Source: Actinoplanes derwentensis
GTDB taxonomy: Bacteria > Actinomycetota > Actinomycetes > Mycobacteriales > Micromonosporaceae
Assembly: GCF_900104725.1 (NCBI RefSeq)
Contig: NZ_LT629758.1
Coordinates: 7,464,001 to 7,528,000, forward strand
Length of the DNA stretch: 64,000 nucleotides
Direction of reading: 5' to 3'
Position 1 is the stretch's first letter. Each line of letters begins with the position of its first letter. Both the position numbers and the translations under genes were made by a program. The notes under the pieces are model-generated. The model saw nothing but the letters and a program-made list of their open reading frames with translations, did no database searches and was not told where the DNA came from. Shown piece after piece: positions 1-64,000 of the stretch.

Positions 1-720
1 ACCGCCAGCCGCGTTCTCGGTGAAGACCACGGCGGGATCTATGTCCGGGAAGTCGAGAATCGTGAACGTGCCGTCCATGGCGGCGTGTGCGCCGACCTCG
101 AACGGCAGGATCTGGAGAGTCACATTCGGCAACCGCGCGGCCTCGACCAGATGTCGAAGCTGGTCACGCATGATCGCGTCACCGCCGACGGGGCGACTCA
201 CCACCGCTTCATCGAGCACCACCCAAAGATCTATTGGATCGTCCTGAATCAACAACGACTGGCGTTGCATGCGGACGCGGACCCGATGCGCGATTCTCTG
301 ATCGGTGTCATCCCATCGGGCGGATCCAATGAGAGCCAGGGCGTATTCCTCACTCTGCAACAGACCGGGAATCACTTGCTGTTCGTACGCCTGAATTGAT
401 CTAGCTTCAGCTTCGAAGCCGACATAAGTGCTGTTCAGGACGGTGGAGAACGGATGCCACCAGCCTTTCTGACGGGCGTCTCGCGATATTTCTACTAGTT
501 CGCCCGCTATGTCAGGATTCACACCATAAATGGCCAACATGTCACTTACGTCAACAGGGCTGGCACTGGTATGTCCGGTTTCGATGCGGGATATCTTCGA
601 TGGCGAACAACCAAGTCGTTCCGCCACCACGTCGATGGTCACGCCGGCCGCCTCACGATGTCTGCGCAGTTCCACACCGAGGCGGCGTCGACGGAGGGTG
701 GGGCTGCGGCGTCGATTCAC
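1..720 (-). CDS. XRE-family transcriptional regulator with C-terminal DUF5753 domain (partial, runs off left edge)
   Basis: Translating the minus strand from a GTG at 720 gives an open frame of 240 codons with no stop before the window edge, so the C-terminus is missing. The first ~70 residues form a Cro/C1 helix-turn-helix (GVELRRHREAAGVTID, then LGCSPSKISRIETG). The rest, with AYEQQVIPGLLQSEEYA and TLQILPFEVGAHAAMDG, matches the DUF5753 domain found behind such helix-turn-helices in actinomycetes. An in-frame TGA lies just upstream of the GTG, and a GGGAGA ribosome-binding-like stretch precedes it. Family members are typically regulators located beside small DUF397 or secreted partner genes; the divergent small gene at 1107 could be its partner, which is inference. 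About 280 residues would be expected for the full protein. Confidence 0.85.
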   Translation of the reverse strand, partial: MNRRRSPTLRRRRLGVELRRHREAAGVTIDVVAERLGCSPSKISRIETGHTSASPVDVSDMLAIYGVNPDIAGELVEISRDARQKGWWHPFSTVLNSTYVGFEAEARSIQAYEQQVIPGLLQSEEYALALIGSARWDDTDQRIAHRVRVRMQRQSLLIQDDPIDLWVVLDEAVVSRPVGGDAIMRDQLRHLVEAARLPNVTLQILPFEVGAHAAMDGTFTILDFPDIDPAVVFTENAAGG

Positions 721-1082
721 CGATCCAGTCTCCCGGCGCGATCATGATCGTTCAAGCACAGTGGATGATCACGCAGGATCACGGAAGCGTGACATGCAAC
801 TTGCATCGACGACACTGGTGGTGCAATCTTTCCGTATGGCCAGCGTCACTTAATGTTCTTGAGCGGCTTGGCCAGAAGTGGTTAATTAGTGCCAAAACGA
901 CGTCCATCACGGGGCGCCGAGCCATCGGAGGTCCTTCATGGACTTCCGCCCCGACACGGGTGGGGCTGTTCGGCGGCAGTGACGTTCCGCAACCTCCTTC
1001 GATGGTCATATCCGTCGGGGGGTTGAAAAAGTGCAGTCAGGCGGCAAACTGATGCACTTGTCACCAAAGTCCACAATCCCAC
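721..1082. other. Divergent intergenic region between DUF5753 regulator and small gene
   Basis: No convincing coding frame. It must hold the promoter of the minus-strand regulator and probably that of the plus-strand small gene. A perfect 11-bp palindrome TGCAACTTGCA sits at 795-805, about 75 bases upstream of the regulator start, with a half-site-like TGCAA at 822-826; it could be an autoregulatory operator but this is only a pattern. Confidence 0.4.
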
Positions 1083-1106
1083 ATGAGTCTCAGGGCAGGA
1101 GATGAC

Positions 1107-1412
1107 GTGGTCCTACCTCGGTCCGGTGATGTAATCCACGTGACGAAGGCGGCAAGCGTCCAATTCGCGTCACCAATGTTGTTCCGGGTCATTCGCGTGC
1201 ACGACTGGCCGACCTATGAAGGATGGGTCTGGCTGGACGGCTACGAACTGAACTCGGCCGGTGACGCGGTCGAACGCCGATCCATCTTCGTACAGGTCAA
1301 CGGCCTGCGGCCGGTCGGAAAGGCGCCCGATCCGCGGGCACGCAACGGCCGGCAGCCCGCCACACGTCCGGGAGTCGTTCCGACCCGGACGGTTCGCGCC
1401 ACCAACCGCTAG
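1107..1412 (+). CDS. Small hypothetical protein with basic C-terminal tail
   Basis: A 101-residue protein if read from the GTG at 1107, which has AGGAG five bases upstream; an in-frame ATG at 1083 would add eight residues but lacks a ribosome binding site. No enzyme motif is visible. The core (VIRVHDWPTYEGWVWLDGYEL, then RRSIFVQVNGLRPV) looks like a small beta-rich fold, followed by an Arg/Pro-rich tail of about 30 residues. A similar core pattern (WVWLEGDEL, LVHVSVCDLRAL) occurs in the 95-residue protein at 40271 inside the integrative element, suggesting that this gene belongs to a family shared with mobile elements. It is divergent from the DUF5753 regulator. Function unknown. Confidence 0.6.
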   Translation: MVLPRSGDVIHVTKAASVQFASPMLFRVIRVHDWPTYEGWVWLDGYELNSAGDAVERRSIFVQVNGLRPVGKAPDPRARNGRQPATRPGVVPTRTVRATNR

Positions 1413-1419
1413 CGACTGA

Positions 1420-2091
1420 TCAGCCGGGACTGCTGGCAGACGGCACGACCGACGGCGAAGAGCCGTCCTGCGCGGCGGCCACGATGAGGGTGATGCGAGT
1501 GTCCGACGGCACTTGCTGGCCCTCCTCCGGGTCGCAGGCGATCACCGTGTCCGGTTCGGCATCGCTCTCCCGGCGGATCACCCGCCACCCCAGACCGGTA
1601 CGCGACAGAGCCGCCTGCGCGTCCGCGAGGGGCATCCCACGTAATGCGGGCACGGTCACCTCAGCATCGGCCGGATCGGTCGTCGCCGGGGTGGCCGGTG
1701 TCTCGACCTGCTGAGCCGGCGGGGTGGTGTTCCCGGGATCGGCTCGCCCTGTCGTGATGCGGACAGCGGTCGGTGTGGCCGTGGGTGGTTCGGTGTCCTC
1801 ACCGGCACTCTGCACGATCACCGCGACACCGAACCCGAGCAGACTCAGCAGCACCACCGCGACCGTGCCGACAGCGATCGGCGCCCACCAACGACCAGCC
1901 GGCTCGACCGCGGCCGGATCGGCCCAGCCGCTCTCCTCCTCGTAGGGATCGCGACGGACAGCGCCGTACGGCCGGACCCCGGCCCGGCCGGTCCACACGT
2001 CCCGATCCGCGGCGTCAGGCCCCGGGTGACCACCCGGTTCAGGGCTTTCGTCCACAGCGTCCGGCCGCTCCGGATCGCGCTCCTCGGGCAT
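1420..2091 (-). CDS. Membrane-anchored PASTA-domain protein
   Basis: A 223-residue protein with three parts: an acidic, proline-rich cytoplasmic N-terminus of ~65 residues, one transmembrane helix at about 70-93 (PIAVGTVAVVLLSLLGFGVA), and an extracytoplasmic part ending in a single PASTA domain (VPALRGMPLADAQAALSRTG ... VIACDPEEGQQVPSDTRITL, about residues 145-205). PASTA domains bind peptidoglycan fragments and are usual in PknB-type kinases and penicillin-binding proteins; here there is no kinase domain, so a wall-sensing or anchoring role is inferred. The ATG at 2091 is chosen over an upstream in-frame start at 2214 because AAGGA lies seven bases before it and because the longer form would run close to the divergent gene at 2229. 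Confidence 0.8.
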   Translation of the reverse strand: MPEERDPERPDAVDESPEPGGHPGPDAADRDVWTGRAGVRPYGAVRRDPYEEESGWADPAAVEPAGRWWAPIAVGTVAVVLLSLLGFGVAVIVQSAGEDTEPPTATPTAVRITTGRADPGNTTPPAQQVETPATPATTDPADAEVTVPALRGMPLADAQAALSRTGLGWRVIRRESDAEPDTVIACDPEEGQQVPSDTRITLIVAAAQDGSSPSVVPSASSPG

Positions 2092-2228
2092 CTCCGGTTC
2101 CTTCCGCTGGCAGGTGTCGGCAGCGTCAACGTAACTGATCCTGTCGGTCGGTTGGTGTTCCCACCAGCGGAAAGCGATCGGAGACGACCATTTCCCAGAC
2201 ATCGTCACCGGCAAGTACAGTGCCCGGC

Positions 2229-3494
2229 ATGGCCGATAAGGGCTTGACTACACAGGCCACCACCGCCGCTGGAATCGCAGCCGGGACTGGCGCAGCGCAG
2301 CTGGGTCTGGGCTACGGGCTCGGCGTGATCGCCTGGCCGGTGACCGCGGCCGAGACGGACGGCACCTGGCTGGGCAGCCTCGGCTGGGCCGCCTGGATCA
2401 CCGCGAGCGCGACCGTGCTCGGCGCGGTCGTCGCCGGGCGGATGCGCGCCGAACGACCCGGTCGCTGGCGAGTGCTGTGGCGATTCGTGCTCTCCCTGGC
2501 TTCGGCTCTGGGCGGGCTGGTGTCGCTGATCCTGGTCGCGTTGCCGGCCCGGTCGGCGGTGCGTGCCGACACTCTCTCCCCGCAACTCGTGGCCGGGGGC
2601 TACGCACTGGCGGGTCTGATCGCCGGTCTGATGGTCGCGTTCTGGGCGGTGTCGTCCGGGCCGGTCGCGGCCAACCTGATCGGGACCGCGCTCTGGTTGT
2701 GGGCGCTGGCCATCGCCGGCGTGGTCGCCGAGCTGGCCAGTGGCCGGGACTTCGCCACCTATCTGACGAGCTGGCAGTTCGCCGAGTCGGTGAACCCGGT
2801 GCAGTACGGCGGGATCTACTGGCCCAGTGCGGTGCTGACCCTGGCGGCCGCGTTTGTCATCGGCATGGTCGCGGCCGGGCCGGCGGCACTGCGCAACGAC
2901 GTGGGCCTGGGTACGGCGATCTCCGGATCGGTCGGGCCGCTGCTGGTGGCGTTCTCGTTCCTGGCGCTGGCTCCACAGTTGACCGAGACGCTGGGCCCGC
3001 TCCAATCGGCGTACCTGATCGCGCCGTACGCGGTTCTCGCCGGCCTGGGCGGCTCCGCGCTGACCGTGGCCCTCGCGAAGAGCCGTCCGGTGCGCGAACC
3101 GGCAAGAGCGCTGCCCGCGCCCCCGAAGGCGACGAGCCGAGCAAGCGCTCCGGAAAAGCCACCGGCAGCCGCCCCGGCAAAGCCGCAGGCCACCGTCCAG
3201 GGCAAACCACCGGCCACCGCCCAGGTCCCCCCTCAGGGAAAACTGCCGGCAGCCGCCCCGGTGCCGTCCGTGCCGAAACCGATGAACTCACCGCCGGTCG
3301 CACCCAAACCGGTGAGCCCGCCGCCGACCGCGCCCAAACCGGTGTCGTCCGGTCCGAGGCCGGCGCCGGCCGCACCAAAGGCTCCGGTGAAGCGCAAGAA
3401 CGGCAACGGCGAGCCCGCCCCTAGGTCGACGATCACCCCGCCACCGGCGAAACCGACGGTGGCCCGAATCAACCAGGACGATCCGAAGAAGTAG
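2229..3494 (+). CDS. Polytopic membrane protein with Pro/Ala/Lys-rich C-terminal tail
   Basis: A 421-residue protein. Residues ~30-290 contain about seven or eight hydrophobic helices (for example FVLSLASALGGLVSLILVAL, YALAGLIAGLMVAFWAVSS, GTALWLWALAIAGVVAELA, VLTLAAAFVIGMVAAGPAAL, PYAVLAGLGGSALTVALA). The last ~130 residues are a low-complexity tail of PPAAAPAKPQ, PKPVSPPPTA and similar repeats ending in basic residues, which is probably cytoplasmic and disordered. No transporter signature is recognised; such proteins are common in Micromonosporaceae as hypothetical membrane proteins. The ATG at 2229 is preferred to one at 2220 because it is more typical of a membrane protein start (MADKGLTTQ). 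It is divergent from the PASTA gene. Confidence 0.7.
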   Translation: MADKGLTTQATTAAGIAAGTGAAQLGLGYGLGVIAWPVTAAETDGTWLGSLGWAAWITASATVLGAVVAGRMRAERPGRWRVLWRFVLSLASALGGLVSLILVALPARSAVRADTLSPQLVAGGYALAGLIAGLMVAFWAVSSGPVAANLIGTALWLWALAIAGVVAELASGRDFATYLTSWQFAESVNPVQYGGIYWPSAVLTLAAAFVIGMVAAGPAALRNDVGLGTAISGSVGPLLVAFSFLALAPQLTETLGPLQSAYLIAPYAVLAGLGGSALTVALAKSRPVREPARALPAPPKATSRASAPEKPPAAAPAKPQATVQGKPPATAQVPPQGKLPAAAPVPSVPKPMNSPPVAPKPVSPPPTAPKPVSSGPRPAPAAPKAPVKRKNGNGEPAPRSTITPPPAKPTVARINQDDPKK

Positions 3495-3503
3495 GTGGTC
3501 CGG

Positions 3504-4976
3504 CTAGAAGACCGGCCAAGTGTGCACCGGCTCGTTGGTGCGCTGAAGTTCCACGTACCGCTGGGTCATCTCGCGCAGTGCGGCGGCCCGGTCCCGGCCC
3601 CGCCCCTCGGCGGCCCGGACCGCGGCCGTCTGCCAGGTAGCCCCGTTGCGCCGGGTCCGGCAGCGGTCCTCGATGATCCCGAGCAGCCGGTCCCGCTGGG
3701 CCGGATGCACCCCGAACCGGTCGAGCCCGGCGTGGGCCAGCGGCAGCAGCACTTCGCGGACCAGTTCGGTGGCCGGTGTCGCAGCCCGGCCGGGCCAGGT
3801 CAGCCGGGCTTCGATGCCTTCGCGGGCCCCGGCCCGGAAGTTGGCTTCGGCGTCGGCGAACTCCAGATCGTGCCAGAGCCGCGGTTCGTCGGCGAGCCGG
3901 CCGATCAGTCCGAAGTAGAACGCCGCGTTGGCGAGCGTGTCGGCGACGGTCGGGCCGGATGGCAGGACCCGGTTCTCGACACGCAGGTGCGGCCGACCAC
4001 CGGCGACGTCGTAAACGGGACGATTCCACCGGTAGACGGTGCCGTTGTGCAGTCTCAACTCGGACAACCGGGGGATTCCTCCGGCTTCGCGAACGGCAAC
4101 CGGGTCTTCGTCGCTGAGTTCCGGCAGCAGCGGCGGGAAGTAACGGAGGTTCTCCTCGTACAGGTCGAGGATCGAGTCGATCCAGCGATCCCCGAACCAG
4201 ACCCGGGGGCGCACGCCCTGGGCGCTGAACTCGGCCGGCCGGGCGTCGGTGGCCTGTTCGAAGAACGGGATCCGGGTCTCCGCCCAGAGCTGCCGCCCAT
4301 AGAGGAACGGGGCGTTCGCACCGAGGGCGAGCTGCACCCCGGCGATGGCCTGGGAGGCGTTCCAGTAGCGCGCGAAGTCGTCCGGCGCGACCTGGAGGTG
4401 AAATTGCGCACTCGTGCAGGCGCCTTCGGGGGCGATGGTGTCGCTGCTGATCACCAGTCGCTCGGTGCCCTGGATGTCGATCCGGAAGTCGTCGCCGCGA
4501 GCGCCCACGATCTCGGCGTCCAGGGCCCGGAACCGTTCGTTGTCGGTGAGGCTGTCCAGCACCAGGTGTTCGGGGGTGAGGGTGGGCAGCATCCCGATCA
4601 TCGCGAGCCGGCTCTCGTCCTTGTGCGCGCATTCGGCGGCGGCACGCAGGCAGTCCAGGATCTCGTCCTCGAAGTCGCCGAGCCCGGTTCCGGCGAGCCG
4701 GCGGGGTGGCACGTTGAGTTCGATGTTGAACCGGCCCAGTTCGGGCTGGAACCGGGGGTCACCGAGGTCGGCGAGGATCTCGATGTTGCGCATGACCGGT
4801 CCGCCCTCGGCGTCGACCAGGTTGATCTCGATCTCCAAGCCGGCGCTCGGGTCAGCGGTTTCGAACGGCTCGGACCTCAACATCTCGGACAGCACGTCGA
4901 GGCAGCGGCGCACCCTCTCCCGGAACTGGACCCGGTCGTGCGGTGTGAAGACGGCGGTCACCAACTCTTTGCCCAT
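3504..4976 (-). CDS. Glutamate--cysteine ligase family protein (GCS2/carboxylate-amine ligase type)
   Basis: A 490-residue protein with the GCS2 pattern. GLEIEINLVDAEG near residues 45-60 and FNIELNVPPRRL near 83-95 supply the acidic metal-binding residues of the ATP site. Later come TSAQFHLQVAPDDFARYWNA and RLHNGTVYRWNRPVYD, and the Arg-rich VENRVLPSGPTVADTLANAAF. Family members join glutamate to an amine, classically cysteine, by ATP-dependent ligation; actinomycete relatives serve in ergothioneine or unidentified gamma-glutamyl pathways. No egt genes flank it, so the substrate is uncertain. The ATG at 4976 has a strong GGAGGGG upstream. It converges with the membrane protein gene, ending nine bases from it, and appears monocistronic. 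Confidence 0.82.
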   Translation of the reverse strand: MGKELVTAVFTPHDRVQFRERVRRCLDVLSEMLRSEPFETADPSAGLEIEINLVDAEGGPVMRNIEILADLGDPRFQPELGRFNIELNVPPRRLAGTGLGDFEDEILDCLRAAAECAHKDESRLAMIGMLPTLTPEHLVLDSLTDNERFRALDAEIVGARGDDFRIDIQGTERLVISSDTIAPEGACTSAQFHLQVAPDDFARYWNASQAIAGVQLALGANAPFLYGRQLWAETRIPFFEQATDARPAEFSAQGVRPRVWFGDRWIDSILDLYEENLRYFPPLLPELSDEDPVAVREAGGIPRLSELRLHNGTVYRWNRPVYDVAGGRPHLRVENRVLPSGPTVADTLANAAFYFGLIGRLADEPRLWHDLEFADAEANFRAGAREGIEARLTWPGRAATPATELVREVLLPLAHAGLDRFGVHPAQRDRLLGIIEDRCRTRRNGATWQTAAVRAAEGRGRDRAAALREMTQRYVELQRTNEPVHTWPVF

Positions 4977-5087
4977 GTGCCCCTCCGGGGACGACGGGGA
5001 CGAAACGGACGTCGATCACCGCTCTGTGAACGGACGCTTGCGCTCGGTCAACCCTGCCATCCCGGACCGGGGATCGCCAGAGATCAT

Positions 5088-5128
5088 GCGAAAGGCGCCA
5101 CCCCGGAAGCCGGGACGGCGCCTTTCGC
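5088..5128 (-). terminator. Strong inverted repeat at the 3' end of the YceI gene
   Basis: GCGAAAGGCGCC (5088-5099) pairs perfectly with GGCGCCTTTCGC (5117-5128), 12 bp, around a 17-base loop that itself contains CCCGG/CCGGG. It lies 17 bases beyond the stop of the YceI gene, so it is most simply its factor-independent terminator; it is symmetrical and could also act on leftward read-through. Confidence 0.7.
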
Positions 5129-5145
5129 AGGCCACAGAGGACTTG

Positions 5146-5718
5146 TCAGCCCTGCTGGAGGATGGCTTCACCCTCGATCTCGATCTTGACCTTCTTGCCG
5201 ATCATCACGCCACCGGTCTCCAGGGCCATGTTGTAGGTCAGGCCCCAGTCCTCCCGGTCGATCTCGGTGTGCGCGCTGAAGCCGAAGAGGTGCTGCCCGT
5301 ACGGGCTGGTGGTGGCACCCTCGAACTCGACGACCAGCTCGACCGGCTTGGTCACGCCCTTGATCGTCAGCTCACCGTTGAGCACGAACTCGGCACCCGC
5401 GTGCGACTTCACACCGGTGCTGCGGTACTCGATGGTCGGGTACTTCTCGGCCTCGAAGAAGTCGCCGGTGCGGAGGTGGCCGTCGCGGTCGACGTTGCCC
5501 GTCTCGACGCTCGCGGTCTTGATGGAGGCGGTCACCGAGGAGTCGAGCGGGTTCTCACCGACGACGACAGTGGCGCTGGCCTCAGCGAACTGGCCACGAA
5601 CCTTGCTGACCATGAGGTGCTTGACGCTGAACCCGACCCGCTTGTGCGCCGCGTCCAGCTCGTAGGTGCCGGCGGCGGGGATCTGAAGACCTTCGAACTC
5701 ACGGGTGCTGACGGTCAT
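5146..5718 (-). CDS. YceI family protein (polyisoprenoid-binding-like lipocalin fold)
   Basis: A 190-residue protein with YceI landmarks: GTYELDAAHKRVGFSVKHLMVSKVRG at the N-terminus, where the strand S-HLM-VSKVRG-F is the family signature; ASIKTASVETGNVDRDGHLRTGDFFEAEKYP in the middle; GELTIKGVTKPVELVVEFEG near residue 120; and HTEIDREDWGLTYN toward the end. YceI proteins form an extended lipocalin barrel that binds polyisoprenoid or amphiphilic ligands. No signal peptide is seen, so it is probably cytoplasmic as in other actinomycetes. The ATG at 5718 is chosen because AGAAGG lies eight bases upstream; a longer frame reaches 5769 without such a site. It is divergent from a MarR regulator that likely controls it. 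Confidence 0.88.
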   Translation of the reverse strand: MTVSTREFEGLQIPAAGTYELDAAHKRVGFSVKHLMVSKVRGQFAEASATVVVGENPLDSSVTASIKTASVETGNVDRDGHLRTGDFFEAEKYPTIEYRSTGVKSHAGAEFVLNGELTIKGVTKPVELVVEFEGATTSPYGQHLFGFSAHTEIDREDWGLTYNMALETGGVMIGKKVKIEIEGEAILQQG

Positions 5719-5765
5719 GACGCTTGCCTTCTCTCGAAGCTCTGTGGGGATGCTTGTCTGACGGA

Positions 5766-5820
5766 GCAACTATATGCGCAGCAATATTCCTCTTGTCAAG
5801 TGCCTGCTAGTGTTGACCAC
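5766..5820. promoter_or_regulatory. Divergent YceI/MarR promoter region with small palindromes
   Basis: This gap is AT-richer than its surroundings. It contains the palindrome CTTGTCAAG (5792-5800), and GTCAA (5795-5799) inversely repeated as TTGAC (5813-5817), ending immediately before the MarR start codon. MarR proteins usually bind such inverted repeats in a divergent promoter and repress both genes. Operator assignment is inferred from position only. Confidence 0.4.
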
Positions 5821-6306
5821 GTGAACACGGACCTGGACGACCCACGCCTCACCGCAGTCGGACTGCTGGCCGAGACCTACACCGGATTGATGAACCGCTT
5901 TGCCGCCCAGTTCGAGGAGCACCACCTCTCCCAGGTGGAGTTCGAGGTGCTGATGCGCCTGGCCCGCTCGCCCGGCAATCGGTTGCGGATGACCGATCTG
6001 GCCGGCCAGACCACCCTCTCCACCAGCGGCGTCACCCGCGTCGTCGACCGGATGGAGCGCACCGGCCTGGTCCGGCGGGAGGCGTGCCCGAGTGATCGGC
6101 GCAGTTCTTACGCGGTGATCACCGATGTCGGCACGCAGCGCCTCGACGAGGTTCTGCCGGGGCATCTGGAGCTGGTCCAGAGGTGGTATGTCGGGTTGCT
6201 CCCCGCCGACCGGCTGACGGAGTTGCTGGACTCGCTGCGCATCGTCCGCGACGCGGTCAACCCTTGCGCGGCTGCGGGCAGCGCGGAGACCGCACTGCCC
6301 GCCTGA
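5821..6306 (+). CDS. MarR-family transcriptional regulator
   Basis: A 161-residue protein starting at GTG 5821. It has the winged helix of MarR proteins: LSQVEFEVLMRLARSPGNRLRMTDLA (helices 2-3), then TTLSTSGVTRVVDRMERTGLV (recognition helix) and RREACPSDRRSSYAVITDVG (wing). Helices at both ends form the dimer interface. It is transcribed divergently from the YceI gene with ~100 bases between starts, so local repression relieved by a small ligand is likely. No redox cysteine pair typical of OhrR is evident; cysteines appear only in the wing and near the C-terminus. Confidence 0.88.
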   Translation: MNTDLDDPRLTAVGLLAETYTGLMNRFAAQFEEHHLSQVEFEVLMRLARSPGNRLRMTDLAGQTTLSTSGVTRVVDRMERTGLVRREACPSDRRSSYAVITDVGTQRLDEVLPGHLELVQRWYVGLLPADRLTELLDSLRIVRDAVNPCAAAGSAETALPA

Positions 6307-6397
6307 TCTCAGAACCTTTCAAAAGATCAAGACCCGGCTTGGGTACGAGGGACGAGCGCCCGCTCCGATCGTACCGCCGCAAGGGTTTTGATCTGGG

Positions 6398-7555
6398 TCA
6401 AAGCCCGAGACCCCGGGCGATGAGCATGCGCTGCACCTCGGAAGTGCCCTCGCCGACTTCGAGGATCTTCGCGTCCCGATAGAAGCGGCCGACAGCGGAC
6501 TCGTTCATGAAGCCGTAGCCGCCGTGGACCTGAGTCGCCCACCTGCTGTTCTCCATCGCGGCGTTGCTGGCGTTCAGTTTGGCGATCGCCGCATACCGCT
6601 TGAAATCATCGCCGGCCAGCATCCGCGAGGCCGCGTCGTAGTAGCCGAGCCGGGCCACGTGTGCCCGCAGATCCATGTCGGCGATCAGGAACTGGACGGC
6701 CTGGTGGCCGCTGATCGGCTTGCCGAAAGCGGTGCGATTGCGGGCGTATGTCACCGACTCGTCGACACACCCCTGGGCCAGGCCGACCGAGAGCGCCGCG
6801 ATGGCGATCCGCCCCTCGTCCAGGATCCGCAGGAACTGCGCAAGCCCACGGCCGCGCGCACCGAGCAAATTCGCGGCGGGCACCCGGACGTCGTCGAAGA
6901 ACAGTTCGTGGGTGTCCGAAGCGCACCAGCCGACCTTGGAGTAACCGGGCGCCACGGTGAAGCCGGGAGTGCCGGACGGGACGATGATCGTCGACAACTC
7001 CTTGCTGCCGTCCTCATGCACGCCGGTCGCCGCCATCACCGTGACCAGGCAGGTGAGGTCGGTGCCGGAGTTGGTGATGAAGGCCTTCGTCCCGTTGATC
7101 ACCCATTCGCCGGTGCGCTCGTCGAGGACCGCGCGGGTGGTGGTGCCGCCCGCGTCCGAACCGGTGCCGGGCTCGGTCAGACCGAAAGCGGCAAGTGCCT
7201 CACCGGTGGTCAGCCGAGGCAGCCAGCGTTCCTTCTGCTCAGCAGTGCCGTACCGGAAGATCGGCATGGCGCCGAGCGAGACCGCGGCCTCCAGCGTGAC
7301 GGCGACCGAACTGTCCACCCGGGCCAGCTCCTCCAGGGCCAGGCAGAGCGCGAAATAGTCGCCGCCCATCCCACCGAACTCTTCCGGGAACGGGAGTCCG
7401 AAAAGGCCCATCTTGCCCATCTGGCGGACGATCTCGTACGGGAACGTCTTCTTCTCGTAATGCTCGGCGATCACCGGCGCGACCTGCTCCTGAGCGAACT
7501 GCCGCACGCTGACCCGCAACTCCTCGTGCTCGTCTCCGAGCCGGAAGTCGACCAT
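6398..7555 (-). CDS. Acyl-CoA dehydrogenase (isovaleryl-CoA dehydrogenase-like)
   Basis: A 385-residue flavoprotein of normal family length. It shows the acyl-CoA dehydrogenase pattern: AFGLTEPGTGSDAGGTTTRA (FAD/substrate binding, about residues 125-145), GYSKVGWCASDTHELFFDDVRVP, FGKPISGHQAVQFLIADM, and QVHGGYGFMNESAVGRFYRDAKILEVGEGTSEVQRMLIARGL with the FAD-proximal C-terminal signature. It would oxidise an acyl-CoA to the 2-enoyl-CoA, passing electrons to ETF. It lies 12 bases after the carboxyltransferase gene in one operon, and HMG-CoA lyase and biotin carboxylase genes are nearby, which favours isovaleryl-CoA as substrate (leucine catabolism); this is inferred from context. GAGAGG precedes the ATG. 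Confidence 0.88.
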   Translation of the reverse strand: MVDFRLGDEHEELRVSVRQFAQEQVAPVIAEHYEKKTFPYEIVRQMGKMGLFGLPFPEEFGGMGGDYFALCLALEELARVDSSVAVTLEAAVSLGAMPIFRYGTAEQKERWLPRLTTGEALAAFGLTEPGTGSDAGGTTTRAVLDERTGEWVINGTKAFITNSGTDLTCLVTVMAATGVHEDGSKELSTIIVPSGTPGFTVAPGYSKVGWCASDTHELFFDDVRVPAANLLGARGRGLAQFLRILDEGRIAIAALSVGLAQGCVDESVTYARNRTAFGKPISGHQAVQFLIADMDLRAHVARLGYYDAASRMLAGDDFKRYAAIAKLNASNAAMENSRWATQVHGGYGFMNESAVGRFYRDAKILEVGEGTSEVQRMLIARGLGL

Positions 7556-7567
7556 GACTACCTCTCT

Positions 7568-9091
7568 CTAAACCGGAGTTACCCCATGCCTACGCCGCGA
7601 GAACGAACGGTCCTTGTCCCGGGCGGCGAGGAAGCGCCGGACCAGTTCGGCCCGTAGATCCGCCGGTTCGACCACGGCGTCCACCACGAGTTCGCTGGCC
7701 AGGCGCATGATGTCGATGTCGCGCTCGTACTCGGCACGGCGCTCGGTGACAAAGGCGGCCCGTTCTTCCGGGTCCTCGATCGCCGCGATCTTGTTGGCGT
7801 AGACCGCGTTCACCGCCGCCTCCGCCCCCATCACCGCGATCTTCGCGGTGGGCAGGGCGATGGTGGCGTCCGGCTCGAAACCGGGGCCGGCCATCGCATA
7901 CAAACCGGCGCCGTATGCCTTGCGCACCACCACACAGATCTTCGGCACGGTCGCCTCGGAGATCGCGGTGATCATCTTGGCGCCGTGCCGGATGATGCCC
8001 TGCCGCTCGACCGCGGTGCCGACCATGAAACCGGGCACGTCGGTAAGGAACAGCAGCGGTACGTTGAAAGCGTCACAGAGTTGCACGAAACGGCTCGCTT
8101 TGTCGGCCGAGTCGACGAAGAGCACGCCGCCCTTGAACATCGAGTTGTTGCCGACGATACCGATCACCTCGCCGTTCATGCGGGCGAATCCGACTGTCAG
8201 CTCCCGGGCCCACAGAGCCCAGATCTCGAAGTAGGAGTTCTCGTCGACCAGGCCTTTCACGTACCGCCGCATGTCGAAGGCCTGGCGCTCGCTGGCCGGG
8301 ACCAGACCGCCGAGATCGATCTTCGAGGGGTTGGCGGCAGCCGCCGCCGGAGGCCGTTTCGTCCAGTTGGACGGCAGGTAGGACAGGTAGGTCCGGACCA
8401 CGTCGAGGGCCTCGCGCTCGGACTTGCAGAGGAAGTGCCCGACGCCGGACTCCTTGCAGTGCACCTGGGCGCCACCCATCGCCTCCAGGGTGGTCTTCTC
8501 CCCGGTGACCATCTCGACCATCCGGTCGGAGCCCAGATACATACTCGCGTTGCCGTCGACCATGGCGACCACGTCGCAGAACGCCGGAATGTAGGCCCCG
8601 CCCGCCGCCGACGGCCCGAACAGCGCGCAGACCTGGGGAATCGCCCCGGACGCCTTGACCTGGGTGTGGAAGATCTTGCCCGCGCCGCGCCGGCCCGGGA
8701 AGAGGTCGACCTGGTCGGTGATCCGGGCGCCGGCCGAGTCGACCAGGTAGACCATCGGGACGCCGAGCTGGTAGGCGCGCTCGATGATCCGGATGATCTT
8801 CTCGACCGTCCGGGCGCCCCAGGAACCGGCCTTGACCGTGGAGTCGTTGGCCATCACGCAGACGTCGCGGCCGTCGATCCGGGCGGATCCGGTGATCACG
8901 CCGTCGGCGGGCAGCCCGTCGGCGAGACTGTTGGCGTAGAGGCCGTCCTCGACGAAGGAACCCTCGTCGACCAGCAGCGCGATCCGCTCACGAGCAAAGA
9001 GCTTGCCCTTGGCGGCGTTGGCGGCGTGATAACGCTCCGCACCGCCGGCCAGCACACGCTTGCGCACTCCGGCCAGCGTCTCGCCGTCCAT
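7568..9091 (-). CDS. Acyl-CoA carboxylase beta subunit (carboxyltransferase; probably methylcrotonyl-CoA)
   Basis: A 507-residue protein with the two crotonase-like carboxyltransferase halves. N-terminal half: KGKLFARERIALLVDEGSF, VMANDSTVKAGSWGARTVEK, YLVDSAGARITDQVDLFPGR, and FGPSAAGGAYIPAFCD. C-terminal half: LLFLTDVPGFMVGTAVERQG and AYGAGLYAMAGPGFEPD. This subunit moves carboxylate from biotin to an acyl-CoA. The SMYLGSDRMVEMVTGE segment and the dehydrogenase and HMG-CoA lyase neighbours fit 3-methylcrotonyl-CoA carboxylase; propionyl-CoA cannot be excluded. AAGGAG lies four bases before the ATG, and the adjacent palindromes at 9100-9129 overlap that site. First gene of an operon with the dehydrogenase. 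Confidence 0.87.
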   Translation of the reverse strand: MDGETLAGVRKRVLAGGAERYHAANAAKGKLFARERIALLVDEGSFVEDGLYANSLADGLPADGVITGSARIDGRDVCVMANDSTVKAGSWGARTVEKIIRIIERAYQLGVPMVYLVDSAGARITDQVDLFPGRRGAGKIFHTQVKASGAIPQVCALFGPSAAGGAYIPAFCDVVAMVDGNASMYLGSDRMVEMVTGEKTTLEAMGGAQVHCKESGVGHFLCKSEREALDVVRTYLSYLPSNWTKRPPAAAAANPSKIDLGGLVPASERQAFDMRRYVKGLVDENSYFEIWALWARELTVGFARMNGEVIGIVGNNSMFKGGVLFVDSADKASRFVQLCDAFNVPLLFLTDVPGFMVGTAVERQGIIRHGAKMITAISEATVPKICVVVRKAYGAGLYAMAGPGFEPDATIALPTAKIAVMGAEAAVNAVYANKIAAIEDPEERAAFVTERRAEYERDIDIMRLASELVVDAVVEPADLRAELVRRFLAARDKDRSFSRRRHGVTPV

Positions 9092-9099
9092 GGCACTCC

Positions 9100-9129
9100 T
9101 TAACGCTCGTTAGACTTAACGAACGTTAG
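9100..9129. promoter_or_regulatory. Tandem TetR-type operators TTAACGnnCGTTAG
   Basis: Two 14-bp near-perfect palindromes, TTAACGCTCGTTAG (9100-9113) and TTAACGAACGTTAG (9116-9129), stand two bases apart just upstream of the carboxyltransferase start, the first overlapping its ribosome binding site. The same motif with one mismatch occurs upstream of the TetR gene (14140-14153). This geometry is typical of TetR-family operators; binding by the TetR protein at 13502 is inferred. Confidence 0.7.
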
Positions 9130-9164
9130 GGTATCTCACAGAGTGATACACCGGCAACGCCGAA

Positions 9165-9188
9165 CGGGAGCCCCCTGAGGAACTCCCG
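9165..9188 (-). terminator. Possible terminator of the chaplin-like gene
   Basis: CGGGAG (9165-9170) and CTCCCG (9183-9188) form a short GC-rich stem 20 bases beyond the stop of the glycine-rich gene. No clear U-tract follows, so it is weak evidence. Confidence 0.35.
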
Positions 9189-9207
9189 CTCGGTCTCACC
9201 GAATACT

Positions 9208-10557
9208 TCAGCGCACAGCGTTCAGCAGGATCTTCTCGGCACTACGGCCGCCGACCTTGGTGTTGCCGTTCGCGTCGCCGGCCGGAGTGGCGTAACCGTC
9301 GTCCGGGGTCTCGGCGACGTTGCCGCGGTTGCCACCGTTCTTGTAACCGGCGTCGTCCACGTCCTGGTCGCCGTAGCCGTCCGGGTTGCCGCGGACCGGG
9401 TTGTCGTCCTTGGCGATGGTCTTGCCGGGCTTCTTCTTGTCGCAGTCCTTGTTGTGGTCCTTGTCGTCACACTTGCCGGGGTTGCCCTTACCAGGGCCCT
9501 TGCCAGGGTTGCCCTTGCCGGGGTTGCCCTTGCCGCCGCCGTTGTCGCCGGGGTTGCCGTAAGCACCGCCGGGGGTGCCACCGTTGTTGCCGGTGCTGGG
9601 GTTGCCACCATTGGCGTAGCCGCCGTTGTTGCCGCCGCCGTTGTTGGCCGGGGCCGGGTTGCCGTAGCCGCCGCCGTTGTTGGCCGGCGCCGGGTTGCCG
9701 TAGCCGCCGCCGTTGTTGGCCGGCGCCGGGTTGCCGTAAGCACCGCCGGGGTTGCCGCCGTTGGCGTAGCCGCCGCCGTTGGCGTAGCCGCCGCCGTTGG
9801 CGTAGCCACCCTGGGTGCCGCAGCCGCCGCCGTCGAGGAAGCCGATCGAGGTGCCGCAGCCGCCGCCACTGATGTAGCCGCCGCTGGTGTAGCCACTGGC
9901 CACGACGACGCCGTAGCTGTCGTCGTAACCGCCGCCGCAGCTGCCGTAGTCGTCGTAGTCGCCCACCACGCCGTAGAGGGTCGAGGCGCGGTAGACGTTC
10001 CAGTCACCGCAGTCGCTGCCGCCGATGACGTAACCCGGGGTGTAGACCGGGACGACCCGCTTGGCCCAGTGGGCCCGCTTGCGGTGGACGTAGCCGACGC
10101 TGTTCGAGCAGGTGCTGTAGGAGCTGATGTACGAGTTGCCGCAGCTGCTGTGGCCGAGAAGACCACCGAGGCCGCCGAAGCCCGGGAAGAACCCGCCGCC
10201 GCTCTCGACGCGCTTCTTGTCGTGCTTGAAGGCCCGGCTCTCGACCTGCTTCTTGCCGTGCTTGACGGTCCGGCTCTCAACCTGCTTCTTGACGGTCCGG
10301 CTCTCGAGCGGCCGATCGCCGATCTCGTTACCGCAGACGCCGGTCCCGGTCGCGGAACCGAGCAGACCGAGCGCGGTGTCGCACACGGTGGCCGGGACGT
10401 CGACCGGCATGGACACCGGGCTGCCGTCCAGAATGCCGAAGTTGCCGAAACTGGTCTGGCCGGTATCGGCCAGCGCGGCAGCGGACGGGGCGAGCAGCAG
10501 GGCTCCGGCCGCGAGGATACCGACACTCAGAGTCTTACGAACCCAAGTCTTCTTCAT
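9208..10557 (-). CDS. Secreted chaplin-like protein with glycine/asparagine-rich repeat region
   Basis: A 449-residue secreted protein. A signal peptide (MKKTWVRKTLSVGILAAGAL ... SAAALA) is followed by a ~45-residue segment, FGNFGILDGSPVSMPVDVPA then VCDTALGLLGSATGTGVCGN, that resembles a chaplin domain: two cysteines and alternating hydrophobic/glycine residues. Then come basic VESRTVKKQ-type repeats. A long Gly/Asn/Tyr region includes three YANGGG units and three NPAPANNGGGYG units, and a GNPGKGNPGKG stretch leads to a charged C-terminus. Chaplins coat aerial hyphae with amphipathic fibrils; length and repeats here are far beyond a normal chaplin, so a structural envelope or spore-coat role is inferred. 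The ATG at 10557 begins a typical signal peptide; a GTG at 10578 is also in frame. Confidence 0.75.
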   Translation of the reverse strand: MKKTWVRKTLSVGILAAGALLLAPSAAALADTGQTSFGNFGILDGSPVSMPVDVPATVCDTALGLLGSATGTGVCGNEIGDRPLESRTVKKQVESRTVKHGKKQVESRAFKHDKKRVESGGGFFPGFGGLGGLLGHSSCGNSYISSYSTCSNSVGYVHRKRAHWAKRVVPVYTPGYVIGGSDCGDWNVYRASTLYGVVGDYDDYGSCGGGYDDSYGVVVASGYTSGGYISGGGCGTSIGFLDGGGCGTQGGYANGGGYANGGGYANGGNPGGAYGNPAPANNGGGYGNPAPANNGGGYGNPAPANNGGGNNGGYANGGNPSTGNNGGTPGGAYGNPGDNGGGKGNPGKGNPGKGPGKGNPGKCDDKDHNKDCDKKKPGKTIAKDDNPVRGNPDGYGDQDVDDAGYKNGGNRGNVAETPDDGYATPAGDANGNTKVGGRSAEKILLNAVR

Positions 10558-11196
10558 CAGAGAAGGGATGCCTTTCACAAATGGTCAATTCTGTTTATGA
10601 AGTTTTTCTTCCGACCCCGAATTCGGGCGCAATGGCTCCCCGGAGCTATTCCTCCAGCCTGAATTCGCTGGTGACAGCGCCTTCTCAAGGCGTCACGCTC
10701 AAGGCATCACGCGATTCGCCGCTCGTTCGCAAGCGGTTGAGGAATCGCGCGGTTCGGGCGCTTGACGACAGCGCCGGGCGGGGTCAGTCCGGTGAAACGA
10801 TCGGGGCCGGGGCCTCCGGTTCGGAGGGACTCCGGTGGATCTTCGGTGCGGTCTCCGACGGCTGGTCAGCCGCTTTCAGGAGCACGCCGACCGCGGAGAC
10901 GACAAAGGCACGCGGGGCACACCCCACGCGGCGCTCCGGTCGCCGCTCCGCCCCCTGGCTGTGGGACGGCATGTGCGAGGAGCCGCCGTGGGTGATCACG
11001 GAGCGGCTCGTCGTGCGCTCATCGCGCTCGACCCCCCAGCTCTTCACGATCACCCCTCGTCGTCAACGGCAGCCGATCCGTTCCTTTAGGCAGGAACACA
11101 GGCGCTATTGGCTGCTCGGTATTGGTAACGACGGGAGCGCGCGGAAAGTCACGCCGGCAATTCGGGAAATCGAACGCCGGAAAGAGTCACCGGAAA
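10558..11196. other. Non-coding gap upstream of the chaplin-like gene
   Basis: About 640 bases in which I find no convincing gene: the frames that stay open read as arginine/serine-rich shadows. Its left end must contain the promoter of the minus-strand chaplin-like gene and its right end the 3' flank of the HMG-CoA lyase gene. Two GAATTC-centred stretches at about 10619-10625 and 10661-10666 are the only short symmetry noted. Confidence 0.4.
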
Positions 11197-12072
11197 TCAC
11201 GCCAAGCGGGTGCGTGGCCCCGCCCGGAGAACACCGGACGGCAACCGGCGACCGATCAGGCGTTCCGCCAGGGCAGCCGCCTCGATAAGGCGGTCCAGGT
11301 CGATTCCGGTGTCGATGCCCATGTCGTGGAGCATGTGCACCACCTCCTCGGTGGCCACGTTGCCGGAGGCTCCCGGGGCATACGGGCAGCCGCCCAGACC
11401 GCCGGCGCTCGCGTCGAACTCGGAGACGCCCAGGTCCAGTGCGGTCAGGATGTTCGCGAGCCCCGTACCCCTGGTGTTGTGGAAGTGGAGCAGGTCCGGG
11501 CGTACCACCGACAGAAGATCTCGAACCCGCCGCGGCGTCGCCATGCCCGTCGTGTCGCCGAACGCGATGCGGTCCGCGCCGTCGGCGCGCACCCTGGCCA
11601 CGATGCCCGCCACCCGATCCGGGTCGACGTCACCCTCGAACGGGCAGCCGAAACTGGTCGCGACGATCACCTCGAGAGTCGCGCCGGCCTCGTGCACCAA
11701 CGGGATGAGCAGCGCGATGTCGTCCAGCGACTCCTCTGTGGAGCGATTGAGATTGCGCCGGTTGTGAGTGTCGCTCGCCGACACCACCACCTCGATCTCC
11801 CGAAACCCGGCGGCGAGCGCGCGCTGGGCACCCCGGGTGTTCGGGATCAGCGCGGAGTAACGCACATCCGGGTTGTGCCAGGACTTCGCCCAGACCTCGT
11901 CGGCGTCGGCCATCTGCGGAATCGCCCGGGGCGAAACGAAGGAGACCGCCTCGATCCGGCGCACCCCGGTCCCGCTCAGGGCGTCGAGCAGCTCGACCTT
12001 GGCAGCGGTGGCGATGGGCTCCTCGTTCTGGAGACCGTCTCGGGGCGCCACCTCACGGATGATCGCTTTCAC
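11197..12072 (-). CDS. Hydroxymethylglutaryl-CoA lyase
   Basis: A 291-residue TIM-barrel lyase. Family signatures are clear: REVAPRDGLQNE at residues 6-17 (metal and substrate binding), EAVSFVSPRAIPQMADADEV, SFGCPFEGDVDP, GDTTGMATPRRV, and the catalytic-cysteine loop GGLGGCPYAPGASGNVATEE near residues 225-245. It cleaves HMG-CoA to acetoacetate and acetyl-CoA, the last step of leucine degradation. The GTG start (12070-12072) overlaps the stop of the biotin carboxylase gene by four bases, so the two are translationally coupled. This coupling strengthens the assignment of the neighbouring carboxylase and dehydrogenase to methylcrotonyl-CoA and isovaleryl-CoA. Confidence 0.92.
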   Translation of the reverse strand: MKAIIREVAPRDGLQNEEPIATAAKVELLDALSGTGVRRIEAVSFVSPRAIPQMADADEVWAKSWHNPDVRYSALIPNTRGAQRALAAGFREIEVVVSASDTHNRRNLNRSTEESLDDIALLIPLVHEAGATLEVIVATSFGCPFEGDVDPDRVAGIVARVRADGADRIAFGDTTGMATPRRVRDLLSVVRPDLLHFHNTRGTGLANILTALDLGVSEFDASAGGLGGCPYAPGASGNVATEEVVHMLHDMGIDTGIDLDRLIEAAALAERLIGRRLPSGVLRAGPRTRLA

Positions 12073-13397
12073 CGCATCCGCCCGACGATGCCGGTGTCGT
12101 AGTCACCGGAGAGGAACTCCTCGTTCTCCAGCAACTCGGCGAAGAAGGGCAGGTTGTTCTTCGGGCCGGCGATAGCGAAGTCCCGCACCGCGGCACGGGC
12201 TCTGGCGATCACCTCGTCCCGGTCCGCGCCGAAGATGATCAGTTTCGCCATCAGCGAGTCGTAGTGCTGGCTGACCGTGGCGCCCTCGGCGTAACCGGAG
12301 TCGACGCGGACGCCCTCGCCGGACGGCTCGACCCAGGTGGTCACCTTGCCGGGGCCGGGGAAGAACCGTTTCGGGTCCTCCGCGTTGATCCGCAGTTCCA
12401 GCGCGTGACCGGTTTGGACACCGGGCACCTCGACGTCTTCTCCGGACGCGATCCGAAGCTGGGCCTCCACCAGGTCGATGCCGTGAATCAGCTCGGTGAT
12501 CGGGTGCTCGACCTGCAGCCGGGTGTTCATCTCCAGGAAGAAGAACTCGCCGGTGGTGGGGTCGAGCAGGCACTCCACCGTGCCCGCGTTGCGGTAGCCG
12601 ACCGCCGCACCGGCTTTCACCGCCGCCGCCTTCATCCGCTCGCGCAGCTCCGGGCTCACCGCGGGCGACGGGGCTTCCTCGGCCAGCTTCTGATTGCGGC
12701 GCTGCACCGAGCACTCCCGCTCGGAGAGGGCGATCACCCGGCCGTCCGCCAGGCCGAGGATCTGCACCTCCACGTGCCGCACCCGGGGGAAGTAGCGCTC
12801 GATCAGCACCGCGCCGTCACCGAACATCCGCTCGGCGAACGTGTGGACCTTCTCGTACTCCTTCGCCAGGCCCGCCGCGTCCTCGGCGACGGCCATGCCC
12901 ATCCCGCCGCCGCCGGCCGCGGCCTTCACCATCACCGGGAAACCGATCCGCTCGGCCGTGGCCAGCGCGTCCTCGGCGCTGGCGGCCGGATCCGCGGATC
13001 CCGGCGCGACCGGCACACCGGCCGCTGCCATCAGATTCCGGGCGTTGATCTTGTCGCCCATCGCGGTGATCGCGTCGGCGCCGGGGCCGACCCAGACCAG
13101 ACCATTGGCTTCGACCGTACGGGCGAAGTGGGCGTTTTCGCTCAAGAAGCCATATCCCGGGTGGATAGCCTGGGCGCCGGTCGACTTCGCGGCGGCCAGG
13201 ATCGCCTCGACGTTGCGGTAACTCTCCGCCGGATTCGCCGGGCCGATGACCACCGCCTCGTCAGCCTCCCGGACGAACGGCATGTCTGCGTCCACATCCG
13301 CGTGGACCGCGATCGTCCGGATCCCCAGACGCTTGGCGGTCCGGATGATCCGGCGGGCGATCTCGCCCCGGTTCGCGACGAGCAGTGACTCGATCAT
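12069..13397 (-). CDS. Acyl-CoA carboxylase biotin carboxylase subunit, without biotin-carrier domain
   Basis: A 442-residue ATP-grasp protein with the biotin carboxylase order: LLVANRGEIARRIIRTAKRL (residues 4-23), HPGYGFLSENAHFAR, the glycine-rich ATP loop VMVKAAAGGGGMGMAV, ERYFPRVRHVEVQIL, ALSERECSVQRRNQKLAEEA, EFFFLEMNTRLQVEHPITEL and ELRINAEDP. It carboxylates biotin using ATP and bicarbonate. Methylcrotonyl-CoA carboxylase alpha subunits usually continue to about 600-670 residues with a C-terminal biotinyl domain carrying an MKM motif; this one ends at GIVGRMR with no such domain, so the carrier must come from another gene. It is followed, with overlap, by the HMG-CoA lyase gene and preceded by the TetR gene. 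Confidence 0.88.
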   Translation of the reverse strand: MIESLLVANRGEIARRIIRTAKRLGIRTIAVHADVDADMPFVREADEAVVIGPANPAESYRNVEAILAAAKSTGAQAIHPGYGFLSENAHFARTVEANGLVWVGPGADAITAMGDKINARNLMAAAGVPVAPGSADPAASAEDALATAERIGFPVMVKAAAGGGGMGMAVAEDAAGLAKEYEKVHTFAERMFGDGAVLIERYFPRVRHVEVQILGLADGRVIALSERECSVQRRNQKLAEEAPSPAVSPELRERMKAAAVKAGAAVGYRNAGTVECLLDPTTGEFFFLEMNTRLQVEHPITELIHGIDLVEAQLRIASGEDVEVPGVQTGHALELRINAEDPKRFFPGPGKVTTWVEPSGEGVRVDSGYAEGATVSQHYDSLMAKLIIFGADRDEVIARARAAVRDFAIAGPKNNLPFFAELLENEEFLSGDYDTGIVGRMR

Positions 13398-13501
13398 GGC
13401 CCTCTTTCCGTCGGGGAGGATCGCCTCGTGGGCGTCGTTACTCCGTCCGCTTACTCCGTTTCACCGAACACGGCCTTGGGGGATCGCCCCTCGTCCAGTG
13501 T

Positions 13502-14107
13502 TCAGTGGCCGGTCAGTGCGTGGATCGTGGCGTCGCGCAGCAGGGCCGCCCGGCGCACCCGGTCGACCTCGCCACCGAGAAACGGCGTCGAGTTCATCAG
13601 GCCGAACGCGGCGTGGGCCAGCACCCTGGCCTCGGGGGCGGGCAGCTCCGGGCGCACCCGGGACAGCACACCGACCCATTCCTCGACGTACAGCCGCTGC
13701 AGTTTTCGGATCTGCCGGCGCGGATCCTCCGGAAGCCGGTCCAGCTCGTGCAGGTGCAGGGCGATCACCGCCGGGTTCGCCAAGGCGAACTCGACATGGA
13801 AGTCGATCAGGTCGGCGAGCGCCGCCTCCGCCTCGTCCGGATGCCGGGCGACCCGCTCCTTGCCACCCGCGAGCAGGCTCTCACTCACCGGGATCAAGGC
13901 GGCGACCAGCATCGCCTCTTTACCGGCGAAGTGGTGGTAGAGAGCCGGGCCGGTGACGCCGGCGGCGGAGCCGATGTCGTCCATCGACACACCGTGATAT
14001 CCGCGGGAGGCGAACAGGCCCACCGCGATTTCCAGAATCTCGTCGCGGCGTGACCGCCGCCTCGGAGCCGGCGGAGTGGACCGGTGCCGCTGATCTACCG
14101 TCGTCAC
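13502..14107 (-). CDS. TetR-family transcriptional regulator of the acyl-CoA locus
   Basis: A 201-residue TetR protein. The N-terminal helix-turn-helix reads RRDEILEIAVGLFASRGYHG, then VSMDDIGSAAGVTGPALYHH and FAGKEAMLVAAL, the typical TetR_N order. The C-terminal ligand domain is about 140 residues and not diagnostic. The GTG at 14107 is chosen because the basic N-terminal region begins there; a TTG at 14131 is also possible. A palindrome matching the two operators in front of the carboxyltransferase gene lies 33 bases upstream, so it probably represses itself, the following biotin carboxylase/HMG-CoA lyase genes and the separate carboxyltransferase/dehydrogenase operon. The ligand is plausibly an acyl-CoA intermediate (inference). 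Confidence 0.85.
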   Translation of the reverse strand: MTTVDQRHRSTPPAPRRRSRRDEILEIAVGLFASRGYHGVSMDDIGSAAGVTGPALYHHFAGKEAMLVAALIPVSESLLAGGKERVARHPDEAEAALADLIDFHVEFALANPAVIALHLHELDRLPEDPRRQIRKLQRLYVEEWVGVLSRVRPELPAPEARVLAHAAFGLMNSTPFLGGEVDRVRRAALLRDATIHALTGH

Positions 14108-14139
14108 CTCGCAACTGTAACCCGGCGTCAAGTCGGGGC

Positions 14140-14153
14140 TTAACGGCCGTTCA
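14140..14153. promoter_or_regulatory. TetR-type operator upstream of the TetR gene
   Basis: TTAACGGCCGTTCA differs at one position from the TTAACGnnCGTTAG motif duplicated at 9100-9129. It overlaps the stop codon of the TPR gene and lies just upstream of the TetR start, an expected place for autoregulation. Confidence 0.55.
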
Positions 14154-16959
14154 GTCGAGTTACCGTCTCCTCATACAGGTCAACAGCCCGCTCCCGGGCC
14201 GGCGCGTCCGGGCCCAGCCGCTTCACCAGCACGCTCAGCAACCGCTCGGCCTCCACCGCTCCGCCCGAATGCAGCAGCGCCTCGGCCAGCATGCACTCCA
14301 CCCGGTCGGCCTCGTCATCCGACCCGATCTCCCGCAGCCGCTCCGGCGCGCCCCGCAGATGCGGCACCGCCTCGGCATGACGACCCCGGCGCAGATAGAG
14401 ATTGCCGATCTCAAAAGCGAAGATCGAGCGACTCCACCGTACGCCCGGCTGCTCTGCCACCTCGGCGGGCAACTCCTCGAACCGCCGCATGGCCAGCTGG
14501 ATGACCTCCTCCGCCTCGGGCACCTCGTCGGCGTAGTTCAACGCCATCAGACGGCGGCGCAGCACCCGCAACTCGGCGACCAGTTCGCCGGCCTCGTACA
14601 GCGACTCGGCGGCGGCCCGAAAGGTCAACGCCGCCTCACTGTCCCGGTCCAGGTCGTAGAGAAGCTGACCAGCCTGCTCACCGACCTTCCCCCGACCGGC
14701 CGGGACGTCCGCCAGACTCTCGATCAGCGTCCGGTAGATGCCCAGCGCCCGATCGTTGTCACCGAGACTCCGGTAGACGGCGGCGAGCAGGAACCGGGTT
14801 TCGGCGAGCGGTTCCGGATAGTCCAGCCGCTCGAAACCGAGCAGCGCCTCCTCACCCACCTCGGCCGCCTCCGCCAGATGATCGGCCTGGTAGTAGGCCT
14901 GCGCCAGGTCCTGCCGGGCGAAGACACCGGCCTCCTCGCCGGACTCGGTCCCGGCCAGGATGACGACCGCCTCGACAAAATCGTCGATCGCCTCCTCCGC
15001 TCGGTCCAGTCGCATCAATGCACGGCCCCGGTTGATTCGGGCGGCCAGCGCCGGGCCGGGCAGACCCGACGCCAGCGTCTCGCCGAACGCGATCACCGCT
15101 TCCTCGGTGTCCTCGGTGAGCTGGCCGACCACCACTGCCGCTTCGGCACTACGGTGCACCGGGCCGTGCGTGCGGTAGAACTCCCAGGCCTGCCTGGCTG
15201 CCTCGACCGCCTCGTCGCCACGGTCGTCCATCGCCCGGTTATGGGCCCGGACCATCGCGTGATAGGCCTGCCGTCGCTGGTCACCGGTCTCCTCGGCGAA
15301 CCGGTCCGCCCGGTCGCCGGCGTCGTTGGCCTCCTCCAGCCGGTTCAGCAGCCGGAACATCTGCGACAACCGGATCCAGGCGCTCGCCCGGCTCGCCGCG
15401 TCACCGTGCTCGTCGTGGTGGGCCACGTTCGCCTCCACCACCGCCAGCAGCTCGGGTGTCGGCTCGTCGTCGCGCGCCCGCAGCACCGCGAGCCGAGCCC
15501 GCATCATGCCGGCTTCACCGGCGTCACCGGCCTCGGCGAACAACTCGGCGGACCGTTCCCAGGCGGCCACCGTCTCCTCGGACTCGTCGTCAGGTAGTAG
15601 GAAGCCACGCAGCGACCACAGCCGGGCGGCGATCGTCACTTCGCCCCGCGCAGCTTCTCCCTGCGCTTTTCTTCCCTGCTCCGGGAATCTGGACTCGAAG
15701 GCTGCCAGGACCGTCCGGGCCGCGTCGTCGCGGTCGTCCTGGTGGTAGCGCTCAGCCAGATCGAGCAGCTCAGCAGCGGTGGCGGTGTCATCCACCGAGA
15801 CCACCGGCTCCGGTTTCTGATCCGGCGCCTTCTCGACGCTCGGCTGCGTCATCCGGCGGACCGTGGCGGCGAGCGGAACCTCAACACCGAACGGCTCGAC
15901 GTTCATCAACTCGGTGACCACCGCGGTCTGGTGTCCGGTGCCGTTGCGGGCGTCGAACCGGGCGGCCACCTCCAGGACGAACACCTCCAACTCCCCGCCC
16001 AGCCCGGCAGCGGTGATGTCCGGCCGATCCGACCGGCGGATCAGGGAGTCACCATGGCCCAGCTCGGTGAGCCGGCGCAGCAGCACCACCGCACCCGCGG
16101 CGAAATGCATCGCCGTGGCCGGTGACGGCGCACGATCCAGCCAGTCGAGGTGCCGCTGCAGAATCTCCAGGCCCCGATGCTCGTTCCCGGTCCGCGCGCA
16201 GAACCGGATGTGCCCGCCGATCTCCCACAGGTCCGCCAGATTGTTGCGTTCGAGCAGGTAGGAACGCCGGTGTGCATCAGCGGACTCCTGCAGACGGCCG
16301 GTCTTCAAGTAGACGGTCATCAGCTCGCCGAGGATGTTCTGCGGCTGCTCCGAACAGGGCAGGTCACCGGCGAGCACCGGCCCCGCCAGCTCGGCGGCCT
16401 CCTCGTACCGCTCGGCCGCCACCAGATGCCGGACCAGCGTCGTCGGGTCGCAGCCGGCACAGTCCGACAGCCTGTTACGAGGCGCGGCCTGCCACTTCTT
16501 GAACCACGACTCCGCTGCCTCCTGGTCGCCGACATGCCGGGCGATCAGATAGCGGTGCTTATAAACCGGCTGAAGACCGTGGCCGGACTCCCGGTAACGG
16601 CGCTCCATGTCGTCTAGGACCGCCCGAGTGCGCGCCAGCGGCACTTCGGGAAAAGCCGTCAGGGAACTGACCATGTTCTTGAACAGCCACAGCAGGCTGT
16701 GTTTCCACCGCTCGTGGTACGGCCCCGGGTTGCGGTCGAAATCGGACACGCACCACGAGAAGGCGGGGAACGCCTTCACCGGCTCGCCGCCATAGGCATA
16801 GGAGGTCGTGGCGAACAGCCGACTGTAGAACTTCAACTCGGCGTCATCGGTCGTGTCGACGTGCCGCAGCACCTGCTCGACGATCGCGGTCCGGGCGGAC
16901 CCGTACGGCAGGTTGTCCGCCTCGCCGAGGAGATCCCACAGCTCCTGCGCGGTCTTCAT
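14140..16959 (-). CDS. Large tetratricopeptide-repeat protein coupled to Hsp90-like gene
   Basis: A 939-residue protein built almost wholly of helical repeats. TPR-like units can be read throughout, for example AELLDLAERYHQDDRDDAARTVLAAF, DAGEAGMMRARLAVLRARDD, DLAQAYYQADHLAEAAEVGEEA and FEIGNLYLRRGRHAEAVPHLRGAPERL (paired helices with small residues at TPR positions). No catalytic domain or membrane segment is seen. The ATG at 16959 is fixed by GGAGGA six bases upstream. It overlaps the stop of the Hsp90-family gene by four bases (ATGA), so the two proteins should be made together. Eukaryotic Hsp90 is served by TPR co-chaperones; a similar partnership is an attractive inference but unproven here. 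Confidence 0.82.
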   Translation of the reverse strand: MKTAQELWDLLGEADNLPYGSARTAIVEQVLRHVDTTDDAELKFYSRLFATTSYAYGGEPVKAFPAFSWCVSDFDRNPGPYHERWKHSLLWLFKNMVSSLTAFPEVPLARTRAVLDDMERRYRESGHGLQPVYKHRYLIARHVGDQEAAESWFKKWQAAPRNRLSDCAGCDPTTLVRHLVAAERYEEAAELAGPVLAGDLPCSEQPQNILGELMTVYLKTGRLQESADAHRRSYLLERNNLADLWEIGGHIRFCARTGNEHRGLEILQRHLDWLDRAPSPATAMHFAAGAVVLLRRLTELGHGDSLIRRSDRPDITAAGLGGELEVFVLEVAARFDARNGTGHQTAVVTELMNVEPFGVEVPLAATVRRMTQPSVEKAPDQKPEPVVSVDDTATAAELLDLAERYHQDDRDDAARTVLAAFESRFPEQGRKAQGEAARGEVTIAARLWSLRGFLLPDDESEETVAAWERSAELFAEAGDAGEAGMMRARLAVLRARDDEPTPELLAVVEANVAHHDEHGDAASRASAWIRLSQMFRLLNRLEEANDAGDRADRFAEETGDQRRQAYHAMVRAHNRAMDDRGDEAVEAARQAWEFYRTHGPVHRSAEAAVVVGQLTEDTEEAVIAFGETLASGLPGPALAARINRGRALMRLDRAEEAIDDFVEAVVILAGTESGEEAGVFARQDLAQAYYQADHLAEAAEVGEEALLGFERLDYPEPLAETRFLLAAVYRSLGDNDRALGIYRTLIESLADVPAGRGKVGEQAGQLLYDLDRDSEAALTFRAAAESLYEAGELVAELRVLRRRLMALNYADEVPEAEEVIQLAMRRFEELPAEVAEQPGVRWSRSIFAFEIGNLYLRRGRHAEAVPHLRGAPERLREIGSDDEADRVECMLAEALLHSGGAVEAERLLSVLVKRLGPDAPARERAVDLYEETVTRLNGR

Positions 16960-18710
16960 CGGGATTCCTCCCCCGGCACGGCCCGGTCCAGCAGACCCAG
17001 GAACGAGGTGGTCAGCAGAGCCGCGTCGGACGGGCGGATCGGATGATGACCGAGCAGCAGAGCCTGACCGTAGAGCGACTCGACAGCGAGCCCCGCCAAC
17101 TCGTCGTCGCCGAGCGCGGTCACCCGCCGGATCAGCGGATTGCGGTGGTTGAGAACCAGCTGCGGGCGCTCCGACGGAACCGTCCGGGACAACGCGTCGA
17201 GCACGCCACCCCACAGGTCGTCGGCTTGATCCCGGCTCGCCGTGAACTCGTCCTGGAACGCCGCCTCCCGGCTCACCAGATAGAGGGCGGGCAGCGTGAC
17301 CGGGTCGAAGACCCGCACCACCACCTCACAGCCCAGCCGGTCCAGACGCCGCTGGGCGGCCGCCAGGAACGGGCGCAACCGTAGCTCGGTCTCAGTGTCC
17401 ACGGCGGTGAACCGGGTGGTCAGATCGGTCGGGTCGAGCCGCTCGGCACGCACCTCCGGATCGACCAGGGCCAGCCGCTGGATCAGCTCGGCGTCATAGA
17501 CGTAACCACCGTTGATCAGGCCCACGTCCTGCGCCGCGGCCACTGCGGCGAGCTGGCGGAACTCGTCTGCGGTCGACGCGTACCGCAGGACACCGTGCCG
17601 GGCCCGGAACTCGGAGAGCGTGACCTCACCCATGTTGGTCTGCATCGGGTACCACTGCTCGACCAGCCGCAACATCTCGTCGTCGTGCAGGGCCAGCGCC
17701 TTCACCCCGAGATGGTGAATGCTCAGGAACGCGGCCAGGCGTCGCGGATCGGTCGTGGAGAGCCGCACCAGCCAGCCCCGGAGCTGATCGGCGATCGCAT
17801 CCCGGGTCTCGGCGAGCAGGCCGTCGTCGTACAGAGCCTCGCGGCTCGCGGTCGGGCGCAGCTCGGTGCTGTCGACCACACAGCGGGCGAAGAACGCCCA
17901 CTCCGGCAGCAGGCCTTCGATGCTCTCGGAGAGCAGCATCCGCTTCAGGTAGACCCGGTGCCCGCCGCGGGTGGCCGGGTTGACCGGGGTGGGCAGCACG
18001 AACGCGGCACCGGTCAGACCGGCCGCCGGCACGTCCAGCTCGATCACGTCGAACGGGCGGAAACCCAGCGTCCGCTCGGCGTAGGCGAGACGGGACTCGG
18101 GCGGCAGGTTCCAGGGCAGGGTGCCGACGGTGACCTTGCGGTCGTCGACCATCACCCTGGCCGGGAGTAGAGCGCCGTACGTCCCGGCGAGCTCGGCCGT
18201 GGTCTCGGCGGTCAGGTAGTGCTCGGCACCACGGCGAGGAATCAGGATGACTGTGGTGCCCGGCTCACGCTCGTCGCCCGGGCGCACGTCGTAACGCCCG
18301 TCGGAGTAACCGGTCCAGAGCACCGGCGCGGCGCCTTCACGGCGGGTGTGCACCCGGATCTCGTCGGCGACCAGGAAACAGGAGAGCAGACCGATACCGA
18401 ACTGCCCGAGGAACTCATGCCGGGCGAACCCCAGCTCGTCCCGTTTCGAACTACGGCCGATGGTGGCCAGCAACTCGTGCACCTGCGCCTCGGTCAGCCC
18501 GATGCCGTTGTCGTCGATCCGCAGCGTGCCGTCCCCACTGCTGTCGGACGACGTTATCGTCACCACGCCCTCATGCTCCGGCCCGACCGCTGTGATCGCG
18601 TCTACAGCGTTCTGCAACAGCTCACGGACGTACACGCGGGGGCTCGCGTAAAGGTGGTGGCTGAGCAGATCGACGATGCCCCGCAGGTCGACCTGGAACG
18701 TGTTGCTCAC
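16956..18710 (-). CDS. HSP90 family (HtpG-like) ATPase
   Basis: A 584-residue protein with the GHKL ATPase of Hsp90: SPRVYVRELLQNAVDAI (residues 23-39, with catalytic Glu and Asn34), LRIDDNGIGLTEAQVHELL (Asp67-Gly-Ile-Gly), IGRSSKR and FLGQFGIGLLSCFLVADEI (residues 100-117, ATP lid and glycine-rich box). The middle part has RVYLKRMLLSESIEGLLPEW and FARCVVDSTELRPTASREAL, typical Hsp90 middle-domain motifs. It is somewhat shorter and more divergent than standard HtpG. The GTG at 18710 opens the conserved reading frame; upstream in-frame sequence is low-quality. It is the first gene of a two-gene operon with the TPR protein. Confidence 0.85.
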   Translation of the reverse strand: MSNTFQVDLRGIVDLLSHHLYASPRVYVRELLQNAVDAITAVGPEHEGVVTITSSDSSGDGTLRIDDNGIGLTEAQVHELLATIGRSSKRDELGFARHEFLGQFGIGLLSCFLVADEIRVHTRREGAAPVLWTGYSDGRYDVRPGDEREPGTTVILIPRRGAEHYLTAETTAELAGTYGALLPARVMVDDRKVTVGTLPWNLPPESRLAYAERTLGFRPFDVIELDVPAAGLTGAAFVLPTPVNPATRGGHRVYLKRMLLSESIEGLLPEWAFFARCVVDSTELRPTASREALYDDGLLAETRDAIADQLRGWLVRLSTTDPRRLAAFLSIHHLGVKALALHDDEMLRLVEQWYPMQTNMGEVTLSEFRARHGVLRYASTADEFRQLAAVAAAQDVGLINGGYVYDAELIQRLALVDPEVRAERLDPTDLTTRFTAVDTETELRLRPFLAAAQRRLDRLGCEVVVRVFDPVTLPALYLVSREAAFQDEFTASRDQADDLWGGVLDALSRTVPSERPQLVLNHRNPLIRRVTALGDDELAGLAVESLYGQALLLGHHPIRPSDAALLTTSFLGLLDRAVPGEESR

Positions 18711-18877
18711 GCGCGGCACGGTACCGCCTACCACTGACAATTTCCGACCGATACGGCACTCCGCGCCACACCAATCGCAATCCGGCACCGCCCCACACAA
18801 AGAAGAACCACTGACCGCGACGGCCCCTGTTGAATCGGCTTCCTCTACTCGATCCACCGTCGCGATCAGCGGCCCGG

Positions 18878-19534
18878 CTAAGGGTGAAGTGGCCGGCGTG
18901 CAGCGTGCCGGGCACCGATCGACCGGGCTGGCGTCTCCCGGTTGGCCAGCAGAAGGGTGGCCAGGATCAACACCAGCGCGAACGGCCAGCACCACTGGGC
19001 CGCAGTCCAGCCGTTGGAGACCGGAATCGGCCACGGCGAACTCTGGTCGGAGAAGAACAGGGTCCCGACCAGGACGACGCCCTGAACCGTCGGCCCGAAC
19101 AGCACTCCAGTGGCCTCCGGCCGGTAGCGGGCACCGACCGCGGCAGCGGCAACCGGCAGCAACCCGCACACGGCAGCCTGGAGGATCACGAAACCGGCCG
19201 GCCAGGTCTCCCCCACTCCCCCCGTGCTCCGGACTCCGACATAGATCAGGCCCCAGACCAGCATCGCCGGAACAAGCAGGATCGCCAGCCGCAACCACTG
19301 CCTCCGCCATCGCGCCACCGGAGTGATCACGGTGGCGGCCATCAGATCCGGCAGGGCGAACCCGGCAGCCGCACCGAGAACCGCCGCTGCCAGCCGCAAC
19401 CCGATCACTGTCATCCCGAGCTGCGATTCCGCCTGCAACACCGGAACCTGCACAAGAAGCGCCAGTAACACCGCCACCGCAAAGGGCCACCACGGCACTG
19501 CCCGCGTCAGATGTGCGGCGAGCAGTCTGGTCAC
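18878..19534 (-). CDS. Small integral membrane protein, last gene of ABC operon
   Basis: A 218-residue protein with about six hydrophobic helices (PFAVAVLLALLVQVPVLQA, LRLAAAVLGAAAGFALPDLM, LRLAILLVPAMLVWGLIYVG, FVILQAAVCGLLPVAAAAVG, VQGVVLVGTLFF, CWPFALVLILATLLLA) and a short basic tail. No specific family is recognised; it most likely works as an extra permease component. Its GTG start (19534) overlaps the stop of the ABC permease gene by four bases. The gene closes an operon sigma factor / anti-sigma / ATPase / permease / this gene. Confidence 0.7.
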   Translation of the reverse strand: MTRLLAAHLTRAVPWWPFAVAVLLALLVQVPVLQAESQLGMTVIGLRLAAAVLGAAAGFALPDLMAATVITPVARWRRQWLRLAILLVPAMLVWGLIYVGVRSTGGVGETWPAGFVILQAAVCGLLPVAAAAVGARYRPEATGVLFGPTVQGVVLVGTLFFSDQSSPWPIPVSNGWTAAQWCWPFALVLILATLLLANRETPARSIGARHAARRPLHP

Positions 19535-21006
19535 GGGCAGACCCCGCGCTCAGGATTGAAGAGCTGGCCATCCTGAGGCGTCTCCGGCTCGACCGGGATC
19601 GGTGGTGGCGTGATCGTCACGCCGAGCCCGGCCAGTGCGGATGCCGACGGATCGAGGACCTCGATCCAGTGCTCGGCAAGGTACCGCGACACCTCCTCGC
19701 GGGGTTTCGCCAGCAGCGTCTCGGCAGCCTGCGTCTCGGCCTGCCCATAGCGAATCCGGGGCACAGCCAGGTCTTTTTCAGGTGTGGCCAGCGCGAGCAG
19801 CCACATGGCTACCACGGTGCGATGCTGCCCCGCACCGTCACAACTGACCCACCGCCCGGCATCAGTGCGCCGGAGGATCCCCACCGAAGTGGCTACGTAG
19901 TCACGGACCATCCGCTCCCGGGAGTCCTCGGCCCAGACACCCATTCGGCCCCAGGTATCCCCGATGATCATTTCCGGATGACCGGGTGTCATCGGTTCCC
20001 CGTCGAACGAGTTGGCGATCTGCCGGACCGACGGCCGGTCCGCGGCCGCTGGCAGCAACTCGGCAGCAGGCTCGACCGCCTCCCGCCAATGCTCGATCCA
20101 ATCCCCGAACCCGGGGAGCGCGCAGTAGCGCACCCCCTCATATGTCCGGCAGTCCAGCTTTTCGGGAGCGACGGCCAGCACGCTCACGCGTGAATCGATG
20201 ACGTCGGGGACACCGTCGGCCTCCCGCTGTACAGCGAAACCGGCGAACAACACGGCCACGACGGCGACCACCGCCGAAGTCTTCGGAACCGCAGGCCGAC
20301 ACACCGCCGCGATCGCCACCGCCAGCAATCCCAGAAGGTAGAGCAGGTGCCACCCGAACGGATAGACCATGCCGAAGTCCAGCATGTCGAAGGGAACCGG
20401 GAAGAGATGGTTCTGGATCCGGCCCATTTCCATACCGGCGGCCAACAGGATGAAGAGCACGACGACCAGCGCGACCATGGTCAGCGGGCCGACCGCAACA
20501 CCGGGCAGTAGCCGGCCGACCGCCACCCCGATGGCGGCTCCGATAGCCGGAATGACGGTCGCGATCAAGGCCGCCCACGGATCGAACTGCCCGACCGGCC
20601 AGGTCGGCAGTAACAGCAGCAAGGCTGCGAGGTAGACCACCGCTCCGGTGACCGCCGCAATCGGCACCGTCACCAGCAGGGCGAGGCTGCGCCGACCGGG
20701 ATCGGCGGGCATGGTTCGGGTGGCCTCCTCGGCTCCGGCCCGATGATCCCGGCCGGCCGCGAGATGGGTGGCGAGCAGCAGGTTGGCCGCCAGGATCAGG
20801 GATCCCATGCCGATGTTCTCGTGGAAGGTCTCCCAGGTCGGCATCCTGGTCCAGGACCAGACGACACTCAGGGCGACGGACAGGATCAGCCCGATCCAGT
20901 AGTAGGGGCTGTGCCACATCCGCCGGGCCTCGGCTCGGGCCAGAGCCGCCGTCGCGACACCCGGGGCCGGCACGGGACGCTCGATCCGCTCCATCGTGAC
21001 GGTCAT
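19531..21006 (-). CDS. ABC-2-like transporter permease with soluble C-terminal region
   Basis: A 491-residue protein. Residues ~35-265 hold six hydrophobic helices (PYYWIGLILSVALSVVWSW, MGSLILAANLLLATHLA, VTVPIAAVTGAVVYLAALLL, ALIATVIPAIGAAIGVAVG, LTMVALVVVLFILLAAGMEM, HLLYLLGLLAVAIAAVCR). A further helix AVVAVVAVLFAGFAVQ is followed by ~200 non-membrane residues with a Cys pair (LDCRTYEGVRYCALPGFGDW). It is adjacent to, and overlaps by four bases, the ATPase gene, so it should be the membrane half of that ABC system. The long extracytoplasmic-type C-terminal region is unusual for a simple ABC-2 permease. Confidence 0.78.
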   Translation of the reverse strand: MTVTMERIERPVPAPGVATAALARAEARRMWHSPYYWIGLILSVALSVVWSWTRMPTWETFHENIGMGSLILAANLLLATHLAAGRDHRAGAEEATRTMPADPGRRSLALLVTVPIAAVTGAVVYLAALLLLLPTWPVGQFDPWAALIATVIPAIGAAIGVAVGRLLPGVAVGPLTMVALVVVLFILLAAGMEMGRIQNHLFPVPFDMLDFGMVYPFGWHLLYLLGLLAVAIAAVCRPAVPKTSAVVAVVAVLFAGFAVQREADGVPDVIDSRVSVLAVAPEKLDCRTYEGVRYCALPGFGDWIEHWREAVEPAAELLPAAADRPSVRQIANSFDGEPMTPGHPEMIIGDTWGRMGVWAEDSRERMVRDYVATSVGILRRTDAGRWVSCDGAGQHRTVVAMWLLALATPEKDLAVPRIRYGQAETQAAETLLAKPREEVSRYLAEHWIEVLDPSASALAGLGVTITPPPIPVEPETPQDGQLFNPERGVCP

Positions 21007-21863
21007 CGGGCCGCCTCGGTGACCGCGGCTTTGCCGAGCAACATCAGATAGCCGTCCTCGATCGACGGCCGGGTGGCCTCGGCGCCGTCCGGTTGCTGTC
21101 CGACTGTCCGGTAGAGCCCGTCAGCGTTCCGCCAGTATGTGGTATTTCCTGTCGGTGGATCGTCGGAGAGCCACACCTGTCCCTCGGCCACCCCGGCCAG
21201 CTCACGTGGGCTGCCCTCGAAGATCATCCGGCCGCCGCTCATCACCACGACCCGCTCACAGAGCGCACCGACATCCTCAGTCTGGTGAGTGGAGAGCAGC
21301 ACGGTCCGCCGCTCGCCGAGTCGCGAGATCAGTGCCCGGAACAGCATCCGTTGCTCGGGGTCGAGCCCGACGGTGGGTTCGTCGAGAATCACCAGGGCTG
21401 GGTCGCCGAGCAGCGCCTGAGCTAGGCCGAGCCGTTGTCGCATACCTCCGGAGAGTTTGCGCACCTTGGTTTTGGCACGGTCGGTGAGTTCGACCTCGCC
21501 GAGCACCCGCCGCACCTCGGCCCGCCGCTGTCGGGTCTCGGTGATCTCCTTCAGCACGGCGACGTAGTCGAGCAGGTCATACGCCGTGAAGTTCGGATAC
21601 AACCCCGGGTTCTGCGGAAGGTAACCGATCCGGCGCCGGACCTCGGTCCGCTGCGCCGGCACGGCCGGGTCGAACCCGGACACCCGGATCGAACCGTCGT
21701 CCGGGGCGAGCGCGGTGGCCAAGCACCGCAGCAGGGTGCTCTTACCAGCACCGTTGGGACCGAGCAGCCCGGTCACACCGACACCGATCATCAGGTCGAC
21801 AGAGTCGAGCGCGGTCCGTGAACCGTAGTGCTTGGACAGACCGCTGACGGTCACCGTGCTCAT
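21003..21863 (-). CDS. ABC transporter ATP-binding protein
   Basis: A 286-residue ATPase with all ABC motifs: Walker A GPNGAGKST at about residues 34-42, Q-loop YLPQNPGLYPN, signature KLSGGMRQRLGLAQALL, Walker B ALVILDEPTVGLD, and the H-loop LLSTHQ. The C-terminal 60 residues (PPTGNTTYWRNADGLYRTVG and onward) are a domain frequent in ABC-2 exporters of actinomycetes. The ATG at 21863 overlaps the anti-sigma stop by four bases; an upstream in-frame extension is a shadow of that gene. Together with the permease at 19531 it forms an exporter or membrane-remodelling complex co-expressed with a sigma/anti-sigma pair, perhaps for envelope stress or antibiotic resistance (inference). Confidence 0.9.
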   Translation of the reverse strand: MSTVTVSGLSKHYGSRTALDSVDLMIGVGVTGLLGPNGAGKSTLLRCLATALAPDDGSIRVSGFDPAVPAQRTEVRRRIGYLPQNPGLYPNFTAYDLLDYVAVLKEITETRQRRAEVRRVLGEVELTDRAKTKVRKLSGGMRQRLGLAQALLGDPALVILDEPTVGLDPEQRMLFRALISRLGERRTVLLSTHQTEDVGALCERVVVMSGGRMIFEGSPRELAGVAEGQVWLSDDPPTGNTTYWRNADGLYRTVGQQPDGAEATRPSIEDGYLMLLGKAAVTEAAR

Positions 21864-22696
21864 CGACTCTCCCCCAGGTCGAAGCGGCCGCGCCGCTGGA
21901 ACAGAACGGCCGCGGCGACTACCGCCGTGGCGAGATAGGTGAACTGTGCGGGTGGCCCGAACACGGTCGACACAAAGATCTCCTGCTGGGCCTGATAGAC
22001 CGCGAGGACTCCGATGAGCCAGAGGCCACCGAGCACACCGGCTGCCACCGGCAGGGACAGAGCCGTGGCCAGTGCCAGCGTCCCGGTGCAGAGCAGCAGG
22101 GCAGGCAGGAGCCAGCCGGCCGCCAGCCATCCCGAGCCGGGCAAGAGGAACCCGGCAACGGCGGTCATCACCGTCGCCACGCTGATGACCGAAATCGCCC
22201 GCCACAGCACCAGGGACGGGCCGGCTGACGGGGTGGTGCCGGTGATCTCGTGCATCGGATCGACCGCTGGGCCGTAGGCGCCGGAAACCGCGATCACCGG
22301 CAGGATCGGAGCCAGAATCAGGAACAGCCTGCTCGCCATCCCGTCGTCGCCGGCCCAGAACAGCAAGGACGCGGCAGCCGCGAGACCGAGGACGGCGAAG
22401 GTCGCCACCAGCCATGACCAACGCAGTGCCGGGGTGGCGGTGAGCAGACGGAACCGGTGCTCGGGCAGGCCGAACCGGGTGAGCAGTCGCTGTGCCGGGC
22501 CGGCTTTGGGCGCGTGGATGTCGTCGTAGACGACCGAGAAGTTGCCGGTCAGCCAGGTGATGTCGGCCGGGATCTCCCCCCGACAGGTGGCGCAGGCCAG
22601 CATGTGCGCCTCGACGGCCATGACCCGGCTCGGTTCGAGGACACCGTGCTCATACTGCTCGCGCAGCTCGGAATCGACATGCCATTCAGCAGTCAT
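21860..22696 (-). CDS. Anti-sigma factor with zinc-finger (ZAS-type) N-terminus and membrane domain
   Basis: A 278-residue protein. The N-terminal ~60 residues carry the anti-sigma zinc motif (AHMLACATC, that is H-x3-C-x2-C, about residues 31-38). The rest has about six hydrophobic helices (SWLVATFAVLGLAAAASLLF, RLFLILAPILPVIAVSGAYG, VISVATVMTAVAGFLLP, and so on). It sits directly behind the sigma-factor gene and overlaps the ATPase gene by ATGA, so it should hold that sigma factor at the membrane until a signal arrives. The polytopic membrane part is larger than the single helix of RsrA/RskA-type proteins, suggesting sensing within the membrane. Confidence 0.82.
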   Translation of the reverse strand: MTAEWHVDSELREQYEHGVLEPSRVMAVEAHMLACATCRGEIPADITWLTGNFSVVYDDIHAPKAGPAQRLLTRFGLPEHRFRLLTATPALRWSWLVATFAVLGLAAAASLLFWAGDDGMASRLFLILAPILPVIAVSGAYGPAVDPMHEITGTTPSAGPSLVLWRAISVISVATVMTAVAGFLLPGSGWLAAGWLLPALLLCTGTLALATALSLPVAAGVLGGLWLIGVLAVYQAQQEIFVSTVFGPPAQFTYLATAVVAAAVLFQRRGRFDLGESR

Positions 22697-22739
22697 GCGG
22701 TGCCTCCTTGAACGTGCGGGCCGGATCCTCTCGGGCAGG

Positions 22740-23318
22740 TCATGTCAGGAGCTCCCGCAACCGGACGCGGGCGCGCATCAGCCGGGTCTTCACGGTGCCC
22801 TCGGGAATGCCGAACAGTTTCGCCGCCTCCCGCACGGTCAGACCGTCGAGCGCGGTGGCCTCGATCAGGCTGCGCAGCTCAGGGGAGAGCCGGTCGAGGG
22901 CAGGACCCAGGGCACCGTGCTCCACACCGAGCAGCACCAGCTCCTCAGCCGACGGTGTGGTGGAGACGTCATCGGACAGGTCAGCGGCGGGGTCGGTCAG
23001 CCAGCGGTTGGCAGGCCCTCGCAGCGCGGACACCAGACGGCGGACGGCGATGGTCCACAGCCAGGCCGCGGCGTCGGCGGTCCTCTCCTCGTACCGACAG
23101 GCTTCTTTCCAGACCGAGATAAACGTGTCCTGGATCGCGGCATCGACCACATCGGGATCGGAGCATCGCCGGCGCAGCCGGGCTCGCAACCAGCCGGCAT
23201 GGCGGTGATGCAGCAGCCGCAGCGCCGCGGTCTGCTCCGCGGCGACGGCACGCAACAGCTCGGCATCGCTGCTCTGCTCGTTGACCGGAGGCACCGGTCT
23301 CTGTTTTCTCCGTCGCAC
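22740..23318 (-). CDS. ECF-type RNA polymerase sigma factor
   Basis: A 192-residue sigma-70 family protein. Region 2 is visible as LLRAVAAEQTAALRLLHHRH then DAAIQDTFISVWKEACRYEE and AWLWTIAVRRLVSALRG. Region 4 reads LSPELRSLIEATALDGLTVR then EAAKLFGIPEGTVKTRLMRARVRLRELL, with the recognition helix IPEGTVKTRLMRAR. There is no region 1 or 3, as expected for ECF sigma factors. A GTG at 23318 opens the frame; a second GTG nine codons in (23294) is also possible. It heads the anti-sigma/ABC operon with a 43-base gap to the anti-sigma gene, and probably transcribes its own operon once released. Confidence 0.88.
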   Translation of the reverse strand: MRRRKQRPVPPVNEQSSDAELLRAVAAEQTAALRLLHHRHAGWLRARLRRRCSDPDVVDAAIQDTFISVWKEACRYEERTADAAAWLWTIAVRRLVSALRGPANRWLTDPAADLSDDVSTTPSAEELVLLGVEHGALGPALDRLSPELRSLIEATALDGLTVREAAKLFGIPEGTVKTRLMRARVRLRELLT

Positions 23319-23356
23319 ATCTGGTCTATCGCTGCCGGGCCTCGATTTGGTTCACA

Positions 23357-23390
23357 CAAAAAATTGGCGCTGCCTTTCGGCAGCGCCACC
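23357..23390 (-). terminator. Rho-independent terminator of the sulfurtransferase gene
   Basis: A perfect 9-bp stem GGCGCTGCC (23366-23374) / GGCAGCGCC (23379-23387) with a 4-base loop. On the minus strand it is followed by AATTTTTTGTG, giving the classic U-tract. It lies 11 bases after the stop codon of the rhodanese gene. Confidence 0.88.
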
Positions 23391-23398
23391 AGGGAGGT

Positions 23399-24298
23399 TC
23401 AGCTCAGTCCGCCGGGCTCCGTGCCCTTGGCGATCGGTGCCCGGACCAGGTTTCCCCACTCCGTCCAGGAGCCGTCGTAGTTACGGACCTGCGGATAACC
23501 GAGCAGGTGCCGCAGGACGAACCAGGTGTGGCTGGACCGCTCACCGATCCGGCAGTAGGCGATGATGTCGTCGGCCGACTCAAGGCCCAGTTCGTCCTGG
23601 TAGATCTTGATGAGTTCGTCGTGCGCTTTGAACGAACCGTCCTCGTTCGCCGCGGATTTCCACGGTTTGCTCACCGCGCCCGGGATGTGCCCGCCGCGCA
23701 GTGCGCCCTCCTGTGGATAAGCCGCCATGTGGGTCAGCTCGCCCGTGTACTCCTGGGGTGAGCGCACGTCGACCAGCGACCGCCCACTGGAGATGTGGCC
23801 CATCACCTGGTCCCGGAAGGCCCGGATCTCCGCGTCGTTACGAACCGGAGCCGGGTAGTCGGCGGCCGGACGGACCGTCTTCTCCCTGGTCAGTGTGCGA
23901 CCCTCAGCCGCCCACTTCTGCCGGCCGCCGTCGAGCAGCCGCACGTCGCGATGCCCGAAGAGACTGAAGACCCAGAGGGCGTACGCCGCCCACCAGTTGA
24001 AGTTGTCGCCGTAGAAGACGATCGTGTCGTCACGGCCGATGCCCTTGGCCGCGCACAGTGCCGCGAATGCCGCCGGATCGAGATAGTCCCGGCTGATCTG
24101 GTCGTTCAGCTCCAGATGCCAGTCGACCTTGACCGCGCCGGGGATGTGGCCGGTGTCATAGAGCAGCACGTCCTCGTCCGACTCGACGACGACCAGGCCG
24201 GGAGTTTCCAGATTCGCGGCGAGCCACTCGGTGGTGACCAGTTTGTCGGGATGCGCGTACGCCTGTAGCGCCTGCGCCGGATCACTCGGAACGGACAT
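23399..24298 (-). CDS. Thiosulfate/3-mercaptopyruvate sulfurtransferase (tandem rhodanese)
   Basis: A 299-residue protein of two rhodanese domains. The inactive N-terminal one includes [20 protein letters not shown] and [20 protein letters not shown]. The C-terminal one has [16 protein letters not shown] and the active-site loop [15 protein letters not shown], with catalytic Cys near residue 247. CRIGERS matches the CysA-type thiosulfate sulfurtransferases of actinomycetes, which transfer sulfane sulfur to cyanide or thiol acceptors. The ATG at 24298 has no obvious ribosome binding site, so a leaderless message is possible. A SufE gene lies about 2.3 kb away on the other strand; these genes are often close in actinomycetes. 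Confidence 0.9.
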
Positions 24299-24359
24299 GC
24301 CGACAACGCTAGCGCTAATCACTGCCGGTGCGGGGCCAGTGATGGGCGCATCGCCCGCC

Positions 24360-24368
24360 TGTGGATAA
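24360..24368. promoter_or_regulatory. DnaA box upstream of proS
   Basis: A perfect TGTGGATAA (complement TTATCCACA) lies 40 bases before the proS start codon. Whether DnaA regulates proS is unknown; isolated boxes are common around oriC. Confidence 0.4.
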
Positions 24369-24407
24369 CCGAGTGAATTCGTCGGGCCCGGTGCCTAAGC
24401 TCGCCCC

Positions 24408-26141
24408 ATGTTGCTTCGGATGTCCACCTTGCTGCTCAAGACCCTGCGTGAGGAGCCGGCGGACGCGGAGGTGCCGAGTCACCGCCTCCTCGTGCGTGCC
24501 GGGTTCATCCGCCGCGCCGCGCCGGGCGGCTACACCATGCTCCCGCTCGGCAAGCTGGTCCTCGACCGGATCACCGCGGTCATCCAGGAGGAGATGTTCA
24601 CCGCCGGCGGGCAGGAGGTCGCGTTCCCGGCCCTGCTGCCCCGCGAGCCTTACGAAGTGAGCAACCGCTGGACGGAGTATGGGGACCTTCTCCTCACCCT
24701 CAAGGACCGTCGTGGTGCCGACCATCTGCTCGCCCCCACACACGAGGAGATGTTCACCCTGCTCGTGCAGGACATGACCGGGTCGTACCGCGATTTCCCG
24801 CTGTTGCTCTTCCAGTTCCAGACGAAGTTCCGCGACGAGGCACGGCCCCGTGGTGGCCTGCTTCGCGGCCGCGAGTTCCTGATGAAGGACGCCTACTCCT
24901 TCGACCTCTCCGAGGCCGGACTGACCGAGGTGTACGGCCGGATGCGCGCCAGTTACCAGCGGATCTTCACCCGGATCGGCCTGGAGCACACCATCGTCTC
25001 GGCCACGTCGGGTGCGATGGGCGGCTCGGCGTCCGAGGAGTTCCTGGCCGTCGCCGAGGTCGGGGAGGACACCTTCGTCGGCTGCACCGCCTGTGACCAC
25101 GCCGCCAACACGGAGGCCGTGATCACCTCGGTTCCGGCTGCGGTCACGACCACGACGCCTTCGATGGAGGTGCACGACACCCCGGAGACTCCGACGATCG
25201 CCTCCCTTGTCGAGCTGGCCAACGAGCAGCGGCTGGGTGGGCGCGACGACTGGTCGGCCGCGGACACCCTGAAGAACGTGGTGGTCACCGTGCACCACCC
25301 CGGCCGTGAGTCGGAGCTGCTGGCGATCGGTGTGCCCGGTGACCGCGAGGTCGACATGAAACGCCTGGAGGCCGCCCTGTCCCCGGCTACCGCGACTCTC
25401 TTCGACGACTTCGGCTCACACCCCGATCTGGTCAAGGGCTATCTCGGCCCACAGGGCCTCAAGATCCGCTACCTCGCCGATCCACGGGTCGCCCCGGGAA
25501 CAGGCTGGCTGACCGGTGCCAACAAGCCGGGCCGGCACGCGACGAACGTGGTGGCCGGTCGCGACTTCACTCCCGACGGCACGATCGAGGCCGCCGAGGT
25601 GCGGGCCGGTGACCCGTGCGCGGCCTGCGGCGAGGGCACGCTGACGATGCGCCGGGGCATCGAGATCGGACACATCTTCCAACTCGGGCGGCGCTACACG
25701 GACGCGTTCAAGGTCGACGTGCTCGGTTCCGACGGCAAACCGGTCCGGCCGACCATGGGCTCGTACGGCATCGGCGTCTCCCGTGCGGTCGCCGCCATCG
25801 CCGAGCAGCATCACGACGACCGTGGTCTGGTCTGGCCGGCCTCCGTCGCGCCCGCTGACGTGCACATCGTCGCCGCCGGTAAGGACGGTCAGGTCGAGGC
25901 GGCTCTCCAGCTCGGCGCCGCCCTGTCCCGGGCCGGAGTGCGGGTCCTCGTCGACGACCGGCCCAACGTTTCGGCCGGGGTCAAGTTCACCGATGCCGAG
26001 CTGATCGGCATCCCACGGGCGGTCGTGGTCGGGCGCCGGCTCGCCGAGGGATGGGTCGAGGTCCGTGATCGCCGGAGTCAGGAGCGAAAGGATGTCCCAC
26101 TTGTGGACGTGGCGGGTGTAATCACGGCGGACGTCGGGTAA
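24408..26141 (+). CDS. proS: Prolyl-tRNA synthetase
   Basis: A 577-residue class II synthetase of the bacterial type with an editing insertion. Motif 1 region: [21 protein letters not shown] then [11 protein letters not shown]. Motif 2: [27 protein letters not shown] around residues 140-166. The INS editing domain spans about residues 225-385. Motif 3: [22 protein letters not shown] near residue 450. An anticodon-binding domain follows ([20 protein letters not shown]). It charges tRNA-Pro with proline. ATG at 24408 and the conserved [17 protein letters not shown] start are standard for the actinobacterial enzyme. The YbaK-family gene at 27746 (free-standing Ala/Cys-tRNA-Pro deacylase family) is close by, a functionally sensible neighbour. 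Confidence 0.97.
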
Positions 26142-26174
26142 CGAGTGAGGCGACAGCGCTGGAGAGGCGGAAGC

Positions 26175-26567
26175 ATGGTCAGGCTGGTCGCTGACGCAAT
26201 GACCCGGCAGGTTGTATACCTGCCGGCGGACACCCCACTGGACGAGGCCGCTCAGGCCATGCGAGACCAGGGCATCGGCGACGTGGTCGTCACCGAGGGC
26301 CCCACCTTGGCCGGCATCGTGACCGACCGGGACATCGTGATCCGCGCGATTGCCGAGCATCACGCGCCATCCACCACCATGCTCGGTTCGATCGCCACCC
26401 GCGAGCTGCTGATGGTCGAGCAGAGCGCCACGGTGGAGGAGGCTGTGCGGGCGATGCGGGATCGTGGCGTACGACGCCTGCTGGTCTGCGACGCGGACCG
26501 CAACCTGGTCGGCATCCTCAGCCTGAGTGACATCGCTTTGCTCCCCACTTCCTCGGCCGCCGCCTGA
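26175..26567 (+). CDS. CBS-domain protein
   Basis: A 130-residue protein that is just a pair of CBS domains: DAMTRQVVYLPADTPLDEAAQAM then GIVTDRDIVIRA for the first, and LLMVEQSATVEEAVRAMRD then GVRRLLVCDADRNLVGILSLSDIALL for the second. CBS pairs bind adenosyl ligands and act as energy or redox sensors; no attached effector domain is present. The ATG at 26175, preceded by GGAG and GGAAGC, is chosen over a GTG at 26145. It lies 33 bases after proS in the same direction and may share its transcript. Confidence 0.85.
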   Translation: MVRLVADAMTRQVVYLPADTPLDEAAQAMRDQGIGDVVVTEGPTLAGIVTDRDIVIRAIAEHHAPSTTMLGSIATRELLMVEQSATVEEAVRAMRDRGVRRLLVCDADRNLVGILSLSDIALLPTSSAAA

Positions 26568-26608
26568 CCACGGCGGGCGGCGGAATGGGCTCCGCGTAGG
26601 GTCGAAGT

Positions 26609-27040
26609 GTGAGTGACATGCCGCCGAAACTGGCCGAGATCGTCGACGAGTTCGCCTCCGCCCCACGGGACGTGGTGCTGGAGATGCTGCTCGAGTTCTC
26701 TGACGCCGTGCCGCCTCTGCCCGCCGATCTGGCCGGGCATGAGGGCATGGAGCAGGTTCCGGAGTGCCAGACCCAGTTCTTCCTGAAGGCGATCGTGCAG
26801 CCGGACGGCAGTGTGGTGACCCACTTCGACTGCCCGCCGGAGGCGCCGACCACGCGTGCCTTCGCCGGCATCCTGGCGGAGGGCTTGGCCGGTGCGTCCG
26901 CGGCGGAGATCCTGGCCGTGCCGGCCGATCTCTATGCCCGGATGGGCCTGTCCCAGGCGCTCAGCCCGCTTCGGGTGCGCGGCGGGACGGCGGTTCTGGC
27001 ACGCCTCAAGCGTCAGGTCGCCGAGCAGACAGCTGCCTGA
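26609..27040 (+). CDS. SufE family sulfur acceptor protein
   Basis: A 143-residue protein with the SufE layout: PPKLAEIVDEFASAPRDVVL, LLEFSDAVPPLPADLA, VPECQTQFFLKAIV with the conserved sulfur-accepting cysteine near residue 53, HFDCPPEAPTTRAFAGILAE and SQALSPLRVRGGTAVLARLK. SufE accepts persulfide sulfur from a cysteine desulfurase or sulfurtransferase for Fe-S cluster assembly. The GTG start at 26609 opens VSDMPPKL. The rhodanese at 23399 is a plausible functional partner. Confidence 0.88.
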   Translation: MSDMPPKLAEIVDEFASAPRDVVLEMLLEFSDAVPPLPADLAGHEGMEQVPECQTQFFLKAIVQPDGSVVTHFDCPPEAPTTRAFAGILAEGLAGASAAEILAVPADLYARMGLSQALSPLRVRGGTAVLARLKRQVAEQTAA

Positions 27041-27074
27041 AGCTGAGCAGGACAATCCCCCAAGACGGAGTGAC

Positions 27075-27716
27075 GTGGATATTCAGGTCTGGTCCGATGT
27101 GATCTGCCCGTGGTGCTACATCGGCAAACGCCGTCTCGAACGAGCACTGGAGTCCTTCGGCGGCACGGTGACGGTCACCTACCGCGCCTACCAGCTGGAC
27201 ACCTCGCCAGTGCACCAGCCGTTGCCGATCAAAGAGGCCATGGCCGCCAAGTTCGGCGGGGCGGCTCGTGCGGACGAGATGTTCGCGCAGGTGACCGCTA
27301 TCGGTGCGGGCGAGGGTCTGGCCCTGGACTTCGATCGGGCGATCGCGGCCAACACCCTCGCCGCGCACCGGTTGATCGCCTGGGCCGCGACACACGGCCG
27401 ACAGACGGACATGCTGGACGCGCTGCAGAGGGCGCACTTCACCGACGGTGTCGACCTCGGCTCGCTGCCGGTGCTCGCCACGGTCGCCGAGTCGATCGGC
27501 CTGCCCGCCGCGGAGGCGCTGGCCTACCTGGAGTCGGAGGCCGGCACCAACGCGGTCCGCACCGACATCGAGGAAGCTCGCGCGCTCGGGATCAGTAGCG
27601 TCCCGACGTTCGTGATCGACGGGAAGTACGCCCTGTCCGGCGCCCAGGAGTCGACCACGCTGCTGTCAGCCCTTGAGGAGATCGTGCGCCGCGAGGACGC
27701 CCACGCCGGCCAATGA
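27075..27716 (+). CDS. DsbA family (FrnE-like) thioredoxin-fold oxidoreductase
   Basis: A 213-residue protein. VDIQVWSDVICPWCYIGKRR has the thioredoxin CPWC pair at Cys11/Cys14 directly after the first strand, as in FrnE/2-hydroxychromene-2-carboxylate isomerase-like DsbA proteins. The helical insertion spans about residues 60-150, and GISSVPTFVIDGKYALSGAQ provides the cis-proline. There is no signal peptide, so it is cytoplasmic. The GTG at 27075 follows CGGAG by four bases. Its stop codon lies inside the extended palindrome around the parS site at 27717-27732. Confidence 0.88.
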   Translation: MDIQVWSDVICPWCYIGKRRLERALESFGGTVTVTYRAYQLDTSPVHQPLPIKEAMAAKFGGAARADEMFAQVTAIGAGEGLALDFDRAIAANTLAAHRLIAWAATHGRQTDMLDALQRAHFTDGVDLGSLPVLATVAESIGLPAAEALAYLESEAGTNAVRTDIEEARALGISSVPTFVIDGKYALSGAQESTTLLSALEEIVRREDAHAGQ

Positions 27717-27732
27717 TGTTTCACGTGAAACA
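27717..27732. promoter_or_regulatory. parS: parS centromere site
   Basis: The sequence TGTTTCACGTGAAACA is a perfect match to the bacterial parS consensus, and the symmetry extends to a 24-bp perfect palindrome at 27713-27736. It sits between convergent genes (DsbA-like and YbaK), overlapping the stop codon of the former, about 32 kb from oriC. ParB binds such sites near the origin to build the partition complex; in actinomycetes several copies cluster around oriC. Confidence 0.93.
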
Positions 27733-27745
27733 TCATCGACTCCGG

Positions 27746-28309
27746 TCAGGACACCTCGCGGGCCAGCCCTTCGAGCACTACCGCGTTCGGTAGCGCACCG
27801 AGAGCCGGGCCGGCAATAGCGATCTTGCTGTGCCGGACACCCGAGCCGACGATCACGTGCGGGGTGGCCACCACCCGGGAGTCGACCAGGATCGGCCAGT
27901 CCACCGGCAGGCCGATCGGGGTGATGCCGCCGTATTCCATTCCGGTCAGCGAAACCGCGTCGTCCATCGGCGCGAAGCTCGCCTTGCGCACATCGAGCTG
28001 TCGCCGGACCACACCGTTGACGTCGGCCCGAGTAGTGGCGAGCACGATGCAGGCGGCGTACTTCGTGAGCCCGCCCCGGCTACCAGCGACGATCACACAG
28101 TTGGCGGACTCAGCCAGGGTCACCCCGTACGCGGCGCAGAACGCGGCCGTATCCGCCAGCGTCGGATCGATCGGCGCCACCAGCACCTGATCGGCATCGA
28201 TCGGCCCCTCCACCGGCCACACGGCCAGAGCCTTGGCCACCGGAGGCGCAAGCAGGTCCGGACGTGACTGAGCGGATTCGGTCTGCAGGCTTCCCATCAT
28301 GTCGCCCAT
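27746..28309 (-). CDS. YbaK/EbsC (aminoacyl-tRNA deacylase-like) family protein
   Basis: A 187-residue protein. SANCVIVAGSRGGLTKYAACIVLATTRADVNGVVRRQL and KASFAPMDDAVSLTGMEYGGITPIGLPVDWPILVDSRV match the YbaK fold, including the conserved Lys of GLTKYAAC and the GxxPIG loop (TPIGLP). YbaK-type proteins hydrolyse mischarged Cys-tRNA-Pro or Ala-tRNA-Pro in trans. The exact substrate cannot be read from sequence. The ATG at 28309 precedes another Met pair (28300); the longer upstream frame is low complexity. Convergent with the DsbA-like gene, across the parS site. Confidence 0.8.
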   Translation of the reverse strand: MGDMMGSLQTESAQSRPDLLAPPVAKALAVWPVEGPIDADQVLVAPIDPTLADTAAFCAAYGVTLAESANCVIVAGSRGGLTKYAACIVLATTRADVNGVVRRQLDVRKASFAPMDDAVSLTGMEYGGITPIGLPVDWPILVDSRVVATPHVIVGSGVRHSKIAIAGPALGALPNAVVLEGLAREVS

Positions 28310-28792
28310 CCTCGCCCAGCCCGGCGACATCGGCACATCCACCAACGGGTGGTCCAGCCCTTGAACCCCAGCCGAACCCCAACCCACAGACCCCAGCCCA
28401 CAGAACACCGCCCCGCAACATCAGACCGCGGCCAGAGCCAGCGACGGACACCCGGATACCCGGAAAGCAGGGCTGACCGAAAGGCGGAGAGGCCGGGCAA
28501 TGGATAGCGAGCCGACTGGGCTCCTGCTTACCAAAAGCGGGACGCCCGACGGGACAGGCATCAGTCAGCGGTCGCCGTCCGTCCGCCGGGTGGAAGACGA
28601 CCGGACGGGAAGCGACCGGACGGAGAGCCGCATCCCCTGGGCGGCCAGCCCGACACTGAATGCTCGCGCGCTGCGGACGGTCTGGTCGGCAGTAGACCCG
28701 GAAAGGAGCAGACGCGGCCAACCCGGCGGGCGTGAACCGAGGCATCGGCAAAGTCCTCAGTTCCAGCATGAAAATGCCGACCGTCAGAAGTT
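28310..28792. other. Gap without recognisable gene
   Basis: About 480 bases between the YbaK-family gene and the membrane protein gene, which are divergent. Open frames here are Arg/Pro-rich shadows. A CCCCAGCC-type direct repeat (about 28366-28402) and CGACCGGAcGG-type repeats (about 28598-28623) are the only visible patterns. Promoters for both flanking genes must lie here. Confidence 0.4.
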
Positions 28793-29332
28793 GTGAGAGA
28801 TCGTCGGCAAGCACGCATCGGGACCGTCAGTGGTCTCGCGCTACTGGCTGGCGCCACAGCCCTTGTCGCCGTTGCCGGTGGCCATCATTCGATCTTCGCG
28901 ACTCTGCTGCTGATTCTGCTCGCCATCGTGATGTCGCACGCTCTGGTGGTCGAGATCCAGCGTCAGGCCCGGCGCATGTCACAGACCGTCTGGTACCGCA
29001 CCGACACCGCGAACACCGTGCTCCTCGGGTGCTGGGCAATGATCGCCGCCGCCATCACCAACGTGTCGATCGTGTCGCTGCAAGTCCGAGCGCTCACCGC
29101 GGTCCTGGCCATCGGGTATGCCGCAGCCTGTGCCTACTTCGTCGTGGAACGCCGCCGGGCTGTCGCCGAACCGTTCCGGCCGTCGCCGGTGCCCCTGGCA
29201 GAGATGCCCGGAGTCGTCCTGGCAGAGATACCCGGGGTCACCTTGGCGGAGATGCCCGCTGCGGCCCCGCTGGTGGAGAGCGTGATCGAGGCGGGCCGAG
29301 AAGTGGTGCCGGACTCGGCCCCGTCGTCCTGA
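28793..29332 (+). CDS. Small membrane protein with LAEMPGV repeats
   Basis: A 179-residue protein from a GTG at 28793. Three or four hydrophobic helices occur: GLALLAGATALVAVAGG, SIFATLLLILLAIVMSHALV, TVLLGCWAMIAAAITNVSIV and ALTAVLAIGYAAACAYFVV. A short cytoplasmic tail follows with three near-repeats, PLAEMPGV, VLAEIPGV and TLAEMPAA. No family recognised. It is a lone gene between divergent and convergent neighbours. Confidence 0.6.
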   Translation: MRDRRQARIGTVSGLALLAGATALVAVAGGHHSIFATLLLILLAIVMSHALVVEIQRQARRMSQTVWYRTDTANTVLLGCWAMIAAAITNVSIVSLQVRALTAVLAIGYAAACAYFVVERRRAVAEPFRPSPVPLAEMPGVVLAEIPGVTLAEMPAAAPLVESVIEAGREVVPDSAPSS

Positions 29333-29346
29333 TCACCGGCTCCGAA

Positions 29347-29432
29347 CCACCAGGGTTTACCACCGGCTTCTGACGACCCTGCTTCGGGCCACCAGGGTTT
29401 ACCCACCCGCCTTCTGACGACCCTGCTTCGGG
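29347..29432. repeat. Tandem 42-bp duplication at the end of the Nudix gene
   Basis: CCACCAGGGTTTAC and the following CTTCTGACGACCCTGC block occur twice, starting at 29347 and 29389. The stop codon of the Nudix gene lies at the junction, so the duplicated unit extends its C-terminal coding repeat into non-coding sequence. Confidence 0.65.
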
Positions 29433-30148
29433 CCACCTGGAACCTGACCGGCCCGGCCCTGACCAGCCCGGGTCTGTCGAGGCAGAGCGGAATCGGGCCG
29501 AGCCTGACGTGGTAGAACCGAATCGGCCCGAGTCTGTCGAGGCAAAGCCGAATCGGGCCGAGTCTGACGGGACGGAACCGGATCCGGCCGCCGTCGACCA
29601 GGATGCCCCTCGCCAGGAAGCGCCGGTCCAGGCCGTCGCTGACCGGGCGCTGCCTGATCGGGTAGCGCCCGACCGGGTGCTAGCTGACCGGACGGCAACT
29701 GACCGGACGGCGACTGGGTGGGTGGTGACTGGTTCGGTTGGCCCTGGGCTGGCAGGGTCGGCAGGACCACCATCAACGGCGGCACCGCCACGCCGCTCGT
29801 CTCGATCGGCAGCTCGGGGACCGGCAACCAGTCGATGCCGAGTTGCTCCGGACCGAAGCCGTCATCACGCCCGAGCCGCGGCTCCCCGTCGGCGACGGTG
29901 ACCGTGAACACCGACGTCATGCCGGACGGGTAGGGCATCTCCAGCACGTAGCGGGCATCGCTGACGACCAGACCGGTCTCGTCGAACACCTCACGCCGCA
30001 GAGCCTCCTCGGCCGTCTCACCGGGGCGCAGGCCGCCACCAGGAAGCGTCCACCACTCACCGCCACCGGACCGCCGGCTGCGCTCGTGCACCATCAGCAC
30101 TCGCCCGTCCCGCACGATCACGGCGGCCGCCCGTCTTCGCTCGTCCAC
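29399..30148 (-). CDS. Nudix hydrolase with repetitive C-terminal tail
   Basis: A 249-residue protein. Residues 1-130 are a Nudix domain with a good Nudix box (GGGLRPGETAEEALRREV then FDETGL: G-x5-E-x7-RE-x3-E-x-G, about residues 37-60). The fold hydrolyses nucleoside diphosphates linked to another group; substrate unknown. Residues ~130-249 are a low-complexity tail of Gln/Pro/Arg repeats (SGQLPSGQLAPG, RQTRPDSALP, RQTRADSVLP, RQARPDSALP), encoded by degenerate minisatellite DNA. The tail is far longer than the family norm and likely disordered. The start at 30148 (ATG/GTG-type) leads directly into the first strand (RRAAAVIVRDGRVLMVHE). Confidence 0.82.
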   Translation of the reverse strand: MDERRRAAAVIVRDGRVLMVHERSRRSGGGEWWTLPGGGLRPGETAEEALRREVFDETGLVVSDARYVLEMPYPSGMTSVFTVTVADGEPRLGRDDGFGPEQLGIDWLPVPELPIETSGVAVPPLMVVLPTLPAQGQPNQSPPTQSPSGQLPSGQLAPGRALPDQAAPGQRRPGPALPGEGHPGRRRPDPVPSRQTRPDSALPRQTRADSVLPRQARPDSALPRQTRAGQGRAGQVPGGPKQGRQKAGG

Positions 30149-30200
30149 GCTCTGCAGGCTAACCGCATGAACTGTGCCTCGCAGAGTTCCTTCATTCCTC

Positions 30201-30209
30201 TGTGGATAA
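30201..30209. promoter_or_regulatory. DnaA box upstream of the Nudix gene
   Basis: A perfect TGTGGATAA lies in the short gap between the Nudix start and the lipoprotein stop. Significance unknown; one of several isolated boxes in the window. Confidence 0.35.
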
Positions 30210-30241
30210 CCCGTCCACCTGAAGAACGGGCATATCCGGAC

Positions 30242-30910
30242 CTACACCTGCGGAACGGTGACCAGCAGATACGTCCGTTCCTTCAACAGATCCAAAGTCA
30301 ACGGAACGCCGGTACGGGCGGCGAGGAACGACAGCCCCGGCCCAGTGGGCTCGCTCACGTTCGTACCGCCGCCAATACCTGCCGCGACCAACTCGGACCG
30401 GAACCCGCCCGCATCGCTGCCAACGGCCGTCTCCGGCGCCGAGGTGTCCAGGTCGAGAGCCAGCCCTCCGTCACGGAACACCATGAGACGGCCAGGACCA
30501 CCACCCCCGCCCCGGTACGCCACCACCTCACCGCCCTCAGCCGAAAGCGGCCCGACAATATCCGGGGTGACGCCGAGTGTCCCGTTGTCCTCGACGATCA
30601 CGGACCAGTCGCCGAGTCGGGCAATCCCGATGAAGTACCGGCTCCGGGCGCCGGCCTCGCCATCCCCGGGCCCGACGACCCGATGCCACTCGACCCGTTG
30701 CAGTTCTTCCCCACCGAGCCGTTCGATCAGCTCGTACGGCTTGATGTCACGGACCATGGTGAAGCAGAACCCGCTGGTGAGGTCCGCACTCCGGGCCGGC
30801 CAGCCGAGATCCGGCGACGGCCCCACGGACGGCAGAGGATCCGCCGAACCCGGCGAACCACAGCCGGCCATCGAGGCCAGGGTCAGGAACAGGACGGCGC
30901 GACGTCTCAC
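30242..30910 (-). CDS. Secreted lipoprotein, DUF6461-like
   Basis: A 222-residue protein with a lipoprotein signal: MRRRAVLFLTLASMAGC, where LASMAGC is the lipobox and Cys17 the modified residue. The mature part (SGFCFTMVRDIKPYELIERLGG, ... YFIGIARLGDWSVIVEDNG, ... PLSAEGGEVVAYRG) resembles the DUF6461 family, which is widespread in actinomycetes and of unknown function; the family name is from memory and not tested. It is the last chromosomal gene before the left end of the integrative element. Confidence 0.72.
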   Translation of the reverse strand: MRRRAVLFLTLASMAGCGSPGSADPLPSVGPSPDLGWPARSADLTSGFCFTMVRDIKPYELIERLGGEELQRVEWHRVVGPGDGEAGARSRYFIGIARLGDWSVIVEDNGTLGVTPDIVGPLSAEGGEVVAYRGGGGGPGRLMVFRDGGLALDLDTSAPETAVGSDAGGFRSELVAAGIGGGTNVSEPTGPGLSFLAARTGVPLTLDLLKERTYLLVTVPQV

Positions 30911-31050
30911 CAGCCCAGTAGATCAAAAATCGCCCCCCGGGGCCGCCCCCGGCACGATCAGAACCACGGCCACCCTGATCGAAGCCTCGACAGCCAGCCT
31001 GCAGCCACACAAACAACGCCGCCCGGTGATCCGGACGGCGTTGTTGGAGG

Positions 31051-31074
31051 TGGAGCCCAGGGGACTTGAACCCC
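31051..31074. repeat. Left attachment site of the AICE (displaced tRNA-Ala 3' end)
   Basis: Identical over 24 bases (25 with the preceding G) to the 3' end of tRNA-Ala at 47470-47493, covering the acceptor 3' strand, T arm and part of the T loop. No tRNA can be folded here, so this is the chromosomal 3' fragment left after integration. Confidence 0.9.
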
Positions 31075-31689
31075 AAATCCAAGATCATGAATTGACGTAC
31101 GACCAAATCACCCCCTGAGCTGGCGTTCCTTTAGATCATCTTCTAACTTCTGACACTGCTTTACAGGCTCACATGGTCCCGATGTGGTCCGGTTGATCTT
31201 GCGGGGCGGCCAGCCTTGGGTCGAGCAGGCGACCGCACCACGTGCCATCAGGACCACCTTTTCCGGTGGCAAGCCGCGAAGCGGCGCGGCAGCGATCGCC
31301 GGAACCGCAGCCTCCGGTGACCCACGGGAGTGATCGTCACGGCCGCAACCAATACGGAGGCGCCCGAACTGTGCATTACGAGACCAAACGAGATCGTTGA
31401 TCTAGCTGCGCGAACGTCCGCTGAGCTGCGAAAACGCTTGTCAAGATCTGACAGCGTTCCGCTGCCTCTGCGGACTTCGTGCGGACTGAATGCGGACTAC
31501 TCGATCTTGAGGCACGACATCCTGACGCGCTCACCGGCGGCAGCAGCGGTCGGCAACCATCCACACCACCGCGACCACCATATTCGGTGGCAAGCCGCGA
31601 AGCGGCGCGGCAGTGATTGCAGGGTTTGATGCGTTCACCGCATTGATGACCTTGGTAACTTGTTGATTACTTTCGGTACGGTAGTGCGC
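31075..31689. other. Left arm of the AICE, non-coding, with repeats
   Basis: About 615 bases without a gene. It contains TGGTCCCGATGTGGTCC followed by GATCTTG (31174-31202), similar to the sequence behind the integrase gene (47408-47436), and CCAAGATC at 31079-31086, the complement of GATCTTGG on the int side. A 29-bp block is repeated exactly at 31266-31294 and 31585-31613 and contains the hairpin GCCGC-GAA-GCGGC. These may be integrase arm sites and a mobile hairpin repeat; the promoter of the STAND gene should be near its right end. Confidence 0.55.
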
Positions 31690-34600
31690 ATGCTGGCGGG
31701 CGGCTGGGCGCGGATGCGGCGGTATGGATTGTGGTCCGGTGCGCCGGCGGTGGTGGCTGGTGCGGCGGGGTGGGCTGCGCTGGCGGATAACAAGCAAGGG
31801 TGGACGGTAGTGGCTGCCGCGGTGGCAGGGGCGGTGGGCGCGTTCTGCCCCACGGTGGCGGATCGGGTTGCGGCGCGGCGGGAGCGACGGCTGGCGGCGG
31901 CTGCCCGGAAGGCCGATGTCGTGGTGAAACCGGTGTCGGTGACGTGGTTGTTGCGTCCGGACCAGCGAGTGGTCCCGTTCTTTGGCCGCGGCTGGCTGCT
32001 GGCGGAATTGCAGACGTGGGCCACCGATCAGGGTGTGGATGTGGCGGCGGTGCGGCTGCTGACGGGCGCGGGCGGTGTGGGTAAGACCCGGCTGGCTCAG
32101 GAACTGGAGCAACGGCTTGCCGGGTGGCGGTGTGAGTGGATCAGCCCGCACGAAGAGGAGCAGACTGCTCGCCTGGTCGCTGCGGGAGAGTTCCCGCTAC
32201 GGTCGTTGCTGGTCATCGATTATGCCGAGGCGCGGGACCGGGCGGGGCTGGCGCAGTTGTTGTGCGCTGTGCAGACCGCGGATCGGGTGCGGATCGTGTT
32301 GCTGGCCCGGACCGCGGGGCTGTGGTGGGAGACGTTGTCGATGGCGTTCTCGCAGCAGGCTGCCTTGGTGGACTCGCTGACCAGTGCCAACGATGTGGTG
32401 GTGCATGTCGCGGCACGAGTTGACGACGTGCATGATCCGGCGACGATCGTGGCCGAGGCGGTCACGGCGTTCGCGTCGCGGCTGGGTCGTCCGGTGCCTG
32501 AGCTGGCCGGAGCACCAGGGTGGCCGGCGGATACGCCGGTGCTGCGGTTGCATGCCGATGCGTTGGTGACGGTGTTGGAGGGTGCGCATCGGCAGGGCCG
32601 CTATGACGTGCTGGTCGAGGTTCTTAAGCATGAGTCGCGGTACTGGATGCACACCGCCAGGCGGTCGCGGCTTCTTGGTGAGGTCGATGATCCAGCGAAT
32701 GCGGTGTTGCTGGAGCAGGTAGCCGGGATCGCTGCGCTGCTCGGTGCGGAGTCTGCCGCTGAGGTGGAGCAGGTCGTGCGGCGGGTGCCGCTGCTGGCAG
32801 GCGCTGAGGATGACCGGCTGGCGCGGTTCGGGTCGTGGCTGGCTGGGCTGTATCCCCGGGGCGAGGCAGGGTTGGGGGTGGTGCAGCCGGACTTGTTGGC
32901 GGAGACGCTGGCCGCGCGGGTGATAGATAGGTGTGGGCCTGTCGACCGGGCGCGGGTCTTTGCAGATCTGACTGTGGCGCAGGCGGTGCGGGCGTTGACG
33001 GTGCTCGGCCGCGCTCGGATTCATTACGCTGGCGCGGATGCGTTGATCGACGCGGCGCTCGGGGTGGACGTGGCGTGTATGGCGGAGGCCGTCGTCCACG
33101 TGGGTGTGCAGTTTCCGGGGGTGTTTACGTCCCGGATGGTGGATCGGCTGGCGTCTGCAGAGGTCGATCATCGGTGGGCGTGTGAGGTAGCCGGGCGGGT
33201 GCCGTATCCGTCGCTGGAGCTGCGTTGGCTTGCCTTGGAGTTGACGTCACGGATTGTGGCAGGTTTTCCTGCTGACGCTCCGAAAACCGATCGGGCCCAC
33301 TGGGCGACTTGGCATGCCCTCCGGCTGGCGGAGGTCGGGCGCCGGGCAGAAGCACTCACCGCCATCCAGGAAGCCGTCGACCTGCGCCGGGAACTGACCG
33401 CCCTCAACCGCGACGCCTACCTACCCGACCTGGCCATGTCGGTGAACAACCTGGCCGCCGATCTGGCGGAGGCCGGACGCCGGGCAGAAGCACTCACCGC
33501 CAGCCAGGAAGCCGTCGACCTGCGCCGGGAACTGACCGCCCTCAACCGCGACGCCTACCTACCCGACCTGGCCATGTCGGTGAACAACCACGCCGTCCAG
33601 CTGGCGGACGCCGGGCGCCGGGCAGAAGCACTCACCGCCATCCAGGAAGCCGTCGACCTCTACCGGGAACTGACCGCCCTCAACCGCGACGCCTACCTAC
33701 CCAACCTGGCCACGTCGGTGAACAACCACGCCCTCCGGCTGGCGGACGCCGGACGCCGGGCAGAAGCACTCACCGCCAGCCAGGAAGCCGTCGACCTGCG
33801 CCGGGAACTGACCGCCCTCAACCGCGACGCCTACCTACCCGACCTGGCCATGTCGGTGAACAACCACGCCCTCCGGCTGGCGGAGGCCGGACGCCGGGCA
33901 GAAGCACTCACCGCCAGCCAGGAAGCCGTCGACCTGCGCCGGGAACTGACCGCCCTCAACCGCGACGCCTACCTACCCGACCTGGCCATGTCGGTGAACA
34001 ACCACGCCCTCCGGCTGGCGGACGCCGGACGCCGGGCAGAAGCACTCACCGCCAGCCAGGAAGCCGTCGACCTCTACCGGAAACTGACCGCCCTCAACCG
34101 CGACGCCTACCTACCCAACCTGGCCACGTCGGTGAACAACCACGCCCTCCGGCTGGCGGACGCCGGACGCCGGGCAGAAGCACTCACCGCCAGCCAGGAA
34201 GCCGTCGACCTGCGCCGGGAACTGACCGCCCTCAACCGCGACGCCTACCTACCCGACCTGGCCATGTCGGTGAACAACCACGCCCTCCGGCTGGCGGAGG
34301 CCGGACGCCGGGCAGAAGCACTCACCGCCATCCAGGAAGCCGTCGACCTCTACCGGAAACTGACCGCCCTCAACCGCGACGCCTACCTACCCAACCTGGC
34401 CACGTCGGTGAACAACCACGCCCTCCGGCTGGCGGACGCCGGACGCCGGGCAGAAGCACTCACCGCCAGCCAGGAAGCCGTCGACCTGCGCCGGGAACTG
34501 ACCGCCCTCAACCGCGACGTCTACCTACCCAACCTGGCCGCCTCCCTGTGGAACGTGGGTTTCGTGGCTCTTGAAGTCGACAGCGTCACCTCTGAGGTCA

Positions 34601-34746
34601 TCGCACTGACAGCAGAAGGCGTCGGATACTTCGAAACCCTCGCCGCCGCGGAACCTGAAGCGTTCGCTGAGCGCCACCAAGCGGCAGTTGAGACCCTCAC
34701 TCGACTGCAGCATGCCCTGGACGCAAACGAACCGACGAACACCTGA
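31690..34746 (+). CDS. Membrane-anchored STAND NTPase with nine TPR repeats (NLR-like)
   Basis: A 1018-residue protein. Residues ~14-58 form two hydrophobic helices (LWSGAPAVVAGAAGWAALA; GWTVVAAAVAGAVGAF). A P-loop follows: Walker A GAGGVGKT at 126-133 and Walker B SLLVIDYAE with Asp177. A ~350-residue winged-helix-like helical region leads to nine 46-residue TPR units from about residue 546 to 959 (consensus LADAGRRAEALTASQEAVDL, then RELTALNRDAYLPDLAMSVN). The architecture is sensor repeats plus STAND ATPase plus membrane anchor, as in NB-ARC/TPR and bacterial NLR-type defence proteins. It is the first gene inside attL. No effector domain other than the helices is seen. The ATG at 31690 is chosen; a GTG at 31684 and a TTG at 31660 are in frame. 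Confidence 0.85.
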   Translation: MLAGGWARMRRYGLWSGAPAVVAGAAGWAALADNKQGWTVVAAAVAGAVGAFCPTVADRVAARRERRLAAAARKADVVVKPVSVTWLLRPDQRVVPFFGRGWLLAELQTWATDQGVDVAAVRLLTGAGGVGKTRLAQELEQRLAGWRCEWISPHEEEQTARLVAAGEFPLRSLLVIDYAEARDRAGLAQLLCAVQTADRVRIVLLARTAGLWWETLSMAFSQQAALVDSLTSANDVVVHVAARVDDVHDPATIVAEAVTAFASRLGRPVPELAGAPGWPADTPVLRLHADALVTVLEGAHRQGRYDVLVEVLKHESRYWMHTARRSRLLGEVDDPANAVLLEQVAGIAALLGAESAAEVEQVVRRVPLLAGAEDDRLARFGSWLAGLYPRGEAGLGVVQPDLLAETLAARVIDRCGPVDRARVFADLTVAQAVRALTVLGRARIHYAGADALIDAALGVDVACMAEAVVHVGVQFPGVFTSRMVDRLASAEVDHRWACEVAGRVPYPSLELRWLALELTSRIVAGFPADAPKTDRAHWATWHALRLAEVGRRAEALTAIQEAVDLRRELTALNRDAYLPDLAMSVNNLAADLAEAGRRAEALTASQEAVDLRRELTALNRDAYLPDLAMSVNNHAVQLADAGRRAEALTAIQEAVDLYRELTALNRDAYLPNLATSVNNHALRLADAGRRAEALTASQEAVDLRRELTALNRDAYLPDLAMSVNNHALRLAEAGRRAEALTASQEAVDLRRELTALNRDAYLPDLAMSVNNHALRLADAGRRAEALTASQEAVDLYRKLTALNRDAYLPNLATSVNNHALRLADAGRRAEALTASQEAVDLRRELTALNRDAYLPDLAMSVNNHALRLAEAGRRAEALTAIQEAVDLYRKLTALNRDAYLPNLATSVNNHALRLADAGRRAEALTASQEAVDLRRELTALNRDVYLPNLAASLWNVGFVALEVDSVTSEVIALTAEGVGYFETLAAAEPEAFAERHQAAVETLTRLQHALDANEPTNT
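33325..34566 (+). repeat. Nine tandem 138-bp repeats coding TPR units
   Basis: The phrase GCACTCACC recurs at 33352, 33490, 33628, 33766, 33904, 34042, 34180, 34318 and 34456, exactly 138 bases apart. Units are nearly identical at the DNA level and fall into two variants: one coding LRRE...LPDLAMS, the other LYR(E/K)...LPNLATS. The last unit decays at its end. Such identity implies recent duplication or ongoing gene conversion. Confidence 0.95.
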
Positions 34747-34813
34747 ACTGGGTGTCCCGACGCCGCGGGATCAAGTCGCCACGACGAAGGATGGCCGGCG
34801 CGCTGGCCGATGC

Positions 34814-34869
34814 CGGGCGTAGCCCGCCAGCAGGCCGAGCGCGTCCGGCCACGCCGCGCTTGCGCGGCG
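34814..34869 (+). terminator. Two hairpins downstream of the STAND gene
   Basis: CGGGC-GTA-GCCCG (34814-34826) and CGCCGCGC-TT-GCGCGGCG (34852-34869, perfect 8-bp stem) follow the STAND stop codon by 70-125 bases. No U-tract is present, but tandem GC-rich hairpins often end transcripts in actinomycetes. Confidence 0.5.
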
Positions 34870-34996
34870 CCTTGATACAGAACAGGCAAATTCAGCAGTA
34901 CAACGTCAGCGAGCCGTGTCGTGTCCCGGCTGATGCTTGACAGTCGCGTCCCACCAGATGCTTGACATGATCACCATCCGGGCGAGTTCATGGCGC

Positions 34997-35541
34997 CTAC
35001 CGTGTGCGAGTGGCGTCGGTGATCGGTACTCGGCTGCCGTGAATCGTGAGGACGGCACGGTTGCCCAGGGGCTTCGCCAGGTTCAGCGTTGCCGTACGGG
35101 TCCGACCCTCCAGGGTGCAGATGCCGCTGTAGCCGTTCGACTGCTTCAACACGATAACCACCACTGCCTTGTCCGACTCGACGGACTCGGCGGCGTAGTC
35201 GGCGCCGCATGACGTCGTCACCCGCCCTCGTGATCCGGTGAACGTGACCATCATGCGGGTGTCCTGCGCATCCACGGTGCCGGCGTCGATGGACAAGCCA
35301 TAGGTCGTAGCGTCGGGATCTTCAGCGGATGCGCGAACAAGCAGGGACCTGCGACGGCAATGTGGCCATCTCCTGGTCGTGGCGAGTCAACGACGTTCTT
35401 GCCTGCTAGCGCAGCTCGTCCCAGCTTTCCACCCTTGGCCAGGCCGGAAGTGCTGCCGTCGAACTCCACGCGGTCGGAGTCGCAGGCCGTGATCAGCACT
35501 AGCACGGCCTCCAACGCGGCTGACCATGACCGCGCAGCCAT
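34997..35541 (-). pseudogene. Probable frameshifted lipoprotein gene
   Basis: Two overlapping minus-strand frames look like halves of one gene. The upstream half begins MAARSWSAALEAVLVLITAC, a lipoprotein-like signal with cysteine, followed by DRVEFDGSTSGLAKGGKLGR. The downstream half reads from DPDATTYGLSIDAG through TVDAQDTRMMVTFTGSRGRV to DKAVVVIVLKQSNGYSG and CTLEGRTRTATLNLAKPLGN. They join only by a frameshift near 35300-35320. The second half alone has a plausible soluble-domain composition. A sequencing error or genuine decay would both explain it. Function unknown. Confidence 0.45.
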
Positions 35542-35841
35542 CACGGCACCTCCTCGGCACGTTCGGCGTCCCAGTTCGCCCAGCAGTGGCGCACTCTGAT
35601 GCGAGCGCCGGTGCGGCGCCCGCTGACCTGACGATCACAGACGGTAGCGCACTTGACAACTATCTAGGCCGATCGATAGGCATCTGGTGGGACTAGACAA
35701 ATGCCGATGATCCACTTCTTAAATCGCTTGTCGGGCCGCAAGCCCGACTACCGACATACTTTCGACTATTAAGCACAGTAGCCCTGACAGGATAGAATCT
35801 AACGGATTTGTTTACGCAAGCACCCGAAACGAAGGGAAATC
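35542..35841. other. Intergenic region turning AT-rich, with hairpin
   Basis: Composition drops sharply in GC from about 35650. A perfect 7-bp stem GTCGGGC-CGCAA-GCCCGAC lies at 35730-35748, perhaps a terminator or boundary. AAGGG five bases before the ATG at 35842 is the ribosome binding site of the next gene. Confidence 0.45.
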
Positions 35842-37275
35842 ATGTTTGAGATTTGCGTAGCTATCACCTTCTTCACAGTAGTTCCTTTTACGGTCACATC
35901 TCTGGCATATTCCTCAGCTATTAAGATTCAAAGGCGCGCGGGTAGATTCTCGCCGAGAACACCGGCATTGGTTCGAAAATTTCAATTAGCCAATCCCGCG
36001 CGACTTTGGATTCACCAATCATCCGGATATCTGATGCCACGCAGCGGAAGGAGCGGCCCAACGATCACCATCTTGCGCAAGAATTTCAAGCTGCGATTTC
36101 CTTATGATGCCGTACGGTGGGTATACGAAGCGACTCCAACCCCATCAGCCGATTTGGTCTATGAGAATTTCGGAAGACTGGCAATTCCTAGCCTCACAGG
36201 ATTTGCCTATGGCGCGGGTACGCTTAGCGCTCCAATACCGGTGCTATACATAATAAATAACATTGTCACCGATCAGAAAACATCCTTAACCGGCCTGGCT
36301 GGGATTTTGATTCCAACAGTAATATCGGGCGGCCTGATAGGGATGACCTTCCTTCTGGCCATATCGTCCACCATCCTGCGACTACCTAGCATCTATAGCC
36401 TTCGTCGCATAGCTAAATACGGTAGACTCTTGCCGCCAGACAGCGTCATAACCGTTGCCGCACGACTAGCGACGATCGAGTTCCTATTTATCTTTATCCT
36501 CCTAGGCGGATTTTCTCCACTTCTTTATCTTTCGATTCTGGATCCGCTTTCAAAATTTAGCGGACTATACGGAGCTCGGCTCCATGAATACGATGCCAGA
36601 CTAGTTTGGCTATCGCTAGCAACACTAGTTGCAGTTTCATGTTCCATAGCTCGCTGGAACATCCATCGCCGTAGCGGCGCACCCTTGGCGCTCAAGGCAA
36701 CACTCATATATTTGCACCTGACAGAGGGAAATACGACCGAGGAGGCGGGGTTCTGGGGGCCAACCGCAGATCCCATCGGCAAGAACCGAGCCGCGCTTAC
36801 CCAGTTAGCTGATCGCCTAGAAGTCTACGCCAACTGGCTACCGCAGATCTCAGCACGCGAAGTTGTCAGTAATCCCATGGCGCTGGTGACACGCGGGGCA
36901 ACACGATCAATACGCACTTTCGTGCGTGGACGAACCTCATTGGAGATAGGCAGCAGTAGAGAAATCGATCAAGTTCTCCAAGAGCTTGCTGTCACCTTCT
37001 CAGGCCCACGAGATATAACGTTGGTCGGAAGACTCGCTGACCGACTTGAGGTATTCAATGAGGACGGAACACCCTCTGAAGAGCTTGCCACACCTGCTCC
37101 AGGGAGATTCGCTAAGGCTTTACAGAAGTCGTCGGCGAGACTGGAGGCGACTGAACGAAGAGTGCAGTCCTTTTCGAATCTTCTACCAATTGCCGTAATT
37201 GGAGGTGTAGTAATTCTCGCCATACGTGGCGACTGGGCAAAGATTGCAGACCTATTTGTTGGCTTACTAGGTTAG
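35842..37275 (+). CDS. AT-rich orphan integral membrane protein (AICE cargo)
   Basis: A 477-residue protein of no family I recognise. Hydrophobic helices are visible at about residues 3-24 (CVAITFFTVVPFTVTSLAY), 115-135, 145-175 (AGILIPTVISGGLIGMTFLL), 205-235 (IEFLFIFILLGGFSPLLYLS), 255-273 (LVWLSLATLVAVSCSIARW) and near the C-terminus (LLPIAVIGGVVILAIRGDW). A ~150-residue soluble loop lies before the last helix, with a short amphipathic stretch (ARLEATERRVQSFSN). Codon use is clearly less GC-rich at third positions than all other genes in the window, a sign of recent acquisition from a lower-GC donor. Ribosome binding site AAGGG is good, and the frame is intact. A role in phage or plasmid exclusion is possible but only by location. 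Confidence 0.75.
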   Translation: MFEICVAITFFTVVPFTVTSLAYSSAIKIQRRAGRFSPRTPALVRKFQLANPARLWIHQSSGYLMPRSGRSGPTITILRKNFKLRFPYDAVRWVYEATPTPSADLVYENFGRLAIPSLTGFAYGAGTLSAPIPVLYIINNIVTDQKTSLTGLAGILIPTVISGGLIGMTFLLAISSTILRLPSIYSLRRIAKYGRLLPPDSVITVAARLATIEFLFIFILLGGFSPLLYLSILDPLSKFSGLYGARLHEYDARLVWLSLATLVAVSCSIARWNIHRRSGAPLALKATLIYLHLTEGNTTEEAGFWGPTADPIGKNRAALTQLADRLEVYANWLPQISAREVVSNPMALVTRGATRSIRTFVRGRTSLEIGSSREIDQVLQELAVTFSGPRDITLVGRLADRLEVFNEDGTPSEELATPAPGRFAKALQKSSARLEATERRVQSFSNLLPIAVIGGVVILAIRGDWAKIADLFVGLLG

Positions 37276-37343
37276 TAAATATCCACTAAAAACGATTGCA
37301 GACCTGCCCGACCAGGATTCGTTTAACCAACTTCAGGCAGCCA

Positions 37344-38168
37344 TCAGACGCGCGCAGCGTCAGCGATCAGAATCCATGCATCGAGGCGTTCAGAGGTGGT
37401 TTGGACATGCTCGACAACCTGATCACGCAGACCGGAAATTTCATATCCAGCTTGAATTCTTATCATGATCACTGCTGCGTCATATGCATGTTCGCCTGTT
37501 ACGCCACGAGGGTCGATGTACGCCCAGCCACGAGGCCCATCGGCGATTATATTTCCGCTGGATGCGTCACCGTGGCAAAGCGCCGGCGTATGGTCCAAGG
37601 AAAGATCCTCCAGGAGTGCGAGTGCAGTTCGTCGCTCACTGGCGGGGGCGATGGTAGTCCCGGGGCGAAGGTCAGTGAGTTGGTCGTCTTCGAGACGGTC
37701 GCGGAGCCAGTCAAAGATTGAGGACATACCAGGTCGGGGTGGTGGCTGGTCCCGAATTGCCGCCAGCGGTGCGAAGAGCGCTTGCAGATCGACGGTAGCC
37801 GGATCCACCTGGTTGAAGGGCGTTCCGGGAAAGACTCGGTCCATCACGGTCCAAGTCCCATGATCGGCAGCTACGGCTTCGTGGACTCGTGGGGCAGCAC
37901 CAAGGTTGGCAAGTGCAGCGGCGACAGCGGCTTGGTCGGCTCCGTGTGGGTCGGGGCTGCTGCGGAACACGAGTGGGCCGTCTGGGGTGTCGATGGCTGT
38001 GACGAATCCGTAGCGGGCGGGCAGGACCTCGCGTGGGGTGGCCTGGTAACGCTCACAGAGGGCCTGGAACTCGGCTCCGACGTGTGTGGCCCAGGGATCG
38101 GCGATGTCGGGCCAGCGGCGGCGGATGTTGGCCAGTACCGCGGCTGGCACTGCGAATTGGTCGGTCAT
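37344..38168 (-). CDS. Aminoglycoside phosphotransferase-family protein
   Basis: A 274-residue APH/choline-kinase fold protein. The catalytic loop LCHGDASSGNIIADGPRGWA (H-G-D-x4-N, about residues 197-216) and the metal-binding YIDPRGVTGEHAYDAA (Asp of DPRG) are present; the N-terminal lobe (TPDGPLVFRSSPDPHGADQA) lacks a clear conserved Lys, so activity on a small molecule is likely but unproven. It is the last gene of a three-gene operon; its start overlaps the HAD gene by four bases. True aminoglycoside resistance should not be assumed, since many such proteins phosphorylate sugars or metabolites. Confidence 0.8.
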   Translation of the reverse strand: MTDQFAVPAAVLANIRRRWPDIADPWATHVGAEFQALCERYQATPREVLPARYGFVTAIDTPDGPLVFRSSPDPHGADQAAVAAALANLGAAPRVHEAVAADHGTWTVMDRVFPGTPFNQVDPATVDLQALFAPLAAIRDQPPPRPGMSSIFDWLRDRLEDDQLTDLRPGTTIAPASERRTALALLEDLSLDHTPALCHGDASSGNIIADGPRGWAYIDPRGVTGEHAYDAAVIMIRIQAGYEISGLRDQVVEHVQTTSERLDAWILIADAARV

Positions 38169-38869
38169 CGTGCTGGGTTGGCAGCGGTGTGGAGCGCGTT
38201 GGCTAGGTCGTGCATGGAATCGATCACGACGTCGGCTCCGGCATCAGTGAGGCGCTGGTGTTTGCCGGGCTTGTTGGCGTACCCGATGGTGGGGATGCCA
38301 GCGGCTCGGCCTGCCTCGATGTCGGTTACCGAGTCGCCGATGAAGGCCGTGCCGTTTCGGGCTGCTCCGGTGGCGGTGAGGCCCCGTTCCAGAAGGAACG
38401 GGTGGGGCTTGAGTAGGCGGGGGTCCATGCCGTCGAACCGCGCGGTGATCCCCTCGGCGTAGCGGATCAGATCGTGGTTCTGAAGGTATGCGCTGATGGC
38501 GTCGGTGGCGTTGTTGCTGACAATGGCGACTTGGCGGCCTGAAGCATGGGCGGCCTGAAGCACCTCTGCGGCGCCTGGTGTCGGTACGGCTGACTCGACC
38601 GCGGCGACCTCGGCGTCTCGGCAGGCTTGGGTGACTTCGTGGGTGAGGTGTTGGTCTTGGAGGCGGGCGACTGCGGTGAGGATCTGGAGTGGGTCCGCCG
38701 TCAGCTCGGCGATGGCCGACGGCAGTTCACCTGCGAAGTACCGGCGAATGACGGTGCGCAGTTCGTCGGCGACGGCTGCGGCCGGACGCCCGGCGAAGAC
38801 GACGCAGATCGGGCCGTCGAAGTCGATCAGCAGGCACGATGACTCGTCGATCAGGTCGGCGAGGTTCAT
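38165..38869 (-). CDS. HAD superfamily hydrolase
   Basis: A 234-residue HAD phosphatase. Motif I is LLIDFDGPICVVF (DFDGP, residues 16-20, with nucleophile Asp16), motif II is VAIVSNNAT, the conserved Lys is in RLLKPHPFLLERGL, and motif III/IV is FIGDSVTDIEAGRAAGIPTIGYA. The C1 cap is the alpha-helical type of phosphoglycolate phosphatase-like enzymes. DFDGP replaces the commoner DxDGT. It overlaps both neighbours by four bases, so it is made with the GntR regulator and the APH-like kinase; kinase plus phosphatase under a GntR regulator suggests handling of one metabolite (inference). Confidence 0.85.
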   Translation of the reverse strand: MNLADLIDESSCLLIDFDGPICVVFAGRPAAAVADELRTVIRRYFAGELPSAIAELTADPLQILTAVARLQDQHLTHEVTQACRDAEVAAVESAVPTPGAAEVLQAAHASGRQVAIVSNNATDAISAYLQNHDLIRYAEGITARFDGMDPRLLKPHPFLLERGLTATGAARNGTAFIGDSVTDIEAGRAAGIPTIGYANKPGKHQRLTDAGADVVIDSMHDLANALHTAANPAR

Positions 38870-39732
38870 GGGGTGTACTCGTGGGCGATGGTGTCCCAGA
38901 CGCTGTCGAACCAGGCGCGGGACTGCTGGACGAACTGGTCTCCGGCGTCGCCGTCGTCACCGCTGAGGGCGTAGTGGAACAGCGGGACATCCTTGCCCAG
39001 CACGTCGAAGATCGGTACGGCTTGCTTGTCGACAGAAACGGTGTTGCGGACGACGGGGTAGAAGCCGAAGAAGACCTCGTCGCGGTTGAGGATGTAGAGC
39101 TTCGACAGGACCGTGGTTCCGTACGCGCGGATCTCGGTCGTGGCGTTGCGGACCAAGCCCAGGGTGGCCAGCTCCCCCACTGACTCGATGATCGCCTCGG
39201 TGTGGCGGCGTGCGATCCGGGCAGCCCGTTCACGGACGGCAGGATCGTCCCCGGCCGGTTCCACGCGGGAGGGAATCACCGCGGGCTGTGTCAGGTCCGG
39301 TAGCAGGATGCGGATGGCGATCGACTCGGGTGTCAGGCGTCCGGCGCGGATCTTGTCCAAGGGTTCTTGGATGGCGGTGTGGAGGGTTTCGCTGGAGAAA
39401 CCGGCGAAGTCGATGGTGATGTGGGGCTGCTCGAACGCGGCCTCGATGTGTGGGCGCAACCCGACCGGGCGATCGGTTTGGGCGCGGACGAAGGCGCCGC
39501 TGCCTTGGCGGCTGATGATGAGGCGGTCGTCGCGCAGGATGCGTAGGGCGGACTTGATGGTCTCGCGGGCTACGCCGTAGCGCTCGGCCAAGTCGTTCTG
39601 TGACGGCAGGCGTTCGCCGGGGGCGAAGCGGCGCGTCAGGATCGCTGCGCGCAGCACGTTGGCGATCTGCTGCGAAGCGGGACGGGCGTCGTCCGGCTCC
39701 AGGTCGTCGAGGTCGCGGGCTTCCACGTTCAC
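38866..39732 (-). CDS. GntR-family transcriptional regulator
   Basis: A 288-residue regulator from a GTG at 39732. The winged helix reads ASQQIANVLRAAILTRRFAPGERLPSQNDLA, then YGVARETIKSALRILRDDRL, then IISRQGSGAFV, a standard GntR DNA-binding domain at about residues 18-85. The ~200-residue C-terminal region is not the usual UTRA and includes RDEVFFGFYPVVRNTVSVDK. It heads the HAD/APH operon. Its promoter carries the palindromes CCTGGCTAGCCAGG and TGACTAGC-3-GCTAGTCA, which share TGGCTAGCCA-type symmetry with the promoter behind the second GntR gene. Confidence 0.85.
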   Translation of the reverse strand: MNVEARDLDDLEPDDARPASQQIANVLRAAILTRRFAPGERLPSQNDLAERYGVARETIKSALRILRDDRLIISRQGSGAFVRAQTDRPVGLRPHIEAAFEQPHITIDFAGFSSETLHTAIQEPLDKIRAGRLTPESIAIRILLPDLTQPAVIPSRVEPAGDDPAVRERAARIARRHTEAIIESVGELATLGLVRNATTEIRAYGTTVLSKLYILNRDEVFFGFYPVVRNTVSVDKQAVPIFDVLGKDVPLFHYALSGDDGDAGDQFVQQSRAWFDSVWDTIAHEYTP

Positions 39733-39748
39733 AATCCACAGCTTAAGG

Positions 39749-39839
39749 CCTGGCTAGCCAGGTTAGACATGCCGAGACGTTGAGGGTTGCGTATATCTCC
39801 TGACAGCTTTACGGTCGATATGACTAGCCAAGCTAGTCA
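39749..39839. promoter_or_regulatory. GntR-type operators upstream of the HAD/APH operon
   Basis: CCTGGCTAGCCAGG (39749-39762) is a perfect palindrome; TGACTAGC (39821-39828) and GCTAGTCA (39832-39839) form a perfect inverted repeat with a 3-base spacer. The 10-bp core TGGCTAGCCA recurs at 41306-41315. These are the likely operators of the element's GntR regulators. No gene is evident in 39733-39993. Confidence 0.65.
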
Positions 39840-39993
39840 AATATGGCTCTCACTCGACTTCGGCCGGTGCAGTTCGGCATGACCGGCACTGTCAAGGAGG
39901 GCGACCGGCACCGAGGCGGGTCGGCTTCACGCCATCCCACACACCCATGGCCCGTCTCGGTGCCTCCCCCGTCGCTGCTGCGGAGGTCCCGTC

Positions 39994-40251
39994 ATGCCCG
40001 AACCGCTCGACTTCGGCGGGCAGACACCGCCGATCGATCCGCCCGCCGGTTGCGTCAACCCGCTCGTGTGGCGGCTGGCCCGGCGCCTGTACGCCGATCA
40101 TCAGCCGGGACCTGACGGCTGGTGCCTCAACTGCCGACCCGCCATCCTCTACCCCTGCGTCGCGCGCAGACTCGCCGACCTGGGACTCGCGACCGCCCTG
40201 AACTCGACGTCGGCCGGTCCGCACGTCACGAACAAGGGCCATCACTGGTGA
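39994..40251 (+). CDS. Small Cys-containing plasmid protein
   Basis: An 85-residue protein with GGAGG seven bases before its ATG. WCLNCRPAILYPCVARRLAD contains a CxxC-x7-C arrangement that could bind zinc. Short proteins of this type recur beside GntR regulators in actinomycete integrative elements. Function unknown. Confidence 0.65.
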   Translation: MPEPLDFGGQTPPIDPPAGCVNPLVWRLARRLYADHQPGPDGWCLNCRPAILYPCVARRLADLGLATALNSTSAGPHVTNKGHHW

Positions 40252-40270
40252 CCGGCCACGGTGCGGACCG

Positions 40271-40558
40271 GTGAGCGTCCTCGGGATCTCCATGCCACCG
40301 GATCTGCCGGTCCCTGCCGATCACCTCGTCGGCCGGATCGTGCACGTCCCGGCGGGCTCGTGCCGCTACCGCGACGGCGCCCTGGTCCTGCTCGTACGAC
40401 GGGTGCGGCTCGACATCTCGCAGTGGTACGGCGGCCAGTGGGTCTGGCTGGAAGGCGACGAACTCAGCGGCAACGGGTTCCGACTGGCGTGGCGGCAAGC
40501 CCTGGTGCACGTGTCCGTCTGCGATCTGCGTGCCCTCGCTGGGCGACGGGCGACGTGA
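40271..40558 (+). CDS. Small AICE protein related to the gene at 1107
   Basis: A 95-residue protein from a GTG at 40271. The core LVGRIVHVPAG ... LVLLVRRVRLD ... WVWLEGDELSGNGFRLA ... ALVHVSVCDLRAL resembles the chromosomal 101-residue protein at 1107 in the order and spacing of WVWL, EL and the final V-x-LR segment. Its stop TGA overlaps a possible GTG start of the GntR gene at 40555. Function unknown. Confidence 0.65.
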   Translation: MSVLGISMPPDLPVPADHLVGRIVHVPAGSCRYRDGALVLLVRRVRLDISQWYGGQWVWLEGDELSGNGFRLAWRQALVHVSVCDLRALAGRRAT

Positions 40559-40563
40559 CCGGG

Positions 40564-41298
40564 ATGGCCAACGAACCCGGTGCGGCGAAGTACGCGCACA
40601 TCGCCGACGCCTTGCAGGAGCGGATCATCCGTGGCACGTACCCGCTGGGCTCGATGTTGCCGAGTGAGGCGCAGTTGGTGCGGGAGTTCGGCGCGTCCCG
40701 CTCGACGGTGGTCCGGGCGCTGGAGTACCTGCGGCAGCTCGGCTATCTGGAGGGAGTGCAGGGCAAGGGCCGCGTCGTCCTCGGCAGTCCCCCGCGCCGG
40801 CGCCCGTCGCCGCCGCGCCGGGTGCATGAGGCGTTGCATCTGGCGGAGGTCGGCCACGGCACCGTGATCGGCGCGGGCCGGGCGCCGGCATCGCCGCGGA
40901 TCGCGGCGGTTCTCGCGATTCCGGTCGGTGAGCCGGTGATCGCCCGCCAGCGGACCATGCACGGTGCCGGGGCCGAGTGGCTGACGCTCTCGACGGTCTA
41001 CCTTCCGGCGGTCGCTGCGGTCGGCACCCGGTTCGCTGACGCCGGCCCTCTGCGTGAGGGCGTGCTGGAGCACCTTGAACGTCGCCGTCGACTCGTGGCG
41101 TCTGACGTTGTCGAGCGGCTGTCGGTGCGGCCAGCAACGATCCGCGAATCGACGATGCTCGTTGTGGATGCGGGTGTGTCCGTGTTGTCGAATCTGCTGG
41201 TCGTTCGCAACTCGGCCGCATTGCCGCTGCTAGTGGTCGACCTGATCGCCGCTCCACCGCCGCCAGGCATCGAGGAACTTTTTTCTCTTCGCTCCTAA
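40564..41298 (+). CDS. GntR-family transcriptional regulator with UTRA domain (KorSA-like)
   Basis: A 244-residue protein. YAHIADALQERIIRGTYPLG, then SMLPSEAQLVREFGASRSTV and RALEYLRQLGYLEGVQGKGR is the GntR winged helix; the remainder (HGTVIGAGRAPASPRIAAVL, ... VIARQRTMHGAGAEWLTLST, ... ERLSVRPATIRESTMLVVDA) is a UTRA ligand domain. pSAM2-type elements use a GntR repressor, KorSA, to hold replication and transfer genes off; position here fits. The ATG at 40564 is chosen; a GTG at 40555 overlapping the previous stop is possible. TGGCTAGCCA and a large inverted repeat lie just downstream, in front of the transfer genes. Confidence 0.85.
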   Translation: MANEPGAAKYAHIADALQERIIRGTYPLGSMLPSEAQLVREFGASRSTVVRALEYLRQLGYLEGVQGKGRVVLGSPPRRRPSPPRRVHEALHLAEVGHGTVIGAGRAPASPRIAAVLAIPVGEPVIARQRTMHGAGAEWLTLSTVYLPAVAAVGTRFADAGPLREGVLEHLERRRRLVASDVVERLSVRPATIRESTMLVVDAGVSVLSNLLVVRNSAALPLLVVDLIAAPPPPGIEELFSLRS

Positions 41299-41305
41299 AT
41301 TTACT

Positions 41306-41371
41306 TGGCTAGCCATGCTGTCCATGTGCTAGCTTCGGTCCAACTTGGTTAGTCAAGTAACCAAGTTGGAC
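41306..41371. promoter_or_regulatory. Palindrome and 34-bp inverted repeat before the plasmid core operon
   Basis: TGGCTAGCCA at 41306-41315 repeats exactly the core at 39751-39760. GTCCAACTTGGTTA (41338-41351) and TAACCAAGTTGGAC (41358-41371) form a perfect 14-bp inverted repeat around GTCAAG. The ribosome binding site and GTG of the next gene follow at once, so a protein bound here would block the transfer/replication operon. Confidence 0.75.
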
Positions 41372-41386
41372 AGAGGGAGATGCTCG

Positions 41387-41818
41387 GTGATTCCGAACTC
41401 GATCAAGGTCCCGGTCCCGTGGGACTACGTCGCGCCCCACGGCGCGCTCTGCCTCGGCGTTGAGCCGGCCACCGACTTCGACAAACGCGGACAGGGCGAC
41501 GACCAGCTGCGCGACAAGGAGACCGGCGAACGGGTCTGGCTGGTCCGGCTGCTCGACCTCGACCCGGACGCCGGGAAGTTCGGCGGGTCGAAGGAGTTCA
41601 AGGTCAAGGTCGTCGCGGCACAGCAGCCGGTCCCGCCCACCTCGGCGGTGCCTGGCTACCCGCCGATGGTGGCGTTCACCGACGTGATGCTCACGCCGTA
41701 CGTGGACTCGCAACGCTGCAAGGGCGCGGCCACCAAATGCCGCTCGCGGCTGGCCTGGTCGATCAAGGCCAGCAAGATGACCACGCCGGAGCAGACCAGC
41801 AGGCCGAAGGCCGCTTAG
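41387..41818 (+). CDS. Conserved AICE protein of unknown function
   Basis: A 143-residue protein from GTG 41387, which has GGGAGA six bases upstream and lies 16 bases after the inverted repeat. The sequence (IKVPVPWDYVAPHGALCLGV, ... RVWLVRLLDLDPDAGKFGGS, ... MVAFTDVMLTPYVDSQRCKG) has no motif I can assign, but plasmid and AICE transfer operons commonly begin with such a small protein. The C-terminus is basic and may bind nucleic acid. Confidence 0.65.
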   Translation: MIPNSIKVPVPWDYVAPHGALCLGVEPATDFDKRGQGDDQLRDKETGERVWLVRLLDLDPDAGKFGGSKEFKVKVVAAQQPVPPTSAVPGYPPMVAFTDVMLTPYVDSQRCKGAATKCRSRLAWSIKASKMTTPEQTSRPKAA

Positions 41819-41912
41819 TTCTCATTCGCGTCCGGGAGCGGGGCCAACAACCGCCAAGAAGTTCTCCCCGCCCCGGCCGCTCCAACCGCCACCTGTGAAG
41901 GAGTGGGCTGTG

Positions 41913-42233
41913 ATGCCCAAGGTAGTCGACGCTGCCCGCGTCACGACACCGAGCAACACCGTATGGCGTACCTGTGACCGCTGCTCCCGGCTTAAGCCGC
42001 TGCCCGACGGTGTCAACCGGTGCGACGACTGCACCGGCACCGACCGGCCGGCGGCCGTGGCCGACATGCACGCGGCCGGCTGGGACTACGCCAACCGGTA
42101 CGCCGAACTCGTCGGCGCCATCGACGCGTGGGCCGAGCTGATCCCCGGCGTCAGTGACGCCGAACGCCTGGACAAGATCCGGCACCTGCTCAAGACCAGC
42201 AGCCCGCTGCAGCGCGACGGGGAGGCGAAGTAG
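41913..42233 (+). CDS. Small zinc-ribbon-like AICE protein
   Basis: A 106-residue protein. RTCDRCSRLKPLPDGVNRCD then DC gives two CxxC knuckles (about residues 20-39), a likely zinc ribbon. A helical C-terminus follows (ANRYAELVGAIDAWAELIPG). AAGGAG stands upstream of GTG/ATG at 41910-41913. It ends two bases before the translocase gene, so it belongs to the same transcript. Role in transfer unknown. Confidence 0.65.
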   Translation: MPKVVDAARVTTPSNTVWRTCDRCSRLKPLPDGVNRCDDCTGTDRPAAVADMHAAGWDYANRYAELVGAIDAWAELIPGVSDAERLDKIRHLLKTSSPLQRDGEAK

Positions 42234-42235
42234 CC

Positions 42236-43666
42236 ATGCCGCTGATCAACATCATCCGGGGCGAGACCATCCCGATCGCCCCGCTCAACGTCCGTACCCC
42301 GGTCTTCAAGCTGCCGATCTGGGCGGTCGTCGTCTGGGAGACCATCAAAGCCCTGGCCTGGCTGGTCACCACCTACGCCCGGCACTGGTACGTGACACTG
42401 CCGGTCACCGGACTGGCCTGGCTCTACCTCGCGCACGGCTGGCAGTGGCTCGCCGGGCTGGTCGGCGGTGTGGCTGTCACGGCTACCGGGTGGGCGTTCG
42501 CGCATCGGCCGTCGTGGCTGCGGTTCGGCTGGTGGCCGGTCCTCGCCCGCATCCGGCGCCTGGTGTACCGGCGGCGGTGGATGGCCGCGATGGTCACCGC
42601 GAAACTGTCGATCGCCTACGACAAACGCACGATCATCCCGCAGATCCGCCGGGTACGCTGCCGCGCGGGCTGTGACGAAGTGCTGGTGCGGATGGTGACC
42701 GGCCAAATCCCCGACGACTTCGCCAAGGCCTCCGAACGGCTGGCGCACACGTTCGGGGTCCGGCAGGTCAAGGCCATGCCCGGCCCGACGTACGCAACCG
42801 TGGTCCTGGTCCTCATGCGCGGCGACACCCTCCACGACACCATCGGCCCGCTGCCGGTACCGGACCGGCCGGACTTCACCGCTCTACCCATCGGCGTCCA
42901 GGAAGACGGCGAAACCTACCGGCTGCGGCTGTTCGGCACGCAGGTCCTGATCGTCGGAGCGACCGGATCGGGCAAAGGTTCGGTGATCTGGTCCATCGTC
43001 CGGGCACTGTCCGGCGGGGTCGCGAAAGGCCTGGTCGAACTGTGGGGCCTCGACCCCAAAGGCGGCATGGAACTGGGGATCGGACGGCCGTTGTTCACCC
43101 GGTTCGCATCGAAGGACTTCGCCGAGATGGCAGCCATGATCGAGCAGGCCGCGGCCGTGGCCCAGCAACGCGCCGCCCGCCTGGCCGGACACACCCGCCA
43201 GCACCAGCCCACCCCGGACGAACCGTTGATCGTCCTGGTCATCGACGAACTGGCGAACCTGACCGCCTACCTCACCGAACGCCAACTCAAGGACCGGATC
43301 AAGGCTGCGCTCGGCATCGTGCTGACCCAAGGCCGCGCCGTCGGCGTCCACGTGGTCGCAGCGATTCAGGACCCGCGTAAGGAGGTGCTGCCCGCGCGAG
43401 GGCTGTTCCCGACCCGGATCGGGCTGCGGCTATCGGAACCGGCGGAGGTCGACATGGTCCTCGGCGACGGGATGCGCGACCGCGGAGCCCTCTGCGACCG
43501 CATCCCCCAGACCCAGCCCGGCATCGGCTACGTGACCTTGGAAGGCGACCCCACCCCGATGCGGGTCCGGTTGACCTACTGCGACGACGACACCGTGCGG
43601 GACATGGCCCATGAATACGGGCGCCTGCGCGTGGTCGACGGCGAAGCCGCGGGAGGTGCGGCGTGA
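42236..43666 (+). CDS. FtsK/SpoIIIE-type DNA translocase (TraSA-like)
   Basis: A 476-residue transfer ATPase. Two hydrophobic helices at about 28-48 and 55-88 are followed by a cytosolic ATPase with Walker A GATGSGKGS (241-249), WGLDPKGGMELGIGRPLF, and Walker B LIVLVIDELANLTAYL. The C-terminal part (GVHVVAAIQDPRKEVLPARG, LFPTRIGLRLSEPAEVDMVL) fits FtsK-domain translocases of conjugative elements. In AICEs this single hexameric pump moves double-stranded DNA between mycelia. Its stop overlaps the GTG of the next gene. Confidence 0.9.
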   Translation: MPLINIIRGETIPIAPLNVRTPVFKLPIWAVVVWETIKALAWLVTTYARHWYVTLPVTGLAWLYLAHGWQWLAGLVGGVAVTATGWAFAHRPSWLRFGWWPVLARIRRLVYRRRWMAAMVTAKLSIAYDKRTIIPQIRRVRCRAGCDEVLVRMVTGQIPDDFAKASERLAHTFGVRQVKAMPGPTYATVVLVLMRGDTLHDTIGPLPVPDRPDFTALPIGVQEDGETYRLRLFGTQVLIVGATGSGKGSVIWSIVRALSGGVAKGLVELWGLDPKGGMELGIGRPLFTRFASKDFAEMAAMIEQAAAVAQQRAARLAGHTRQHQPTPDEPLIVLVIDELANLTAYLTERQLKDRIKAALGIVLTQGRAVGVHVVAAIQDPRKEVLPARGLFPTRIGLRLSEPAEVDMVLGDGMRDRGALCDRIPQTQPGIGYVTLEGDPTPMRVRLTYCDDDTVRDMAHEYGRLRVVDGEAAGGAA

Positions 43667-44172
43667 AGCTGAGCACCGACCGGATCGAGGGCCTGACCCT
43701 CGCCGCCATCCTCACCACCGTCGCCGTGGCTGCCGGATGGGCCTCGTTCACCCACGTCCACGACTGGACCATGCGCCACGCCCCCACCGGCACCCCGGAC
43801 GCGTTCGGCTGGGTCAACGCGGTCATCTCCGAACTCGTCCCGGTCGCGGCGCTGCTCACCATCAAACGGCGACGCCGGGCCGGTGCCCCGATCGGCTACC
43901 CACTGTTCCTGCTCATCGCCGCCGGCACGCTGTCATTGTCGGCACAGCTCGCCGTCGCCCAGCCCAGCCCTTCCGGGTGGCTGCTGTCGGCGGTGCCCGC
44001 GCTGGCGTTCATGGCCCTGGTCAAGCTCGTCTTCACCAGCACCCCGGCCCCGGAGCAACAGGCACCGGTCGACGATACCGAGGACACGCCTACTCCGGCC
44101 GTGCCGACAGCGCCGGTCCGGCCGCTGCCCCGGACCAACGGGGTGCCGGTCATCGGGCAGGTGACCCGATGA
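43663..44172 (+). CDS. DUF2637 membrane protein (SpdB-like)
   Basis: A 169-residue protein with four hydrophobic helices: LTLAAILTTVAVAAGWASF, WVNAVISELVPVAALLTI, YPLFLLIAAGTLSLSAQLAV and LLSAVPALAFMALVKLVF. An acidic/proline tail follows. This matches DUF2637/SpdB proteins of actinomycete plasmids, which help spread DNA through the recipient mycelium. The GTG at 43663 overlaps the translocase stop, and its own stop overlaps RepSA. Confidence 0.85.
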   Translation: MKLSTDRIEGLTLAAILTTVAVAAGWASFTHVHDWTMRHAPTGTPDAFGWVNAVISELVPVAALLTIKRRRRAGAPIGYPLFLLIAAGTLSLSAQLAVAQPSPSGWLLSAVPALAFMALVKLVFTSTPAPEQQAPVDDTEDTPTPAVPTAPVRPLPRTNGVPVIGQVTR

Positions 44173-45947
44173 CTACTGCACCTCTGGCGGCCCCGCCTCG
44201 GCCGGGCTCCCGCGCGGCCCGCCTCGCCAACCCTCGGGCCGTCGACGCGCTCAAAGACCTCGCCATCGACCACGGCGTCTGCATCCGACCGATCGCTCTC
44301 CGGCGGACCGACCTGGCCACCGGCAAGACCGAACTCGTCGACCTGCCCTGCGGCGCCACCCTCGAAGCCAAATGCCCGCCCTGCGCCAAACGAGCACGAC
44401 GACTGCGGCAGGTCCAGATCCGCGAAGGCTGGCACCGCACCGACGAACCCCAACCCGGCCCGGCACCAGCCACACCCCGCCAGCGGGACCTGATCACCGC
44501 ACGGGCACACCTGGAATTCGAACGAGCCGCACTCCAACTCACCGCGATGGACCCCAGCGACCGGGCGGCCGAACTGGAGCGCATCGACACGGCCATCGAC
44601 GCGGTAGAGCAAGAGATCGCCGCCGAAGGCCTGCGCGGCAGCATCGCCCCGGGTCACTCCCGCACCGACGACCCGGACAGCGACGATGGACCGCGGCGGG
44701 TCCGGTCGACCAAACGGCGTCAGGACGTGCCCGACCTGCCCCGGCAGAAGATCGAGGCGCGCACGGTAGGCCGAACCTACGTGGGCTCGGATGGTGTCGA
44801 GCATCGGCCGTCGATGTGGCTGACCCTCACCCTGGACAGCTACGGCCCGGTCCACTCCATCCACGCCGGACGGCCGTGCTCCTGCCGCCGCTGGCACACC
44901 CAGGAAGACCCCCAACTCGGCACCCCGGTCGACCCAGCCCGGTACGACTACCGACGGGCCGCCTGGGACGCCGTCCACTTCCCTCGGCTCCTCGACCGCT
45001 ACTGGCAGAACCTGCGCCGGGCCGTGGGCTGGAACGTCCAATACGCGGGCTGTGTCGAGCCCCAACGGCGTCTCGCCCCGCACGCCCACTTCGCCATCCG
45101 GGGCACCATCCCCCGCACCATGCTGGAGCTGGTCGCCAAGGCCACCTACCACCAGGTGTGGTGGCCGCCGGCCGACCGACTCCGCTACCCCATCGACCGA
45201 CCACCCACCTGGGACACCAAAGGCGAGACCTGGGTCGACCCGGACACCGGACGGCCCCTGTCCACGTGGGATGAGGCCCTGGACGACCTCGACGACGACC
45301 CGGACGCCGAACCAGCACACCTCGTCCGCTTCGGCGCCCAAGTCAAGGCCAAGGGCGTCGACCCCGGCACCCGCGACGCGGAACGGACCATCGGCTACAT
45401 CACCAAGTACGTGACCAAGTCCGCGGCCGACTGCCACACCACCACCAGCGACCCGCAACGCCAGCACCTCGACCGCCTCTGGCACGAACTCCGCGTCACC
45501 CCCTGCTCAGACCGGTGCTCGAACTGGCTGCTCTACGGCGTCCAGCCCAAGAAGGCCCACGGACGGCTCCGGCCCGGCCACTGCAAGGGACGCGTGCACC
45601 AGAAAGTGACCCTCGGCATCGGCGGACGCCGGGTTCTGGTCTCCCGCGACTGGTCCGGCAAGACCCTCGCCGACCACCGCGCCGACGCCCACGCCTGGGT
45701 CAAGGCCCTGCTCGGCGTCACCACGGAGGAACCGGAACCCGACGCTACGGAAAAGCCGGCGGTCGCCTGGGAGATGGCCCGACACGACGACCCCGACCTC
45801 CCGGCCCTCGAACACCGGCTCTTGCGGGCCATCTCCGAGCGCATCCACCGCCGCGGGCAGTTGAACGCAGCGCGACAGCGGGCCAGCGGCGATCCGCCGG
45901 GCGATGTCTCGGCAACTGCAACCAACGACACGGGGGAGACACGATGA
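44169..45947 (+). CDS. repSA: Replication initiator protein, RepSA family
   Basis: A 592-residue initiator. Two cysteine clusters (CGATLEAKCPPCAKRARRL near residues 58-76 and SCRRWHTQEDPQ near 240) are followed by the HUH-type core: VEPQRRLAPHAHFAIRGTIP (H-x-H near residue 305) and, later, RTIGYITKYVTKSAADCH carrying the likely nicking tyrosine. It closes with CSDRCSNWLLYGVQPKKAHG. RepSA-type proteins nick the element origin for rolling-circle copying after excision. ATG overlaps the SpdB stop; its stop overlaps xis. Confidence 0.88.
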   Translation: MTTAPLAAPPRPGSRAARLANPRAVDALKDLAIDHGVCIRPIALRRTDLATGKTELVDLPCGATLEAKCPPCAKRARRLRQVQIREGWHRTDEPQPGPAPATPRQRDLITARAHLEFERAALQLTAMDPSDRAAELERIDTAIDAVEQEIAAEGLRGSIAPGHSRTDDPDSDDGPRRVRSTKRRQDVPDLPRQKIEARTVGRTYVGSDGVEHRPSMWLTLTLDSYGPVHSIHAGRPCSCRRWHTQEDPQLGTPVDPARYDYRRAAWDAVHFPRLLDRYWQNLRRAVGWNVQYAGCVEPQRRLAPHAHFAIRGTIPRTMLELVAKATYHQVWWPPADRLRYPIDRPPTWDTKGETWVDPDTGRPLSTWDEALDDLDDDPDAEPAHLVRFGAQVKAKGVDPGTRDAERTIGYITKYVTKSAADCHTTTSDPQRQHLDRLWHELRVTPCSDRCSNWLLYGVQPKKAHGRLRPGHCKGRVHQKVTLGIGGRRVLVSRDWSGKTLADHRADAHAWVKALLGVTTEEPEPDATEKPAVAWEMARHDDPDLPALEHRLLRAISERIHRRGQLNAARQRASGDPPGDVSATATNDTGETR

Positions 45948-46165
45948 GCAGGCACCTGACGGTGGTACCGAGCCCAGACAGCACACCTGACGGTCCGGAC
46001 GAGCTGTGGTCCATCAACGATGCCGCCGCGTACCTGCGTATCCCTCCGGGCACGCTCTACCAGTGGCGCCACCGCCGGAAGGGTCCGCCGGCCTTCAAGG
46101 TCGGCAAGCACCTCCGCTACGACCCGGCCGCGGTCCGTGCCTGGGTGCTGGGGCAGGTGGCCTGA
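45944..46165 (+). CDS. xis: Excisionase (Xis), MerR-like helix-turn-helix
   Basis: A 73-residue protein: LWSINDAAAYLRIPPGTLYQ then WRHRRKGPPAFKVGKHLRYD is the helix-turn-helix_17/MerR-like excisionase domain. It overlaps the RepSA gene by four bases (ATGA) and is one base from the integrase GTG, the standard xis-int arrangement of pSAM2-type elements. Xis directs the integrase to excise rather than insert. Confidence 0.9.
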   Translation: MSRHLTVVPSPDSTPDGPDELWSINDAAAYLRIPPGTLYQWRHRRKGPPAFKVGKHLRYDPAAVRAWVLGQVA

Positions 46166-46166
46166 C

Positions 46167-47405
46167 GTGGGCGTACACGATCTTTGGTATCTGTCCAAGA
46201 AGGACGAAAACAAAAAGAAGGTCAAATCGGGCAAGTACGGGCGCGGCAAACGCTGGCGTGTCCGCTACACCGACGCCACCGGCGAGACCAAGGACAAGGT
46301 CTTCGAGCGTAAGACCGACGCTGAAGCCTTCGATGCGGCTTGCCGGGCTGGCACTGCACCGGAGACCGACCTGGACCAGGGCGAGAAGTACATCAAGTTC
46401 GCCGCCTACGCCGAACGCTGGCGTCAGGCCAGGGTCATCGGCTGGGCTCTGGAGACTCAGACCCGGATCGAGTCGAACCTCCGGTTGCACCTCGTCCCGG
46501 CGTTCGGCAACCGCGCTCTCCGCTCGATCACTCAGACAGATGTGCTGTTGTGGCTGGCGGGACGACTCGGTGACGGGATGGCGCCGTCCAGCTTGCGCCT
46601 GTACTTCGAGCTGTTCGACGCGGTGATGTCCGGCGCTGTCACGGACAAGATCGTCCCGGATAACCCGTGCGACGGGATCAAGCTGTCCCAGGTGTTCCGT
46701 GGGTTGAGCCGCGCCCCGAAGTGGGTTCCCGAGCGGGAGGACGTGCTCCGCCTGTTCGGCAAAGTGCCCGAGCGGTATCACGGCCTGCTCTGGCTCGGGG
46801 CCGGCGCCGGTCTTCGCATCAGTGAAGCGCTCGGCTTCGAGCTGGGGCCGCGCTGCCTGAACGTCGGCAACGAGGAGCTGCACGTGGTCCAGCAGCTCCG
46901 CTACGCGCCCAGGGAGTACGGCGGGTTCTATCTCAGCCTGCCCAAGGGCGTGCGGACGTTCGATCCGGCCGCGGGGGCTGTGGACCTGGACCCGATGGTC
47001 GCGGCGGCCCTGGCGTACCACGTGAAGGAGTTCCCGCCGGTCGAGGTCGAGATGCCGGACATCACCTCGGGGCCTACGGTCCGGCGCCGGGTGCCGCTGC
47101 TGTTCACGACAGTCCACGGCAATCCGTTCACGGACCGTACGTGGTCGGCGGAGTGGGTGAAGTGGCGCCGGGCAGCGGGCTGGCCGGAGGAACACGGCGG
47201 CTTTCACGCACTGCGGCATTTCTTCGCGACGACGTTGATCACGAATCACGCGGACCCGAAGGACGTTCAGCGGGCGCTACGACACTCCACGCTGTCGATC
47301 ACGCTCGAGACCTACGTGCACTTCTGGCCGCGCCGTGAACGGCGCCGGGGGATCGTCGGCGAGACCCTGAAAGAAGCGGTCGCGGGCCGGTGGGACCTGG
47401 ACTGA
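46167..47405 (+). CDS. int: Tyrosine recombinase integrase
   Basis: A 412-residue integrase from GTG 46167. Three regions are visible: an arm-binding N-terminus (KYGRGKRWRVRYTDATGETK), a core-binding SAM-like domain (FAAYAERWRQARVIGWALET, about residues 78-165), and a catalytic domain. The catalytic residues are present: Arg217 (AGAGLRISEALG), His347 and Arg350 (FHALRHFFAT), His373 (LRHSTLSITL) and the nucleophile Tyr383 (ETYVHFWP). It ends 64 bases from the tRNA-Ala 3' end into which the element is inserted. Confidence 0.95.
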   Translation: MGVHDLWYLSKKDENKKKVKSGKYGRGKRWRVRYTDATGETKDKVFERKTDAEAFDAACRAGTAPETDLDQGEKYIKFAAYAERWRQARVIGWALETQTRIESNLRLHLVPAFGNRALRSITQTDVLLWLAGRLGDGMAPSSLRLYFELFDAVMSGAVTDKIVPDNPCDGIKLSQVFRGLSRAPKWVPEREDVLRLFGKVPERYHGLLWLGAGAGLRISEALGFELGPRCLNVGNEELHVVQQLRYAPREYGGFYLSLPKGVRTFDPAAGAVDLDPMVAAALAYHVKEFPPVEVEMPDITSGPTVRRRVPLLFTTVHGNPFTDRTWSAEWVKWRRAAGWPEEHGGFHALRHFFATTLITNHADPKDVQRALRHSTLSITLETYVHFWPRRERRRGIVGETLKEAVAGRWDLD

Positions 47406-47445
47406 GGTGGTCCCGAAGTGGTCCCAACGATCTTGGAGTTATAAA

Positions 47446-47463
47446 AAGCCTGTTCACAGGCTT
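47446..47463 (+). terminator. Hairpin after the integrase gene
   Basis: AAGCCTG-TTCA-CAGGCTT is a perfect 7-bp stem with flanking AAAA on the 5' side and TT on the 3' side, 40 bases after the integrase stop and next to tRNA-Ala. It could end both the int transcript and the tRNA transcript coming from the right. Confidence 0.65.
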
Positions 47464-47469
47464 AGAGAG

Positions 47470-47493
47470 TGGAGCCCAGGGGACTTGAACCCC
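47470..47493. repeat. Right attachment site of the AICE
   Basis: This 24-bp segment is the 3' end of the intact tRNA-Ala and is identical to 31051-31074. It marks the int-proximal end of the element. Confidence 0.9.
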
Positions 47494-47542
47494 TAACCCC
47501 CGCCTTGCAAAGGCGGTGCTCTGCCAGTTGAGCTAGGGCCCC
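47470..47542 (-). tRNA. tRNA-Ala (anticodon TGC)
   Basis: Read on the minus strand it gives a normal cloverleaf of 73 nt. The acceptor GGGGCCC pairs with GGGCTCC, with one G-T wobble; the D arm is GCTC...GAGC; the anticodon stem CCGCC/GGCGG carries loop TTTGCAA (anticodon TGC, alanine); the T arm AGGGG-TTCAAGT-CCCCT is complete. CCA is not encoded. Its 3' end was rebuilt by the AICE att site. Confidence 0.97.
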
Positions 47543-47552
47543 GTGACCTGCG

Positions 47553-47681
47553 TTATCGCAGGTCGGGAGCAGTGGTGGCCTCGTGCCAGAGAGCGCGCTC
47601 GTCGCTGGAGGCCTTGACCTTCTTGACCACCAGAGCCGCCACGCCGACGACACCGGCAATGATCAGGAGCTTCTTCAACAC
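47553..47681 (-). CDS. DLW-39 family small protein
   Basis: A 42-residue peptide from GTG 47681: VLKKLLIIAGVVGVAALVVK, then KVKASSDERALWHEATTAPD and LR. It has one transmembrane helix and the C-terminal D/E-x-A-LW signature of DLW-39 proteins, which lie beside tRNA-Ile/tRNA-Ala near gyrA throughout Actinobacteria. GAGGGG nine bases upstream decides the start. The last codons sit in an 8-bp inverted repeat (GACCTGCG-TTAT-CGCAGGTC, 47545-47564) that may be its terminator. Function unknown. Confidence 0.85.
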   Translation of the reverse strand: MLKKLLIIAGVVGVAALVVKKVKASSDERALWHEATTAPDLR

Positions 47682-47869
47682 TGAACCGCACCCCTCAACA
47701 CCGCTGGATGAGATGACTAACCCGTACAACAGTAGATTGCCGTAATCGTTCGCGGAACGCTCACCGCAATCACCGTGACGCGGGGTCTGGGGGCTCGGCC
47801 CCCAGGTCAGCCAAAATGAAGAGTGGCCCTGGTTCGCGCTTTCCGCGAACAAGAGCCACTCGCCACTCG

Positions 47870-47943
47870 TGGGGCTAGATGGAATCGAACCATCGACCTC
47901 AGAGTTATCAGCTCTGCGCTCTAACCGACTGAGCTATAGCCCC
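47870..47943 (-). tRNA. tRNA-Ile (anticodon GAT)
   Basis: A 74-nt minus-strand cloverleaf: acceptor GGGGCTA/TAGCCCC perfect, D arm GCTC...GAGC, anticodon stem CAGAG/CTCTG with loop CTGATAA (anticodon GAT, isoleucine), T arm GATGG-TTCGATT-CCATC. CCA not encoded. It stands in the conserved place downstream of the DUF3566 gene. Confidence 0.97.
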
Positions 47944-48018
47944 TCACCTGCGGACAGAACTTTACCGCATCGGGTTGCGGGCTCCAAAACGGGGTCCCGC
48001 AACCCGATCAAGTAAACG

Positions 48019-48936
48019 TCAGTCCCGCTCGGCCAGCGTCAGTTCGATACCGCCGACCAGGTCTGCGCAGACGTTGTAGATGAAGGCGCTGAGCGTGGCC
48101 AGTGCGGTGAACAGCACCACGTTGACCGCGCCGATCAGCATCGACGTGCCGATGACGCCCCAGGCGGTGATCCGGAAGGAACCGGTCGTGGCGCCCTCCG
48201 TGCCACCGCTGGCGGTGACGAGGTCCTGGAGGTTGCCGTTGACCGAGCTCCAGACGCCCATCGTGTCGAGGGCGAGGTAGAGCACCGACGTCGCCACGAC
48301 GACCACGATGAAGAGCACGATCGACACCGCGAACGCGAACTTCATCACGGACCAGGGGTCGATCCGCTTGAGGTTGAGCCGGGCGCGACGGGGGCCGCGC
48401 GCCGCCGCCGAGGACACGGTGGACCGAGCCGACCGCACCGCCTCGGAGACACGGGCCGCCCCGACCGCTGCGGCACCGCCGGCGACCGGAGCAGCGGCCG
48501 AACCGCCGGTCCGCTGTTTCGCGGCGCCTGGCGTGGCCGCTGACGCGGACGCCGAGGCCCCGACCGGCCGCGGCGGCGTGACCTGTGGCCCGCCGGGCGG
48601 CGTCGACCCGGGCAGGATGCCCGGAGCGCGCCCGGTTGTCGTCCCCGGAGCCGCGCCTTTGCCCTTGGTGACGACCGGCACGGAGGCCGATCCCTTCACC
48701 GGCGGCTGCACACTCGGCCGCTTGTCCGGGCCGTCGGCGCTACCGGCCGCGGGTTCACCGGGCGGCGGGGCCATGCCCGGCGCCCTGGTGAACTTCGGCG
48801 TTGTCGGGGAATCGGTGGGGACAGAGGCACGCCCTGTGGACTCGCGCCCGGACGGTGCGGCAGCGTCCTTCTTTGCCGCATCGTCCGGAGTCGCTGAGGT
48901 CCCCGTGCCCCCCGACTTCGCCTGTGTCTCCGGCAT
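48019..48936 (-). CDS. DUF3566 transmembrane protein
   Basis: A 305-residue protein. The N-terminal ~180 residues are a low-complexity Pro/Ala/Gly/Thr region. Residues ~185-300 are the DUF3566 domain: RARLNLKRIDPWSVMKFAFA, then a first helix VSIVLFIVVVVATSVLYLAL, an extracytoplasmic segment (GVWSSVNGNLQDLVTASGG) and a second helix IGAVNVVLFTALATLSAFIY, ending VCADLVGGIELTLAERD. It is the standard gene downstream of gyrA in actinobacteria, related in place to mycobacterial Rv0007. ATG 48936 lies four bases after the gyrA stop, so the genes are co-transcribed. Confidence 0.9.
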   Translation of the reverse strand: MPETQAKSGGTGTSATPDDAAKKDAAAPSGRESTGRASVPTDSPTTPKFTRAPGMAPPPGEPAAGSADGPDKRPSVQPPVKGSASVPVVTKGKGAAPGTTTGRAPGILPGSTPPGGPQVTPPRPVGASASASAATPGAAKQRTGGSAAAPVAGGAAAVGAARVSEAVRSARSTVSSAAARGPRRARLNLKRIDPWSVMKFAFAVSIVLFIVVVVATSVLYLALDTMGVWSSVNGNLQDLVTASGGTEGATTGSFRITAWGVIGTSMLIGAVNVVLFTALATLSAFIYNVCADLVGGIELTLAERD

Positions 48937-48939
48937 CAA

Positions 48940-51450
48940 CTAGTCCTGTTCGTCAGGCTCGTCGGCATTGCGAGCAAGCGCCACGATGGTTACACCTTCT
49001 GGGAGGTCCATCAGCTTGACCCCCATTGTGTTCCGATCCCGTGTGCGCCGTACAGGCTTCACGGGAGTCCGAATGACACCACCATTGCTGGTGATGGCAA
49101 ACAGTTCATCCTCCGGGCTGATCACCAGAGCGCCGACAAGTCCACCACGACGCTCAGTGATCTTGGCGGTCAGCACCCCCTTACCGCCACGGCCCTGCAC
49201 CGGATACTCCTCGATGGGTGTCCGCTTCGCATACCCACCATTGGTGGCGACCAACACATCCATGTCAGGTCGAACCACTTCCATGGCGAGAAGCTCATCG
49301 GCTTCGCTGAAGCGCATCCCGATCACGCCGGACGTCGCCCGGCCCATCGGGCGCAGTGCCTCGTCGGTGGCATTGAAGCGGATGGCCTGGGCTTTCTTGG
49401 AGACCAGGAGCAGGTCGTCCTCAGGTGCCGCCAGTGCCGCGCCCACCAACTCGTCATCCTCCCGCAGGTTGATGGCGATGATGCCACCGCTGCGGTTGGA
49501 GTCAAATTCCTCCAGGCGAGTCTTCTTCACGAGCCCATTCTTAGTGGCGAGCACAAGGTAGGGCGCGACCTGGTAGTTCGGGATCTGGATGATCTGCGCG
49601 ATGTGCTCGTCCGGCTGGAAGGCCAGCAGGTTCGCGACGTGCTGACCTTTGGCGATCCGGCTCGCTTCGGGCAGTTCGTACGCCTTCGCCCGATAAACCC
49701 GGCCCTTGTTCGTGAAGAACAGCATCCAGTCGTGGGTCGAGATCACGAAGAAGTGCGAGACGATGTCGTCCTGCCGCAGCGTGGCACCGCTGACGCCCTT
49801 GCCGCCGCGCTTCTGAGACCGGTACAGATCGGTCTTCGTACGCTTGGCATAACCGGTACGTGTGATGGTCACCACAACGTCCTCGCGCGCGATGAGGTCT
49901 TCCATCGAGACCTCGCCGTCGAACGGGATGATCTGGGTGCGCCGCTCGTCGCCGAACTTCGCGACGATCTCGGCCAGCTCCTCGGAGATGATCGCCCGCT
50001 GCCGCTCCGGCTTGGCGAGGATGTCCTTGAACTCGGCGATGTCAATCTCGATCTTGCCGAGCTCGTCGATGATCCGCTGCCGCTCCAGCGCGGCGAGCCG
50101 GCGCAGCTGCATGTCGAGGATCGCGGTCGCCTGGATCTCGTCGACGTCGAGCAGCTGCATCAGGCCCTGACGGGAGTCCTCGACGGTGGTCGAACGCCGG
50201 ATCAGGGCGATGACCTCGTCGAGCATGTCCAGCGCCTTGGCCAGACCACGCAGGATGTGCGCTCGCTCCTCGGCCTTGCGCAACCGGTACGCGGTCCGCC
50301 GCTGGATGACCTCGATCTGGTGGTCGACGTAGTAGCGGATGAACTGCGCCAGGTTGAGCGTGCGCGGCACCCCGTCGACGATCGCCAGCATGTTGGCGCC
50401 GAACGTCTCCTGCAGCTGGGTGTGCTTGTAGAGGTTGTTCAGCACGACCTTGGCGACCGCGTCGCGCTTCAGGACCAGGATCAGGCGCATGCCGGTACGG
50501 CCGGACGACTCGTCCCGGATGTCGGCGATGCCGGTGAGCTTGCCTTCCTTGACCAGCTCGGCGATGCGCTCGGCGAGGTTGTCCGGGTTCACCTGGTACG
50601 GCAGCTCGGTCACCACGAGACACGGCCGGCCCCGGGTGTCCTCCTCGACCTCGACCACCGCGCGCATCCGGATCGACCCACGGCCGGTCCGGTACGCGTC
50701 GTTGATCGCCGACTGGCCGACGATCATGCCCTTGGTCGGGAAGTCCGGGCCCTTGACGAGCTCGAGCATCGCTTCGAGCGCGGTCGCCTCGTCCGACTCG
50801 GGGTTGTCGAGCTGCCACTGGACGGCGCTGGCGATCTCGCCCAGGTTGTGTGGCGGGATCTTGGTGGCCATCCCGACAGCGATGCCCTCAGAGCCGTTGA
50901 CCAGCAGGTTCGGGAACCGGGCCGGCAGGATCGTCGGTTCCTTGGTGCGCCCGTCGTAGTTGTCCTGCATGTCGACGGTGTCTTCGTCGATGTCCCGCAG
51001 CATCTCCATCGCCAGCGGGGACAGCTTCGCTTCGGTGTAGCGCATGGCCGCGGGCGGGTCGTTACCCGGCGAGCCGAAGTTGCCGTTGCTGTCGATCAGC
51101 GGGTAGCGCAGCGACCAACGCTGCCCCATGCGGACCAGGGCGTCGTAGATCGACGAGTCGCCGTGCGGGTGGTAGTTGCCCATCACGTCGCCGACGATGC
51201 GGGCGCACTTGACGTAACCGCGGTCGGGACGGAAGCCGGCGTCGTACATCGCGTAGAGGATCTTGCGGTGCACCGGCTTGAGGCCGTCCCGGACGTCGGG
51301 CAGCGCACGGCCGACGATGACGCTCATCGCGTAGTCGAGGTACGAACGCTGCATCTCGACCTCGAGGCCGACCGGGACGACGCGCTGGGTCACGCCGCCG
51401 GTATCGGCCGGGATCTCGTCGCCGCCGGGGGGCTCGGGAGTGTCAGTCAC
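48940..51450 (-). CDS. gyrA: DNA gyrase subunit A
   Basis: An 836-residue type II topoisomerase subunit. The winged-helix/tower region holds the catalytic Tyr138 in [14 protein letters not shown] and the quinolone-determining loop [16 protein letters not shown], where Ser99 and Asp103 match E. coli Ser83 and Asp87, that is, the susceptible form. The C-terminal beta-pinwheel carries the GyrA box [10 protein letters not shown] near residue 555 and later similar blades (GRGGKGVLT). With GyrB it introduces negative supercoils. Three DnaA-box-like sequences lie in its 110-bp upstream gap. Ser at the first position differs from mycobacteria, which have Ala there. Confidence 0.98.
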
Positions 51451-51506
51451 TTTTAACCCTTACTCAAGGTGATTCCGGGCAAATACTGCCGAAACTGGCA
51501 TAAGGC

Positions 51507-51549
51507 TGTGGATAACACTGTGGAAAGTAGCCATACGCTGTGGATACGG
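51507..51549. promoter_or_regulatory. Cluster of DnaA boxes in the gyrB-gyrA gap
   Basis: TGTGGATAA (51507-51515, perfect), TGTGGAAAG (51519-51527) and TGTGGATAC (51541-51549) stand in the same orientation within 43 bases between gyrB and gyrA. This suggests DnaA binding at the gyrA promoter; not proven. Confidence 0.5.
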
Positions 51550-51559
51550 CCCTCGAAAC

Positions 51560-54052
<2,493 letters not shown>

Positions 54053-54619
54053 ATGGCGCACGACAAGGGCCTGGACAACGTCGCGGTGCACTGGCCGCGG
54101 ACGAACCAGTACTACGACCCGGTGGCTCCCGCCGAGTTCGTCGACTTCGGGGCGATCGCGGACCGGCCCGAGATCGCGGCACCCACCGGAGCCCTGGCGC
54201 TGCACATCGCCAAGACCGGAACGGTGCGGGCCACCGCGTACACCGAACTCGTTGATCTTCTGCTCGGCCTTGAAGGTGTGCTCTACGCCACCGACGCCGC
54301 GGCCGAGGACGAAGACCCGGTCATCGACCCGGACGGCTGCGCGTGGATCGCCGGCGGCCTGGAGCGGTTCGTCGAGGGCCACGAGAAGTTCGACGACCTG
54401 GTCACCTTCGAGACCGTCACCGAGGTGCTGCGCACCGCGATCTCCGCCGGCCGCCTCCCCGAGCAGCAGCTGCGCTGGCTGGACCAGCGACTCGCGGGCC
54501 TGCGCGACGACGCCGGGAACTCACCGCACTGGAGCTTCGCGCGGACCGAGCTGGCCATCCTGGCCGGGTTCTACCGCCGCTGCGCCGAGCGCGGCTTCGC
54601 GGTGTTCGCGGACTACTGA
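54053..54619 (+). CDS. Conserved hypothetical protein divergent from gyrB
   Basis: A 188-residue acidic soluble protein (AHDKGLDNVAVHWPRTNQYY, ... DFGAIADRPEIAAPTGALAL, ... WSFARTELAILAGFYRRCAE). No motif recognised, no signal or membrane segment. AAGGG lies ten bases before the ATG. Lone gene between gyrB and a convergent secreted-protein gene. Confidence 0.65.
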   Translation: MAHDKGLDNVAVHWPRTNQYYDPVAPAEFVDFGAIADRPEIAAPTGALALHIAKTGTVRATAYTELVDLLLGLEGVLYATDAAAEDEDPVIDPDGCAWIAGGLERFVEGHEKFDDLVTFETVTEVLRTAISAGRLPEQQLRWLDQRLAGLRDDAGNSPHWSFARTELAILAGFYRRCAERGFAVFADY

Positions 54620-54681
54620 GCGGACCACTCAAGCGGACCACTCGAGCGGACTACTGGAAGGGCTACCGAGCCGATTCCCGG

Positions 54682-55158
54682 TTACTGAGTCTTTCGCGGG
54701 TGGCGGATCAGCCACCCCAGACCACCTGCCACAGCGACAAGGACCAGGGCCGAGCCGACCCAGAAGATGCGGGTACGGTCCTCAACCTCGCGATGCATCC
54801 GGGCCAGCAGCTCGTTGCCGTCACAGGACGACGTCGCACCGCCGACCGAGTACACCTGGTAACGGCCGCCTTCGACGAACCCGTATCCACAGGACGCCGA
54901 ATCCTCGGCAGTGATGAGTGTCACTTTACTGCCGGGATCGCCCTTGAGGACCGATTCGACGGCGAACTCGACCTCCACGTCCGAACCGACCCAGTCCGCG
55001 TCCACATCCTCGACCACGCCGACGAACGCCACCTCAGACCGCTCCAGCGGGTCGAAGCCAGTGGCGCACGAGCAGGCCCACGCGGGACTCCCGGCGACCG
55101 AGATCGGTGCCAGGACGAGCAGCAGCAGGACCAAGGCGCGGCGCAGATGCGAGAACAT
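54682..55158 (-). CDS. Secreted/membrane-tethered TIMP-like (netrin-fold) protein
   Basis: A 158-residue protein: signal peptide [20 protein letters not shown] ... AWA, then [20 protein letters not shown], where the mature N-terminus begins with Cys-x-Cys as in TIMP/netrin-like domains. Further cysteines ([27 protein letters not shown]) would pair in disulfides. A C-terminal helix [20 protein letters not shown] plus RHPRKTQ tethers it to the membrane. Bacterial TIMP-like proteins are of unknown role; protease inhibition is a guess. Confidence 0.75.
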
Positions 55159-55191
55159 GCCTCTACAGACGCACCAGAAGGCCGTTTGGTT

Positions 55192-55890
55192 TCAGCCGTA
55201 CGTATCCCGAGGTCCCCGGCCCTGCACCCGCCGCGTACCCCGGCTCCACGACGGCGCGGCCGGCCCGTGAATGTTGAGCCTGGTCACGACGTTGTTGCCG
55301 ACCTCCCCGGCGATCTTGCGCAGCAGGGTGGCGGCGAGCATCCGCAACTGGGTGGCCCACGCCGTCGACTCGGCCTCGACCTCCAGGATCCCGCCCTCGA
55401 GCTTCATCGGGCGGCTGTGCGCAGCGATGTCCGGCCCGACCACTTTCTCCCAGGCCCCGAAGACGGTCGCCTCAGCTTTCGGCTTCTCCCAGCCACGGGC
55501 TTTGACCAGGCGTTCCAGCATCGCCCCGAACAGCTGTGGATCACGCGGGTCCGGGCCCGGCCCGGAGTAACCACGCAACCGCCGGCCGCTGCCTGGCCCC
55601 CCGGCCCGGCGACGCGGCGTCTTGGCCGCCTCCCGGCGCCGGGCCAGCGCGGCGTCCAACACGGCCCGAGCAAGCTCCGGCCCCACAAGCTGATCGTTGG
55701 CCACCGGCTCCGCCGGCTTATCCACAGCGGGACGAGATTTATCCACAGCGGGACGGGAAACTCGCTCAGCGCCCCCAGAAGACCCCTGAAGCTCCCTGGC
55801 CTCATCGAGCCCCGCCCACAGGTCCCCCCGGGCCTCTGTGAACCGCTGAGGCCGGTCTTCCGGCCGATCTCGATCAGAGTCAGGAAACAC
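55192..55890 (-). CDS. dciA: DUF721 family protein (DciA-like helicase loader)
   Basis: A 232-residue protein. After a ~110-residue charged, proline-rich N-terminus comes the DUF721 domain: [63 protein letters not shown]721/DciA proteins load the replicative helicase DnaB in bacteria without DnaC/DnaI, and the gene is next to recF in actinobacteria. It overlaps the recF stop by 11 bases. The N-terminus contains the repeat [12 protein letters not shown], whose DNA includes two perfect DnaA boxes. Confidence 0.88.
55718..55747. promoter_or_regulatory. Two DnaA boxes inside dciA
   Basis: TTATCCACA occurs at 55718-55726 and again at 55739-55747, 21 bases apart, two helical turns, inside the coding sequence for [12 protein letters not shown]. 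Confidence 0.5.
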
Positions 55891-57010
55891 GGATCACCGA
55901 TCCCGTCGTCACGTCGTAGCGCGCCCCATGCAGGCTCGCCGGCACATCCTCCGGAACCGCACACGTCACCAGCAACTGTCCCGCATCCGAGACCAGCGCC
56001 GCCAGCCTCTCCCGCCGGGCGGTGTCCAACTCGGCGAAGACGTCGTCGAGAGCCAGCACCGGCTCGATGCCGTCCGAGCGCAACAGGTCGTAGGCGGCCA
56101 GCCGCAGCGCCAGCGCAAACGACCAGGACTCACCGTGGCTCGCATACCCCTTCACCGGCAGGTCGCCGAGGCTGAGCGCGAGATCATCGCGATGCGGGCC
56201 GACCAGGGTGGTGCCGCGCTCGATCTCAGCCACCCGGCGCTCCGCCAGCTTCGCCAGGATCGCCGCCTCCAGGGCCGGACGATCCGAGGGCAGAGCATCA
56301 CCCAACCGCGAGGCGTACGCGATGGCAGCGGCCGTCCGACCGGCGGCGACCGCGTCGTACGCCTTCGTCAAATGCGGTCCCAGCGCCGCAGCCAGTTCCA
56401 GCCGGCCGGCCAGCAACTCCGCACCGTGCCGTGCCAGATGCTGATCCCAGACTTCGAGGGTGGAGAGATCCTGCCCGCGGGTGCCACCCACCTTGCGGTT
56501 CAGGTAGGCGCTGCGCAGCAGGGCGTTGCGCTGCTTGATCACCCGGTCGTAGTCGGCGCGCACCCCCGCATATCGCGGCTGCCGGGCGACCAGCAGGTCG
56601 TCGAGGTAACGCCGCCGCTCCGACGGGTCACCCCGGACCAGCTCCAGGTCCTCCGGGGCGAACAGCACCATCCGCAGCGCGCCGAGCACGTCCCGGGGGC
56701 GGCGTACCGGCGAACGGTTCAGCCGTGCCCGGTTCGCCCGGCCCGGCACGATCTCCAGCTCCACCAGCAGCTCCCGTCCATCGTGGACGAGAGCGCACCG
56801 GACCACCGCCGATTTCGCCCCGGACCGCACCAGCGGTGCGTCCATGGCCACCCGGTGACTGTCCAGAGTGGCCACGTAACCCAGGGCTTCGATCAGGTTC
56901 GTCTTGCCCATGCCGTTCTGGCCGACGAACACGGACACGCCGGGTTCGAGATCGACCGCCACTCGCTCATAGGAACGGAAGTCGGTGAGCTCGACCCGGC
57001 GTACGTGCAT
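55880..57010 (-). CDS. recF: DNA replication/repair protein RecF
   Basis: A 376-residue SMC-like ATPase: Walker [16 protein letters not shown] (residues 29-43), [40 protein letters not shown], and Walker B region [20 protein letters not shown] with the signature region [21 protein letters not shown]. RecF recognises gaps and helps load RecA through RecOR. Standard place between dnaN/gnd and dciA. ATG 57010 lies three bases after the gnd stop. Confidence 0.96.
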
Positions 57011-57013
57011 GGA

Positions 57014-57886
<873 letters not shown>

Positions 57887-57925
57887 GGTGATCTCCCTAG
57901 ATGAGCGATTGGTTCAAGCTCAGTA

Positions 57926-59059
57926 TCAGCGAGTGACCCGGATCGGCATGATCAGATAGCGGTAACCCGGGATGATTTCGCCGCTTTCGGCAGCGGGCGA
58001 GATCACAGCTGGCTTGAACGCGTCGACGAACGCGAACACCGCCGTCGGGGCCCCGAGGTTCTGCAGACCGTCGATCAGGTACTGCGGGTTGAAACCGATC
58101 GTCAGCGGCTCACCGGTGAACTCGGCCTCGGTCGCCTCGCTGGCCCGGGCCTCCTCGGTGCCACCCGCCTCGACCACCACGCCGTCCTCGCTGAAGCTCA
58201 GCAGCACCGGCGTCTGCCGCTCGGCCACCAGGGCGACCCGGCGGACCACCTCGACCAGAGCCGACACCGAGATCCGCGCCTCTGCGTTGTGCGAAGCCGG
58301 GAAGAGCGAGCGCACCGGCGGATAGTTCGCGCCGTCGAGCAGGCGGCTGGTCGTACGGCGGGCGCCACCGGCGAAGCCGATCATGCCCTCGCCGGCGCTG
58401 CCCTGTGCCAGGGCCAGCGTCACCGAGCCACCGCCGGGGCCGAGCGCCTTCGCCGTGTCGTTGAGGGTCTTCGCCGGGACCAGCGAGTTCAGGCTGATCT
58501 CCGGGTCGTCCGGGTTCCACTCGATCTCTCGCATGGCGAGGCGGTACCGGTCGGTCGCCAGCAGCGCCATCGTCGAACCGTTCAGCTCCAGTCGCACACC
58601 GGTCATCATCGGCAGGGTCTCGTCCCGACCTGCGGCGATCGCGACCTGGGAAACGGCTGAGGCGAACGTAGAGGCGTCGACGGTGCCCGCGCTGGACGGC
58701 ATGTCCGGCAGCGCCGGGTAGTCCTCCACCGGCATCGTTGGCAGGGTGAACCGCGCACTGCCGCAGACCAGCTCGAGATGCGAACCGACCGCCGCGATGT
58801 CGACCGGCTTGCCCGGCAGGGCCTTGGTGATCTCGGCGAGCAGGCGGCCGGAGACCAGAGCGGCCCCGTCAGCGTCGGCCTGAACCTCGACACTCACCTG
58901 GCTGGAGACCTCGTAGTCGAAGCCGGACACCTGCAGGCGCCCGCTGGCGACCCGGAGCAGGACACCGGCCAGCACCGGCACCGACGGCCGACTGGGCAGG
59001 CTCTTGGCTGTCCACGCCACGGCTTCGGCGAGCGCGTCTCGCTCCACCCGGAACTTCAT
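57926..59059 (-). CDS. dnaN: DNA polymerase III beta sliding clamp
   Basis: A 377-residue ring-forming clamp with three similar domains. Recognisable stretches: FRVERDALAEAVAWTAKSLP, RPSVPVLAGVLLRVASGRLQ, FASAVSQVAIAAGRDETLPM, MTGVRLELNGSTMALLATDR, and the C-terminal PAAESGEIIPGYRYLIMPIR. It tethers replicase to DNA. Ribosome binding site GGAGGACATC precedes ATG 59059. oriC lies upstream. Confidence 0.98.
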   Translation of the reverse strand: MKFRVERDALAEAVAWTAKSLPSRPSVPVLAGVLLRVASGRLQVSGFDYEVSSQVSVEVQADADGAALVSGRLLAEITKALPGKPVDIAAVGSHLELVCGSARFTLPTMPVEDYPALPDMPSSAGTVDASTFASAVSQVAIAAGRDETLPMMTGVRLELNGSTMALLATDRYRLAMREIEWNPDDPEISLNSLVPAKTLNDTAKALGPGGGSVTLALAQGSAGEGMIGFAGGARRTTSRLLDGANYPPVRSLFPASHNAEARISVSALVEVVRRVALVAERQTPVLLSFSEDGVVVEAGGTEEARASEATEAEFTGEPLTIGFNPQYLIDGLQNLGAPTAVFAFVDAFKPAVISPAAESGEIIPGYRYLIMPIRVTR

Positions 59060-59269
59060 GATGTCCTCCGCGATGCGTCCTCATACAGGGGGCATGGACC
59101 CCACTGAACTCTATGGCTCCGGCGGTACTTGCGCGTGCCCGGCCCTGGTCCGGCTTCTTACACGGCCAAGGGCGAGGACTCCAAGCCTCCAGGCCCTTGC
59201 TTTCGGTGCTTGCCGACCTCGGCCCCGACGAGCTCCGAACCGAGCCTCCACACCTTCCACAACGCTGAT

Positions 59270-60120
59270 TATTGGTTTTTGTTCTCTTAGAAGAGATAAC
59301 TAGTCGTAATCATAGGTGTTGTGGATTCTGTGGAAAACCCGAGTTTGTGCTGGTGAGAGGGTTATCCACCTGTGACTTCCATGTGGGAAACCAGGGTATA
59401 ACTCGGGGCCTCTGTCCACAGCCACTGCCGTTGAGGGCAGTTATCCACCGCTGTCCACAGGCTGTCCCCAGGATATCCACCGGTTTTATCCCCCGCCCTG
59501 TGCATAACGCAGGGACGGGTCCGGGCCGTCGTCCCCAGAACCTTCAACAGGATATCCACAGGCTTCCACAACCTGTGAGATCAACTATCACCCTCCGTGT
59601 CTGTCCACATCGATTTCCACAGGGTCGCCGCACATCTGTGGATAACGGTGTCAGGAGATATCCACTGCCTGTGGATACAGCCTGTGGACGCCTGTGGATT
59701 AGTGTGGATAACGTTGGCACGAAACTGACCCGTCCCGACGTTGACAAAACCCTGTCGATCACTCCTGAAACTAGGCGTTGATTAGCGTCTATATTTTTGG
59801 TTTTTCGAGTTGATCTGGGTATAACTTGTGGATAACCCGGTGTATTACCCGTGGATAAGTCGTGAACGCGCGGGAAGCAGCAGGTCAGAGCTGGGTAACC
59901 CGTTCGTGGACAGCCTGTGGGTAACTACGAATCGGCCCTTGATCCGTTGACGGGCGTCCCTGCGTGATCACCATTGTGGACAGTCGAAACCCGCGTGGGC
60001 CCGGGTCGCCAGACCACTCCCTGTGGATTTACTTCCCAGCGGGTACGTGGAACAACAGCTGAGTCTTCCAACGCCCCTGGTAAATCGAGTTCCCGTCCAG
60101 GTCAGAGACTTATCCACACC
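59270..60120. other. oriC: Chromosomal replication origin oriC
   Basis: Located between dnaN and the 3' end of dnaA as in other actinomycetes. Perfect DnaA boxes: 59637-59645, 59703-59711, 59827-59835 (TGTGGATAA) and 60110-60118 (TTATCCACA). About fifteen one- or two-mismatch versions are spread in both orientations, for example 59362, 59441, 59552, 59916. AT-rich stretches near 59262-59312 and 59776-59822 are candidates for the unwinding element. Confidence 0.93.
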
Positions 60121-60169
60121 CAACATCACTCCCTGTGTCCAGGGGCGGTCCGCGCTCCAGCCCACTGCT

Positions 60170-60715
60170 GCGTGGTGACTTCTGGTTCGATCCGGACCCC
60201 ACCTCACCACGCAGTCGCCCGCGGCCGGGTGTGTGGCCACTTGAGGTGCGAATCGAGCCCGAAGTCACCACGCAGGAGCGGGCCACGCGGGAGCGGGCCA
60301 CGCGGGAGCGGGCCACACAGCAGCGGGCCACACAGCAGCGTGTGGTCAGTTGGGGCGCGGATCGCACCTCTGCCCGGCATGCAGCGAGCCGTTGCCGTTC
60401 CAGCCGGATGCCAAAAGCTGCCGGTAACGGACGCCAGGTTGCCGGTAACGCCCGGGAGCCACTCAGCCAGCCGCTGACCGGGCGTGTGCGGTGACCTTTG
60501 GTTCGGACTGGACCCCAGGTCACCACGAAAAAGCTGGCCACCGGGTATGTGGTGACCTGAGGTGTGGATCGGAGCACAAGTCACCACGCGGATGGCGGGC
60601 ACCGGGATTGTGGTGAGCTTTGGTTTGGATCGGGCCTCAGGTCACCACGGAGACGGCGGGAACTGGGTGTGTGGTGAGCTGAGGTTTGGATCGGAGCCCA
60701 GGGGCACCATGCGGG
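60170..60715. repeat. Array of ~61-bp imperfect hairpin repeats next to oriC
   Basis: GGTGACYT-type left arms begin at 60174, 60235, 60490, 60551, 60612 and 60673; pairs are exactly 61 bases apart (a further degenerate arm is at 60344). Each unit pairs GTGGTGAC(C/T)T with A(A/G)GTCACCAC about 30 bases later; the 60170-60212 unit has a perfect 9-bp stem GCGTGGTGA/TCACCACGC. Stems are conserved more than loops. No coding frame is convincing. Confidence 0.85.
60272..60346. repeat. 15-bp tandem repeat inside the hairpin array
   Basis: GGAGCGGGCCACGCG-type units recur about five times (three ending GCG/ACA and two beginning GCAGCGGGCCACACA), inserted between hairpin units 2 and 3 and displacing the 61-bp phase. 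Confidence 0.8.
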
Positions 60716-60845
60716 GCGTGGGGTTGGGGTAGCGGTGATGGGGTAGCACCGCCCGGCGGTGGGGCGTATGGCGGGACCAGACGCCTGCCTGCACGCACGG
60801 GGCGAGGCCCCGTGGTGCTCTTGAGGGGCCGTGGAACGTACGGCG

Positions 60846-62684
60846 TCAGGTGTTCTGTTTGATCCTGTTGGTGAGTTCCGCGATCTGGTTGTAAAGGGAC
60901 CGCCGCTCCGCCATGTGTTGCCTGATCTTGCGGTCGGCGTGCATGACCGTGGTGTGGTCGCGGCCGCCGAAGGCCTGGCCGATGCGCGGGAGGGAGAGGT
61001 CGGTCAGTTCGCGGCACAGGTACATGGCGACCTGGCGGGCGTTGACCAGGACCCGGCTGCGGGAGTGGCCGCGCAGGTCCTCCAGGGAGACGCCGAAGTA
61101 GTCGGCCGTCGAGACCATGATCTGGTCTGCGTTGATCTCCGGGCCGGCGCCGTCGGGCATGAAGTCCCGCAGCACCTCCTCGGCCAGGGACAGCTGGACC
61201 GTGGAACGGGTGAGGCTGGCGAACGCGGTCACCCGGATGAGGGCGCCCTCGAGTTCGCGGATCGAGTTGGAGACCCGGGAGGCGATGAACTCCAGCACGT
61301 CGCTCGGGGCGTACATGCGCTCCTGCGCGGCCTTCTTCTGGAGGATCGCGATGCGCGTCTCCAGATCGGGCGGTTGGATGTCGGCGAGCAGGCCCCACTC
61401 GAAGCGGGTCCGCATCCGGTCTTCCAGGGTGGCCAGCTGGCGCGGTGAGCGGTCCGAGCTGATCACGATCTGCTTGTTCGCGTTGTGCAGCGTATTGAAG
61501 GTGTGGAAGAACTCCTCCTGCGTGCGCTCGCGGTTCTCCAGGAACTGGATGTCGTCGATCAGCAGGATGTCGACGTCGCGGTAGCGCCGCTGGAACGCCT
61601 GCGTCTTGTCGTCTCGCAGGCTGTTGATGAAATCGTTGGTGAACTCCTCGGTCGACACGTAGCGCACCGAACGTGCATGCCCCAGGGTGGTGGCGTAGTG
61701 ACCGATGGCGTGCAGGAGGTGGGTCTTGCCCAGGCCGGAGCTGCCGTAGATGAAGAGTGGGTTGTACGCCTTCGCCGGCGACTCGGCGACCGCCACTGAC
61801 GCCGCGTGTGCGAACCGGTTGGACGAGCCGATGACGAACGTCTCGAACATGTACTTCGGGTTGAGCCGGTTGCCGTCCTGCCCGCCGGGGCGCGGCGCGG
61901 TGCCGGGGCCGCGCAGATCGATCGGCGGCCGGCCGGGGCCGTTGTCGCCGGCGCGCATCGGGCTGTCGTCGCGACGGTCCGGCCCCTGCATCGGACGGTC
62001 GTCGGGATGACGCTGATTGTCCCGGCGCTGCGCGGCGTCGGCCGCCATCCGATGCGCGACCGCGTCGTTGGGCTGCTCGTTCTCGGTGGGGTGTGCAGCT
62101 GGTGACCGGTTCACCTGGGACGGGGCCGGCGGCATCGGGTCGGCGAACAGCGCCTCCTGGCCGGTGGGGACGCTGCGGGAGAACGGAGCCTGCGGTGCCG
62201 AGTGCTGGGCGGAACCCGTCGGGTACGGCTCGGGCACGTGCTCGGTGGGGCCGAAAGCCTGCTGCTGGTACGGCGGGTCGGGCATCCGTTGCGGACCGGG
62301 GTAGGCCGGCAGCTCCGGTTGATAAGGACCGGCCTCCGCGTAGTGCCGTGGCTGTGCCTCGGGCATCTGCTGCGTCTGCTCGGAAGGAGTGCCGTAGACC
62401 GTGCCGGGCATGCCGGAACCGTCCTCCGGAGGGCGGACCGTGACGGCGACCTGGATCGGCCGGTTCAGCCGCTTGGTGAGGGCCTCGGTGATCGCCGGGC
62501 GCAACCGGGACTCGATGATGTCTCGGGTGTAGGTGTCCGGAACCGATAGGAGAGCAGTGTCCTCGACTATCGCCCGCAACCGGGTGAACTGAAGGTAGGC
62601 ACGCTGCTGCCGTGACGCGATCTCGTCGGAGAGTTCGTCCAACGTCTCACGCCACAACGTGCCCAGGTCCACCTGATCGGCCAC
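60846..62684 (-). CDS. dnaA: Chromosomal replication initiator DnaA
   Basis: A 612-residue AAA+ initiator from GTG 62684 ([20 protein letters not shown]). Domain I occupies ~100 residues. A long variable proline/glutamine-rich domain II follows (about 110-275). The AAA+ domain has Walker [19 protein letters not shown], Walker [21 protein letters not shown] and sensor [20 protein letters not shown]. Domain IV carries the box-binding signature [19 protein letters not shown]. The upstream in-frame ATG at 62768 would add 28 non-conserved residues. Two DnaA boxes lie ~100 bases upstream. Confidence 0.97.
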
Positions 62685-63235
62685 CGCCGCGCCACCCCCA
62701 TCGCCACTGACCCCCGGTGGGCCTTGTTCGGCCTCTTGCCAACCCAGCACAGTCAACGTGCTGAACATGCACGGTGCCAACCGGCTATCCACAGGTTATC
62801 CACAACCCGTGGCAGTGCCGATGGCCGCTCCCGGCCGGATGGTCGGCAGGTTCATCGAAGCCTGTGGTGACGCGGGCGGTAAACAGGCTCCACCGTGGCG
62901 AACGATCCACCTGCTTGTCCGGTTTTGGCCGTCGCTTCGCGGGTCGCGAACGGCCGGTGAGACCAGCAACCGCGCACGCTAACAGCGCTGACTGGCGGGT
63001 TACAACTGTGGCTCCGGGCGTCCAGCGCCCGGTCGCGGGAAAAGATTCACTTGGTGCACGGAACGACCAGCGCCGGCCCCCGGACGCACCTCGGAGCCGA
63101 CGTGCCGGACCAGGATATGGTTGACCCTCCGGATGGCCCTGAGTAGGGTTGGGCGGTTGCTCCGCCGCGCTCTGATAAAGTGGCGTCTTACAGCGGATGC
63201 CCCCAAAAGTCGTAGCAGGAAATCGGAGTTCTCAC
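62685..63235. promoter_or_regulatory. dnaA-rpmH divergent promoter region
   Basis: CTATCCACA (62785-62793) and TTATCCACA (62796-62804) are DnaA boxes suited to autoregulation of dnaA. On the plus strand TTGACC (63121-63126), 17 bases, then TAGGGT (63144-63149) is a good sigma-70-like promoter for rpmH. No gene otherwise. Confidence 0.6.
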
Positions 63236-63373
63236 GTGAGCAAGCGCACCTACCAGCCGAACAACCGCCGGCGTGCCAAGACCCACGGCTTCCGGCTGCG
63301 CATGCGCACCCGTGCCGGCCGCGCCATCCTGGCTGCCCGCCGTGTCAAGGGCCGCGACAAGCTGTCGGCCTGA
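63236..63373 (+). CDS. rpmH: 50S ribosomal protein L34
   Basis: Forty-five residues from GTG 63236: [20 protein letters not shown] then [25 protein letters not shown]. This is the full L34 sequence pattern (KRTYQPN...KTHGFR.RM.T..GR..L..RR.KGR). It is divergent from dnaA and heads the rpmH-rnpA-yidD operon. Confidence 0.98.
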
Positions 63374-63409
63374 GCCGCCCGCTAGTCGGGTCGGAATGTC
63401 CAGGTAGTC

Positions 63410-63766
63410 ATGCTTGCCGCGGCGCAACGACTGCGGCGTAGCGCGGACTTCGCCGCAGCGATCCGTGGTGGCCGTCGAGCCGGCCGCGGGACTCTGGTCG
63501 TTCACCTGCTTATCGATGAGCCGGCGTGCGCCTCCACGGCGCGCGCCGGCTTCGTCGTATCCAAAGCGGTGGGCAACGCGGTCGTCCGTAACAAAGTGCG
63601 CCGCAGACTCCGGCACCTCGTCCGGCCGCTCCTCAGCGACCTTCCAGCAGGTGCCTCTCTGGTGGTCCGGGCGCTTCCGCCGTCGGCTGAAGCCTCGTAC
63701 GCCACCCTCACCACTGACCTGGAGAGCGCGCTCACTGCGGCCCGTAGACCTCGGCGGCCCCGATGA
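63410..63766 (+). CDS. rnpA: Ribonuclease P protein component
   Basis: A 118-residue basic protein: [46 protein letters not shown] with the RNR-type RNA-binding motif, and [20 protein letters not shown]. It assists RNase P RNA in tRNA 5' maturation. ATG overlaps nothing upstream, but its stop overlaps the yidD ATG by four bases. Confidence 0.95.
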
Positions 63767-64000
63767 GCCTGGCCGCCCGGCTCCTGACGGCAGTGGTCGT
63801 CGCGTACCGTCGATACTTGAGTCCGGTGCTGCCGGCACGCTGTCGGTTCTACCCGTCGTGCAGCGCGTACGCCCAGGAGGCTCTGGCTCGGCATGGTGCC
63901 TTTCGGGGTACAGGCCTGGCGATCTGGCGGCTCCTCAAATGCCATCCCTTCCACCCTGGCGGGTATGACCCGGTGCCTGACCCGATCCGTCACCGTCCTG
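63763..64000 (+). CDS. yidD: Membrane protein insertion efficiency factor YidD (partial at right edge)
   Basis: The first 79 codons are visible: [20 protein letters not shown], then [20 protein letters not shown] and [32 protein letters not shown]. [11 protein letters not shown] and the later Cys-His-Pro/Gly-Gly-x-Asp-Pro segment are the YidD signature. It is coupled to rnpA by an ATGA overlap; the yidC gene should follow outside the window. Confidence 0.95.

What the first reader, a model, noticed from the sequence alone, without database searches (positions are those of the whole stretch)
31690..34746. NLR-like membrane STAND ATPase with nine near-identical TPR units as AICE cargo: candidate defence system
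Seen: two N-terminal membrane helices, Walker A GAGGVGKT, Walker B with Asp177, then nine 46-residue TPR units encoded by 138-bp repeats that differ at few bases and alternate between two variants. Known: bacterial STAND/NLR-type proteins with repeat sensors act in anti-phage defence, and defence genes often sit at ends of integrative elements. Inferred: this protein senses an invader through the TPR array and acts at the membrane via its N-terminal helices; no other effector is visible. The near-identical repeats suggest rapid copy-number change, which could alter specificity.
Basis: partly seen in the sequence, partly recalled or inferred. Interest (0 to 1): 0.85.

Follow-up and report, generated by a model that had tools for sequence, protein, structure and literature searches.

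The report
Mobile membrane immune-receptor-like STAND/TPR protein
A mobile element in a soil actinobacterium carries a single gene for a receptor built like our own innate-immunity NLR proteins, whose sensing part is a row of nearly identical repeats that are gained, lost and rewritten quickly between species, so it is probably a fast-evolving recognition protein, though nobody has yet tested what it recognises.

Summary
ORF 31690-34746 (1018 aa) has an N-terminal two-helix hydrophobic hairpin, a STAND-type P-loop ATPase and nine 46-aa TPRs from nine 138-bp units, which do not strictly alternate. It lies in a 16.4-kb AICE in tRNA-Ala (att copies 31050-31074 and 47469-47493; four relatives hold one att copy). 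A sister element (backbone 86% identical) has another gene in the slot 31294-34791, so this looks like exchangeable single-gene cargo. The family occurs in 21 of 354 Micromonosporaceae genomes, 17 without AICE genes in the DNA fetched. Related cores replace the hairpin by trypsin, TIR, EAD5 or GT4-conflict domains. Unit number equals its partner's in only 13 of 89 pairs with cores at least 80% alike. Units are homogenised inside the array (4-fold divergence 0.04 against 0.40 between orthologous cores); variable residues lean to one face of TPR helix A. Best reading: a STAND conflict receptor with a membrane-acting or membrane-anchoring hairpin and a fast-turnover TPR sensor, a new variant of a known kind. 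Anti-phage function is inferred; no known defence model matches the protein and nothing was tested biologically.

The parts
31050..31074 (+). left att copy of the element (25 bp identical to the 3' end of tRNA-Ala)
   Evidence: exact 25-bp match to 47469-47493; the same 25 bp occurs once, at tRNA-Ala, in the stretches fetched from four relatives
31245..31293 (+). double-hairpin motif, copy 1; last conserved bases before the cargo slot
   Evidence: homology to the sister element L149 ends here
31566..31613 (+). double-hairpin motif, copy 2, just upstream of the STAND gene
31690..34746 (+). STAND-TPR gene, 1018 aa (alternative start TTG 31660)
31693..31920 (+). N-terminal hydrophobic helical hairpin (residues 2-77), effector or anchor position
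   Evidence: AlphaFold2 helices 2-32 and 37-77 at low pLDDT; hydropathy and conserved turn in relatives; other domains in this place in more distant relatives
31975..33312 (+). STAND ATPase core and helical arm, residues about 96-541 (Walker A 126-133, Walker B D177, sensor-1-like R207, the last label recalled)
   Evidence: Pfam AAA_16 below cut-off; invariant columns; core model pLDDT 91.4, top Foldseek hit EfAvs5, NLRC4 second among VIA rows
33313..34554 (+). nine 138-bp units encoding nine 46-aa TPRs
   Evidence: TPR_10 and TPR_12; helix pairs in model
34555..34743 (+). C-terminal helical cap conserved in the family
   Evidence: helices 968-987 and 989-1013; family consensus
34792..34901 (+). 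110-bp block shared with the sister element, far edge of the cargo slot
   Evidence: 89% identity to L149:3062-3172
42236..43666 (+). AICE transfer gene, FtsK/SpoIIIE family
43611..45947 (+). AICE replication initiator RepSA
   Evidence: PF20199, E 2.7e-94
46020..47405 (+). AICE tyrosine integrase
   Evidence: PF00589; 92% identical copy beside the same tRNA in G040
47469..47493 (+). right att copy at the 3' end of tRNA-Ala(tgc)

Best explanation
It is a stand-alone STAND-type conflict receptor, an NLR-like protein related to the nSTAND_NTPase5 lineage. Shown: hairpin, ATPase core, helical arm, nine TPRs and cap in one protein; a place in a mobile element from which a sister element differs; sensor arrays that change unit number and are homogenised between species; variable residues concentrated on one face of TPR helix A. 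Inferred: at rest the ATPase is closed and held by the arm and the TPR array. An invader's (or non-self) polypeptide lies along the concave TPR surface, where the invariant Asn46 of each unit could grip its backbone and variable residues 3, 39, 42 and 45 read side chains. Binding releases the ATPase, ADP is exchanged for ATP, protomers oligomerise and the N-terminal hairpins cluster in the cytoplasmic membrane, leaking or disabling it so that the cell or hyphal compartment stops growing and the invader cannot spread. Unequal recombination between near-identical units supplies new unit numbers and combinations, hence new specificities.
Against: No match of the protein to any PADLOC defence model. 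No phage or element ligand identified; no biology tested. Hairpin modelled poorly (block pLDDT 41-66), so pore against anchor is open. Fast divergence of tandem repeats is general and strongest in actinobacteria (PMC5120217, passages read), so turnover alone does not prove immunity. Positional variability inside arrays correlates with variability between arrays (Spearman 0.78), so part of it may be plain tolerance; two of the four hottest positions (25, 39) are outside the recalled groove set. Many unit counts come from draft assemblies.
Confidence: 0.6

Rival explanations
1. Element-serving function: the protein protects the AICE rather than the cell against phage, by sensing competing conjugative elements or incoming copies (exclusion), or acts in mycelial self/non-self recognition like fungal HET NLRs.
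For: It is cargo of an AICE, in a slot at one element end. Fungal NLRs with the same array behaviour are tied to non-self recognition (PMC4986451, passages read). AICE genes lie near the family loci of 4 of 21 genomes.
Against: 17 of 21 genomes show no AICE gene in the DNA fetched around the gene (stretches of 10-40 kb, some cut by contig ends); the sister element does without the gene.
Confidence: 0.2
2. STAND regulator of metabolism or development (MalT/AfsR kind) that happens to have TPRs.
For: MalT and PH0952 are TPR-STANDs, PH0952 with a solved structure (PMC6468293, passages read); a MalT chain appears at E 0.039 in the profile search.
Against: No DNA-binding domain found; the N-terminus is a hydrophobic hairpin, replaced by protease, TIR and GT4 domains in distant relatives. 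Sporadic distribution (21 of 354 genomes at E 1e-60) and no constant neighbour in a crude ORF comparison.
Confidence: 0.12
3. The near-identical array is a neutral by-product of tandem-repeat instability and gene conversion with no bearing on specificity; the protein has a fixed ligand.
For: Fast horizontal divergence of repeats is universal (PMC5120217, passages read). Intra-array dN/dS is below 1 in 10 of 12 arrays (0.38-0.86) and rests on few changes where above 1. Variability correlates with general tolerance.
Against: Nine of the ten other TPR places examined in the same genome have no array of 70% or more DNA identity; variable sites cluster on recalled groove positions (p 0.005) and one helix-A face (p 0.047) but not on helix B (p 0.59); all 12 intra-array dN/dS values exceed six of the seven core values.
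Confidence: 0.25

Closest known systems
Predicted counter-invader STAND proteins of multicellular bacteria (nSTAND clades, EAD/effector systems; PMC7159879, PMC8195603) and Pfam PF25199 nSTAND_NTPase5
   Same: Effector-STAND-superstructure repeat order; N-terminal effector exchange among related cores; occurrence in a filamentous actinobacterium; 18 of 38 aligned members match PF25199 at E 0.1 and all 10 same-genus relatives scanned do, 5 above the gathering score
   Different: The window protein itself does not reach PF25199; its effector position holds a two-helix hydrophobic hairpin; no EAD and no constant partner gene found
Avs/bNACHT anti-phage NLR-like proteins
   Same: STAND core; EfAvs5 is the best Foldseek hit of the core; recalled: C-terminal repeat sensor, N-terminal effector
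   Different: No PADLOC match, no NACHT match above cut-off, different effector; recalled: Avs sensors read conserved phage proteins and are not near-identical arrays
Fungal NLRs with high internal repeat conservation (TPR, ANK and WD types; PMC4986451)
   Same: NOD-like ATPase with near-identical repeats, repeat-number polymorphism, suggested concerted evolution, variable residues at the predicted interaction surface
   Different: Eukaryotic; NACHT or NB-ARC; not on conjugative elements; sequence relation not tested here
TPR-STAND PH0952 (6mfv) and MalT
   Same: STAND core plus TPR sensor; PH0952 listed by Foldseek
   Different: Transcription factors with a DNA-binding domain (PMC6468293, passages read); their repeats are divergent (recalled)
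AICE pACPL of Actinoplanes sp. SE50/110 (PMC3364876)
   Same: RepSA, FtsK-type transfer gene, integrase, insertion in a tRNA 3' end
   Different: tRNA-Pro, 13.6 kb; the word tetratricopeptide does not occur in the main text

Membership tests
STAND ATPase superfamily | P-loop Walker A and hhhhD Walker B with sensor-1 arginine | tested here: met
   G129, G131, K132, D177, R207 invariant in the window protein and 37 relatives; the sensor-1 label is recalled
STAND ATPase superfamily | fold of NBD plus helical/winged-helix arm like solved STANDs | tested here: inconclusive
Pfam PF25199 nSTAND_NTPase5 | score above gathering cut-off 34 bits | tested here: not met
   window protein not listed at E 1; 18 of 38 aligned members match at E 0.1, best 6.1e-7; 5 of 10 same-genus relatives scanned above 34 bits
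NACHT (PF05729) | score above gathering cut-off 26.7 bits | tested here: not met
   12 bits, E 0.18
Known anti-phage defence systems (PADLOC 2023) | match to a defence protein model | tested here: not met
   0 models for the window protein at E 1; of the 38 aligned members no model matches more than 3, the best single hit being CARF1--CARF_HEPN at 1.2e-5 in one member
Known anti-phage defence systems (PADLOC 2023) | protects a host against phage | not testable with these tools
   needs a bench test
   I know of no such model in the libraries held; none was listed for the protein
Effector-exchanging conflict STANDs | related core joined to alternative effectors in the same position | tested here: met
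   TIR_2, EAD5, GT4-conflict, Trypsin_2 N-termini in relatives of about 30-36% core identity; trypsin matches in 6 of 10 same-genus relatives scanned
Rapid-turnover repeat sensor | repeat number differs between close relatives and units are more alike within than between arrays | tested here: met
   13 of 89 pairs equal; 4-fold divergence 0.042 within, 0.36 between units of G000 and G016, 0.40 between their cores. In the Micromonospora trio within-array values (0.10-0.43) do not all lie below between-array ones (0.23-0.26)
Actinomycete integrative and conjugative element | integrase, RepSA-type replication gene and FtsK-like transfer gene between att repeats in a tRNA gene | tested here: met

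The most novel reading that the evidence does not exclude
A bacterial NLR whose antigen specificity is continually rebuilt by recombination among near-identical TPR units, each contributing an invariant asparagine that grips an extended foreign polypeptide and a few variable groove residues that read it, and which travels between hosts as an exchangeable single-gene cassette of an AICE: a prokaryotic counterpart of fungal HET-type repertoires.
Probability: 0.35. Interest if true: 0.8.

Novelty: new variant of a known kind. Interest (0 to 1): 0.55.

Why it matters
If right, it offers a compact, single-gene system in a laboratory-tractable group for watching a receptor's specificity change by repeat gain and loss, a process described for fungal non-self recognition; in the listings of my searches I saw no experimental report of it for a bacterial STAND. 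It also adds a membrane-hairpin lineage that the PADLOC models held here do not cover.

Tried and rejected
Rejected: the variants alternate (order is A A B A A B A B A'). Rejected: the gene is typical AICE cargo (4 of 21 genomes). Rejected: a conserved partner gene; in a crude ORF comparison, gene clusters shared by three or more loci occur mainly in the syntenic trio G146/G202/G228 and among AICE genes; one four-genome cluster, c1, was not identified. Rejected: gross assembly artefact of the array, since the genome is one contig and the nine units have eight distinct sequences (units 4 and 7 identical), although P0002, which matches the window protein over its 560 residues, stops inside the first unit on a 23.6-kb contig. 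Unit counts from draft genomes are uncertain; the five pairs whose members both lie on contigs over 6.4 Mb (contig lengths, read off by eye, pairs not independent) all differ in unit number. Led nowhere: genome-contig scan with the core (no relatives); PHROGs (only weak hits in the repeats for the STAND protein); Rfam on 31000-31750 (nothing near a gathering score); a paper search with SNaCT (zero occurrences in the 8 papers listed of 1,137); a paper search for TPR hypervariable positions (none found, so that numbering is recalled). The whole-model VIA list is filled by TPR proteins, so absence of other folds there means nothing. Ignored as repeat artefacts: 5_3_exonuc, NleF_casp_inhib, DUF3856. 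Rows dropped: only P0003-P0060 with a first unit after residue 450 were used, and only pairs with a C-terminal cap counted; the position statistics used 17 arrays under 85% core identity with at least four 46-residue units, the last unit dropped where more than four; the window's own array is not among the 17. In some searches only units that the profile cut at exactly 46 residues were used (8 of 9 in the window, unit 2 left out) and, although the heading printed says so, the last unit was not excluded; redid the window with all nine units, units 1-8 and units 3-8 (dN/dS 1.59, 1.61, 1.95).

Full report
Where it is. The window is part of a 10.65-Mb single-contig genome. The genus is almost certainly Actinoplanes: same-genus genome G016 has a contig of 9,128,557 bases, the contig length listed for the A. 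digitatis homologue P0003. The core has one match in the genome, and one array unit finds only the nine array positions.

The mobile element. Twenty-five bases at 31050 repeat the 3' end of tRNA-Ala at 47469. Between them lie a GntR-UTRA regulator, an FtsK-like transfer gene, RepSA and a tyrosine integrase: an AICE of 16.4 kb. In the 6-8 kb fetched from G013, G021, G031 and G047 there is a single att copy, at tRNA-Ala, and the window's left flank lies beside it, about 0.4-0.5 kb away in three and 1.4 kb in G031: sites without this element. In G027 two att copies 3.9 kb apart enclose another insertion with a closely related integrase end. In G040 two att copies 13.4 kb apart at the same tRNA enclose a sister element with a 92% identical integrase; the right part, window 41387-48491 (which runs 1 kb past the element), is 86% identical. 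On the left its homology to the window stops at 31293, resumes for 110 bp at 34792-34901, and is then absent until 41387. Between the first two points it has a 223-aa ORF with a lipoprotein-like start (my reading) instead of the STAND gene. So the STAND gene fills one exchangeable slot of a cargo region; the far edge of that slot rests on the 110-bp block.

The family. At E 1e-60 the core occurs in 21 of 354 Micromonosporaceae genomes, 9 of 44 genera. AICE genes appear in the fetched DNA of 4 of 21: RepSA, FtsK and Int in G000 and G048, FtsK and RepSA in G340, FtsK at a contig end in G136. The core match is split in G015 and G048, probably interrupted copies. A crude ORF comparison found no constant partner gene. 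More distant cores carry other N-termini: TIR_2 (P0073), EAD5 (P0079), GT4-conflict (P0084), Trypsin_2 (P0088) among the 8 proteins scanned, and a trypsin match in 6 of 10 same-genus relatives, 3 of them above Pfam's cut-off. Both sets were picked, from hits and from long N-termini, so these are not frequencies. Trypsin, TIR, GT4 and EADs are named as effector or adaptor parts of predicted counter-invader systems in PMC7159879 and PMC8195603 (passages read). The hairpin thus sits in the effector position. It may form a membrane lesion or merely anchor the protein.

Repeat turnover. Family arrays run from 2 (P0008) to 13 units (P0005), with 16 in G063a. Among 89 pairs with cores at least 80% identical and a C-terminal cap, 13 have equal unit numbers (the pairs are not independent and many assemblies are drafts). 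In the window, 4-fold degenerate sites differ by 0.042 within the array (0.038 with all nine units), by 0.36 between its units and those of G016, and by 0.40 between the two cores, so the array was homogenised long after the lineages split. Not every array is so uniform: within-array values in 15 other arrays with at least two 46-residue units run from 0.00 to 0.46. Intra-array dN/dS is 1.41 in the window (1.59 with all nine units, 1.61 for units 1-8; dS only 0.04) and 0.38-1.12 in eleven other arrays; cores give 0.20-0.41 in seven pairs. In 17 arrays, the window's not among them, the most variable positions are 3, 25, 39 and 42, while 5, 14 and 46 never vary. Canonical TPR groove positions (2, 5, 9, 12, 13; numbering recalled, mapped by me to 42, 45, 3, 6, 7) vary more than the rest (0.45 against 0.21, one-sided p 0.005), and variability leans to one face of helix A (p 0.047) but not of helix B (p 0.59). 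The invariant Asn46 recalls the asparagine ladders of LGN, kinesin light chain and OGT (recalled), which are among the structural matches of the array. Counter-evidence: positional variability within arrays tracks that between arrays (Spearman 0.78); positions 25 and 39 are outside the recalled groove set; and PMC5120217 reports that fast repeat divergence is universal and largest in actinobacteria (passages read).

A control inside the genome. TPR_10 matches fall in 16 places by my count (150 of 428 candidates scored). I examined ten besides the window's; one, at 2.82 Mb, has a comparable array (about seven 120-bp units, 97% alike). It lies in a protein with CHAT, AAA_16 and TPR matches, beside a VWA_CoxE gene and an AAA_5 gene that I read as MoxR-like, which resembles the MoxR-vWA conflict systems of PMC7159879, although that paper's main text does not use the word CHAT. 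Five TPR_10 places were not examined. This agrees with, but does not prove, a link between near-identical TPR arrays and conflict STANDs.

Literature. PMC4986451 (passages read) describes the same regime in fungal NLRs: highly conserved repeats, repeat-number polymorphism and positive selection at predicted interaction surfaces. PMC10907252 (passages) describes a different diversifying mechanism, retroelements acting on bacterial STAND-associated sensors. PMC6468293 (passages) gives the autoinhibition and opening mechanism for TPR-STANDs used in my model. I saw no paper on this family in the listings; that library lacks most subscription papers, and an earlier report of near-identical repeats in bacterial STAND proteins is recalled, not seen.

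Verdict. Observation confirmed with one correction; interpretation partly supported: a mobile, fast-evolving NLR-like receptor is well supported, its anti-phage role is a reasoned inference.

Noticed in passing
window 31245-31293 and 31566-31613; L149:2035-2059; L095:2118-2142; L150-L164: A double-hairpin motif (CCACC-loop-GGTGG then GCCGC-GAA-GCGGC) marks the cargo-slot edge of this AICE and lies near the left end of the G040 and G027 elements. Its 25-bp core (up to 2 mismatches) occurs in 24 of 67 same-genus genomes, reversed control 0; 7 of 15 fetched places show a RepSA, FtsK or Int match in the stretch, some Int matches only about 30% identical. Candidate cis-acting element for AICE replication, transfer or module exchange; no Rfam match near a gathering score.
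   Followed up: partly
G000:C1:2822500-2830500 (L130): An AAA_5 (MoxR-like) gene, a vWA gene and a CHAT-ATPase protein with about seven 97%-identical 40-aa TPR units: looks like a ternary conflict system.
   Followed up: partly
G000:C1:2399500-2404500 (L133): EAD2-NB-ARC-TPR protein; no array of 70% or more DNA identity found in it.
   Followed up: no
window 37344-39732 (-): Second cargo block of the AICE: aminoglycoside-phosphotransferase-like kinase, HAD hydrolase and GntR regulator in one operon-like row.
   Followed up: no
window 35842-37275 (+): 477-aa ORF inside the element without a match in Pfam, PADLOC, NCBIfam or PHROGs.
   Followed up: no
L095:1862-5786 (G027): A 3.9-kb insertion between two att copies at the same tRNA-Ala, with a right end 91% identical to the window's: probably a shrunken relative of the element.
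   Followed up: partly
L073 (G340), L038 (G048), L068 (G136): Family members near other AICE genes, in G048 and G340 with RepSA proteins that match each other but not the window's at E 1e-10: suggests repeated recruitment by AICEs. The G048 copy is split.
   Followed up: partly
window 29193-29716: Low-complexity tandem repeats (15- to 60-bp periods) in the flank left of attL.
   Followed up: no
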